This document shows positions 1 through 64,000 of a stretch of 64,000 bases of DNA, in pieces. Each line of letters starts with the position of its first letter. Position 1 is the first letter of the stretch. A model generated the notes under the pieces. The model did not search any database. It saw only the letters and a list, made by a program, of their open reading frames with translations, and was not told the DNA's origin. A program made the position numbers and the translations under genes. This stretch comes from Plumapathes pennacea (lineage: Eukaryota; Cnidaria; Anthozoa; Antipatharia; Myriopathidae), in the NCBI GenBank assembly GCA_964036295.1, contig CAXIWU010000001.1, positions 38,404-102,403 on the forward strand, given 5' to 3'.

Positions 1-3000
1 GGTTAGTCTCTATGTACTACTAATTTCGGTGGTAAGAAGCCCTGATGTCTGTCTGTATGTATGCATGAATGAATGAATGAATGTACGTATGTCTGTCACA
101 TCAGATAGCAGTCACGTTACCTGGTCACCGCGCGAGTAAGGCCGGTTAGCGCCGCACACAATGAATGCGACAGGGTGAATGTTGAGAGTGTCTAACCTAA
201 CCGCCGCGCCGACGACACAGGAGAACAGCCTGGAAACCGCGACCTGGAGCTGGGATTTGGACAGAGAGACAGACAGAGAAACGAGTGTTAGTCATTTTCA
301 AACCATTTAAGCTCCTTAACGTACGTAAACAGTGAATGCAGCACATAGAGAGATTGAAGATATAGGGTTAGTCTCTATGTACTACTAATTTCGGTGGTAA
401 GAAGCCCTGATGTCTGTCTGTATGTATGCATGAATGAATGAATGAATGTACGTATGTCTGTCACATCAGATAGCAGTCACGTTACCTGGTCACCGCGCGA
501 GTAAGGCCGGTTAGCGCCGCACACAATGAATGCGACAGGGTGAATGTTGAGAGTGTCTAACCTAACCGCCGCGCCGACGACACAGGAGAACAGCCTGGAA
601 ACCGCGACCTGGAGCTGGGATTTGGACAGAGAGACAGACAGAGAAACGAGTGTTAGTCATTTTCAAACCATTTAAGCTCCTTAACGTACGTAAACAGTGA
701 ATGCAGCACATAGAGAGATTGAAGATATAGGGTTAGTCTCTATGTACTACTAATTTCGGTGGTAAGAAGCCCTGATGTCTGTCTGTATGTATGCATGAAT
801 GAATGAATGAATGAATGTACGTATGTCTGTCACATCAGATAGCAGTCACGTTACCTGGTCACCGCGCGAGTAAGGCCGGTTAGCGCCGCACACAATGAAT
901 GCGACAGGGTGAATGTTGAGAGTGTCTAACCTAACCGCCGCGCCGACGACACAGGAGAACAGCCTGGAAACCGCGACCTGGAGCTGGGATTTGGACAGAG
1001 AGACAGACAGAGAAACGAGTGTTAGTCATTTTCAAACCATTTAAGCTCCTTAACGTACGTAAACAGTGAATGCAGCACATAGAGAGATTGAAGATATAGG
1101 GTTAGTCTCTATGTACTACTAATTTCGGTGGTAAGAAGCCCTGATGTCTGTCTGTATGTATGCATGAATGAATGAATGAATGAATGTACGTATGTCTGTC
1201 ACATCAGATAGCAGTCACGTTACCTGGTCACCGCGCGAGTAAGGCCGGTTAGCGCCGCACACAATGAATGCGACAGGGTGAATGTTGAGAGTGTCTAACC
1301 TAACCGCCGCGCCGACGACACAGGAGAACAGCCTGGAAACCGCGACCTGGAGCTGGGATTTGGACAGAGAGACAGACAGAGAAACGAGTGTTAGTCATTT
1401 TCAAACCATTTAAGCTCCTTAACGTACGTAAACAGTGAATGCAGCACATAGAGAGATTGAAGATATAGGGTTAGTCTCTATGTACTACTAATTTCGGTGG
1501 TAAGAAGCCCTGATGTCTGTCTGTATGTATGCATGAATGAATGAATGAATGTACGTATGTCTGTCACATCAGATAGCAGTCACGTTACCTGGTCACCGCG
1601 CGAGTAAGGCCGGTTAGCGCCGCACACAATGAATGCGACAGGGTGAATGTTGAGAGTGTCTAACCTAACCGCCGCGCCGACGACACAGGAGAACAGCCTG
1701 GAAACCGCGACCTGGAGCTGGGATTTGGACAGAGAGACAGACAGAGAAACGAGTGTTAGTCATTTTCAAACCATTTAAGCTCCTTAACGTACGTAAACAG
1801 TGAATGCAGCACATAGAGAGATTGAAGATATAGGGTTAGTCTCTATGTACTACTAATTTCGGTGGTAAGAAGCCCTGATGTCTGTCTGTATGTATGCATG
1901 AATGAATGAATGAATGTACGTATGTCTGTCACATCAGATAGCAGTCACGTTACCTGGTCACCGCGCGAGTAAGGCCGGTTAGCGCCGCACACAATGAATG
2001 CGACAGGGTGAATGTTGAGAGTGTCTAACCTAACCGCCGCGCCGACGACACAGGAGAACAGCCTGGAAACCGCGACCTGGAGCTGGGATTTGGACAGAGA
2101 GACAGACAGAGAAACGAGTGTTAGTCATTTTCAAACCATTTAAGCTCCTTAACGTACGTAAACAGTGAATGCAGCACATAGAGAGATTGAAGATATAGGG
2201 TTAGTCTCTATGTACTACTAATTTCGGTGGTAAGAAGCCCTGATGTCTGTCTGTATGTATGCATGAATGAATGAATGAATGAATGTACGTATGTCTGTCA
2301 CATCAGATAGCAGTCACGTTACCTGGTCACCGCGCGAGTAAGGCCGGTTAGCGCCGCACACAATGAATGCGACAGGGTGAATGTTGAGAGTGTCTAACCT
2401 AACCGCCGCGCCGACGACACAGGAGAACAGCCTGGAAACCGCGACCTGGAGCTGGGATTTGGACAGAGAGACAGACAGAGAAACGAGTGTTAGTCATTTT
2501 CAAACCATTTAAGCTCCTTAACGTACGTAAACAGTGAATGCAGCACATAGAGAGATTGAAGATATAGGGTTAGTCTCTATGTACTACTAATTTCGGTGGT
2601 AAGAAGCCCTGATGTCTGTCTGTATGTATGCATGAATGAATGAATGAATGTACGTATGTCTGTCACATCAGATAGCAGTCACGTTACCTGGTCACCGCGC
2701 GAGTAAGGCCGGTTAGCGCCGCACACAATGAATGCGACAGGGTGAATGTTGAGAGTGTCTAACCTAACCGCCGCGCCGACGACACAGGAGAACAGCCTGG
2801 AAACCGCGACCTGGAGCTGGGATTTGGACAGAGAGACAGACAGAGAAACGAGTGTTAGTCATTTTCAAACCATTTAAGCTCCTTAACGTACGTAAACAGT
2901 GAATGCAGCACATAGAGAGATTGAAGATATAGGGTTAGTCTCTATGTACTACTAATTTCGGTGGTAAGAAGCCCTGATGTCTGTCTGTATGTATGCATGA

Positions 3001-4424
3001 ATGAATGAATGAATGTACGTATGTCTGTCACATCAGATAGCAGTCACGTTACCTGGTCACCGCGCGAGTAAGGCCGGTTAGCGCCGCACACAATGAATGC
3101 GACAGGGTGAATGTTGAGAGTGTCTAACCTAACCGCCGCGCCGACGACACAGGAGAACAGCCTGGAAACCGCGACCTGGAGCTGGGATTTGGACAGAGAG
3201 ACAGACAGAGAAACGAGTGTTAGTCATTTTCAAACCATTTAAGCTCCTTAACGTACGTAAACAGTGAATGCAGCACATAGAGAGATTGAAGATATAGGGT
3301 TAGTCTCTATGTACTACTAATTTCGGTGGTAAGAAGCCCTGATGTCTGTCTGTATGTATGCATGAATGAATGAATGAATGTACGTATGTCTGTCACATCA
3401 GATAGCAGTCACGTTACCTGGTCACCGCGCGAGTAAGGCCGGTTAGCGCCGCACACAATGAATGCGACAGGGTGAATGTTGAGAGTGTCTAACCTAACCG
3501 CCGCGCCGACGACACAGGAGAACAGCCTGGAAACCGCGACCTGGAGCTGGGATTTGGACAGAGAGACAGACAGAGAAACGAGTGTTAGTCATTTTCAAAC
3601 CATTTAAGCTCCTTAACGTACGTAAACAGTGAATGCAGCACATAGAGAGATTGAAGATATAGGGTTAGTCTCTATGTACTACTAATTTCGGTGGTAAGAA
3701 GCCCTGATGTCTGTCTGTATGTATGCATGAATGAATGAATGAATGTACGTATGTCTGTCACATCAGATAGCAGTCACGTTACCTGGTCACCGCGCGAGTA
3801 AGGCCGGTTAGCGCCGCACACAATGAATGCGACAGGGTGAATGTTGAGAGTGTCTAACCTAACCGCCGCGCCGACGACACAGGAGAACAGCCTGGAAACC
3901 GCGACCTGGAGCTGGGATTTGGACAGAGAGACAGACAGAGAAACGAGTGTTAGTCATTTTCAAACCATTTAAGCTCCTTAACGTACGTAAACAGTGAATG
4001 CAGCACATAGAGAGATTGAAGATATAGGGTTAGTCTCTATGTACTACTAATTTCGGTGGTAAGAAGCCCTGATGTCTGTCTGTATGTATGCATGAATGAA
4101 TGAATGAATGTACGTATGTCTGTCACATCAGATAGCAGTCACGTTACCTGGTCACCGCGCGAGTAAGGCCGGTTAGCGCCGCACACAATGAATGCGACAG
4201 GGTGAATGTTGAGAGTGTCTAACCTAACCGCCGCGCCGACGACACAGGAGAACAGCCTGGAAACCGCGACCTGGAGCTGGGATTTGGACAGAGAGACAGA
4301 CAGAGAAACGAGTGTTAGTCATTTTCAAACCATTTAAGCTCCTTAACGTACGTAAACAGTGAATGCAGCACATAGAGAGATTGAAGATATAGGGTTAGTC
4401 TCTATACTACTACTAATTTCGGTG
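1..4424. repeat. 365-bp satellite, array 1
   Basis: Head-to-tail tandem array. Taking GGTTAGTCTC as unit start, units begin at 1, 366, 731, 1100, 1469, 1834, 2199, 2568, 2933, 3298, 3663, 4028 and 4393, giving 12 full units: nine of 365 bp and three of 369 bp. The 369-bp units (731, 1100, 2199) carry one extra AATG in the internal (AATG)n tract. Otherwise the units look identical by eye. Each unit has a CpG-rich middle (about phase 125-235) and a telomere-like TAGGGTTAG at the unit junction. The last unit is cut after about 31 bp, at TTCGGTG (4424). The array is open to the left of the window. No reading frame of useful length exists inside a unit. A centromeric, pericentromeric or subtelomeric location is plausible but not shown. 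Confidence 0.97.
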
Positions 4425-5126
4425 TTCTTCCGAGTACCTTCCCTTCTTCTCTCGTACCCACAGAGTCACCAAGCGGCGCCCGTAGTTGTCTGCAGGTGGG
4501 GGAGACGAATTGTGGCCCAGCTGGAGGAAGACCTGGATGCAGGATGCAATTATCCTCCGTGCAGCTCGCAGAGATTCAACACCAGCGTGGTATGTGCGTA
4601 GTGCAATCAGCCTGGAATCATCTGCTGACTTCCTGTAGAATCTAAAGTCTGTGAATGCTTCAGGGGCATCGTTGAACCTGGTGCGAAATCTCATCACTTC
4701 CACACCTCTCTCCCTGTGAGTCGTCAGCACTCCTGGGCACCCTCTGAGCTCGCCTCCGTCGCCGTCAAAGAAAACTACCGACTCTTTGGAGAGTGGCAGG
4801 AGTTCGTCCGGATTGTCTGGAGGCCTGGCCAGGCAGTCTACGGTGAATGAGGGTGGCAGGGGCTCACCCTCGCACCAGGAGTCCACAAAGGGCCCGAAGT
4901 ACTTCACGGTCAGGGCTTGGACATCAGTGGGCAGGGCCAGTGAATAGACAGGGGCGGAGTCCTTGGGATAGGCGACACAGAAATTTCTATCGCGCAAGAG
5001 CGCGGTTTCGCTGAACCCGGCCATCGTAGACTTGAGGCCGCACACTTGAGGGTCCACTTTGCGACAGTGCAAGGGGCGCTGCTCTTTGTCGGGAGCATTA
5101 TTATTACTATATATGTATATAGAACC
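4413..5126 (-). pseudogene. Truncated coding exon of unknown function abutting the satellite
   Basis: An open frame of at least 219 codons (5072 down to 4413) extends upstream to about 5126, where a CTACAG acceptor-like site lies; there is no clear ATG at its start. The protein looks genuinely coding (mixed composition, segments such as KYFGPFVDSWCEG and VVFFDGDGGELRGCP), but I do not recognise a family. The last four codons and the TAG stop (4413-4424) lie inside the partial satellite unit, so the present C-terminus is satellite-derived. It may be an internal exon: a donor-like GTGGGTACGAG sits near the 3' end, about 4457. Its true continuation to the left would have been replaced by satellite. 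Alternatives are a short intact gene or a transposon remnant. Confidence 0.45.
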
Positions 5127-5550
5127 TGTAGAATATATAGAAATTAGCTCCTACTTCCTATTGTTAATACATTTCTATTAGAATTTTTCCTATTCCTTTA
5201 TCTAGTTTCTGAATTGTTTTTCCTATTACTACTATTTAGATTTCCTAATTTCCCTTGACAATTTTATTTACCTATGGTAGTGGTCAACTCGAAAGCTGCA
5301 TAGCTACTTTGACCACTATGCACATCCATCTCAACAAATCTCATAATAGTATATTCTCTCTTTTTTCTTCTAACATGTTCCTATTTAATTGTAAAAGAAA
5401 AAAAGAAAAAATAGTGCAAAATAAAAAATGAATGAATGAATGAATTAAGTGTCAACAATAGCAAGGTCCTTCACAGTAACTTCAAAACATTTCATTTCAA
5501 ACTTGTTGCAACAATGTTGATTTCAACAGTCATGTAAATACTTGTACATG
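5127..5550. other. AT-rich intergenic stretch
   Basis: No gene or transposon recognised. It contains a short (AATG)4 tract near 5427-5445, the same tetranucleotide that varies in length in the satellite. Confidence 0.5.
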
Positions 5551-5901
5551 TTAACGTACAGTCTTTGTACATATCTCATGTTTAGTGAACAACAACATAG
5601 AGTAGCAGTTTAGTGATAACTCTGCTTCCTTGAAAGCTTGAAAAACAGTTCCAAGTTCCTCCAGATCTGGAGTTTCAAAGGGGCCATTGCCCTGCCATCA
5701 TACTGGGCCATAAAACACACAGGTGACATGTACCTTATAAATGTCATCTATCTGAGGCCAATCAAACATTTTGGCACCAGCTCTGTGCAAGAACTTTGAA
5801 TGTGGTGAAGTGATTGTTATTAGCAAGTGCTCAGCTCCCAAATGCTGTTTGAGTAGACAGAATGCCTTGTACTGTAGTAATGTTATATTCCTCTCAAACT
5901 T
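5551..5901 (-). pseudogene. Decayed exon with an in-frame UGA, unknown family
   Basis: On the minus strand one frame from 5901 to 5551 reads as coding-like protein (segments TSPHSKFLHRAGAKMFDWP and PDLEELGTVFQAFKEAEL) but is interrupted by TGA at 5698-5700. The same frame continues after the stop, which suggests a nonsense-mutated exon. A donor-like AAG|GTACAT at about 5735 would end the exon before the TGA, so a functional exon with intron read-through is the alternative. I do not recognise the product. It lies upstream of, and on the same strand as, the truncated ORF at 4413-5126 and could belong to the same former gene. Confidence 0.35.
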
Positions 5902-6525
5902 TTAACTAACACAGAAGTACACTGCTGCACAGTTCAAAATATACTAAAAGCCCTGAAAAGTACAATTTAAAATTTATTTAGTTTATAATGAGTTTATTTT
6001 AAATCAACTTCTAAGCAATGTGTCCTCTCTGCAACAGAAATGTCCTCTCCGCAACAAAAAGAAAAACATTGTTCGTGCTTGGCCTGGCGGTGGGACTGAC
6101 CTAACGGAATGTTTCACATGACAGACAGGCACACTTGTGTTAGTATGAGTGCTCATGTAGGCAGCTGGGCAAACATATGTAGGTAAATGCCGGCTGGAGG
6201 TTCTTTGACAATAACAACATTTTCCCCTCCATAACATTACCAAATACTGTGGAATGACCCATAACTGTTTGAAATAATCAACTCAATTTGGGTGGTATTT
6301 TGACAAAACAATATGATTTACAGATTGACATGGTTGTACAGGTTCCAAAACAGAAAAGTGCATGGAGAGTTAATTTAATGAGCAAGTAAATACGAGTTGA
6401 AGCACCAAGAAAGTTTTATGCAAATTATTTTTGAAATAAGATTTTAGTTTAAGTGTAATGTCCATTAATCAGCTAATAAAAAGGCACATTTACAGCACAA
6501 TTAATCGAAGCTTAAATGAGATTAA
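5902..6525. other. Intergenic stretch without recognised features
   Basis: Only short frames occur in shifting contexts. Nothing with splice support or a family resemblance was seen. Confidence 0.5.
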
Positions 6526-6747
6526 GGGCGCGTTCGATTGTATCTATTCCGGAATAGGAATAGCTAAAATGAGCCAAAGTGTTGCTTGTTGCGAGGAATA
6601 TTTAGTTTTAAATTGTCTTGAAAACCTTTACGCGAACATTTCGAACAGCTCCCGATGCATCTTTATCAATGCCAGCTCCAATCCAAAGAATATTACCGAT
6701 CAACACCGCTATTCCTGTTCCGGAATAGACCCAATCGAACGCGCCCT
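6526..6747. mobile_element. MITE with GGGCGCGTTCGATTG terminal inverted repeats
   Basis: The left end reads GGGCGCGTTCGATTG then TATCTATTCCGGAATAGGAA. The right end is its near-perfect reverse complement (TTCCGGAATAGACC then CAATCGAACGCGCCC). The inverted arms are about 40 bp in a 222-bp element with no coding capacity, which is typical of a non-autonomous DNA transposon. The superfamily was not determined. Confidence 0.85.
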
Positions 6748-7989
6748 AAATCTCCAGACAGGTTTAAGGTAAATTTAAGTTGACTTAAACATCATTGGCT
6801 ATAACAGAGGTGTCAATTTAATCACGGTTTAATTTCTAAATAGTTGACTTAAATTAGTCCTTGAATTTAATATCTATTTAATATTGCTTAAAGTTCACCA
6901 AAATGTGGCATTTTACCCAGTGATAGATCACCAGAAAAACATATAGGTATAGCTGCGTTGAGGATCTTTCAGAATAAAAGCCGTTAACATCATTGTAATT
7001 GGCAACAAGGATTTGAAATGTGACCACAGACATACTAGGCTTATAGCGGGCAAGTGATTACCTTGCTTTGAGAGCTACAGATAGGACAATGCAGCTGTCT
7101 GGCATGGTGATGAGTGCAACTGCTGATAATTCCTGGAGAGAGGCATGTTGGAGAGACACTTGTGTTAATATTCACGTGGCCAAAGCATTGTACCCTGTAG
7201 TGCATAGTTTCATTGTGCCCCAATTCACTTATAGAAGAAGCAGACTGGTATATATGGCCAAATTATGTATTTGTGTACATTTGATAATTATTTTTGTTGA
7301 TGTGTGTTTAGTTTTTTTAAAGAAATGTTGCAGTGAACTGAGAAATAAACATCCATTGCCTGAATTATTGCATAACAAATTAAACAATGGCTCAGCTGGG
7401 ATCATTCCAAACTAGAAAAAATGTCAGCAAAAAGAATATATACTTTGCTTTGATATATTCCCCAAGTTTTTGCCTCAGAAATTTATGGAGACCCTTATTT
7501 GGAGGAAAATAATTTTATTCTTGGGCTGAAAAATGGCACACAACTTTGTACATAATCCAGGATTAGCCTGTTAAAGCTTTGTTAAACCGAGCTCAGTATG
7601 AGGAAAATGTAAAAGAGTTTATTATGAAACTGAAAAATTCAAACAGTTATCAGCTTTTCATGAATAAACGATGCAAAATCATGTTTGGCGAAAACCCATT
7701 TACATTCTATCATATGCTGGGAAAAACTGCAGGAGCAACTCACCTATACTTTATCCTTGTCACATATTTCCTTCACGTTAACATGAATCTACTGAATCGG
7801 CCTAGGTCAAAAGGTCATGTAACAAATGTATAAACAATACCGCCTTTGTCCAATTCCAAAACAGCTGACAAGGCAATATGCAATTTCAAGATTGAACACA
7901 ATTTTCAACGGATGGCCCAATACAAACGTGATATCAGAGAATGTTTACCTTTTTGCTTTCCAGTCGCCATCTTGTCGGGCGATATTTGT

Positions 7990-8023
7990 TTCCAGTCCCC
8001 TTCGTGCCCTGAGGGGACTGGAA
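7990..8023. repeat. Short inverted repeat (hairpin)
   Basis: TTCCAGTCCCC at 7990-8000 is followed by a 12-nt loop and the exact complement GGGGACTGGAA at 8013-8023. It could be foldback-element debris. Confidence 0.6.
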
Positions 8024-8455
8024 CAGAAAGCGAAATTGGTTTACTCTCCTACCCCCACGGGATAGATTGTTGTTCAAACGGGCCCAATGTCGCTGTCATC
8101 TCCCACTCTGTCCCATCCTTATGTACCCTTTATTTTTGTCAAGGGACAATTATTTCAGAAATAGACATAATATTTGGAAAGTGGATAAAGAAAGATTGTT
8201 ATTTTTTATTCAACCACTTACTGATTATTGCGAAACAACATATCTATCACTGTAGATCAAGAGATACCTTCTCTGAATTAAAGTGTTTCTTAGTAAATTA
8301 GATTCGGTATTTTATCTAGAAACAGAAATAGCAGCATCAATTGATAAAATACCTCTTTATTAAAAAAAATGAACAAAATAATTAAAAGATGTGGGTTGCC
8401 AGAAGCGAGCGAGGTAACCTGTATTACTTTGATTGTGTGTCTGTGCATAGCTGTA

Positions 8456-8491
8456 CTGTGTGTGTGTGTGTGTGTGTGTCTGTGTCTGTGT
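8456..8491. repeat. (TG)n microsatellite
   Basis: A run of TG dinucleotides, slightly interrupted by TC. Confidence 0.85.
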
Positions 8492-9249
8492 TTTATTTGT
8501 TTGGCATGCTCGTTTTGCGTGCGGCTGTGTATTATTGTCTCGAAGTACTTACCAATCGCCTGTCAAAAAGATGAAAATGAAATGAAGTTTGAAAATACAA
8601 AAAAACAACAACAAAACAACAACTTCTCTAATAATATTATGCTACTCTCACGGGAGGCTTGGACATGTGAAACTTTTAAAATCATGCATGTGGAGCCAGG
8701 CCAAATGTTGATTACGCCCATTTTGAACAACGTGCTTTTGCAAAGGAAAAAGCTGAAATTATTTCGATATTTCAACTTGATCTAATTGCAGTATTAGTTA
8801 CTAAATAATTGATTACGGTGGGCGATTCAAGACACCTCTTCTTTTCTGTGAGGAAAGCACTCATGTTTGTATTTTTTCAGACAATCCTAGGCAAAATTGT
8901 CGGGACATCAGACATTTCTTGTGCCTGTCACACGACAACAACATTACCCTCCCCATTCCATTTCATTGCTGGAAAGTGGAGAACCAAGATAATGTGTATG
9001 CGTTATCAAGTTTATGTCTTCAACATCGTCGAGAGGGGGAGGGGGAAACAGCCATTGAATCTGTGAGTTGTGAGCCGTTCAGGATGCTGTGTCCCACACA
9101 GTTTTGTCTAGGATTGTAGATGCGGGCCAAATCAAAGACATTACTTAGTGTTTTTTAACTCGTTATAGCCCATCCTGAGCGCCTGAAAGCGGGATGGCGG
9201 ACCAAGGCGGGTTTACTCGGCGATGTCTCTTGCACCGGAGTTTTCGACG

Positions 9250-11974
9250 TTACTGCGAGTCCGAGTCTTCACTTTCCACTTCTGTTTCACTTCCTGTTTC
9301 CGGTTGCTCCGTTTTTGGAGGAACCTCAACTTCCTCAAAAAACACGACAATAGCGCTTGTGTTGTCTGCCCTTAGTCCTTGCTCGCGCCAACTTGACAGT
9401 GCTCTGGACACGAGCCTAGAGGGATGAGCACGAGAGCTAAGTTTGATGAGGGGGAGGGGAAAAGATTATTTCGAGTAAAAGGTTTCGATGTCGGGATGGG
9501 TGGAAATAAGAGACGGGAAAGTGAAAAACAGGAAAGAAAGTGAAAAGGAACAGACGTAACGGAAGGAAAGAAACGGGAAAAGTACCGGCCCAAAGTGTGG
9601 CCGGAGAAGGGCAGATAAAAACTTAATTTCTAACCGTTTTGAGACTCCTCCGCCCATGTAGTCTCTGTTATTGTCAAATGCATGCACCAGATGAACAGAT
9701 TTGTCTGGCTTCATCACTCCCCACAATCCGTCCGAGGCGATCACTATGAACTTGTCTGTGAGTGGGTCAATTTTGTGGACCCGAATGTCCGGTGTAGGTG
9801 ACACAATGAATTCTCCTCTGTAGTAGTCGAAACTCCAAAGATCGCCTGAACAAGAAACGACAAATGAATCATCAAAAAAATAAAGGAGATGCCTTGGATT
9901 TACAATTAAACTTCTGCCGCGCTGTAAACCTAGTCATTATGCAGCTCGTTAGATAGCTTATAGATAATGATGGTCACACCCCACAAAAATACCCTGAGCA
10001 ACGCAAGCACAAGAGATAGAGAGCTTTTCGGATGACTGTCGAAAACTTAATTAAACCAAGGCAATCACAAAGCCAATCAATGAGGCAAGCAAAAACACGT
10101 CCGACCAATATTAAGTCCATGTCACACGAGGCATTTTTTCCTGCAACTTTGCAACGCAAAGCCGTTGGGAGACAAGTTCCAGAAGAAATTGTGCGTGCGA
10201 CATCCCTCTTTGCAACTTGCAACGCAACAAAAAATGCGAGACAAGCTGCAGGAAAAGCTGAACGGTCTCTCATTTTTCGCACTGTTGCGTGGTTTTTTTG
10301 CACCGTGTGATATGTACTTTGCAGTTTGTCTTGCAATGCTGTCGCCAGCGTTTCACTTGAAACACAAGAGGCGACCTCTGAAAAAATAAAGCAAAAAATC
10401 ATTGCTTACTGGCTATTTTGGTCAGCGTGTTTCAATTTAAGATCAAGATCGCACTGTACCAGTGAACAGTAACGGAGGCCTATCACGTTGATCGTCCAAC
10501 GCCCTCAAGATAAAATTACGTTCAACTTTATAAAACATACCCAGAGCTCGTGATACTGCCAAGAAGGGAACAGATTCTCTCTTGGTGCTTCGTCTGATGG
10601 GCCCTTTATGATCCAAGCAAACGGGCCTTTCCCAGGCGACGCGTGAAGTACCATTCCTGGTAAGCACCTTACCCCCCAAGGCCTCGATACGAAACTTTTC
10701 CGAAGGTAGGTCGGGCGTATGGTCGCAAGTAAGTGGCAAGGCTTCAAGTTTCTCCGTGACCTTGTTCGTTCTTCCGAGAACGACTCCCGAGTCACCGACA
10801 TGAGCTACGTAGAGCTTGCGTCCCTTGAGGATGACAATAGCAGCGGTGGTCCCGGATGTGCTGGGGAGGCCGTGTCGCGTTCTTGGCCATTTATCTGATA
10901 ATCAGGGCAGCGGAGGTGAGACAAGACCCATGCACTGCAACTTACTTCCCCTGCATCTTGTGATCATTTATGTCTGCGTGACCACCCTCCCCTTAGGTTT
11001 CTGAAGCATCACGCAACGAAGAACGAGATTGCGGATGCGCAGGGAGGGGTGTAGCCTAACTTTACTCTAGACTACGTTCTTGTTGACGTCACTTCCGTTG
11101 TTCACCGTTCGCGCCATGGCTAATCCGAAGTAAAATGTTAGATCGTGTGCAAGCCTCGTTTTTCTTGTGCTCAACTTATGTTATAAAAGATGCATTAAAC
11201 TAACTAATAGTATCAAGTCCTTATATTGAGTTTCTTGGCTGAGTCTTGAGGATACCTTGCGTTACATTGTCACATATTGTTGTCACTGTTCTTCCGTTTC
11301 TCTGGCAACCGTGCAGCAAAATTTGAATACGGAATAAAGACCTCTTTTCGTGGGTTTGTATCGTACGTTCGATGGATCAACACCAAATTGATTCAGCACA
11401 AGAAACCGTGATTCGTTTGATTTGCAATCTACATCGCTGTGTTTTTCTTTTGTATCAAAACATACAACACGCTCAAACTTGTTTCGCTCGTGATGTTTTT
11501 ACGTGAATGTTGAGGACTCGTGGGCTCGAATGACGATACACCAGTTTGTCTTCCGCCACGCCGACGCAGTCACCTAGTTCTCTTAAGAGCTGGTATTACA
11601 TCAGTAGAAATATATCTGACTTGTGTTCAGAGTAAGTTGATTAACACTGGATAAAAAAACTTACCGAGTTCCTTCCACATTGCGCGATGGGTCTCCATGA
11701 AACCTTCCTTTATCGCTCTGATAATTTGCTGTTCGTCGTTAGAGCAGAATCCTTTCTGCCGTTTCACAGTTGCCCATAATCTGTTCTTGGCGAATATCGC
11801 TGCATCCTTTCCACCGTGGCCATCGAATACTGCAAAAAAATATTGCTCCGGGTTGTGCTCAAACACAATGGACGTAAAATCTTCCATATCTTTTCTTCCA
11901 CCCTGGTTAGCTTCGCCTGAAACTCTCACTAGCAACCGCTTCACCTTCTTGTGATTTTTCGACCTCTCTGGCAT
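9250..11974 (-). CDS. PPM1D: PP2C-type Ser/Thr phosphatase, PPM1D/Wip1-like, four exons
   Basis: A metal-dependent PPM phosphatase, by family a nuclear enzyme that reverses DNA-damage/p38-p53 phosphorylation. Exons (minus strand): 11974-11665, 10894-10541, 9845-9635, 9415-9250; all introns are GT-AG and phases agree (1, 1, 2), giving 346 aa. Seen motifs are QGGRKDMED (24-32), DGHGG (51-55), LPSTSGTTA, VAHVGDSGVVLG (133-144), FLAVSRALGDLW, SDGLW (259-263) and RADNTSAIVV (307-316). The predicted metal-binding Asp residues 32, 51, 260 and 309 are all present. A basic loop resembling the Wip1 B-loop (about 185-212, RVAWERP...GPIRRS) separates it from other PPMs. The proline-rich loop of vertebrate Wip1 is absent. 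The protein ends about 30 residues after the catalytic core in an acidic tail. The start at 11974 has A at -3; in-frame ATGs at 12034 and 12385 would add 20 or 137 residues, the longer one entering repeat-like sequence, so I prefer 11974. Confidence 0.93.
10025..10118. mobile_element. One-ended copy of the GTTTTCGGATGACTG MITE
   Basis: It shares the terminal sequence TTTTCGGATGACTGTCGAAA and about 70 bp of following AACCAA/CCAATCA-type sequence with the complete element at 20923-21232. The other end is missing. It sits in intron 3 of the phosphatase gene. Confidence 0.7.
10119..10314. mobile_element. Foldback element with CATGTCACACGAGGCA-type ends
   Basis: The left end CATGTCACACGAGGCATTTT is matched by a diverged complement at the right end (TTTTTTGCACCGTGTGATATG region). 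Internal GCAACTTGCAACGCAA motifs are repeated in both orientations. About 196 bp, non-coding, within phosphatase intron 3. Confidence 0.6.
10895..11664 (-). other. Intron 1 of the PPM1D-like gene
   Basis: The donor is CTCG|GTAAGT at 11664 and the acceptor ATTATCAG at 10895. No additional exon or complete transposon was recognised inside. Confidence 0.85.
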
Positions 11975-12339
11975 AATTCTCGCTTCGTGTATTCGTAGAG
12001 TTCTGGGAACGTAAGGCTGCGAGTGCGAGTGCATGTGGTAAAATTTGTCCGTTACATAATGAGCTCGTTTGAATTTTCCACCAATGGCTCGCAATGAACC
12101 ACACAAGACGTCACAATATGAGCGGGCGATTTTGGGCTTGCCCAACTTGACGTTGGTCAACTTTTTGCTACGCGCGAAACGCAAGTTACCAGTATTGTAT
12201 ATTTCCTGGTCTGCAATACAGGCGTTCCGGTTCGTTTTTTGGCAAAATTCGTTCGGAGTGGGATCGGGGCGACCCCTTTTCCCTCCGCAGCTTTTGCTAC
12301 ACCCAAGTCCTACTCCCAAAAAAATTTTGCCTGAAAACG

Positions 12340-12625
12340 AACGGGAAGTGTTCCACACTTTTGACTTTAGACGTATAGTAGACATCTATAGTGTATATAT
12401 ATACACTATAGACACTTTAGACAGAATAGACATCGGATACTTCGCTAGAATCCCATTTTATATATTTGACTTTAGACCATCTATAACATATACATATAAA
12501 CGAAAGCACTTTAGACACAGAATAGACATCGGAGCACTCGTGAGATTTTTGCTGTACACTTTAGACATCTTTGATTTTAGACGTATATTATTATGGCATT
12601 CTGAGTTTAGACAGTGTTGTATATG
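12340..12625. repeat. Degenerate TTTAGAC-rich repeat with a 28-bp perfect palindrome
   Basis: The motif (A/G)(C/T)TTTAGAC recurs at least six times, often followed by AATAGACATCGGA or a GTATA/ATCTATA segment. Within it, 12385-12412 is an exact AT-rich palindrome with half-site TCTATAGTGTATAT. It lies upstream of the phosphatase start, so it may overlap its promoter, or it may be an unrelated degenerate transposon. Confidence 0.65.
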
Positions 12626-13488
12626 TGTACGTAATACTGACACAGCAGTTATATACATGTGTTACGGAAGAGATTTTGATTAAATATTAGTTGATTAATA
12701 GTTACGATCTAATACGATTAATATTCATAATTTTAAGGACGTGGTTTAATATTCTACTTTTCAAATTGATTCTTTTAGTATGTGAACGGTCCACGGTCGG
12801 AACAATGCTTTAGCATTATGGGCATATCTATAAATCCGGTCGGCCAAATCTTACCTGGCCTGACTAATTGGGTTTTGACCTGATCGACCAATGCAAGCCT
12901 GGACCGAATTTAATTAAGTGTAGTGGCCTTTGTTGTAGTGTACAATTCTTTTGTTATCAATCGTCCGCTTATGCAACTAAGTATTTTTCAAAGGTCTCAT
13001 CGTTCAAACAAAGTGCGCTATCTTTAATCCCCTTAATTAAGTTGTTTACAGCAAAGTTGTACTCTCACTTTGAGGGCGGAGTTTAGTTTAAAGCTCCAAA
13101 ACCCTTACGTAATGTTATCTGGTCTATTTTGTTGACTACGCAACTTTAGCTGTCGAGGACTTTTTATATCTCTTACAACTTAAGACTTTAGGATTTTTAT
13201 ACCAAGTGGTACTGCGCTCGTCAGACTTTAAGTAGGGCACTCTGTTAGTTTAGCAAGTGAACTCTGCCTATTCGTAAACTATGAAAGTTTGAGTTAGCTG
13301 ACGGAGCGCGTCTCTTTACATTTACTTTTCAGTCGCTATGTAGTGACGTACTACTTGTCTCCTCATTGGTTTTTAATTTTGATGGACAGCTAATTAAAGC
13401 TAGAGTTAGCGTCCGTACTTAAGGGCGCGCACACCTAGTAGAGAAAAAAGAAAACGAGAGAGAGAACTTTGAGATATAGCAAGTAAAA
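12626..13488. other. Intergenic stretch, upstream side of the phosphatase
   Basis: AT-rich, without a recognised gene, RNA or complete transposon. Confidence 0.5.
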
Positions 13489-13914
13489 TTGGTTATCGCT
13501 CCAATTAAACGGATTTTAAAGAGGCCTCCGTTCCTGATCCTCTGGGTACCTCTCAAGCAAGCCACAGAGAGTTTTCCCTCCTTTACAAGTGTGTCTGTTC
13601 TGCATATTCTACAATACCGCGGCTTAGTGCCTGATGGTTATACGAAGACAGAGAAGAGGCATTTGAGGCGAATAACCCAAACGTATCATCTCAACGACGG
13701 GTTACTGTCCTATAAAGATCCCAGAAGTGGCGAGGGGTGGGGGGTGACACAACAAGACACCAAGCGCCTTCGCATCCTTAAAGCTTGCCATGAGGGTCTG
13801 GAAACCTCCAGGCAAGCCTCGGCATTGGGGGAAATTTCGGGAGAGACAAGACTTTGAAAAAGGTTACAGAGTGCTACTTTTGGAACGGAGTGAAATCTGA
13901 CGTCGCGGATTTCG
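13489..13914 (+). pseudogene. Integrase zinc-binding domain remnant (Gypsy/Ginger/KRBA2-like)
   Basis: A frame from 13489 contains a passage typical of integrase N-termini (KRHLRRITQTYHLNDGLLSY ... RLRILKACHEG). A one-base shift near 13830 then continues as GGNFGRDKTLKKV and YFWNGVKSDVADF, the rest of the HHCC-type region that precedes the catalytic core of retroelement or Ginger integrases. The second zinc His is Asn here. The passage ends at TTC|GTAAGT, a good donor, and no DDE core follows nearby. I read it as a truncated, frameshifted transposon exon. A domesticated KRBA2-like exon with a sequencing indel is the alternative. Confidence 0.55.
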
Positions 13915-13921
13915 TAAGTAC

Positions 13922-14075
13922 TACAGTCGAACCTCCCCGAGCGACCAACTCCCGTAAGCGACCACCTCTCTTAAGCAACTACTTACCTAATGATCGATTG
14001 GTTCCTAAGTCAAATTATTAGTAAAACCTCTCGCAAACGACTACCTCTTGTACCTCTTGTAAGCGACCGCTTGCA
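13922..14075. mobile_element. Partial MITE-like repeat (CAGTCGAACCTCC end)
   Basis: It begins CAGTCGAACCTCCCCGAG and has repeated (T/A)AAGCGACCAC/CTCTT motifs, resembling one end of a Tc1/pogo-type MITE. The complementary end was not found nearby. Confidence 0.4.
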
Positions 14076-14222
14076 TTCTTCTTTCGTTTTTTGCGTCTTG
14101 TTTCGTTCAACAGCAGTTTTAACCTTCTAGTTTTGTTCGAGGTTATGAACCGTGATGTTATTACATTGTACTCTGTAACAAAGCACTGGTTTTAGTTTTG
14201 AGGTTCGGATATTAGGCTACAT

Positions 14223-14282
14223 GAACTCTCTCTAAGGCGGACAGTAAATTTGGTCCCGAGGGTATCCGCCTTGGAGAGAGTT
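14223..14282. repeat. Inverted repeat, foldback element fragment
   Basis: AACTCTCTCTAAGGCGGA is matched by TCCGCCTTGGAGAGAGTT about 25 bp downstream, with one mismatch. This resembles MITE ends common in marine invertebrate genomes. Confidence 0.65.
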
Positions 14283-14777
14283 GATTGTGTATAACCATCT
14301 CACATAACTTATGACTTATCACGGAGCGAGTACATTAGCAATGTGGTATACAAAGCTAACAAACTTTTAGGAATTATTAAACGCAATGTTAGCTATGCTG
14401 ATCAAAGGTGTTCACAATGTTATCAATCTCCCTCGTTAGACCGATACTAGAATATGCAGCGCCTTGAATCACGCCTGTCAAACAACCGATAATTTACCCA
14501 AACCTCGGTGATAATAGTTCTGAAATTCAACAGATCGGCTGGCAATTAGAAAAAACAACAACAACCATATGATAAATGAAGAGCAGGCTAATGGCTAGTG
14601 TGTCACTTAGCTAGATTAGCTTTTCAGTTATGGTTGACCAATACCTGTAATAATGTATACAATTTAGTATTATAATTATCATTCTGTTTTTGTATCTTAA
14701 ATGTTGTTGTTGTTGTTGCAGGCTGACCTTCTGATTAGAAAGAGGTGTTTGAAGTCAAACTGTCAAAATCGTCAAGA
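14283..14777. other. Intergenic stretch
   Basis: No supported gene. A (TTG)n mini-run lies at about 14703-14720. Confidence 0.5.
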
Positions 14778-14940
14778 CTCTCTCACTTCCAAGCTCAAAA
14801 TGCAGATTCTCTCAACCTTTTAGAAGCAAATGTATGAATGTTGTAATGATAATTTTTAGTCTAATATGGCTTCATTTGAAGTGTCAAAAGCCAAGGTGGG
14901 AAACTGAAAGAAAAAATTGAAGGTCATTGAAGGATTTTAG
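14778..14940. mobile_element. Diverged copy of the CCCTTTCACTCCCAAG MITE family
   Basis: Sequence related to the 195-bp family at 24861-25055: CACTTCCAAGCTCAAAATGC, then TCTCTCAACCTTTTAGAAG and later GTGTCAAAAGCCAAGG and GGGAAACTGAAAG. The ends are eroded. Confidence 0.6.
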
Positions 14941-15785
14941 TGATACGACCAATTTTTAAGCGAGGGTTGTTAGCAAGTGGTGTGCCAACAATTTACTTCC
15001 AAGTTTGGGCATCAGAGAATACGCATGAAGAAATTTCAAGAGATAGGAAGTCGTTTTCTGGAGTTATTTTGCTTGTCATCATTGTACTCATGAATTGTCA
15101 GTCAATTTGTTGTATTTCTGCCTAGAGGGTTTTCGTAAATTGTCGGTTGTTTGACAAGCGCAGGTCAAAGTTTAAAAACCCGTGACAGCCTATCATTTGA
15201 TACTGTTTTGCTTTGCTTCACTTAATTTTCACCAGCAATAGAAAATACTGTACACAACTGAATCAAACTGGAAGAAGAAGAAGAATGCGAAAAATAATGA
15301 ATTGACCAAAACCGCAAGTATATGTCAGCAATTGTCTCAAATTTCACTCAATCACTTCAACTTGAAACTCAGCCAAAAGAAGGAAGACATAGTTTTTCAC
15401 CCTTTGTCCGCCGTGGAAATGAAAGGTTTGGAAAACGGAGACTAACCCGAACACGCGGTTCGGCGAAGGTGGAGGCCTGCGGAAACGGATGCGTGTTTAG
15501 AACATGAAGTTCCACATACCTAAGTTGAGCAAACTGTAAAATTTGACCTTGAGCCAGTTCTAATACACCTTTTAAAATACGTGAGTTTACAGCTGACTTG
15601 CTGCTTTCATTAAAAATGTCAGTACACCATGTTTGTTTGTCCGAACGCAGTTGCGGCCTTTGGCCATATGCCATCTTTAATTAACTGAAATAAGATAGCC
15701 TCTGATTGGTTAATCTCACCCTTACCACAACATTTGGATTCATGATTTGTTTAGTTAACCCTTCTGTCGTGAAGAAAATAGGAAT
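14941..15785. other. Upstream flank of the recombinase gene
   Basis: No supported gene. A promoter for the recombinase is presumably here, but no diagnostic motif stands out. Confidence 0.45.
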
Positions 15786-18700
15786 ATGGACAATTTGAAA
15801 GCTTATGAGAACGAGTCGGATTCCGACACAGACTCCTTTAGTTTCTCCCCCGAAAATTCTTGTGAAACGATACAAATACCAAACGAAAAGATTAGTTTCT
15901 ATGGAACCAATGATTTTACTGATGTGGAGAAAACGAAATGCTCCATGGAGAAAGCAGAGACTACTTCGATGTCCTGCGACACCCAAGTTGACGAACCTTT
16001 GAACAAGATTGCCAAGAGAGAGAGTAGTTTCTCTACTTACGGAGATTCTAGTGATGGCGTGCAAGAGAGAGACGGGAGAAAGACTTCTTCTAAATTCCCG
16101 GACACCCAAGTTAGCCAGCCAGATAGTCCACCACGAGAAAAATTGATTAGTTTCTCCAGTGACGGAGATTCTAGTGATGGCGTGCAAGAGAGAGACGGGA
16201 GAAAGACTTCTTCTAAATTCCCGGACACCCAAGTTAGCCAGCCAGATAGTCCACCACGAGAAAAATTGATTAGTTTCTCCAGTGACGAAGATTCCAGTGA
16301 TGGCGTGCAAGAGAGAGACGGGAGAAAGACTTCTTCTAAATTCCCGGACACCCAAGTTAGCCAGCCAGATAGTCCACCACGAGAAAAATTGATTAGTTTC
16401 TCCAGTGACGAAGATTCCAGTGATGGCGTGCAAGAGATGAAAAGCTGGTCCCAGCAAGTTGAAAAGCTGACTAATTCTGTCAGTGACGCCAGTGCCAATG
16501 ACGTAGTAGAAAAGATACACCCGACGCCTAGTGGCAGTGCTGTTCTGAAAAATCATAAGAGTTCAGCGTATCGTCTGCGCGATAAAGAACTTCCCGACGA
16601 GATGAGGACTTTCCTAAAGAACCTCGAGCAATTCTGGACTAAAAAGTACTGCCTGGCGCGCAGAGCTCCTGCTGTGAGCGAAACTACTTTCAAGAAAGTG
16701 CTGGAGAGAATTTTGTGTGAGTATTCATATTCTGTTTCTTAGGCGTTGTGGGACATGTTGTCCTTGCTGTAGTAACATTTCAGTTTCTTTCAGAGAAACA
16801 AAATTACCCTGATCGAGTTTGGTATTTTGGACAAACGAGTCTTTTCTGTGCGTTTCAGGTTTTCTTGGCTACGTGTCGAAGACTTCGGAGCTGGACACGT
16901 CAGTATTTAAAAAAGCTTCCCTGGTCGAAAGCTACCTTGAGTATTTGAGGGTAAGCAAATAAAGCAGTTGCGGTTTTCCAGATTAGTACAGGGTGTGGTC
17001 GAACAACGCAGTTTTAAAAGGAAGATGTTGTCGTAGTTGTTGCAACCATAGTTTTGTTCGGAACGTGTTTTATGGGTCCGAAGTTTGTTTGGCCATTGAT
17101 TCTGACATCGATTGTTTCACTCTGCTGTGTTTGGCATTGTTAGGTGCCATTCAGAACAATCAGTGGCATCGATGGCGTTTTAATGGTTATTTGATCGAAC
17201 CAAAAGCCGTTTTCCATTTACGTTCCAACCGAAATTTCCGGGGTAAATGGTAAACAACCTAAACCAACGGCTTCAGATTTGCGTAAACAAATCTGAAGCC
17301 GTTGGTTTGTTATCCGCTAAAATTTCTGAGTGACAAATGCCAAAAAATATCCACTTGCGGTGAATGTTTACAAGTTCATACAGTATGCAAATTAGTCAGT
17401 ATTTCAATTCTTGGTTTGCATGTGTCATAAAAAGCCTTTTCAAAAGTAACGTATCCTATAAATTAGCCTCCGTAGCAAGCGTTTCCGTAGGTTTCTAAGC
17501 GCATACGACAAATTTTTCGATTTTAGCCGCGCGAAACTTGGGGTGAGGGGGGGAGGGAGGAGGAGGCGGTTTCCTTCTCACCTCCCCGCCTCCCTCCCCT
17601 CGCGTCCTTCTTGCGCTCGCCCCAAGTTTCGCGCGGCTAAAATCAAAAAAGTCGTCGTATGCACTTAGAAACCCCCTACGGAAACGCTTGCTACACAGGC
17701 TACCTGTAAGTCCAATACACTGATATGTTCAAGACTATTATGCCTTTTAAGTCTTAAAAGACTTAAAGCAAAATTCTGGGTTGATACAAAATATCTATCA
17801 GGAGCTATGGACGTTTGAATACCGTGACAACAAAGCCGTGTGACACGCGCGTGTCATAATTTTTAAGCATAATTTTTAAGCAGTTAGAGTGCCTAAAACT
17901 TGAGTGCTTAGTGCTACAGAGACCCACACTAGACCCTTTTAGCAGAAGTCTTGGTGATTCATACATAATATCATGAACCTTTTGAACCAACAGGAAGAAC
18001 GCAACCTGAAAGATGCCACGATGGCTAACCATGTATCGTCTATTCTATATGTGATCAAGTTTCAAAACCAAGCGTCAGCGCCCCAATACAAGGATGTACC
18101 TCTACTGTCCCAGCTACGATCCATAGCAACTCAGCTACAAGTAAGAGGAGAAAGCCAACGTAATCAATCGAAGGAAGATCTTATCGAAGAGGGCAGGTGG
18201 CTAGACTGGTAAGTACTGTTTCAGATGTATGTACATTTTCAACCCACCGTTTTAAACGGGAAGGTATAATTGATGTAGTGAGAGTTGATAGTCTGATCAT
18301 TTACTACTTGCATGCAGTACAAGGTACCACAGAGAGTTTTCTGTGAAACATTCTTGAGATATATTGTGCAAGCGTATCTCTACCTAACATAATGAGCCTG
18401 CATTTTTATTGTTACTAAAGAGCACATTTCCCAATTCATTATAGGCCAGATGTGATCAGATCAGTGCGACTACAACAAGAACGCTATTACCTGGCGAAGG
18501 GCCATCAACACAGGGCAAAAGAAATGATGGACTTACTTCTCCTTGCTTTCTATGTATCAATTCCCCCAGCTAGAGCCTTGGAGATGCGAACTCTACAATT
18601 CTTTGATGAGGCAAACCAGGGAGCTTTCGAAAGAAAGAACTTTGAGAAAGAAAATGTCCTCATTCGAACCTCGGAAGGCAATTACACGCTGCTCTTCCAA

Positions 18701-19829
18701 AATTTCAAGACCCAAAAATTTAGACCCTCTGACCGGGTCGTTGTCAAGGTTGGTTGCAAATCAGTACTGATTGCATAAATGTTCTGCTCAATCCAAGACA
18801 GCTAAACAAACACAAACCAGTATACAAGCAAACAGAAGTTTCAATCTCCTGATTAGACTTTCACAAATAAAACTCGGGGTGTACAGATTATTAGCTGGAA
18901 CAACTGCACAGGGTATTAAAACACAATGTCTTTACAGAAAGGAGCTGTTGTGGACTTGCCTGACCTCATCACAAAGTACATCCACACGTACCGGAACACA
19001 CTGCTCCAAAGCCAATCTGGAAGTGAAGAAAACAAGTATGTGTTCCTGGTGAGTGAAAAAACATTACATACTAATTTGACATGACACACAGCACTGGGGT
19101 TTATTGATTTAGGAGTTTAATTGGTTGGTAGCTTGTCTTTGACAAATTTAAAAATGGACACACAACAATTGTGCTCTTTGCATTACACATAGCTCCCCTT
19201 AGCCTAACAGCTTACCTTCTGCTGGTTACAGAACCATGCTGGTAAACCATTCAGTGCAGCAGCATTCTCCAAACACCTTGCAGGGATCTTCGAGAAGCTT
19301 CTTGGAGTCCATATCTCTGTGAACTGTCTGCGAGCATCTTTTATTACATGGGCATACAGCCAGAGGTTAGGGTTGAAATTAGTATAGGTAAAGGTTAGGG
19401 TTACATGATTATGAGTGCAATTTGGAGTAAATAAGCATGTGAGTGATATTTTCAAAGCCTACAAAATTGCACAAGCACTGTGCAAGTGCAGTTTGTGGTC
19501 TTTGAAAATTTTATGAGTGCTCATTTATTTCAAAATTGCATGAGAAGTCATGTAATATAACAATATCATGCACACAATACATTATGTCATGCATTTGTTT
19601 TCAATTTTGTTACAATTCACAAGACAGTGTCTTTCAAGAACTTTTTTTGTTTTTTGTAAACAGAACACCTGTCAGTAATTTTCAATTTCTGCACTATTAA
19701 TTTCACATTTTTATGCTGTTTGGAATAAATTGACACACTCTTGGCCAATCAGAATGCAGAAACTATTTTATGAATGTTATTAACTACAGAACAGCAGCAA
19801 AGTCTGTTGGAATAACAGAAAAAAAAAAA

Positions 19830-19888
<59 letters not shown>

Positions 19889-20423
19889 GTGTATGTCTAC
19901 AATTTGCAGAGAGTGCAATGACTCGATGAAGGAGTCCTTGGCCGCTGCTTTAAGGCACTCACGAAGGCAGGGTGAGTATACATATGACCGTCGAACTTTT
20001 CAAGAGAAAAAGGAACCTGCCATGGAGCTCGCTCAAGCTGCCTTAAAAGCAGAAGAGGATAAGCTTGGCATAGAGTCAGATGAAAGTGAGTCAGATGATG
20101 ACCTGCCACTCAGAGCTGTAACAGGGGAACGTAAAGAAATACCTGTAGGATCCTTTGTGGCATTGAAGGAAGAAAGAAGCACGTTATCAAAGCCAGCCAT
20201 ACTCCTGGGACGCATACAGAGGTACCCTAATAAGCATGAGGCAAGTCTACTCTGGTACAAGCCTGTAGGAAAGGGCTGTTTTGCATTACAGCTAGATGGT
20301 GATGAGTCCTGGGTAGAATCAATTGATGCATTGCTCCCTGTGAAAACTGCAGTGGACAAACGATCTGGCAATATTCGCCTACTTAAGACACTCAGATCAA
20401 TTCACAAACACCTATCTAATTAA
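15786..20423 (+). CDS. Crypton-like tyrosine recombinase, seven exons
   Basis: A tyrosine recombinase of the Crypton type, which would cut and rejoin DNA through a 3'-phosphotyrosine. Exons: 15786-16716, 16859-16950, 17994-18208, 18445-18748, 18938-19048, 19232-19365, 19910-20423. All introns are GT-AG, every phase matches and there are no internal stops (766 aa). Residues 1-340: acidic, Ser-rich, with 41-aa tandem repeats. About 340-413: a helical core-binding-like segment (TMANHVSSILYVIKFQ). Catalytic part: Arg456 (IPPARALEMRTL), Lys501 (NFKTQKF), Arg585 (VNCLRASFITW), His612 (LRHS) and Tyr621 (YTYDRR) as likely nucleophile. The usual box-II His is Asn582. Residues 650-766 hold a C-terminal globular domain (LLWYKPVGKGCFALQLDG) with a tudor/BAH-like look that I cannot name. 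Intron 2 carries a MITE and a perfect hairpin; intron 6 ends in a poly(A) tract. Partial and decayed relatives follow at 20459 and 25580. It is probably a transposon gene; a domesticated gene is possible. Confidence 0.85.
16041..16440 (+). repeat. 123-bp coding minisatellite (41-aa repeat) in recombinase exon 1
   Basis: Three full copies and one partial copy start at about 16041, 16164, 16287 and 16410, exactly 123 bp apart, so the frame is kept. The encoded unit begins DSSDGVQERDGRKTSS and ends PPREKLISFSSD. Copies are almost identical at DNA level, differing mainly GGAGATTCT versus GAAGATTCC, which indicates recent expansion. Confidence 0.95.
17261..17308. repeat. Perfect 21-bp hairpin
   Basis: The arm AAACCAACGGCTTCAGATTT(G) at 17261-17281, a 6-nt loop CGTAAA and the exact complement at 17288-17308. 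It lies in intron 2 of the recombinase gene, on the sense strand of any primary transcript. Confidence 0.9.
17464..17702. mobile_element. Foldback MITE, about 80-bp arms
   Basis: The left arm starts TAGCCTCCGTAGCAAGCG and runs to ...GCGCGAAACTTGGGG. The right arm is its reverse complement, CCCCAAGTTTCGCGCG... to ...CGCTTGCTACACAGGCTA. The centre is a G-rich/C-rich stretch (GAGGGGGGGAGGGAGGAGG and its complement), so the whole 239 bp can fold back. It is inserted in intron 2 of the recombinase gene. Confidence 0.9.
19819..19886. repeat. Poly(A) tract at the end of intron 6
   Basis: About 65 adenines with a single CT interruption, 24 bp before the exon 7 acceptor. It could be the tail of a retroposed insertion or slippage growth. 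Confidence 0.9.
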
Positions 20424-20458
20424 TGAATGATACAATATTATTGTGCACCATCAGCCAT

Positions 20459-20575
20459 CGAACTCTACAATTCTTTGATGAGAAAGAAAATGTCCTCATT
20501 CGAACCTTGGAAGGCAATTACATGCTGCTCTTCCAAAATTTCAAGACCCAAATTTAGACCCTCTGACTGGGTAGT
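20459..20575 (+). pseudogene. Truncated duplicate of recombinase exon 4
   Basis: GAACTCTACAATTCTTTGATGAG at 20459 copies 18589 onward, then jumps over about 41 bp and resumes at AAAGAAAATGTCCTCATTCG through AATTTCAAGACCCAAA, ending near the exon 4 donor. The frame is broken (TAG after CAAATT). It lies 36 bp after the stop codon of the parent gene, in the same orientation. Confidence 0.85.
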
Positions 20576-20922
20576 CTTGTAAGACAAGAAAAGAACTCGG
20601 GGTTAGTTGAAAACCATAATAAAGTCTTATTTTTGAAAGATCACCATTCCGTTCTAAGTTAGCCAATTAGCTAATAACTGGATGTTCTCTTTCATTCTTT
20701 ATTATTCTTATATGCATTTAGTCCCAGTAGTTTTGGCATTGGCTAATCATGGTAATATTATTGTTAATTACCTATTTTATTATTACATCTCTGACAAAGT
20801 CTTCAGTGGTATTGTGACCGAGTTGCACAATTTCTATAACAATACCTTAGTCATGATTTATTACTTGTGTTATAAAAGTAGCTCTAGTTCACTCAGTTAT
20901 CATCAGTTGTGTAATTAGAACG

Positions 20923-21232
20923 GTTTTCGGATGACTGTCGAAAGTAATTGTGTGATTGCTTTGGTTTTGCGTTTGCTTCGCTTTCGGATTGGTCCACACT
21001 AGTTTGTCAGCATGCTCAGCCAATCAGGAACAAAACCAAAACCAAAACCAAAACCAAACACTTCTCACGCAAGCGATGGCGTGTACTCGCACTGCTGATT
21101 GGAAAGTAAAACCAAATGCAAGACCAAACATGAATTACTTTGGCTTCCAATTGGCTGAACTGTTTTCTCTCAGTCTCTGTGATTGGCCTGTGTGATTACT
21201 TTGGTTTTGGTTTTCGACAGTCATCCGAAAAC
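20923..21232. mobile_element. Complete MITE with GTTTTCGGATGACTGTCGAA ends
   Basis: About 20-bp terminal inverted repeats at 20923-20943 and 21212-21232 enclose about 270 bp rich in CAAAACCAAAACC / GGTTTTGG and CCAATCA / TGATTGG motifs in both orientations. No coding capacity. A one-ended relative lies at 10025. Confidence 0.9.
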
Positions 21233-21734
21233 GGCTCTAGCTCTATTATTTTTGTACAAGTCAAGTCAAGTTCAAGTCTATCTCTACCTATATTCCCAAG
21301 GTATGATTCTCATGTAGTTACATTGCGTTTGACCTTTACAGTGACCTGCTGTTATAGTCTGTTATTGTTTCTTAGCACTTTTTAGTCAACTTAGCTTTCC
21401 AATTAATTTTGCTTAGCTGTTATATATAGCTTATGTTTCCATTTGTTAGTCTTTTCCTGTTAATCTTAATTCGTTTTGGTAGCATTTGATCTTTGTTGTT
21501 TTTACCAAACCAGACTTTGTCACAGTTTGCTATAGCCACGTTGAGCAATTCTGTAATTTGATAATTGCTTATGTCATTAGATACTGATACTGTTCTCTTG
21601 TGTTTATTAAATTCCTATTTTGGACTGGATTATTTTGTCGTTGTTTCCATAACAACACAAACCTCGACCCGGTCACAGTATTTTGCAAACAGCAAAGGTT
21701 TCATGCTAGTTGCTAGTTGCAAGTTGCGATAACA
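21233..21734. other. Intergenic stretch between MITE and microsatellite
   Basis: AT-rich; no gene recognised. Confidence 0.5.
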
Positions 21735-22136
<402 letters not shown>

Positions 22137-22140
22137 TAAG

Positions 22141-22415
22141 CGGTTTGTTGTTTGAAAGATTATGAGGTCAGCGTCGGTCAGGTTCCTTCGTGTACCTGTC
22201 CCTTTAACTCAAAAAAGCCTGGTCTGGGTATACCTCAATGTATTAGATTAGGCGAAGATAGCAACTTACTTCAGCAAGTTGGCTTCACGAAATCAGAAAT
22301 ATGCAAGATGTTCAAAAATGCCCCGGTATATGTACTAACAAATGTATTGTTGCCAGAGGGGGTTGAAAATACTTACTCAAGGGCCTTTGCTCGACATTCA
22401 CAAAATAAATGGTGA
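22141..22415 (+). pseudogene. SWIM-type zinc-finger exon fragment, decayed
   Basis: The frame contains YEVSVGQVPSCTCPF followed by PQC and then RLGEDSNLLQQVGFT and EICKMFKNAP. The CxCx(n)CxH pattern of SWIM domains is half preserved: C-T-C-P and a later Cys are present, but the His and the helix after it seem deleted between C and RLGEDS. The fragment starts right at the end of the TAA microsatellite. I infer a broken piece of a SWIM protein or transposase. Confidence 0.4.
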
Positions 22416-22511
22416 ACTACAAGAATGGACATAATTACAAGGAAGGACCATCCCAAAGTTGCACACTGTTTTGAATGAAAAAAACTTGTAGGATCCCTGC
22501 AGAATAGTCAA

Positions 22512-22725
22512 GTGAGTAGTTCACCCTGATGGATTATAATTCTCACCTCATGTTGTGAACATATAACACCTGAAGTGTAAGTCAAGTTGGTGATAAACCC
22601 AGATGAAGTTTATAACTCACACCATGCATTGTGGTCTTAACACCCAAAATGTGCGTCAAATTGAGTGATTCACCCAACTGAAGTATACATATCACACCTC
22701 ACATTGTGGAGATTATCTCAAATAA
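22512..22725. repeat. Degenerate 75-78-bp tandem repeat, about 3 copies
   Basis: Units begin GTGAGTAGTTCACCC (22512), GTGATAAACCC (22590) and GTGATTCACCC (22665), each followed by GATGAAGT-, CTCACCTCAT- and TTGTGG-like blocks. Confidence 0.7.
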
Positions 22726-22804
22726 AGGAAACCCTGATTTTAACCCTAAACCCTTAACCCCCAGAAGAAAAACTCCAAGGGTTAGAGGTGGGTTTAACCC
22801 GGGG

Positions 22805-23285
22805 TGGATTAATTATAAATACACCCAGAGATGTGAGTTCATACAGTACCAAACCCTGGAAGGATTAATTCATTAGACTATATATATATTCGAAGGGTGA
22901 GTTGTACAGAATATTCACCCCAGAGATCTGAGTTCATACAATACTAAACACTGGAGAGATTAATATATTTGACTATATATAGTCAAAGGGTGAGTTGTAC
23001 AGAATATTCACCCCAGAGATCTGAGTTCATACAATACTAAACCCTGGAGAAATTAATTCATCTGACTATATATATTCAAAGGGTGAGTTGTACAGAATAT
23101 TCACCCCAGAGATCTGAGTTCATACAATACTAAACCCTGGAGAGATTAATTCATTGGACTATATATATCCAAAGGGTGAGTTGTACAGAATATTCACCCC
23201 AGAGATCTGAGTTCATACAATACTAACCCTGGAGAGATTAATTCATTGGACTATATATATCCAAAGGGTGAGTTCTATAGAATAT
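22805..23285. repeat. 92-93-bp tandem repeat, about 5 copies
   Basis: GGGTGAGTTGTACAGAATAT recurs at 22895, 22988, 23081 and 23174, with a variant at 23266; spacing is 93, 93, 93 and 92 bp. Units contain CAGAGATCTGAGTTCATAC and an AT-rich CTATATATAT spacer. Confidence 0.93.
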
Positions 23286-23402
23286 AAACCCTTGGGCCCG
23301 GATGTTCAAAACTCGATTAAGCTAACCCAGGATTAATCACATTCTTTTCCTCTCGCCTTTGGCCAACGACCTGCAGCATTCTGATTAAAGACAAACTAAA
23401 AC

Positions 23403-25218
23403 GTTTGTTCTGGTTCAAAAGAAACAAATGGAGTCGTTTTGTGAGCGGATGCTTCTTATTTTCAGTCTTACAAAGAAAGGTCTTAAAGAACACAAACCAT
23501 TATCTTGCGAGACCTCATGAGTCAAATCCCCCCCCCCCTCCCCCTCCGGTCTGAGCATTCGTCCTTCTCAGCGGACTTTTGTGCGTGGGGAGGGGAGGGA
23601 GTGGGAATGTGCAGCCTAAAAGCTCAAAATTCGACTCGATGTCTGTGAGAGCGTTTTCTTCGTTAAAGTTGTACCTAGCCTTTCTCCAACAAAGTTCAGG
23701 TGCTTCGAACTTTATCTCAAGGTCGTACGCCTTCAGGAGAAGGCGTTTCACAAAAATTATAGTATGATGTCATCTTTCTCACTGCGATTCGCAGCTAATA
23801 ATCCCGTGATGCATTAGGACAAAAAATTAAGCAGCCTTCCTGTAAGGCATGCGACTTTAAAAGGAAACTTAAATGGTCTTGACGTTGTCGGAGAAAGCTT
23901 CTGATTCAGACGTGAGGAAAATATTCGCTCTCAGAGAAGTTCCAAACTTCGACTGCAATTCTACGACTTACTGCCCGACCCACCCACCCCCGGTATAGTT
24001 GGTATCGTGACGTATTTCCGGTCGGGCATTTTTACAGCAGAAAAACATGCGTTCCCGGCGATGAAAGTGCCTGAGGATGCAGTAAACGCTGCATAGAAGT
24101 ACGACTATACGATTGCCATCGACGAGTTTTGTAAATAGTTCGCTTTGCTCCGTCAAATTTGATGAAAACATGCCAACTTCATCAAGGCATCGACACGCAA
24201 GACCGGTAGGCATTCGCGAGTTTACACAGGTACGATTGGGGGAAAGAGGGAGAAAGAAAAGGCACTGTGCAAGTCGCAAGTTGAATCACTTTGACCGCCA
24301 GAGGAAATGTTTGCGCCATTTTTGGCGTCATAGTATTTTATTTATTCTTTGTACTAACTCAGGTTGATGAAGCACTCTGTAATTGTTCACAATTACCATC
24401 TATGACTGTACATATCATTTGAGTCTGTAAGGGCCATCCTCTTGTTTATTATTTACTATCAATGATGCCGGCCACTCCACACCAAACACAACAACAATTT
24501 ATCGATTTCAACTGTATTTCAGAAAATGATTAATTTTTTATAAAAAAAGACCCATATCCCCATTCCTACTACCTTCTAATATCAGTTCTAGAGTGCACAG
24601 TGTCTGCCAACCTAATGCTTTGGTTGGAAGCTGTGGTTTTGTTTTTTGCTAGTTCTAGTTCCATGTGATAAGCTTTCAATGGTTGTGACTGTTCATCTGA
24701 GCATATGTTGATTCCTAACTTTGCCTTTCCTTCAAGGCCCAAGACCTATATTGGTGGAAAAACTGCAATACAGCTGTTTGAGATAAGACATTGTCAATCA
24801 GAGAATTTAAAGAGGTAGGGGAACAAAAAAAGAAGGCAGTATGCAGACAATTAGCTATCTTTAGCCCTTTCACTCCCAAGCTCAAAATGCAGATTCTCCC
24901 AACCTTTTAAGAAGAAAATGTATGAGTAATATAGTGAGAATGAATAGTTTAATCAGCTTTCATCTTAGCAATGTATCAAAAACCAGGTTTTCGCTACTGT
25001 GTCATGTTTCTGGTGAGAAACTGAAGGAGATCATTATTGGGAGTAAAAGGGTTAAAATTTGAATTATTCACTCTGCAGGATAAGTGAAATTCCTATTAGT
25101 GGTAATCATGTACCTAATATTGGAAACAAGAATTGTGAAGGCTGTTTTGAACATGGTAATGATATCAGAAAAATTAGGCCTAGTTTATTATGGAAGAACT
25201 TGTTGGCAGTGGTGAATG
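23403..25218. repeat. Segmental duplication, copy A (1.8 kb)
   Basis: Matches 27711-29528 at an offset of 4308-4310 bp with only scattered differences (a C-tract two bases shorter, single substitutions). Content: an unidentified minus-strand frame at 23515-23751 (KRLLLKAYDLEIKFEAPELC), a plus-strand frame at 24113-24367 ending near ACAG|GTACGA, and a complete 195-bp MITE at 24861-25055. No gene could be assembled from it. Confidence 0.95.
24861..25055. mobile_element. 195-bp MITE, TTA(A/G)CCCTTTCACTCCCAA family, reference copy
   Basis: Terminal inverted repeats: TTAGCCCTTTCACTCCCAA at the left and TTGGGAGTAAAAGGGTTAA at the right. Interior conserved across copies: CTCAAAATGCAGATTCTCCC, ATCAAAAACCAGGTTTTC and GTTTCTGGTGAGAAACTGAA. 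Near-full copies are at 29171, 30385 and 32213, partial ones elsewhere in this window. Confidence 0.9.
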
Positions 25219-25409
25219 ACACTGGTCTTTCAGCAGTTCAAGACCATAAGGCACAGGCCAGCAGAACGCATTCCCCTTTACGTAAGTGTAAAACCATTTC
25301 TACTGCCCCCCCCCCCACCCATTGACTCTGTTTGAAGTGAATACTGATATGAATCTAGACTGGGAAGGACACAGGATTTAGTACAACCAATCAACCACTA
25401 TTGAGTTCA

Positions 25410-25500
25410 AGGGATATCAAAAGCCAAGTTCTTCTTACTCTGACATACATTTCTGGTAAGAAACTAAAGGAAGAGAATATTGAAGTTGATCACTCTTGGG
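25410..25500. mobile_element. Right-half fragment of the 195-bp MITE family
   Basis: ATCAAAAGCCAAGTTCTTC, TTTCTGGTAAGAAACTAAAG and a terminal CTCTTGGGATTCAAAGG match the right half of the family in a diverged form. Confidence 0.6.
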
Positions 25501-25579
25501 ATTCAAAGGCCCGTCCAAGTGAATTTCACACAGTCCTGTTCACATCACTGTTTAACCTCGGATCTGTTGTTCCTTCCAG

Positions 25580-26356
<777 letters not shown>

Positions 26357-26399
26357 CAGACCTGAAGTTTAATTGCAGTAACCAAATGACACTGTTGAC

Positions 26400-26698
26400 C
26401 TGACCTGTGGTTGTTTAATAATATACAGTATGAGTTCTGTACAATGACTTATATGTACATCATTCTTCTCGAGTTGTGTTATTACATTATTATTGTTCTT
26501 GTTTAATTACTACAGTTCAAGAAATCAATTCAATAAACTGGTTTTAACAGCAAAGATTGTGTCTGCCTCATTCAACTCTGCCTTGTACAATGGGGAACTA
26601 AATTTATTTACAGCCGAGATTACGTGGTCAACTTTCGTATAGCGCATTCTTAACTGGTTAGCACTTACCAGCGTTCTTCCAGAATGCTCGAGTTCAAG
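26400..26698. repeat. Duplicated block B, copy 1
   Basis: 3' flank of the decayed recombinase; repeated at 27420-27710 with small indels. Shared markers include CAGTATGAGTTCTGTACAAT, ACTACAGTTCAAGAAATCAA and TTCTTCCAGAATGCTCGAG. Confidence 0.9.
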
Positions 26699-27017
26699 AA
26701 ATATGGTAGTTTCCTCCTGCTTTAAATACAAAATGCTTATTTTCATGGAGTGGAACCTTGTCACCAAAAACATAAAATTTCAAGGGATAAGGAAGTCCCA
26801 GGATTCCTGGATTGCTTGTAAGACATCCCAGAGATTTCTGCAGACCTGATTACCTCCGTCTGCCTCCAACATTTTTTCCCAGCGATCACAGCTGTACGTC
26901 TGACTGGGTGGTGGTATGCCTGACTAAGAGCAGCAAATTTAAATCAGTGGGTCTTCTATTGCTTGCTATCTTTTAAGATTGGAGAGTGCATTCAAACAAA
27001 CAAAAAGGAAAAGTAAT

Positions 27018-27035
27018 GATAATAATAATAATAAC

Positions 27036-27080
<45 letters not shown>
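27018..27080. repeat. (TAA)n microsatellite
   Basis: About 20 TAA units with one AAC interruption, between the two B blocks. Confidence 0.95.
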
Positions 27081-27081
<1 letters not shown>

Positions 27082-27419
27082 TAAATGATTGGGTATGTTA
27101 TTGGGTTTAATTTAACCTTTATAAACAAGAGAAATTAAGAGAAAATAATTAGGTCCGTATTGAAAATTAAGTATAGAAATATAGAACATTAGTTAAGTGA
27201 AGAAGCCAGTGGCCACTCCACACTCTCTTCTGATAAACACCTTGTGTTTCCAGTCTTCATATTATCTTTATGCAGGACATTCTGGCTGGACCACCGGCCC
27301 CTTCTTCACTGAGAATTATTCAAGAATGTCACCCTGTAAAAAGTTTTCACGCTACACCGGATTTGTAAAGCAATACCTTGTCCCATTCACTTGTGAATAT
27401 GACTATTTGTGTCTATTTA

Positions 27420-27710
27420 GACCTGTGGTTGTTTATATACAGTATGAGTTCTGTACAATGACTTATATCTACATAATCCTTCTCGAGTTGGTGTTATTAC
27501 AATAATATTGTTCTTGTTTAATTACTACAGTTCAAGAAATCAATTCAATAAACTGGTTCTAACAGCAAGCAAAGATTGTATTCAACTCTGCCTTGTACAA
27601 TGGGGAACTAAATTTATTTACAGCCGAGATTACGTGGTCGACTAGCGTCGTATAGCGCGTTCTTAACTATACTTAGCACTTACCAGCGTTCTTCCAGAAT
27701 GCTCGAGTTC
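27420..27710. repeat. Duplicated block B, copy 2, fused to block A copy 2
   Basis: Copy of 26400-26698. It ends at ATGCTCGAGTTC and joins directly to GTTTGTTCTGG, the first bases of the A duplication, at 27710/27711. Confidence 0.9.
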
Positions 27711-29528
27711 GTTTGTTCTGGTTCAAAGGAAACAAAAGGAGTCGTTTTGTGAGCGGATGCTTCTTATTTTCAGTCTTACAAAGAAAGGTCTTAAAGAACA
27801 CAAACCATTATCTTGCGAGACCTCATGAGTCAAATCCCCCCCCCCCCCTCCCCCTCCGGTCTGAGCATTCGTCCTTCTCAGCGGACTTTTGTGCGTGGGG
27901 AGGGGAGGGAGTGGGAATGTGCAGCCTAAAAGCTCAAAATTCGACTCGATGTCTGTGAGAGCGTTTTCTTCGTTAAAGTTGTACCTAGCCTTTCTCCAAC
28001 AAAGTTCAGGTGCTTCGAACTTTATCTCAAGGTCGTACGCCTTCAGGAGAAGGCGTTTCACAAAAATTATAGTATGATGTCATCTTTCTCACTGCGATTC
28101 GCAGCTAATAATCCCGTGATGCATTAGGACAAAAAATTAAGCAGCCTTCCTGTAAGCCATGCGACTTTAAAAGGAAACTTAAATGGTCTTGACGTTGTCG
28201 GAGAAAGCTTCTGATTCAGACGTGAGGAAAATATTCGCTCTCAGAGAAGTTCCAAACTTCGACTGCAATTCTACGACTTACTGCCCGACCCACCCACCCC
28301 CGGTATAGTTGGTATCGTGACGTATTTCCGGTCGGGCATTTTTACAGCAGAAAAACATGCGTTCCCGGCGATGAAAGTGCCTGAGGATGCAGTAAACGCT
28401 GCATAGAAGTACGACTATACGATTGCCATCGACGAGTTTTGTAAATAGTTCGCTTTGCTCCGTCAAATTTGATGAAAACATGCCAACTTCATCAAGGCAT
28501 CGACACGCAAGACCGGTAGGCATTCGCGAGTTTACACAGGTACGATTGGGGGAAAGAGGGAGAAAGAAAAGGCACTGTGCAAGTCGCAAGTTGAATCACT
28601 TTGACCGCCAGAGGAAATGTTTGCGCCATTTTTGGCGTCATAGTATTTTATTTATTCTTTGTACTAACTCAGGTTGATGAAGCACTCTGTAATTGTTCAC
28701 AATTACCATCTATGACTGTACATATCATTTGAGTCTGTAAGGGCCATCCTCTTGTTTATTATTTACTATCAATGATGCCGGCCACTCCACACCAAACACA
28801 ACAACAATTTATCGATTTCAACTGTATTTCAGAAAATGATTAATTTTTTATAAAAAAAGACCCATATCCCCATTCCTACTACCTTCTAATATCAGTTCTA
28901 GAGTGCACAGTGTCTGCCAACCTAATGCTTTGGTTGGAAGCTGTGGTTTTGTTTTTTGCTAGTTCTAGTTCCATGTGATAAGCTTTCAATGGTTGTGACT
29001 GTTCATCTGAGCATATGTTGATTCCTAACTTTGCCTTTCCTTCAAGGCCCAAGACCTATATTGGTGGAAAAACTGCAATACAGCTGTTTGAGATAAGACA
29101 TTGTCAATCAGAGAATTTAAAGAGGTAGGGGAACAAAAAAAGAAGGCAGTATGCAGACAATTAGCTATCTTTAGCCCTTTCACTCCCAAGCTCAAAATGC
29201 AGATTCTCCCAACCTTTTAAGAAGAAAATGTATGAGTAATATAGTGAGAATGAATAGTTTAATCAGCTTTCATCTTAGCAATGTATCAAAAACCAGGTTT
29301 TCGCTACTGTGTCATGTTTCTGGTGAAAAACTGAAGGAGATCATTATTGGGAGTAAAAGGGTTAAAATTTGAATTATTCACTCTGCAGGATAAGTGAAAT
29401 TCCTATTAGTGGTAATCATGTACCTAATATTGGAAACAAGAATTGTGAAGGCTGTTTTGAACATGGTAATGATATCAGAAAAATCAGGCCTAGTTTATTA
29501 TGGAAGAACTTGTTGACAGTGGTGAATC
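27711..29528. repeat. Segmental duplication, copy A' (1.8 kb)
   Basis: Near-identical to 23403-25218. After about 29515 it passes into the sequence shared with the 1.83-kb tandem units, whereas copy A continues into different DNA. Confidence 0.95.
29171..29365. mobile_element. 195-bp MITE family, copy in A'
   Basis: Duplicate of 24861-25055 within the segmental duplication, with the same terminal inverted repeats. Confidence 0.9.
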
Positions 29529-29732
29529 ACATTTCTTACATGTCCCGTCTCATTTGAAACTTGTGTAAATGATGTTACCAAATTATTTGCATGAATGAAG
29601 AACAGTTTAGATCACAAGGAGAAAGAAATGACATTAAATTCCAGGGCTGATGTCATTACCAAGTTTGAAACATAATCTAAATCTATACTGTATGATATGT
29701 TTGTGGCAAGAAACTAAAAGTCTCTCTTGAGG

Positions 29733-29950
29733 GGGGGGGGGGGTACTCCTACATATGAACCACATAGGTAAGTGCTGCCCCACAGGGTATCATTTTCAGT
29801 ATTTTAGTCTGAAATAGGTATCATTTTTAACTGGAATAGGGTCGGAGATTTCGATATTTGGTCTTAAATAGGGTTGAAAATTGCAAATTTTGGTCTGAAA
29901 TAGGATAAGAGTTTTAAGTCCCAGGTGGCACACTCCCACCCAAAATTTTG
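29733..29950. mobile_element. Truncated GGGGGTACTCC MITE, copy 1
   Basis: Poly-G then GTACTCCTACATATGAACC through GTGGCACACTCCCACCC. The right inverted repeat is cut off at the tandem-duplication junction. Confidence 0.8.
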
Positions 29951-30047
29951 GTTGGAAGCTGTGGTTTTGTTTTTTGCTAGTTCTAGTCTGTGATAAGCTT
30001 TCAATGGTTGTGACTGTTTGTTCATCTGAACATATGTTGATCCCTAA

Positions 30048-30241
30048 TTTTTTTTGCGCACTGTATCCCCCTGTCGGAGTCGAACCGACAAACCATTTTG
30101 GTTTAGCCACTGAGGGTCGTGTGTGCGTTCCCTATGTATGTTGCTGTGAATAAGTTATTGTGTTTGGCTGTTCTTTTTTTGTTTGTGAGGTAGTTATACG
30201 TGGTATCTAGGTGTGTCTTGCACAAAGTCCATTCACTTAAA
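30048..30241 (-). mobile_element. About 195-bp insertion with tRNA-like T-arm and A-tail, copy 1
   Basis: Absent from the otherwise equivalent sites in copies A and A' (CCTAACTTTGCC), so it is an insertion. On the minus strand it has an A-box-like CTCAGTGGCTAA, a perfect 5-bp T-stem with loop (GTCGGTTCGACTCCGAC) containing an exact pol III B-box GGTTCGACTCC (30086-30076), then AGGGGGAT and, after GCGC, a run of eight A. The spacing between the boxes is too short for an intact tRNA and no complementary acceptor strand is seen. It is probably a SINE-like or tRNA-derived retroposon, unusual in having its tRNA-like part at the A-tail end. Confidence 0.55.
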
Positions 30242-30384
30242 CTTTGCCCTCTCCTTCAAGGCCCAAGACCTATATTGGTGGAAAAACTGCAATACAGCTG
30301 TTTGAGATAAGACATTGTTAATCAGAGAATTTAAAGAGGTAGGTGAACAAAAAAAGAAGGCAGTATGTAGACAATTAGCTATCT

Positions 30385-30579
30385 TTAACCCTTTCACTCC
30401 CAAGCTCAAAATGCAGATTCTCCCAACCTTTTAAGAAGAAAATGTATGAGTAATATAGTGAGAATGAATAGTTTAATCAGCTTTCATCTTAGCAATGTAT
30501 CAAAAACCAGGTTTTCCTTACTGTATCATGTTTCTGGTGAGAAACTGAAGGAGATCACTATTTGGAGTGAAAGGGTTAA
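30385..30579. mobile_element. 195-bp MITE family copy
   Basis: TTAACCCTTTCACTCCCAAG at the left and TTTGGAGTGAAAGGGTTAA at the right, inside long tandem unit 1. Confidence 0.9.
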
Positions 30580-30629
30580 AATTTTAATTATTCACTCTTC
30601 AGGATAGGTGAAATTCCTACTGGCGGTAT

Positions 30630-30679
30630 GCAATTTCAGACCCAGAGAAACAATGATTGCTTCTCGGCTCTGAAATTGC
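30630..30679. repeat. Hairpin 1 (ACAATGATTG centre)
   Basis: GCAATTTCAGA ... GAGAAACAAT, centre G, ATTGCTTCTC ... TCTGAAATTGC: about 25-bp arms with few mismatches. Weaker pairing extends outward (GGCGGTA with AACCACTATAGG). Confidence 0.85.
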
Positions 30680-30933
30680 AACCACTATAGGTATTCTCTC
30701 CATCACAAAATGTTCTGTTGTTAAGAACCTATTTCATCAGATGATTGGCCAAAGGGTCCTTCATCTGGTAGGAACTTTTTTTGATATTGCATCTATACTG
30801 TAAGAGTTGTAAAGATTTATGTTTTGAACATGGTAATGACATCAGACAAAGCCGGCATAGTTAATATTATGCAAAAACTTATTGACAGAGGTGAATGACA
30901 TTTCTTACATGTCCTGTCTCATTTGAAACATCT

Positions 30934-31035
30934 CAGCTTTCATCTTAGCAATGTATCAAAAGCCAAGTTTTACCTACTGTGTCATGTTTCTGGTGAGAAA
31001 CTGAAGGAGAACATTATTGGGAGTAAAAGGGTTAA
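30934..31035. mobile_element. Right half of the 195-bp MITE family
   Basis: Begins at CAGCTTTCATCTTAGC and ends GGGAGTAAAAGGGTTAA; the left half is absent. The same fragment recurs in the next tandem unit. Confidence 0.85.
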
Positions 31036-31088
31036 AATTTGAATTATTCACTCTGCAGGATAGGTGAAATTCCTATTAGTGGTAAGCA

Positions 31089-31135
31089 GTAACTGAAAGG
31101 CTTGGAAACAATGATTGTTTCCAAGTTTCAGTGAC
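31089..31135. repeat. Hairpin 2 (ACAATGATTG centre)
   Basis: CTTGGAAACAAT, centre G, ATTGTTTCCAAG is a perfect 12-bp stem, extended by GTAACTGAAA with TTTCAGTGAC (one mismatch). It occupies the same relative site as hairpin 1 (after GTGAAATTCCTA) but has different arm sequences. Confidence 0.88.
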
Positions 31136-31559
31136 TGAAACTACTAATAGTATTCTCTCCATCACAAAATGTTCTGTTGTTAAGAACCTATTTCATCAGA
31201 TTATTGGCCAAAGGGTCCTTCATCTGGTAGGAACTTTTTTTGGTATTGCATCTATACTGTAAGAGTTGTAAAGATTTATGTTTTGAACATGATATTGATA
31301 TCAGAAAAATCAGGCCTAGTTTATTATGGAAGGACTTGTTGACAGTGGTGAATCACATTTCTTACATGTCCCGTCTCCTTTGAAACTTGTGTAAATGATG
31401 TTACCAAATTATTTGCATGAATGAAGAACAGTTTAGATCACAAGGAGAAAGAAATGACATTAAATTCCAGGGCTGATGTCATTACCAAGTTTGAAACATA
31501 ATCTAAATCTATACTGTATGATATGTTTGTGGCAAGAAACTAAAAGTCTCTCTTGAGGG

Positions 31560-31777
31560 GGGGGGGGGGGGTACTCCTACATATGAACCACATAGGTAAG
31601 TGCTGCCCCACAGGGTATCATTTTCAGTATTTTAGTCTGAAATAGGTATCATTTTTAACTGGAATAGGGTCGGAGATTTCGATATTTGGTCTTAAATAGG
31701 GTTGAAAATTGCAAATTTTGGTCTGAAATAGGATAAGAGTTTTAAGTCCCAGGTGGCACACTCCCACCCAAAATTTT
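31560..31777. mobile_element. Truncated GGGGGTACTCC MITE, copy 2
   Basis: Tandem-duplicate of 29733-29950, again cut at AAAATTTTG. Confidence 0.8.
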
Positions 31778-31874
31778 GGTTGGAAGCTGTGGTTTTGTTT
31801 TTTGCTAGTTCTAGTCTGTGATAAGCTTTCAATGGTTGTGACTGTTTGTTCATCTGAACATATGTTGATCCCTA

Positions 31875-32068
31875 ATTTTTTTTGCGCACTGTATCCCCCT
31901 GTCGGAGTCGAACCGACAAACCATTTTGGTTTAGCCACTGAGGGTCGTGTGTGCGTTCCCTATGTATGTTGCTGTGAATAAGTTATTGTGTTTGGCTGTT
32001 CTTTTTTTGTTTGTGAGGTAGTTATACGTGGTATCTAGGTGTGTCTTGCACAAAGTCCATTCACTTAA
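31875..32068 (-). mobile_element. tRNA-like insertion, copy 2
   Basis: Tandem-duplicate of the insertion at 30048-30241, with the B-box complement at 31904-31914. Confidence 0.55.
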
Positions 32069-32212
32069 ACTTTGCCCTCTCCTTCAAGGCCCAAGACCTA
32101 TATTGGTGGAAAAACTGCAATACAGCTGTTTGAGATAAGACATTGTTAATCAGAGAATTTAAAGAGGTAGGTGAACAAAAAAAGAAGGCAGTATGCAGAC
32201 AATTAGCTATCT

Positions 32213-32407
32213 TTAACCCTTTCACTCCCAAGCTCAAAATGCAGATTCTCCCAACCTTTTAAGAAGAAAATGTATGAGTAATATAGTGAGAATGAATAGT
32301 TTAATCAGCTTTCATCTTAGCAATGTATCAAAAACCAGGTTTTCCTTACTGTATCATGTTTCTGGTGAGAAACTGAAGGAGATCACTATTTGGAGTGAAA
32401 GGGTTAA
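32213..32407. mobile_element. 195-bp MITE family copy
   Basis: Tandem-duplicate of 30385-30579 with the same terminal inverted repeats. Confidence 0.9.
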
Positions 32408-32456
32408 AATTTTAATTATTCACTCTTCAGGATAGGTGAAATTCTACTGGCGGTAT

Positions 32457-32506
32457 GCAATTTCAGACCCAGAGAAACAATGATTGCTTCTCGGCTCTGA
32501 AATTGC
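32457..32506. repeat. Hairpin 1, tandem copy
   Basis: Same hairpin as 30630-30679, in the second long tandem unit. Confidence 0.85.
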
Positions 32507-32760
32507 AACCACTATAGGTATTCTCTCCATCACAAAATGTTCTGTTGTTAAGAACCTATTTCATCAGATGATTGGCCAAAGGGTCCTTCATCTGGTAGGA
32601 ACTTTTTTTGATATTGCATCTATACTGTAAGAGTTGTAAAGATTTATGTTTTGAACATGGTAATGACATCAGACAAAGCCGGCATAGTTAATATTATGCA
32701 AAAACTTATTGACAGAGGTGAATGACATTTCTTACATGTCCTGTCTCATTTGAAACATCT

Positions 32761-32862
32761 CAGCTTTCATCTTAGCAATGTATCAAAAGCCAAGTTTTAC
32801 CTACTGTGTCATGTTTCTGGTGAGAAACTGAAGGAGAACATTATTGGGAGTAAAAGGGTTAA
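32761..32862. mobile_element. Right half of the 195-bp MITE family, tandem copy
   Basis: Duplicate of the fragment at 30934-31035. Confidence 0.85.
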
Positions 32863-32915
32863 AATTTGAATTATTCACTCTGCAGGATAGGTGAAATTCC
32901 TATTAGTGGTAAGCA

Positions 32916-32962
32916 GTAACTGAAAGGCTTGGAAACAATGATTGTTTCCAAGTTTCAGTGAC
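32916..32962. repeat. Hairpin 2, tandem copy
   Basis: Same hairpin as 31089-31135. Confidence 0.88.
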
Positions 32963-33383
32963 TGAAACTACTAATAGTATTCTCTCCATCACAAAATGTT
33001 CTGTTGTTAAGAACCTATTTCATCAGATTATTGGCCAAAGGGTCCTTCATCTGGTAGGAACTTTTTTTGGTATTGCATCTATACTGTAAGAGTTGTAAAG
33101 ATTTATGTTTTGAACATGATAATGATATCAGAAAAATCAGGCCTAGTTTATTATGGAAGGACTTGTTGACAGTGGTGAATCACATTTCTTACATGTCCCG
33201 TCTCATTTGAAACTTGTGTAAATGATGTTACCAAATTATTTGCATGAATGAAGAACAGTTTAGATCACAAGGAGAAAGAAATGACATTAAATTCCAGGGC
33301 TGATGTCATTACCAAGTTTGAAACATAATCTAAATCTATACTGTATGATATGTTTGTGGCAAGAAACTAAAAGTCTCTCTTGA

Positions 33384-33630
33384 GGGGGGGGGGGGGGTAC
33401 TCCTACATATGAACCACATAGGTAAGTGCTGCCCCACAGGGTATCATTTTCAGCATTTTAGTCTGAAATAGGTATCAATTTTAACATTTGGACTGGAATA
33501 GGGTCAGAGATTTTGATATTTGGTCTTAAATAACGTTGAAAATTGCAAATTTTGGTCTGAAATAGGGTAAGAGTTTTAAGTCCCAGGTGGCACACTCCCA
33601 CCCAAAATTTTGAGGAGTACCCCCAGGGGG
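33384..33630. mobile_element. Complete GGGGGTACTCCT MITE
   Basis: Poly-G followed by GGGTACTCCTACATATG at the left and AAAATTTTGAGGAGTACCCCC at the right, so GGGGGTACTCCT and AGGAGTACCCCC are inverted repeats. The interior has GGTCTGAAATAGG-type repeats. It ends about 20 bp before the stop codon of the SNase-SET gene, so that gene's 3' UTR would run into it. Confidence 0.85.
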
Positions 33631-33649
33631 TGGGGATACCGGAAGTGTC

Positions 33650-36600
33650 TTACTGGTCCGAAATATCGATGTGTTGTAATGATCTCTCCACATCATCCAT
33701 GTTGGCAGGAGAGCCCCTTGCAAGGGCTGCCACAATGCGGTTCAACACCTTAAAGACATGAATATAAATAAAGTCTTTAAACCACTCTTTAGTACATACT
33801 TATAATTTTTCTTTTATCCATTACCTGATCTGAATACAGGGGTCTCCAGAAGGCATTACCAGGCCCAGTGTCATACTGAAGGAGAAGTTCTTCACCAGCT
33901 CTGACAATCCGTCTTGTCTTGATCCAAACCTCATCCATCCTGAGTGCGAACCTACAATTAACTCTCTCTTGCACAATTCTGGCATACTTCCTGTGTAGAC
34001 TGAATGGCCACGACCCTGAGATTTAAGATGCATCTGTAAGTGTTGGCATATTTAGCTTCGTGGGATCTAATTTTCACAGATTTTCCAACAATCGCGAAAA
34101 TTAGATCACGTAAAATGTAAACTGTAAAAATAGAAAATAGAAATAGATCAACAAATTTAAAAGTAGCACCATAAAACAAGCAGTTTTAAAAGGTGTTGTC
34201 AAATGGGACAACAGACAAAGAATCTGGAGGTTTATTTACCATCGTTGAGCAATTTCCCCAAGCCAACCTCACACTTTCTGCCGTCTACTGATAGATGGTT
34301 GTTCCTCCAGAAAAATTCAAGGGTGTAGTCCCCCTCGGCTTCAGCTGCTGGTTCAAATGGTGCTGATGGAGCGTATGCACAGACCCAAGTGTTCTCAGGA
34401 ATTCTTCTCATTGTGAAGAGGCCATAGCCAGTGTCCACGTTCCCCACACCAACAACTCTGCTCTTGAGTATTTTAAGGGCGCTTTCTCCTGTCCTAAGAA
34501 GAACAACAAGCAGGAGAAATCTCATTATGCAAACCAGGTATTGAAGTTGTAGTACCCTTTGTACTTTGGTGTAAGCTGTTGGTTACATGAATATGATATA
34601 GATTGATGGTTTTGCAATTTAAAAAATGTCACAAATTGTGAAATTATAGGGTTGGCTTCAATAAGTAGTAGACACTATGTTACTGCTCTAGGTTGCAGCC
34701 TCCAACAGGTCTTTTGTTTTGCTTTAAGGTACCTTTCGAGATCCGATATCTTAAATCCATAAGGTGATGGACTCGTGGTTGGCTTGTTGTCATTTGCCGA
34801 CCTTCCTCGCCCGTGCTGTAGCTCTTTAAGAGCCTGCCGTTCCTGCCATGGGAAGTTCAAAGTGAGATGGTTTCCAGCCTTGAACATCGTAGGAAAACCT
34901 GTGGGAAACAAGGACTGGACATCGTTAGCCTGAAAAACCGAAAACAGTTTATCGACTTGTTGGTCAATGGGATTATCTTTGGCCAGGAGGTTACGGCTTG
35001 CTCCTGACCAAATGGGACCAAGTTTATTTTCTTTTGCAATGGTCTGCAGAGACAACAGGCGTTGATCCATACAGAACTTGGTAAAAACAAAACTGGTTCC
35101 TGCAAGAACAAGGAAAGCGTTGACATTTAACAGAAATGGGGCATCTGAACTTGCATCAACTGGGTTTGCCAGGGACATCACGCGTTGACGTAATGTATCC
35201 GGCAAAACCAATCGAGCATAGTTGTTGATGACTCGAAGTGCTTCCTCTGATGGCCGTGCTGACCACGAAATCCAGTAGTCTTGGATTGGCCGCCCAAAGG
35301 GGTCTGTTGGAACAGGAACACCACCTTTAGGCACTTCGCTATGCAGCTGGCCATTACCTGTGGAAACAAAAGTATGAAGAACATACATTAATGCAGACAT
35401 GCTGTGATGTCCAGTATATTTATGATACAATGTTCGATTGTTATCACGCATATACTGGACAGCACACAACTCTGGGGCATCAATATGAGCCAGCCTAGTA
35501 TATAGGCAGGACTCCATTGGGTCTGGCTTAGTTGGATCAATGTTAAGCACCAAACCATCGCCATCGTTTACGAGAACCTGGTCCACTGGAATTGGCACTG
35601 ACAGGACTGGCAGTTGGTCTGCACCCAGGCAGAAGGGGGAGCTGGTGACAAAGGCCTGGTGCATATCTTCATCGACATCCGCTGTGATGAGACAAGGGGA
35701 CCCTTGTGTTAGTAAGTGGAGTACATTCCTTCGATAAACCATGTGTGAACTCTTTTTTCTCAATTAATTTTTTTTACAGGGTTATCAAAATTTGGATTGG
35801 AATGACTCATTCTGTTTTCTTTTAGAATTTTTTGTATGAAAAAATGGGGTGTGTATAGGCAAGATACTGTTAACTTTTAAAATGTATTATGACCTCCCTC
35901 AGCTGAGGACAGACTGAAACCCTGCACACACCCAAGCAAGGGTTATTGATCAGACTCTGTAATGCACAACAGATCAACAGACAATCCAGTTGCATAAATA
36001 TCTATACACCATTCTTTCAAAGACCCCCTCCCCCTAGGAATTCACGTTTCCAGGGTATTCATTTTACCAATCCCCCTCCCCCCATCCTCTGGAAAATTTT
36101 AAACTTTGTTGACCTCTCACCCTTGGAAATTTCAGCTACCAGACTGACCCCCAACCCCTTAAAAATTTCTTATCCCTCCGCAGTGGGTATATGTAATTTC
36201 TGGCACACCCTAATTTGTCAGAGAACAACTTCCTTAATTGGAAGACCATATGATATGGCTTGCCTTTCCTGCTTGTACAAAGAGGCGAGCTGAAGATTCT
36301 TTTCTTTAAGGTTCACAATGAGGAATGAAAAGACCACAAGTACCAACCTGTCTGGCAAATAATGTCTGGGATGAGTTGTATCGCGCTTCGAACTTCTCCA
36401 CTGCATAGGTGTTTTATCGGTTCATTGACATGCTGAAGTATCGGGAACGAAGACACTGCGCGGTAAACGAACATTGCCTCTTGGAGTGAGCTGGCAGAGC
36501 ATCCAATCTCCACGGTGTCGGCCAATATTGTGAGAAGGCTGTTACCTCTTGGACGACCCCGGGCTGGTACCTCTGCTTCAGGAATGGCCATCGCTCCGAT

Positions 36601-38980
36601 TTTATTGCTGGTGATGCTGAGTAGCTGGCCAATCTGCTGCTGTTGTTGTACTGCAAGCCGATGGCGTTGTTGAAGGGCCAAGTTCAACTTCGTCAGGACC
36701 TAAACAGGAATTTGGAAGAATCTTTGTGACAGTTGACCAATATCTTTGTCCTTCAGTTTCTCACCAGAAATATATCACACAGAAAGGAGAACTTGGTTTT
36801 TGATAACTTGCTCAGATGAGAGTTGACAGAAATATAAATTCTCGCTACACTGCTCTGGGAGAATCTGCATTATGAGTTTGTGTGTGAAAGGGTTAAAGCA
36901 AGTATGGTCTGGCGTACATGTCTATATGTTGTTACATTTCATGGCTGCCAGTGTTAGGCTCTGGAATGTTGCATTTATTTTTTATTTTCAGTAGGGTTCA
37001 ACAAGAGATAAATGTACATACTGCATTAGTTGCAATGGCTGGGACTTCCTGGTGAATGTTTCGTGCCACGTCAGCAAGTTGTTCAGCGTCATCTGCAAAA
37101 AAAGGTATAACACTAGAAGGAAAATATGAAGAGTTAAAGTCACAGTTTGTAAGATAGGTTAAATAGGTATGAGCTTTGTCTAACGGGTTTAACGATTCCT
37201 TTAGAAGGTTTTCTAGGTAATGTAGACTCCTGTTGTGGGCGAAGTCTGCACCAACATCTCGTGGTATCCATGGAGCTGGAACTTGGACCTTTTGAAAATA
37301 CAATAAAGTGACACTGTTATTAAGTTGAATGAATGAATGAGAGACTGATGAATCACATTCAGGAACTTATAATATTAAAGTATTTCATGTTGACAATCTG
37401 CTTGGTTCTTGTTGGTTTAAACTGATCCTGCCAAACTGCAAATATCATATGCAGTTTTTTTTTAAAGTCTTTCTGTTTAAAGGTTATAATTGGGGACAAA
37501 TCATTTTTTTGTACTAGAGGCATGTTAAATGGTCACTATTTTAACCAACTTGTAATGGCATCTCAAAGGAATTGTGTGCTCGATACCCAGACTTTTCTGT
37601 GTACTCCAGTTGGTTAAATACTGGAGGAGATTAATTAACAATCTGTGACATAATTGAGTGTGCAATAGATCTGACTTTTTAACATTTGCCATTCTGTTTG
37701 TTTGCCAAAACATTCTGAAACTTGGTAGTGTTACTAACAAGGATGTGTCCTTTCTTGTGACTGGATTCATTTTTTAATTCAATTAATTTTGCACACTCGG
37801 TCCCAGTCCCTCTTCCATTTCTAAAGTGGTTGATAGCGACAGAGCTGACAAACGCACTGTGCATGCGCAGCCGCACAGGCAAGCTTTTTCCTGCAGAAAC
37901 TGGCACAGGTGTACGCTCCACTGAATCCCTTTGTATTTTTCAATTGTGTGGCGAAACACAGCTTCCGGCAGGGTTTTTAAAAAAAGTTAAGACGCAGAAG
38001 CAATTTTTATACGTCGATCGTAAAAATACACCCCTTTCGGGCGGAGCCTCCCCATATAGCCGATCATAGGGAGTACCCTACCCCCCCCCCCGGGGGGCCA
38101 GCTGCATTCCGTGAAAGTCGTAGATAGTATAAAAGGACAATATACTTAAGGTGAAAGGACCAGTCAAGCATTGCAACGAAAAGGAAAGCTCTAAGGCTAA
38201 TTTAAGTTAATATATTGACCTCAGTAATCGGATTCTGAACAAGATAAACAAAGCGTACGAACTGATGACGTCACCAACGCAACGCGTTTGTCAGCTCTGT
38301 CGTTAAAAGCAGGTGTTTTACAACAAACATTTTGATATACTGCTAGTAACGAACGGGAACGCTCGAGGCTAACATAAAGCATGTCCATGTTACATGTTCT
38401 TTGAAAAAGTCCGCACTGAGTCTACGGGTTTTTTGAAACTGAAAATTCCGTAAATCGCACAAATTCGTAATTCCGCGAAGCGAAACTTTCATGCCACACA
38501 GTGGTGGCAAACGGTAGTGTCTCAAGTGGAATTGTCTCAAATAGTTGTTCTGGCTTAGAATATTTTTGAAATATACGATACCTGGCGTTCGTCGCGGATT
38601 CTTAGCTTCTTTGCCACCCTGCGTGTTCGTCGAGCGACTTTTCGCTTGCGACTCTCAGAAGTGACCTCTCGTTGCTCTTCTTCGCGTTGCTCTTCGTCTT
38701 CTCCTTCTTCTTCGTCAATTTCTTCCTCTTCCTCTTCCTCTTCGTCTGCTGGTGGTGGTGGTGGTGGTGGTGGTAATTGCACTTGTTCCCGCACTGGCCG
38801 GGAGTTGACAGCAGACGAGGAACCTGCAGCTGTAAATGTTAGTATTTCATCTAATTTACTTCTAAAATAATCAAAGCTGGTCCGACTTTCGACATTTGGG
38901 ACAATAAAACGTTGTAAGGCTTCCGAACGGCGAACAAGCTCTTCGAGCATATGCTTAGGAACATATATTATCTCCGCCAT
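33650..38980 (-). CDS. SNase-like nuclease and SET domain fusion protein, seven exons
   Basis: Assembled by hand on the minus strand: 38980-38582, 37288-37022, 36699-36348, 35702-34733, 34493-34240, 34015-33825, 33748-33650. Introns are GT-AG, phases match at every junction and no stop interrupts (843 aa). Residues 1-133: N-terminal helix-rich part, eight prolines (70-77), an acidic run (79-105) and a basic cluster (111-127, RKRKVARRTRRVAKK) that may be a nuclear signal. About 238-245 is Gln-rich. Residues 378-570: staphylococcal-nuclease-like domain with NDGDG (Asp386, Asp388), TRLAHIDAPE (Arg409, Asp414, Glu417), DPFGR (Arg477) and a late LGPIW; the equivalents of the nuclease catalytic Asp/Arg/Asp/Glu/Arg are kept. 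Residues 674-800: SET domain with VDTGYGLF, LLNDG (744-748), VNC (766-768), RAGEELLLQYD. The SET part joins through a phase-2 intron (GAAAG|GTACCT). Function is inferred only: a chromatin-associated nuclease/methyltransferase is possible. No signal peptide or membrane segment is evident. Confidence 0.82.
36762..36898. mobile_element. Inverted, partial copy of the 195-bp MITE family
   Basis: Read on the plus strand: CTTCAGTTTCTCACCAGAAA ... GGGAGAATCTGCATTATGAG ... GTGTGAAAGGGTTAAA, the reverse complement of the family. It lies in intron 2 of the SNase-SET gene. Confidence 0.75.
38060..38100. mobile_element. Fragment of a GGGGTACTCC-type MITE end
   Basis: TAGGGAGTACCCTACCCCCC followed by C and G runs resembles the end of the MITE at 33384-33630. 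Located in intron 1 of the SNase-SET gene. Confidence 0.4.
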
Positions 38981-39054
38981 TGTGACCTTTAATCCGGGTC
39001 AGCAGTTCAGCGGGTCAGCAGTTATTAGACCGGAAGTGAAAAGCAAGAACAAAG
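38981..39054. promoter_or_regulatory. Probable promoter/5' UTR region of the SNase-SET gene
   Basis: The first ATG of the SNase-SET gene (38980, minus) and the ATG of a plus-strand frame (39055, AAAGATGGCC context) are only 74 bp apart. This fits a divergent promoter if the plus-strand frame is real. A short direct repeat, AGCAGTT(C/A)...GGGTCAGCAGTT, is present. No TATA box was seen. Confidence 0.3.
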
Positions 39055-39339
39055 ATGGCCGGTTTTGCAAGGTCATACAGAACGCAGAATCATATATGTG
39101 TAATGTTCGTCCTCTTTTGGTTTAAGTACCCCTCCTTTAAAGCAGAAAAGCCCAACTCTTACTGCTTCTGCGAGAACAAGCTTTCACGTTTGTTATATAA
39201 AGAGACGGGTCGACGTATTTCGGTTCCGTGTTCACGTGACCTAAAGTTGCGGAATATTTTAAGAAGTCCAACTTTAGAATTTCTTGCATCTCTTTACATA
39301 CGTACATACACTTTATTTAAACGCGGATTTTCAGTGTAG
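39055..39339 (+). CDS. Possible small ORF, 94 aa, unknown
   Basis: The start has a good Kozak context (AAAGATGG). The protein starts MAGFARSYRTQNHICVMFVL and has one hydrophobic patch. No family is recognised and there is no second line of evidence; it may be chance or a first exon. Confidence 0.2.
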   Translation: MAGFARSYRTQNHICVMFVLFWFKYPSFKAEKPNSYCFCENKLSRLLYKETGRRISVPCSRDLKLRNILRSPTLEFLASLYIRTYTLFKRGFSV

Positions 39340-39550
39340 CTGAAAAAAGGCTAATATCTTCTGCACTGTTGAAGATGTAATTTTTACGTTAAAGAATTCA
39401 TAAACACTATCAATGATATTAATCAACTTTATTAGTGTCAATGACTCTGCATGTAATCAGAAACAGCAATAATGAAACCGCGATTGTTTTCTACGAAAAA
39501 GGTTGCCCGTGTGAATAAGAAAGCGACGCTCCAACTTCACGTTGTCCCAA

Positions 39551-39673
39551 TCAATGTCTACTGAAACCGATTATGGAAAGAAATACGACTTTATCAAACT
39601 CCAAGAGGTGACTTTCCACATAATCGGCCAGCTCTTCTAAAAGGTCCGCCAACTGTCCGTCGTGAATATCGAG
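39551..39673 (-). CDS. Possible terminal exon of an unidentified gene
   Basis: After a TTTTAG acceptor at 39674 the minus strand reads 40 codons, LDIHDGQLADLLEELADYVE... to ...LSIIGFSRH and stop. The composition looks coding and forms an amphipathic helix. Upstream exons were not identified. Confidence 0.3.
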   Translation of the reverse strand, partial: LDIHDGQLADLLEELADYVESHLLEFDKVVFLSIIGFSRH

Positions 39674-39773
39674 CTAAAAGTGAAGATTTTATGTTTTATT
39701 TTTGTTAGGAGGGAGGCCAAAAGGCCCCCCGGTTGAAGCCGAGCTGAGTGGCAGTCAGCCCAGCTTTTTAGAC

Positions 39774-39878
39774 TTATTTATGGGCGTCCAGAAGATCTTT
39801 TCCCCACATCGCTTTCTCCCTTTTTAATCGCGGCATTGGCGGAGGAAGCGGATGTGGAAATTTGAATTCCCCACCCAT
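39774..39878 (-). CDS. Possible 34-aa ORF
   Basis: ATG at 39878 in strong context (A at -3, G at +4) opens a short frame beginning MGGEFKFPHPLPPPMPRL and ending WGKDLLDAHK. Proline-rich then basic. It overlaps a longer frame (39778-39963) in another phase, and neither is confirmed. Confidence 0.22.
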   Translation of the reverse strand: MGGEFKFPHPLPPPMPRLKREKAMWGKDLLDAHK

Positions 39879-39963
39879 TCTTAAAGCTCCACTGTTGTGA
39901 AACTCTGAAGTACTCTTTTTCTTCACTTTTACGTGTGGGATTGGTAGTTTTTACAGATGTCAC

Positions 39964-40916
39964 AACTTATGTAAAGTATGCGCAGTGCACAGGGGCTTCT
40001 GTTCTCGTTAAAATGTCACATTCAGACACATTCTTCACTGTATTTGTAACCGTTTTCCTGCTCCATCCTTCAGCCAGTGTGTTCACGTGGGCTCGCTGAG
40101 CTCACTTTCCAATTTTCGCTCTTATTTGACCGCCTACGGCCACGCCACCGGCCACGCCACCGGGGATAACACTGGTTCCCGTTTGATCACCAAATAATCC
40201 CTTTGAAGCCCAATGTCCTGGTTACCACTCAGTCAAATGGGGGAGGCATTTTGGACTCCCTTCTAAACAAACAGTGGGAGTGCGTATCATATCATGTGAT
40301 AGAGTTTGGGCTCGTGCATTTGTTTTTGTCCAATCCAAGTGTTTCCCTTGTTACACAGGCACCGTAACTTTCAATGCAAATTGCGGCGGCATGCGTGCTA
40401 TTGCTTGCGGAGACGGGGTTAAGACCATTGATTACACCGCGCGTAATTTAAAATGGGTCTTCCTTGGAGTTTCCAAAGCGCTAGAGTACCCACAGCAACC
40501 TGGATATATTTTATGCATTTAGGTTTTAAAAATAAAATAAAATAAAATTCTTTTAATCACTCTGATCCCACAAAAATTCGCAAGAGACGTCTTCAAACCC
40601 CACACAACCAAAGCCATATGGTAAACTGAAAATTAATCAATGCTTTCGAGAGATGTTCCCACTCAAAATGCAACAGAAGCGGTTTCCCATACAAGCTGGA
40701 TGGTGAAATAATCAAAATTCAATACCATTTATAAAATAGTTGCAGGAACGGGAGAAAAAGTGTGGACTGGGCAAGAGTTTGTTATTGGCCTCTCTAGTAA
40801 AAATGCCATATGGTAAAAGACTGCTGCGAATTACGGGTTGCATGTGAACGAGCAAAACGTGAAGCCACCTTGGCCGTTTTCGGCCATTTTCCTTATTGTT
40901 CAGAGCGATGTTTGCC
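39964..40916. other. Intergenic stretch
   Basis: No supported gene. A short direct duplication GGCCACGCCACC lies near 40137-40163. A plus-strand frame at 40274-40522 has no support. Confidence 0.45.
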
Positions 40917-41290
40917 TAATTAGGGACCTTAAGCAAAACCAGGACGGCGACGGCAACGCGAGGAACCAGGAAATATTGTCTCTATATTCCTATGTTTTTG
41001 TAACTTTGCTTATTCTCTAGGTTGCCTAATTTAGTTTTGTTTTTGCCGACGGTCCATTGCGTTCAGGCGTCTCTTACTGAGACCAACGACGGCGTAATTT
41101 CTCAAAATGTCGTCCACGTCCTGACAACAGCGTAAAAATGAAGCATTTGAAGTCGGACGCGAGAGCACGACGACCCCAAGATCATGTCAATTTCACATAT
41201 TCACGTGCGCCTTTTGTCTTCTGCAATAAGTTTTATTGTTTCACCGACGTTGCCGTCGTCCCGTCCTCGTGCTTAAGGTCCCTATTAGCT
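40917..41290. mobile_element. Foldback MITE with TTAGGGACCTTAAGCA ends
   Basis: Left CTAATTAGGGACCTTAAGCA then AGGACGGCGACGGCAACG; right CGTTGCCGTCGTCCCGTCC then CGTGCTTAAGGTCCCTATTAG. Terminal arms of about 40 bp, 374 bp in all. The interior has further GTCGT/ACGAC-rich sequence. A plus-strand frame inside (41138-41398) is not considered a gene. Confidence 0.88.
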
Positions 41291-41442
41291 TTCGCCGGCG
41301 TCCACAATAGTTCCAGGATGTGTCGTCAAATTCTTGAACAAAATCACTGCGACATTACTGAAGTGTTTCTTCTATATAAAACGTCGAACCTCGAATAGCA
41401 GACCTTCTTCCGGAAAATGCACCTGCGATATAAGAAAAATAT

Positions 41443-41905
41443 GCCATTTACATTAATTTGCAAAAATATATGTTTTTCAACCAGAATCAGTGGTAGTTAT
41501 TTTAAAATAATTTAACCTCCTAAATGTGCGAAAGTTAGGGTGAGCTTGTGTCACTAACGCACTGAGTTAAAAAGAAATTGCCATCTGCATTAATTTAAAA
41601 AAATGTATCTGTTTTTCAACCAGAATTAGTAGTAGTCATTTTAAAATAATTTAACCTCCTTAATGTGCGAAAGTTAGGGTGAGCTTGTGTCACTAACGCA
41701 CCGAGTTAAAAAGAAATTGCCATCTGCATTAATTTAAAAAAATGTATCTGTTTTTCAACCAGAATTAGTAGTAGTCATTTTAAAATAATTTAACCTCCTT
41801 AATGTGCGAAAGTTAGGGTGAGCTCGTGTCACTAACGCACCGAGTTAAAAAGAAATTGCCATCTGCATTAATTTAAAAAAAAGTATCTGTTTTTCAACCA
41901 GAATT
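41443..41905. repeat. 139-bp tandem repeat, about 3.4 copies
   Basis: GCCAT(C/T)TGCATTAATTT-type unit starts at 41443, 41580, 41719 and 41858 (spacing 137, 139, 139). The last copy runs without a gap into satellite array 2 at AATTAGTGTTAGTCATTTT, where its own version would be AATTAGTAGTAGTCATTTT. Confidence 0.95.
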
Positions 41906-44900
41906 AGTGTTAGTCATTTTCAAACCATTTAAGCTCCTTAACGTACGTAAACAGTGAATGCAGCACATAGAGAGATTGAAGATATAGGGTTAGTCTCTAT
42001 GTACTACTAATTTCGGTGGTAAGAAGCCCTGATGTCTGTCTGTATGTATGCATGAATGAATGAATGAATGTACGTATGTCTGTCACATCAGATAGCAGTC
42101 ACGTTACCTGGTCACCGCGCGAGTAAGGCCGGTTAGCGCCGCACACAATGAATGCGACAGGGTGAATGTTGAGAGTGTCTAACCTAACCGCCGCGCCGAC
42201 GACACAGGAGAACAGCCTGGAAACCGCGACCTGGAGCTGGGATTTGGACAGAGAGACAGACAGAGAAACGAGTGTTAGTCATTTTCAAACCATTTAAGCT
42301 CCTTAACGTACGTAAACAGTGAATGCAGCACATAGAGAGATTGAAGATATAGGGTTAGTCTCTATGTACTACTAATTTCGGTGGTAAGAAGCCCTGATGT
42401 CTGTCTGTATGTATGCATGAATGAATGAATGAATGTACGTATGTCTGTCACATCAGATAGCAGTCACGTTACCTGGTCACCGCGCGAGTAAGGCCGGTTA
42501 GCGCCGCACACAATGAATGCGACAGGGTGAATGTTGAGAGTGTCTAACCTAACCGCCGCGCCGACGACACAGGAGAACAGCCTGGAAACCGCGACCTGGA
42601 GCTGGGATTTGGACAGAGAGACAGACAGAGAAACGAGTGTTAGTCATTTTCAAACCATTTAAGCTCCTTAACGTACGTAAACAGTGAATGCAGCACATAG
42701 AGAGATTGAAGATATAGGGTTAGTCTCTATGTACTACTAATTTCGGTGGTAAGAAGCCCTGATGTCTGTCTGTATGTATGCATGAATGAATGAATGAATG
42801 AATGTACGTATGTCTGTCACATCAGATAGCAGTCACGTTACCTGGTCACCGCGCGAGTAAGGCCGGTTAGCGCCGCACACAATGAATGCGACAGGGTGAA
42901 TGTTGAGAGTGTCTAACCTAACCGCCGCGCCGACGACACAGGAGAACAGCCTGGAAACCGCGACCTGGAGCTGGGATTTGGACAGAGAGACAGACAGAGA
43001 AACGAGTGTTAGTCATTTTCAAACCATTTAAGCTCCTTAACGTACGTAAACAGTGAATGCAGCACATAGAGAGATTGAAGATATAGGGTTAGTCTCTATG
43101 TACTACTAATTTCGGTGGTAAGAAGCCCTGATGTCTGTCTGTATGTATGCATGAATGAATGAATGAATGAATGTACGTATGTCTGTCACATCAGATAGCA
43201 GTCACGTTACCTGGTCACCGCGCGAGTAAGGCCGGTTAGCGCCGCACACAATGAATGCGACAGGGTGAATGTTGAGAGTGTCTAACCTAACCGCCGCGCC
43301 GACGACACAGGAGAACAGCCTGGAAACCGCGACCTGGAGCTGGGATTTGGACAGAGAGACAGACAGAGAAACGAGTGTTAGTCATTTTCAAACCATTTAA
43401 GCTCCTTAACGTACGTAAACAGTGAATGCAGCACATAGAGAGATTGAAGATATAGGGTTAGTCTCTATGTACTACTAATTTCGGTGGTAAGAAGCCCTGA
43501 TGTCTGTCTGTATGTATGCATGAATGAATGAATGAATGAATGTACGTATGTCTGTCACATCAGATAGCAGTCACGTTACCTGGTCACCGCGCGAGTAAGG
43601 CCGGTTAGCGCCGCACACAATGAATGCGACAGGGTGAATGTTGAGAGTGTCTAACCTAACCGCCGCGCCGACGACACAGGAGAACAGCCTGGAAACCGCG
43701 ACCTGGAGCTGGGATTTGGACAGAGAGACAGACAGAGAAACGAGTGTTAGTCATTTTCAAACCATTTAAGCTCCTTAACGTACGTAAACAGTGAATGCAG
43801 CACATAGAGAGATTGAAGATATAGGGTTAGTCTCTATGTACTACTAATTTCGGTGGTAAGAAGCCCTGATGTCTGTCTGTATGTATGCATGAATGAATGA
43901 ATGAATGAATGTACGTATGTCTGTCACATCAGATAGCAGTCACGTTACCTGGTCACCGCGCGAGTAAGGCCGGTTAGCGCCGCACACAATGAATGCGACA
44001 GGGTGAATGTTGAGAGTGTCTAACCTAACCGCCGCGCCGACGACACAGGAGAACAGCCTGGAAACCGCGACCTGGAGCTGGGATTTGGACAGAGAGACAG
44101 ACAGAGAAACGAGTGTTAGTCATTTTCAAACCATTTAAGCTCCTTAACGTACGTAAACAGTGAATGCAGCACATAGAGAGATTGAAGATATAGGGTTAGT
44201 CTCTATGTACTACTAATTTCGGTGGTAAGAAGCCCTGATGTCTGTCTGTATGTATGCATGAATGAATGAATGAATGTACGTATGTCTGTCACATCAGATA
44301 GCAGTCACGTTACCTGGTCACCGCGCGAGTAAGGCCGGTTAGCGCCGCACACGCCGGTTAGCGCCGCACACAATGAATGCGACAGGGTGAATGTTGAGAG
44401 TGTCTAACCTAACCGCCGCGCCGACGACACAGGAGAACAGCCTGGAAACCGCGACCTGGAGCTGGGATTTGGACAGAGAGACAGACAGAGAAACGAGTGT
44501 TAGTCATTTTCAAACCATTTAAGCTCCTTAACGTACGTAAACAGTGAATGCAGCACATAGAGAGATTGAAGATATAGGGTTAGTCTCTATGTACTACTAA
44601 TTTCGGTGGTAAGAAGCCCTGATGTCTGTCTGTATGTATGCATGAATGAATGAATGAATGTACGTATGTCTGTCACATCAGATAGCAGTCACGTTACCTG
44701 GTCACCGCGCGAGTAAGGCCGGTTAGCGCCGCACACAATGAATGCGACAGGGTGAATGTTGAGAGTGTCTAACCTAACCGCCGCGCCGACGACACAGGAG
44801 AACAGCCTGGAAACCGCGACCTGGAGCTGGGATTTGGACAGAGAGACAGACAGAGAAACGAGTGTTAGTCATTTTCAAACCATTTAAGCTCCTTAACGTA

Positions 44901-47900
44901 CGTAAACAGTGAATGCAGCACATAGAGAGATTGAAGATATAGGGTTAGTCTCTATGTACTACTAATTTCGGTGGTAAGAAGCCCTGATGTCTGTCTGTAT
45001 GTATGCATGAATGAATGAATGAATGTACGTATGTCTGTCACATCAGATAGCAGTCACGTTACCTGGTCACCGCGCGAGTAAGGCCGGTTAGCGCCGCACA
45101 CAATGAATGCGACAGGGTGAATGTTGAGAGTGTCTAACCTAACCGCCGCGCCGACGACACAGGAGAACAGCCTGGAAACCGCGACCTGGAGCTGGGATTT
45201 GGACAGAGAGACAGACAGAGAAACGAGTGTTAGTCATTTTCAAACCATTTAAGCTCCTTAACGTACGTAAACAGTGAATGCAGCACATAGAGAGATTGAA
45301 GATATAGGGTTAGTCTCTATGTACTACTAATTTCGGTGGTAAGAAGCCCTGATGTCTGTCTGTATGTATGCATGAATGAATGAATGAATGTACGTATGTC
45401 TGTCACATCAGATAGCAGTCACGTTACCTGGTCACCGCGCGAGTAAGGCCGGTTAGCGCCGCACACAATGAATGCGACAGGGTGAATGTTGAGAGTGTCT
45501 AACCTAACCGCCGCGCCGACGACACAGGAGAACAGCCTGGAAACCGCGACCTGGAGCTGGGATTTGGACAGAGAGACAGACAGAGAAACGAGTGTTAGTC
45601 ATTTTCAAACCATTTAAGCTCCTTAACGTACGTAAACAGTGAATGCAGCACATAGAGAGATTGAAGATATAGGGTTAGTCTCTATGTACTACTAATTTCG
45701 GTGGTAAGAAGCCCTGATGTCTGTCTGTATGTATGCATGAATGAATGAATGAATGTACGTATGTCTGTCACATCAGATAGCAGTCACGTTACCTGGTCAC
45801 CGCGCGAGTAAGGCCGGTTAGCGCCGCACACAATGAATGCGACAGGGTGAATGTTGAGAGTGTCTAACCTAACCGCCGCGCCGACGACACAGGAGAACAG
45901 CCTGGAAACCGCGACCTGGAGCTGGGATTTGGACAGAGAGACAGACAGAGAAACGAGTGTTAGTCATTTTCAAACCATTTAAGCTCCTTAACGTACGTAA
46001 ACAGTGAATGCAGCACATAGAGAGATTGAAGATATAGGGTTAGTCTCTATGTACTACTAATTTCGGTGGTAAGAAGCCCTGATGTCTGTCTGTATGTATG
46101 CATGAATGAATGAATGAATGTACGTATGTCTGTCACATCAGATAGCAGTCACGTTACCTGGTCACCGCGCGAGTAAGGCCGGTTAGCGCCGCACACAATG
46201 AATGCGACAGGGTGAATGTTGAGAGTGTCTAACCTAACCGCCGCGCCGACGACACAGGAGAACAGCCTGGAAACCGCGACCTGGAGCTGGGATTTGGACA
46301 GAGAGACAGACAGAGAAACGAGTGTTAGTCATTTTCAAACCATTTAAGCTCCTTAACGTACGTAAACAGTGAATGCAGCACATAGAGAGATTGAAGATAT
46401 AGGGTTAGTCTCTATGTACTACTAATTTCGGTGGTAAGAAGCCCTGATGTCTGTCTGTATGTATGCATGAATGAATGAATGAATGTACGTATGTCTGTCA
46501 CATCAGATAGCAGTCACGTTACCTGGTCACCGCGCGAGTAAGGCCGGTTAGCGCCGCACACAATGAATGCGACAGGGTGAATGTTGAGAGTGTCTAACCT
46601 AACCGCCGCGCCGACGACACAGGAGAACAGCCTGGAAACCGCGACCTGGAGCTGGGATTTGGACAGAGAGACAGACAGAGAAACGAGTGTTAGTCATTTT
46701 CAAACCATTTAAGCTCCTTAACGTACGTAAACAGTGAATGCAGCACATAGAGAGATTGAAGATATAGGGTTAGTCTCTATGTACTACTAATTTCGGTGGT
46801 AAGAAGCCCTGATGTCTGTCTGTATGTATGCATGAATGAATGAATGAATGTACGTATGTCTGTCACATCAGATAGCAGTCACGTTACCTGGTCACCGCGC
46901 GAGTAAGGCCGGTTAGCGCCGCACACAATGAATGCGACAGGGTGAATGTTGAGAGTGTCTAACCTAACCGCCGCGCCGACGACACAGGAGAACAGCCTGG
47001 AAACCGCGACCTGGAGCTGGGATTTGGACAGAGAGACAGACAGAGAAACGAGTGTTAGTCATTTTCAAACCATTTAAGCTCCTTAACGTACGTAAACAGT
47101 GAATGCAGCACATAGAGAGATTGAAGATATAGGGTTAGTCTCTATGTACTACTAATTTCGGTGGTAAGAAGCCCTGATGTCTGTCTGTATGTATGCATGA
47201 ATGAATGAATGAATGTACGTATGTCTGTCACATCAGATAGCAGTCACGTTACCTGGTCACCGCGCGAGTAAGGCCGGTTAGCGCCGCACACAATGAATGC
47301 GACAGGGTGAATGTTGAGAGTGTCTAACCTAACCGCCGCGCCGACGACACAGGAGAACAGCCTGGAAACCGCGACCTGGAGCTGGGATTTGGACAGAGAG
47401 ACAGACAGAGAAACGAGTGTTAGTCATTTTCAAACCATTTAAGCTCCTTAACGTACGTAAACAGTGAATGCAGCACATAGAGAGATTGAAGATATAGGGT
47501 TAGTCTCTATGTACTACTAATTTCGGTGGTAAGAAGCCCTGATGTCTGTCTGTATGTATGCATGAATGAATGAATGAATGTACGTATGTCTGTCACATCA
47601 GATAGCAGTCACGTTACCTGGTCACCGCGCGAGTAAGGCCGGTTAGCGCCGCACACAATGAATGCGACAGGGTGAATGTTGAGAGTGTCTAACCTAACCG
47701 CCGCGCCGACGACACAGGAGAACAGCCTGGAAACCGCGACCTGGAGCTGGGATTTGGACAGAGAGACAGACAGAGAAACGAGTGTTAGTCATTTTCAAAC
47801 CATTTAAGCTCCTTAACGTACGTAAACAGTGAATGCAGCACATAGAGAGATTGAAGATATAGGGTTAGTCTCTATGTACTACTAATTTCGGTGGTAAGAA

Positions 47901-50900
47901 GCCCTGATGTCTGTCTGTATGTATGCATGAATGAATGAATGAATGTACGTATGTCTGTCACATCAGATAGCAGTCACGTTACCTGGTCACCGCGCGAGTA
48001 AGGCCGGTTAGCGCCGCACACAATGAATGCGACAGGGTGAATGTTGAGAGTGTCTAACCTAACCGCCGCGCCGACGACACAGGAGAACAGCCTGGAAACC
48101 GCGACCTGGAGCTGGGATTTGGACAGAGAGACAGACAGAGAAACGAGTGTTAGTCATTTTCAAACCATTTAAGCTCCTTAACGTACGTAAACAGTGAATG
48201 CAGCACATAGAGAGATTGAAGATATAGGGTTAGTCTCTATGTACTACTAATTTCGGTGGTAAGAAGCCCTGATGTCTGTCTGTATGTATGCATGAATGAA
48301 TGAATGAATGTACGTATGTCTGTCACATCAGATAGCAGTCACGTTACCTGGTCACCGCGCGAGTAAGGCCGGTTAGCGCCGCACACAATGAATGCGACAG
48401 GGTGAATGTTGAGAGTGTCTAACCTAACCGCCGCGCCGACGACACAGGAGAACAGCCTGGAAACCGCGACCTGGAGCTGGGATTTGGACAGAGAGACAGA
48501 CAGAGAAACGAGTGTTAGTCATTTTCAAACCATTTAAGCTCCTTAACGTACGTAAACAGTGAATGCAGCACATAGAGAGATTGAAGATATAGGGTTAGTC
48601 TCTATGTACTACTAATTTCGGTGGTAAGAAGCCCTGATGTCTGTCTGTATGTATGCATGAATGAATGAATGAATGTACGTATGTCTGTCACATCAGATAG
48701 CAGTCACGTTACCTGGTCACCGCGCGAGTAAGGCCGGTTAGCGCCGCACACAATGAATGCGACAGGGTGAATGTTGAGAGTGTCTAACCTAACCGCCGCG
48801 CCGACGACACAGGAGAACAGCCTGGAAACCGCGACCTGGAGCTGGGATTTGGACAGAGAGACAGACAGAGAAACGAGTGTTAGTCATTTTCAAACCATTT
48901 AAGCTCCTTAACGTACGTAAACAGTGAATGCAGCACATAGAGAGATTGAAGATATAGGGTTAGTCTCTATGTACTACTAATTTCGGTGGTAAGAAGCCCT
49001 GATGTCTGTCTGTATGTATGCATGAATGAATGAATGAATGTACGTATGTCTGTCACATCAGATAGCAGTCACGTTACCTGGTCACCGCGCGAGTAAGGCC
49101 GGTTAGCGCCGCACACAATGAATGCGACAGGGTGAATGTTGAGAGTGTCTAACCTAACCGCCGCGCCGACGACACAGGAGAACAGCCTGGAAACCGCGAC
49201 CTGGAGCTGGGATTTGGACAGAGAGACAGACAGAGAAACGAGTGTTAGTCATTTTCAAACCATTTAAGCTCCTTAACGTACGTAAACAGTGAATGCAGCA
49301 CATAGAGAGATTGAAGATATAGGGTTAGTCTCTATGTACTACTAATTTCGGTGGTAAGAAGCCCTGATGTCTGTCTGTATGTATGCATGAATGAATGAAT
49401 GAATGTACGTATGTCTGTCACATCAGATAGCAGTCACGTTACCTGGTCACCGCGCGAGTAAGGCCGGTTAGCGCCGCACACAATGAATGCGACAGGGTGA
49501 ATGTTGAGAGTGTCTAACCTAACCGCCGCGCCGACGACACAGGAGAACAGCCTGGAAACCGCGACCTGGAGCTGGGATTTGGACAGAGAGACAGACAGAG
49601 AAACGAGTGTTAGTCATTTTCAAACCATTTAAGCTCCTTAACGTACGTAAACAGTGAATGCAGCACATAGAGAGATTGAAGATATAGGGTTAGTCTCTAT
49701 GTACTACTAATTTCGGTGGTAAGAAGCCCTGATGTCTGTCTGTATGTATGCATGAATGAATGAATGAATGTACGTATGTCTGTCACATCAGATAGCAGTC
49801 ACGTTACCTGGTCACCGCGCGAGTAAGGCCGGTTAGCGCCGCACACAATGAATGCGACAGGGTGAATGTTGAGAGTGTCTAACCTAACCGCCGCGCCGAC
49901 GACACAGGAGAACAGCCTGGAAACCGCGACCTGGAGCTGGGATTTGGACAGAGAGACAGACAGAGAAACGAGTGTTAGTCATTTTCAAACCATTTAAGCT
50001 CCTTAACGTACGTAAACAGTGAATGCAGCACATAGAGAGATTGAAGATATAGGGTTAGTCTCTATGTACTACTAATTTCGGTGGTAAGAAGCCCTGATGT
50101 CTGTCTGTATGTATGCATGAATGAATGAATGAATGTACGTATGTCTGTCACATCAGATAGCAGTCACGTTACCTGGTCACCGCGCGAGTAAGGCCGGTTA
50201 GCGCCGCACACAATGAATGCGACAGGGTGAATGTTGAGAGTGTCTAACCTAACCGCCGCGCCGACGACACAGGAGAACAGCCTGGAAACCGCGACCTGGA
50301 GCTGGGATTTGGACAGAGAGACAGACAGAGAAACGAGTGTTAGTCATTTTCAAACCATTTAAGCTCCTTAACGTACGTAAACAGTGAATGCAGCACATAG
50401 AGAGATTGAAGATATAGGGTTAGTCTCTATGTACTACTAATTTCGGTGGTAAGAAGCCCTGATGTCTGTCTGTATGTATGCATGAATGAATGAATGAATG
50501 TACGTATGTCTGTCACATCAGATAGCAGTCACGTTACCTGGTCACCGCGCGAGTAAGGCCGGTTAGCGCCGCACACAATGAATGCGACAGGGTGAATGTT
50601 GAGAGTGTCTAACCTAACCGCCGCGCCGACGACACAGGAGAACAGCCTGGAAACCGCGACCTGGAGCTGGGATTTGGACAGAGAGACAGACAGAGAAACG
50701 AGTGTTAGTCATTTTCAAACCATTTAAGCTCCTTAACGTACGTAAACAGTGAATGCAGCACATAGAGAGATTGAAGATATAGGGTTAGTCTCTATGTACT
50801 ACTAATTTCGGTGGTAAGAAGCCCTGATGTCTGTCTGTATGTATGCATGAATGAATGAATGAATGTACGTATGTCTGTCACATCAGATAGCAGTCAGTTA

Positions 50901-53900
50901 CCTGGTCACCGCGCGAGTAAGGCCGGTTAGCGCCGCACACAATGAATGCGACAGGGTGAATGTTGAGAGTGTCTAACCTAACCGCCGCGCCGACGACACA
51001 GGAGAACAGCCTGGAAACCGCGACCTGGAGCTGGGATTTGGACAGAGAGACAGACAGAGAAACGAGTGTTAGTCATTTTCAAACCATTTAAGCTCCTTAA
51101 CGTACGTAAACAGTGAATGCAGCACATAGAGAGATTGAAGATATAGGGTTAGTCTCTATGTACTACTAATTTCGGTGGTAAGAAGCCCTGATGTCTGTCT
51201 GTATGTATGCATGAATGAATGAATGAATGTACGTATGTCTGTCACATCAGATAGCAGTCACGTTACCTGGTCACCGCGCGAGTAAGGCCGGTTAGCGCCG
51301 CACACAATGAATGCGACAGGGTGAATGTTGAGAGTGTCTAACCTAACCGCCGCGCCGACGACACAGGAGAACAGCCTGGAAACCGCGACCTGGAGCTGGG
51401 ATTTGGACAGAGAGACAGACAGAGAAACGAGTGTTAGTCATTTTCAAACCATTTAAGCTCCTTAACGTACGTAAACAGTGAATGCAGCACATAGAGAGAT
51501 TGAAGATATAGGGTTAGTCTCTATGTACTACTAATTTCGGTGGTAAGAAGCCCTGATGTCTGTCTGTATGTATGCATGAATGAATGAATGAATGTACGTA
51601 TGTCTGTCACATCAGATAGCAGTCACGTTACCTGGTCACCGCGCGAGTAAGGCCGGTTAGCGCCGCACACAATGAATGCGACAGGGTGAATGTTGAGAGT
51701 GTCTAACCTAACCGCCGCGCCGACGACACAGGAGAACAGCCTGGAAACCGCGACCTGGAGCTGGGATTTGGACAGAGAGACAGACAGAGAAACGAGTGTT
51801 AGTCATTTTCAAACCATTTAAGCTCCTTAACGTACGTAAACAGTGAATGCAGCACATAGAGAGATTGAAGATATAGGGTTAGTCTCTATGTACTACTAAT
51901 TTCGGTGGTAAGAAGCCCTGATGTCTGTCTGTATGTATGCATGAATGAATGAATGAATGTACGTATGTCTGTCACATCAGATAGCAGTCACGTTACCTGG
52001 TCACCGCGCGAGTAAGGCCGGTTAGCGCCGCACACAATGAATGCGACAGGGTGAATGTTGAGAGTGTCTAACCTAACCGCCGCGCCGACGACACAGGAGA
52101 ACAGCCTGGAAACCGCGACCTGGAGCTGGGATTTGGACAGAGAGACAGACAGAGAAACGAGTGTTAGTCATTTTCAAACCATTTAAGCTCCTTAACGTAC
52201 GTAAACAGTGAATGCAGCACATAGAGAGATTGAAGATATAGGGTTAGTCTCTATGTACTACTAATTTCGGTGGTAAGAAGCCCTGATGTCTGTCTGTATG
52301 TATGCATGAATGAATGAATGAATGTACGTATGTCTGTCACATCAGATAGCAGTCACGTTACCTGGTCACCGCGCGAGTAAGGCCGGTTAGCGCCGCACAC
52401 AATGAATGCGACAGGGTGAATGTTGAGAGTGTCTAACCTAACCGCCGCGCCGACGACACAGGAGAACAGCCTGGAAACCGCGACCTGGAGCTGGGATTTG
52501 GACAGAGAGACAGACAGAGAAACGAGTGTTAGTCATTTTCAAACCATTTAAGCTCCTTAACGTACGTAAACAGTGAATGCAGCACATAGAGAGATTGAAG
52601 ATATAGGGTTAGTCTCTATGTACTACTAATTTCGGTGGTAAGAAGCCCTGATGTCTGTCTGTATGTATGCATGAATGAATGAATGAATGTACGTATGTCT
52701 GTCACATCAGATAGCAGTCACGTTACCTGGTCACCGCGCGAGTAAGGCCGGTTAGCGCCGCACACAATGAATGCGACAGGGTGAATGTTGAGAGTGTCTA
52801 ACCTAACCGCCGCGCCGACGACACAGGAGAACAGCCTGGAAACCGCGACCTGGAGCTGGGATTTGGACAGAGAGACAGACAGAGAAACGAGTGTTAGTCA
52901 TTTTCAAACCATTTAAGCTCCTTAACGTACGTAAACAGTGAATGCAGCACATAGAGAGATTGAAGATATAGGGTTAGTCTCTATGTACTACTAATTTCGG
53001 TGGTAAGAAGCCCTGATGTCTGTCTGTATGTATGCATGAATGAATGAATGAATGTACGTATGTCTGTCACATCAGATAGCAGTCACGTTACCTGGTCACC
53101 GCGCGAGTAAGGCCGGTTAGCGCCGCACACAATGAATGCGACAGGGTGAATGTTGAGAGTGTCTAACCTAACCGCCGCGCCGACGACACAGGAGAACAGC
53201 CTGGAAACCGCGACCTGGAGCTGGGATTTGGACAGAGAGACAGACAGAGAAACGAGTGTTAGTCATTTTCAAACCATTTAAGCTCCTTAACGTACGTAAA
53301 CAGTGAATGCAGCACATAGAGAGATTGAAGATATAGGGTTAGTCTCTATGTACTACTAATTTCGGTGGTAAGAAGCCCTGATGTCTGTCTGTATGTATGC
53401 ATGAATGAATGAATGAATGTACGTATGTCTGTCACATCAGATAGCAGTCACGTTACCTGGTCACCGCGCGAGTAAGGCCGGTTAGCGCCGCACACAATGA
53501 ATGCGACAGGGTGAATGTTGAGAGTGTCTAACCTAACCGCCGCGCCGACGACACAGGAGAACAGCCTGGAAACCGCGACCTGGAGCTGGGATTTGGACAG
53601 AGAGACAGACAGAGAAACGAGTGTTAGTCATTTTCAAACCATTTAAGCTCCTTAACGTACGTAAACAGTGAATGCAGCACATAGAGAGATTGAAGATATA
53701 GGGTTAGTCTCTATGTACTACTAATTTCGGTGGTAAGAAGCCCTGATGTCTGTCTGTATGTATGCATGAATGAATGAATGAATGTACGTATGTCTGTCAC
53801 ATCAGATAGCAGTCACGTTACCTGGTCACCGCGCGAGTAAGGCCGGTTAGCGCCGCACACAATGAATGCGACAGGGTGAATGTTGAGAGTGTCTAACCTA

Positions 53901-56900
53901 ACCGCCGCGCCGACGACACAGGAGAACAGCCTGGAAACCGCGACCTGGAGCTGGGATTTGGACAGAGAGACAGACAGAGAAACGAGTGTTAGTCATTTTC
54001 AAACCATTTAAGCTCCTTAACGTACGTAAACAGTGAATGCAGCACATAGAGAGATTGAAGATATAGGGTTAGTCTCTATGTACTACTAATTTCGGTGGTA
54101 AGAAGCCCTGATGTCTGTCTGTATGTATGCATGAATGAATGAATGAATGTACGTATGTCTGTCACATCAGATAGCAGTCACGTTACCTGGTCACCGCGCG
54201 AGTAAGGCCGGTTAGCGCCGCACACAATGAATGCGACAGGGTGAATGTTGAGAGTGTCTAACCTAACCGCCGCGCCGACGACACAGGAGAACAGCCTGGA
54301 AACCGCGACCTGGAGCTGGGATTTGGACAGAGAGACAGACAGAGAAACGAGTGTTAGTCATTTTCAAACCATTTAAGCTCCTTAACGTACGTAAACAGTG
54401 AATGCAGCACATAGAGAGATTGAAGATATAGGGTTAGTCTCTATGTACTACTAATTTCGGTGGTAAGAAGCCCTGATGTCTGTCTGTATGTATGCATGAA
54501 TGAATGAATGAATGTACGTATGTCTGTCACATCAGATAGCAGTCACGTTACCTGGTCACCGCGCGAGTAAGGCCGGTTAGCGCCGCACACAATGAATGCG
54601 ACAGGGTGAATGTTGAGAGTGTCTAACCTAACCGCCGCGCCGACGACACAGGAGAACAGCCTGGAAACCGCGACCTGGAGCTGGGATTTGGACAGAGAGA
54701 CAGACAGAGAAACGAGTGTTAGTCATTTTCAAACCATTTAAGCTCCTTAACGTACGTAAACAGTGAATGCAGCACATAGAGAGATTGAAGATATAGGGTT
54801 AGTCTCTATGTACTACTAATTTCGGTGGTAAGAAGCCCTGATGTCTGTCTGTATGTATGCATGAATGAATGAATGAATGTACGTATGTCTGTCACATCAG
54901 ATAGCAGTCACGTTACCTGGTCACCGCGCGAGTAAGGCCGGTTAGCGCCGCACACAATGAATGCGACAGGGTGAATGTTGAGAGTGTCTAACCTAACCGC
55001 CGCGCCGACGACACAGGAGAACAGCCTGGAAACCGCGACCTGGAGCTGGGATTTGGACAGAGAGACAGACAGAGAAACGAGTGTTAGTCATTTTCAAACC
55101 ATTTAAGCTCCTTAACGTACGTAAACAGTGAATGCAGCACATAGAGAGATTGAAGATATAGGGTTAGTCTCTATGTACTACTAATTTCGGTGGTAAGAAG
55201 CCCTGATGTCTGTCTGTATGTATGCATGAATGAATGAATGAATGTACGTATGTCTGTCACATCAGATAGCAGTCACGTTACCTGGTCACCGCGCGAGTAA
55301 GGCCGGTTAGCGCCGCACACAATGAATGCGACAGGGTGAATGTTGAGAGTGTCTAACCTAACCGCCGCGCCGACGACACAGGAGAACAGCCTGGAAACCG
55401 CGACCTGGAGCTGGGATTTGGACAGAGAGACAGACAGAGAAACGAGTGTTAGTCATTTTCAAACCATTTAAGCTCCTTAACGTACGTAAACAGTGAATGC
55501 AGCACATAGAGAGATTGAAGATATAGGGTTAGTCTCTATGTACTACTAATTTCGGTGGTAAGAAGCCCTGATGTCTGTCTGTATGTATGCATGAATGAAT
55601 GAATGAATGTACGTATGTCTGTCACATCAGATAGCAGTCACGTTACCTGGTCACCGCGCGAGTAAGGCCGGTTAGCGCCGCACACAATGAATGCGACAGG
55701 GTGAATGTTGAGAGTGTCTAACCTAACCGCCGCGCCGACGACACAGGAGAACAGCCTGGAAACCGCGACCTGGAGCTGGGATTTGGACAGAGAGACAGAC
55801 AGAGAAACGAGTGTTAGTCATTTTCAAACCATTTAAGCTCCTTAACGTACGTAAACAGTGAATGCAGCACATAGAGAGATTGAAGATATAGGGTTAGTCT
55901 CTATGTACTACTAATTTCGGTGGTAAGAAGCCCTGATGTCTGTCTGTATGTATGCATGAATGAATGAATGAATGTACGTATGTCTGTCACATCAGATAGC
56001 AGTCACGTTACCTGGTCACCGCGCGAGTAAGGCCGGTTAGCGCCGCACACAATGAATGCGACAGGGTGAATGTTGAGAGTGTCTAACCTAACCGCCGCGC
56101 CGACGACACAGGAGAACAGCCTGGAAACCGCGACCTGGAGCTGGGATTTGGACAGAGAGACAGACAGAGAAACGAGTGTTAGTCATTTTCAAACCATTTA
56201 AGCTCCTTAACGTACGTAAACAGTGAATGCAGCACATAGAGAGATTGAAGATATAGGGTTAGTCTCTATGTACTACTAATTTCGGTGGTAAGAAGCCCTG
56301 ATGTCTGTCTGTATGTATGCATGAATGAATGAATGAATGTACGTATGTCTGTCACATCAGATAGCAGTCACGTTACCTGGTCACCGCGCGAGTAAGGCCG
56401 GTTAGCGCCGCACACAATGAATGCGACAGGGTGAATGTTGAGAGTGTCTAACCTAACCGCCGCGCCGACGACACAGGAGAACAGCCTGGAAACCGCGACC
56501 TGGAGCTGGGATTTGGACAGAGAGACAGACAGAGAAACGAGTGTTAGTCATTTTCAAACCATTTAAGCTCCTTAACGTACGTAAACAGTGAATGCAGCAC
56601 ATAGAGAGATTGAAGATATAGGGTTAGTCTCTATGTACTACTAATTTCGGTGGTAAGAAGCCCTGATGTCTGTCTGTATGTATGCATGAATGAATGAATG
56701 AATGTACGTATGTCTGTCACATCAGATAGCAGTCACGTTACCTGGTCACCGCGCGAGTAAGGCCGGTTAGCGCCGCACACAATGAATGCGACAGGGTGAA
56801 TGTTGAGAGTGTCTAACCTAACCGCCGCGCCGACGACACAGGAGAACAGCCTGGAAACCGCGACCTGGAGCTGGGATTTGGACAGAGAGACAGACAGAGA

Positions 56901-59900
56901 AACGAGTGTTAGTCATTTTCAAACCATTTAAGCTCCTTAACGTACGTAAACAGTGAATGCAGCACATAGAGAGATTGAAGATATAGGGTTAGTCTCTATG
57001 TACTACTAATTTCGGTGGTAAGAAGCCCTGATGTCTGTCTGTATGTATGCATGAATGAATGAATGAATGTACGTATGTCTGTCACATCAGATAGCAGTCA
57101 CGTTACCTGGTCACCGCGCGAGTAAGGCCGGTTAGCGCCGCACACAATGAATGCGACAGGGTGAATGTTGAGAGTGTCTAACCTAACCGCCGCGCCGACG
57201 ACACAGGAGAACAGCCTGGAAACCGCGACCTGGAGCTGGGATTTGGACAGAGAGACAGACAGAGAAACGAGTGTTAGTCATTTTCAAACCATTTAAGCTC
57301 CTTAACGTACGTAAACAGTGAATGCAGCACATAGAGAGATTGAAGATATAGGGTTAGTCTCTATGTACTACTAATTTCGGTGGTAAGAAGCCCTGATGTC
57401 TGTCTGTATGTATGCATGAATGAATGAATGAATGTACGTATGTCTGTCACATCAGATAGCAGTCACGTTACCTGGTCACCGCGCGAGTAAGGCCGGTTAG
57501 CGCCGCACACAATGAATGCGACAGGGTGAATGTTGAGAGTGTCTAACCTAACCGCCGCGCCGACGACACAGGAGAACAGCCTGGAAACCGCGACCTGGAG
57601 CTGGGATTTGGACAGAGAGACAGACAGAGAAACGAGTGTTAGTCATTTTCAAACCATTTAAGCTCCTTAACGTACGTAAACAGTGAATGCAGCACATAGA
57701 GAGATTGAAGATATAGGGTTAGTCTCTATGTACTACTAATTTCGGTGGTAAGAAGCCCTGATGTCTGTCTGTATGTATGCATGAATGAATGAATGAATGT
57801 ACGTATGTCTGTCACATCAGATAGCAGTCACGTTACCTGGTCACCGCGCGAGTAAGGCCGGTTAGCGCCGCACACAATGAATGCGACAGGGTGAATGTTG
57901 AGAGTGTCTAACCTAACCGCCGCGCCGACGACACAGGAGAACAGCCTGGAAACCGCGACCTGGAGCTGGGATTTGGACAGAGAGACAGACAGAGAAACGA
58001 GTGTTAGTCATTTTCAAACCATTTAAGCTCCTTAACGTACGTAAACAGTGAATGCAGCACATAGAGAGATTGAAGATATAGGGTTAGTCTCTATGTACTA
58101 CTAATTTCGGTGGTAAGAAGCCCTGATGTCTGTCTGTATGTATGCATGAATGAATGAATGAATGTACGTATGTCTGTCACATCAGATAGCAGTCACGTTA
58201 CCTGGTCACCGCGCGAGTAAGGCCGGTTAGCGCCGCACACAATGAATGCGACAGGGTGAATGTTGAGAGTGTCTAACCTAACCGCCGCGCCGACGACACA
58301 GGAGAACAGCCTGGAAACCGCGACCTGGAGCTGGGATTTGGACAGAGAGACAGACAGAGAAACGAGTGTTAGTCATTTTCAAACCATTTAAGCTCCTTAA
58401 CGTACGTAAACAGTGAATGCAGCACATAGAGAGATTGAAGATATAGGGTTAGTCTCTATGTACTACTAATTTCGGTGGTAAGAAGCCCTGATGTCTGTCT
58501 GTATGTATGCATGAATGAATGAATGAATGTACGTATGTCTGTCACATCAGATAGCAGTCACGTTACCTGGTCACCGCGCGAGTAAGGCCGGTTAGCGCCG
58601 CACACAATGAATGCGACAGGGTGAATGTTGAGAGTGTCTAACCTAACCGCCGCGCCGACGACACAGGAGAACAGCCTGGAAACCGCGACCTGGAGCTGGG
58701 ATTTGGACAGAGAGACAGACAGAGAAACGAGTGTTAGTCATTTTCAAACCATTTAAGCTCCTTAACGTACGTAAACAGTGAATGCAGCACATAGAGAGAT
58801 TGAAGATATAGGGTTAGTCTCTATGTACTACTAATTTCGGTGGTAAGAAGCCCTGATGTCTGTCTGTATGTATGCATGAATGAATGAATGAATGTACGTA
58901 TGTCTGTCACATCAGATAGCAGTCACGTTACCTGGTCACCGCGCGAGTAAGGCCGGTTAGCGCCGCACACAATGAATGCGACAGGGTGAATGTTGAGAGT
59001 GTCTAACCTAACCGCCGCGCCGACGACACAGGAGAACAGCCTGGAAACCGCGACCTGGAGCTGGGATTTGGACAGAGAGACAGACAGAGAAACGAGTGTT
59101 AGTCATTTTCAAACCATTTAAGCTCCTTAACGTACGTAAACAGTGAATGCAGCACATAGAGAGATTGAAGATATAGGGTTAGTCTCTATGTACTACTAAT
59201 TTCGGTGGTAAGAAGCCCTGATGTCTGTCTGTATGTATGCATGAATGAATGAATGAATGTACGTATGTCTGTCACATCAGATAGCAGTCACGTTACCTGG
59301 TCACCGCGCGAGTAAGGCCGGTTAGCGCCGCACACAATGAATGCGACAGGGTGAATGTTGAGAGTGTCTAACCTAACCGCCGCGCCGACGACACAGGAGA
59401 ACAGCCTGGAAACCGCGACCTGGAGCTGGGATTTGGACAGAGAGACAGACAGAGAAACGAGTGTTAGTCATTTTCAAACCATTTAAGCTCCTTAACGTAC
59501 GTAAACAGTGAATGCAGCACATAGAGAGATTGAAGATATAGGGTTAGTCTCTATGTACTACTAATTTCGGTGGTAAGAAGCCCTGATGTCTGTCTGTATG
59601 TATGCATGAATGAATGAATGAATGTACGTATGTCTGTCACATCAGATAGCAGTCACGTTACCTGGTCACCGCGCGAGTAAGGCCGGTTAGCGCCGCACAC
59701 AATGAATGCGACAGGGTGAATGTTGAGAGTGTCTAACCTAACCGCCGCGCCGACGACACAGGAGAACAGCCTGGAAACCGCGACCTGGAGCTGGGATTTG
59801 GACAGAGAGACAGACAGAGAAACGAGTGTTAGTCATTTTCAAACCATTTAAGCTCCTTAACGTACGTAAACAGTGAATGCAGCACATAGAGAGATTGAAG

Positions 59901-62900
59901 ATATAGGGTTAGTCTCTATGTACTACTAATTTCGGTGGTAAGAAGCCCTGATGTCTGTCTGTATGTATGCATGAATGAATGAATGAATGTACGTATGTCT
60001 GTCACATCAGATAGCAGTCACGTTACCTGGTCACCGCGCGAGTAAGGCCGGTTAGCGCCGCACACAATGAATGCGACAGGGTGAATGTTGAGAGTGTCTA
60101 ACCTAACCGCCGCGCCGACGACACAGGAGAACAGCCTGGAAACCGCGACCTGGAGCTGGGATTTGGACAGAGAGACAGACAGAGAAACGAGTGTTAGTCA
60201 TTTTCAAACCATTTAAGCTCCTTAACGTACGTAAACAGTGAATGCAGCACATAGAGAGATTGAAGATATAGGGTTAGTCTCTATGTACTACTAATTTCGG
60301 TGGTAAGAAGCCCTGATGTCTGTCTGTATGTATGCATGAATGAATGAATGAATGTACGTATGTCTGTCACATCAGATAGCAGTCACGTTACCTGGTCACC
60401 GCGCGAGTAAGGCCGGTTAGCGCCGCACACAATGAATGCGACAGGGTGAATGTTGAGAGTGTCTAACCTAACCGCCGCGCCGACGACACAGGAGAACAGC
60501 CTGGAAACCGCGACCTGGAGCTGGGATTTGGACAGAGAGACAGACAGAGAAACGAGTGTTAGTCATTTTCAAACCATTTAAGCTCCTTAACGTACGTAAA
60601 CAGTGAATGCAGCACATAGAGAGATTGAAGATATAGGGTTAGTCTCTATGTACTACTAATTTCGGTGGTAAGAAGCCCTGATGTCTGTCTGTATGTATGC
60701 ATGAATGAATGAATGAATGTACGTATGTCTGTCACATCAGATAGCAGTCACGTTACCTGGTCACCGCGCGAGTAAGGCCGGTTAGCGCCGCACACAATGA
60801 ATGCGACAGGGTGAATGTTGAGAGTGTCTAACCTAACCGCCGCGCCGACGACACAGGAGAACAGCCTGGAAACCGCGACCTGGAGCTGGGATTTGGACAG
60901 AGAGACAGACAGAGAAACGAGTGTTAGTCATTTTCAAACCATTTAAGCTCCTTAACGTACGTAAACAGTGAATGCAGCACATAGAGAGATTGAAGATATA
61001 GGGTTAGTCTCTATGTACTACTAATTTCGGTGGTAAGAAGCCCTGATGTCTGTCTGTATGTATGCATGAATGAATGAATGAATGTACGTATGTCTGTCAC
61101 ATCAGATAGCAGTCACGTTACCTGGTCACCGCGCGAGTAAGGCCGGTTAGCGCCGCACACAATGAATGCGACAGGGTGAATGTTGAGAGTGTCTAACCTA
61201 ACCGCCGCGCCGACGACACAGGAGAACAGCCTGGAAACCGCGACCTGGAGCTGGGATTTGGACAGAGAGACAGACAGAGAAACGAGTGTTAGTCATTTTC
61301 AAACCATTTAAGCTCCTTAACGTACGTAAACAGTGAATGCAGCACATAGAGAGATTGAAGATATAGGGTTAGTCTCTATGTACTACTAATTTCGGTGGTA
61401 AGAAGCCCTGATGTCTGTCTGTATGTATGCATGAATGAATGAATGAATGTACGTATGTCTGTCACATCAGATAGCAGTCACGTTACCTGGTCACCGCGCG
61501 AGTAAGGCCGGTTAGCGCCGCACACAATGAATGCGACAGGGTGAATGTTGAGAGTGTCTAACCTAACCGCCGCGCCGACGACACAGGAGAACAGCCTGGA
61601 AACCGCGACCTGGAGCTGGGATTTGGACAGAGAGACAGACAGAGAAACGAGTGTTAGTCATTTTCAAACCATTTAAGCTCCTTAACGTACGTAAACAGTG
61701 AATGCAGCACATAGAGAGATTGAAGATATAGGGTTAGTCTCTATGTACTACTAATTTCGGTGGTAAGAAGCCCTGATGTCTGTCTGTATGTATGCATGAA
61801 TGAATGAATGAATGTACGTATGTCTGTCACATCAGATAGCAGTCACGTTACCTGGTCACCGCGCGAGTAAGGCCGGTTAGCGCCGCACACAATGAATGCG
61901 ACAGGGTGAATGTTGAGAGTGTCTAACCTAACCGCCGCGCCGACGACACAGGAGAACAGCCTGGAAACCGCGACCTGGAGCTGGGATTTGGACAGAGAGA
62001 CAGACAGAGAAACGAGTGTTAGTCATTTTCAAACCATTTAAGCTCCTTAACGTACGTAAACAGTGAATGCAGCACATAGAGAGATTGAAGATATAGGGTT
62101 AGTCTCTATGTACTACTAATTTCGGTGGTAAGAAGCCCTGATGTCTGTCTGTATGTATGCATGAATGAATGAATGAATGTACGTATGTCTGTCACATCAG
62201 ATAGCAGTCACGTTACCTGGTCACCGCGCGAGTAAGGCCGGTTAGCGCCGCACACAATGAATGCGACAGGGTGAATGTTGAGAGTGTCTAACCTAACCGC
62301 CGCGCCGACGACACAGGAGAACAGCCTGGAAACCGCGACCTGGAGCTGGGATTTGGACAGAGAGACAGACAGAGAAACGAGTGTTAGTCATTTTCAAACC
62401 ATTTAAGCTCCTTAACGTACGTAAACAGTGAATGCAGCACATAGAGAGATTGAAGATATAGGGTTAGTCTCTATGTACTACTAATTTCGGTGGTAAGAAG
62501 CCCTGATGTCTGTCTGTATGTATGCATGAATGAATGAATGAATGTACGTATGTCTGTCACATCAGATAGCAGTCACGTTACCTGGTCACCGCGCGAGTAA
62601 GGCCGGTTAGCGCCGCACACAATGAATGCGACAGGGTGAATGTTGAGAGTGTCTAACCTAACCGCCGCGCCGACGACACAGGAGAACAGCCTGGAAACCG
62701 CGACCTGGAGCTGGGATTTGGACAGAGAGACAGACAGAGAAACGAGTGTTAGTCATTTTCAAACCATTTAAGCTCCTTAACGTACGTAAACAGTGAATGC
62801 AGCACATAGAGAGATTGAAGATATAGGGTTAGTCTCTATGTACTACTAATTTCGGTGGTAAGAAGCCCTGATGTCTGTCTGTATGTATGCATGAATGAAT

Positions 62901-64000
62901 GAATGAATGTACGTATGTCTGTCACATCAGATAGCAGTCACGTTACCTGGTCACCGCGCGAGTAAGGCCGGTTAGCGCCGCACACAATGAATGCGACAGG
63001 GTGAATGTTGAGAGTGTCTAACCTAACCGCCGCGCCGACGACACAGGAGAACAGCCTGGAAACCGCGACCTGGAGCTGGGATTTGGACAGAGAGACAGAC
63101 AGAGAAACGAGTGTTAGTCATTTTCAAACCATTTAAGCTCCTTAACGTACGTAAACAGTGAATGCAGCACATAGAGAGATTGAAGATATAGGGTTAGTCT
63201 CTATGTACTACTAATTTCGGTGGTAAGAAGCCCTGATGTCTGTCTGTATGTATGCATGAATGAATGAATGAATGTACGTATGTCTGTCACATCAGATAGC
63301 AGTCACGTTACCTGGTCACCGCGCGAGTAAGGCCGGTTAGCGCCGCACACAATGAATGCGACAGGGTGAATGTTGAGAGTGTCTAACCTAACCGCCGCGC
63401 CGACGACACAGGAGAACAGCCTGGAAACCGCGACCTGGAGCTGGGATTTGGACAGAGAGACAGACAGAGAAACGAGTGTTAGTCATTTTCAAACCATTTA
63501 AGCTCCTTAACGTACGTAAACAGTGAATGCAGCACATAGAGAGATTGAAGATATAGGGTTAGTCTCTATGTACTACTAATTTCGGTGGTAAGAAGCCCTG
63601 ATGTCTGTCTGTATGTATGCATGAATGAATGAATGAATGTACGTATGTCTGTCACATCAGATAGCAGTCACGTTACCTGGTCACCGCGCGAGTAAGGCCG
63701 GTTAGCGCCGCACACAATGAATGCGACAGGGTGAATGTTGAGAGTGTCTAACCTAACCGCCGCGCCGACGACACAGGAGAACAGCCTGGAAACCGCGACC
63801 TGGAGCTGGGATTTGGACAGAGAGACAGACAGAGAAACGAGTGTTAGTCATTTTCAAACCATTTAAGCTCCTTAACGTACGTAAACAGTGAATGCAGCAC
63901 ATAGAGAGATTGAAGATATAGGGTTAGTCTCTATGTACTACTAATTTCGGTGGTAAGAAGCCCTGATGTCTGTCTGTATGTATGCATGAATGAATGAATG
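41906..64000. repeat. 365-bp satellite, array 2 (60 full units)
   Basis: Same unit and orientation as array 1, entered at unit phase 284. Full units begin at 41988: two of 365 bp, four of 369 bp (42718-44193; extra AATG), one of 384 bp (44194-44577; a 19-bp GCCGGTTAGCGCCGCACAC duplication), seventeen of 365 bp, one of 364 bp (50783-51146; a lost C giving CAGTCAGTTACC) and thirty-five of exactly 365 bp to 63921, then a partial unit. By eye there is almost no sequence variation. The array continues past the window. Confidence 0.98.

Follow-up and report, generated by a model that had tools for sequence, protein, structure and literature searches.

A gene of Plumapathes pennacea predicted to combine an SNase-like domain and a SET domain in a single chain

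The stretch of DNA analyzed here (the window; 64,000 nucleotides) covers positions 38404-102403 of contig C13 of the antipatharian Plumapathes pennacea, the genome of which comprises 290 Mb in 24 contigs. A 365-bp satellite forms arrays, 99% alike, at window positions 1-4424 and 41906-64000; these flank a 37-kb core that holds a gene with seven exons on the minus strand (Table 1). All exon borders are GT-AG. The phases are compatible, as had been reported in a preliminary description of this DNA, while the recomputed model gives a protein of 836 aa instead of the 843 aa proposed there. The catalytic residue numbers in that description were all 7 too high, so that the earlier model must have held 7 extra residues ahead of the SNase-like domain. 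Related loci used for comparison include L052 (5.50 Mb), L053 (9.79 Mb), and L054 (5.36 Mb, a pseudogene with stops) on contig C7, as well as L055, and L056 on contig C2.

Table 1. Features of the gene and its upstream region in the window, with identities to related loci.
Feature	Position	Strand	Content	Basis
Conserved upstream block	41333-41457	-	125 bp; putative promoter or 5' exon
Exon 1	38582-38980	-	start codon, acidic stretch, basic NLS-like tail (RKRKVARRTRRVAKKLRIR)	ORF and splice borders
Exon 2	37022-37288	-	part of N-terminal region	splice borders; 53% (L052) and 79% (L054) identical
Exon 3	36348-36699	-	part of N-terminal region	splice borders; 55% (L052) and 82% (L054) identical
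Exon 4	34733-35681	-	SNase-like domain and linker	SNase profile, thermonuclease matches, alignment A7, model and fold match
SNase-like domain in exon 4	34975-35622		aa 360-575
Intron 4	34494-34732	-	separates nuclease and SET exons	position conserved in L052 and L053
Exon 5	34240-34493	-	SET first half (GYGLF, LLND)	PF00856; 72-74% identical in L052 and L053
Exon 6	33825-34015	-	SET second half (VNC, GEELLLQYD)	PF00856; acceptor as in L053 and L055
Exon 7	33650-33748	-	C-terminus and stop codon	splice borders; 48% identical in L052 and L055

The acidic stretch and basic NLS-like tail of exon 1 bear out the acidic/basic N-terminus noted earlier. This exon is 57% identical to its counterpart in L054, only its basic tail is recognizable by eye in L052, and tblastn found no match to the first 68 aa in L052 or L053, the latter having no match to any of exons 1-3. 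Two candidate domains of the N-terminal region were rejected: HEPN (PF05168) in exon 2 reached 15.6 bits where 22 is required, and CCDC106, matched by the charged N-terminus, 18.9 bits where 30.2 is required. For exon 6, three acceptors (34015, 33967, and 33961) leave the frame open. In L053 and L055, the site equivalent to 34015 is occupied by an AG, followed by GSxPFTLHRKY, on which ground this acceptor was chosen and the other two were dropped; L052 reads SWPFTLHRKY, but with the AG shifted by one base.

The SET domain was detected directly by a Pfam profile search (PF00856; 33-34 bits versus a curated cut-off of 22.4), confirming the SET core that had been proposed. SET domains are characterized by a SAM-binding GxG motif and a catalytic tyrosine near an ELxxxYD motif, and the predicted protein contains both a GYG and a GEELLLQYD sequence. 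The canonical pseudoknot motif, NHS..NC, takes the form LLND..VNC, in which the asparagine and the NC are kept and the histidine is replaced. The protein shares GxG, VNC, and GEELLLQYD with SET lysine methyltransferases, and differs from them in its LLND and in the position of the SET domain behind an SNase-like domain. Pfam reported no Pre-SET or Post-SET domain, and PDB matches to EHMT1 appeared only at an E-value of 0.58.

The SNase-like domain was harder to detect, and of the two profile matches expected from the preliminary description, this one was obtained only in part. Pfam searches gave no SNase match in the protein at E-values up to 1, or up to 10 in a second search; hmmscan found none in NCBIfam and PHROGs, and a PF00565 scan of the genome matched a single place on C1, which is not this gene. 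With a local SNase profile, in turn, exon 4 ranked first among 1232 six-frame ORFs of at least 40 aa (E 3e-5), and thermonuclease matches to exon 4 were obtained. A profile built from six phage-type SNases alone failed, as 25 of 6000 decoys scored as high. In a profile-profile comparison, the alignment was limited to 42 C-terminal columns (76.7% probability, E 2e-5), while phmmer searches of exon 4 against the PDB and tblastn searches against phages returned nothing useful. Scans of viral contigs and prokaryote genomes with exon 4 and the paralog alignments, which reach close relatives only, gave pattern matches, none of which was confirmed. Because no Pfam match was found at E-values up to 10, we call the domain SNase-like, rather than a member of PF00565.

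The catalytic positions of SNase, which we take to be D21, R35, D40, E43, and R87 in staphylococcal numbering, all have counterparts in the window protein: D381, R402, D407, E410, and R470 align with all 15 SNases in alignment A7. The claim of a complete catalytic set in an SNase-SET fusion is supported, while its numbering (386/388, 409, 414, 417, and 477) became D379/D381, R402, D407, E410, and R470. The placement of R470 depends on the alignment, as A6, with 10 SNases, put a different arginine at the GR position; A6 was replaced by A7, its GR motif being misplaced. A single-sequence AlphaFold model failed (pLDDT 36), whereas a model guided by an alignment containing SNases is predicted to adopt the SNase OB fold, with SND1 structures among its Foldseek matches. 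Bacterial and phage thermonucleases are mostly small single-domain enzymes. The window domain resembles them in its predicted OB-type fold, its DGD, R, D..PE, and GR residues, and its C-terminal G...A..lG.W segment (A7), and differs in its long inserts and in escaping detection by Pfam. An inverted repeat (35403-35466) with 25-nt arms, 84% complementary and separated by 14 nt, follows closely on the D..PE motif in the SNase coding exon.

Two paralogs bear on the question whether both domains belong to one protein. L052 and L053, which are 48-74% identical to the window protein depending on the exon, each carry nuclease exons followed by SET exons, with both splice sites of the connecting intron (34733/34493) placed at the codon used in the window. 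In principle, a nuclease gene and an adjacent SET gene could have been joined wrongly, as exon 4 stays open for approximately 55 nt beyond the donor, up to a stop at 34677-34675, and an in-frame ATG precedes exon 5. However, both splice sites of the junction are kept in paralogs with 62-74% protein identity, the sequence beyond the exon 4 donor is by eye not conserved, and the ATG coincides with the acceptor's pyrimidine tract, making such a misjoining highly improbable. As far as sequence can show, both domains lie in one gene model, and their order is fused in diverged paralogs.

The gene belongs to a small family within the genome. Matches were found for exon 4 at 13 places (14 candidates), for the SET part at 18 places (20 candidates), and for the N-terminus at 22 places (25 candidates). 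Exon 4 is identical at the protein level at four places (C4, C13, C14, and C17); elsewhere, one match is truncated where contig C15 ends and the rest, on C7 and C2, have diverged. The window copy and those on C14 and C17 do not differ in any of the seven exons, and the C4 copy is in frame, with a single in-frame proline of length difference in exon 1; the SNase-SET parts of the C4, C14, and C17 copies are approximately 99.9% identical. A second copy on C13, truncated by the contig start, lies 75.7 kb away, so that some of the copies, at least, must have arisen by true duplication; further ones may represent haplotypes, or a single locus assembled more than once. L053 contains one further canonical GT-AG intron inside exon 4 (L053 4937-5064). 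This extra intron of the C7 paralogs is missing from the window gene, so that an intron was either gained or lost as the family evolved. Both paralogs are damaged: L052 misses a G at the donor of the extra intron, in addition to its shifted exon 6 acceptor, and L053 misses the exon 5 donor.

In L052, moreover, the catalytic glutamate is replaced by lysine, and some SNase repeats of Tudor-SN are thought to be binding modules that do not cut. Together with the strong divergence and the long inserts of the domain, this leaves some room for a reading in which the SNase-like domain has lost cleavage, its sole remaining role being to bind nucleic acid or protein and so to target the SET enzyme. We find this possible, yet less probable, as the window gene keeps all five catalytic positions and exon 4 is unchanged in the C4, C14, and C17 copies.

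Comparison with the paralogs shows, at the codon level, that exons 2-7 have been under purifying selection through most of their history; for exon 1, the comparison was with pseudogene L054 only. Between the window and L052 (684 codons), pS was 0.729 and pN 0.241, giving a dN/dS of approximately 0.11 with dS near saturation; in the SNase part alone the ratio was 0.14, and the synonymous sites of the SET part were saturated. The ratio was 0.10 for L053 (471 codons) and 0.29 for L056 (158 codons). Higher values between L052 and L053 (0.32; 471 codons) and between the window and L054 (0.34; 654 codons) indicate that constraint on the C7 copies is weaker. C7 copies with stops or damaged splice sites also raise the question whether the window copy is itself a dying duplicate without a present function, and it is separated from its conserved upstream block by approximately 1.9 kb consisting largely of interspersed repeats. 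The identity of all seven exons with two other copies, and the open frame of the C4 copy, speak against this, and we regard it as unlikely.

The upstream block gave 10 genome matches (10 candidates), nine beside exons of the family and one on C21, where only the flank matched. It is kept upstream of the gene copies, L052, and L054 (77-83% identical at the C7 matches), whereas L053 and the C2 pieces gave no match. In the window the block contains a TATA-like motif, which was not used, since it is absent from L052 and L054.

Segments of the 37-kb core are found again close to the two ends of C4, in opposite orientation, as well as on C13-C17, C20, C21, and C23, several of which are short; the spacing between copies is 75.7 kb in C13 and 80 kb in C4. 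This suggests that the core is part of a subtelomeric macro-repeat. The stretch at 9167-11124 is only 91% identical on C4, C14, C16, and C17, compared to the near-identity of the SNase-SET part, so that the repeat units are mosaics. Other features of the core are a protein phosphatase 2C gene (9466-12385, minus strand; PF00481 in three ORFs), a 327-aa ORF (15759-16742, plus strand) in which a 41-aa repeat occurs in 3.4 near-perfect copies (123-bp unit), and a 245-aa ORF (4413-5150, minus strand) adjoining the left satellite array; neither of the latter ORFs has a Pfam match. A tandem duplication of a 1.83-kb unit (29453-33612) has its end 38 bp downstream of the gene's stop codon, and a partly related 1.82-kb unit is present at 23402-25221 and 27710-29531.

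Several near-identical copies and decayed paralogs could also point to a mobile element, with the gene as its cargo or coding part; the preliminary description had raised the former. The surroundings do not bear this out. None of the 25 listed inverted repeats (of 33 pairs) longer than 20 nt brackets the gene, nor does any long direct repeat. No transposase was found in 14 of the 19 ORFs of at least 130 aa between the satellites, the other five being ATA-repeat ORFs, with ORFs under 130 aa scanned in part; a transposase or reverse transcriptase with defined ends was likewise not found in this search. The loci are few (C4, small contigs sharing its repeat, C7, and C2), and the duplicates keep their introns; the homology between the window and L054 continues through introns and approximately 0.4 kb of 5' flank. 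We therefore consider a mobile element quite improbable. The gene does sit in a large satellite-flanked repeat, and this resembles a segmental duplication.

Taken together, we think it fairly probable that this is a real gene under long-term purifying selection, encoding a single-chain nuclear protein with a charged, NLS-like N-terminus, a middle region, a diverged SNase-like domain with all five catalytic positions, and a C-terminal SET domain. The basic tail suggests a nuclear location. There, the SNase part would bind, and probably cut, DNA or RNA in a calcium-dependent manner, and would hold the SET domain near protein bound to nucleic acid; the SET domain would then methylate lysines of that protein, most plausibly of histones. 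Nucleic-acid cleavage would thereby be coupled to lysine methylation, as the preliminary description had suggested, perhaps for the silencing or clearing of foreign or repeated nucleic acid. More speculatively, and with a rather low likelihood, the protein may represent an undescribed class of animal chromatin enzymes, in which one polypeptide carries out both nucleic-acid cleavage and lysine methylation, so that cut and mark coincide, for instance when repeats or foreign DNA are silenced, and which duplicates and decays like an arms-race gene.

SND1 (Tudor-SN) consists of several SNase repeats and a Tudor domain, contains no SET domain, and has been linked to chromatin and RNA. The window protein resembles it as an animal protein with a predicted SNase fold, but has a SET domain and no Tudor domain (Pfam up to E 1, 820-aa version). 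A domain co-occurrence table in PMC2993927 gives TUDOR as the partner of SNase. Among the titles, abstract openings, and passages searched, including passages of that paper and of PMC9960886, we found no description of an SNase-SET fusion in one chain; the architecture may well have been annotated automatically elsewhere. SNase and SET domains are each well known, and it is their pairing in one chain for which we found no description. Should both prove active, cleavage of nucleic acid and a chromatin mark would be linked in one protein. With its copies and decayed paralogs in one genome, the family offers a case for the birth and death of chromatin enzymes in satellite-rich, subtelomere-like DNA.
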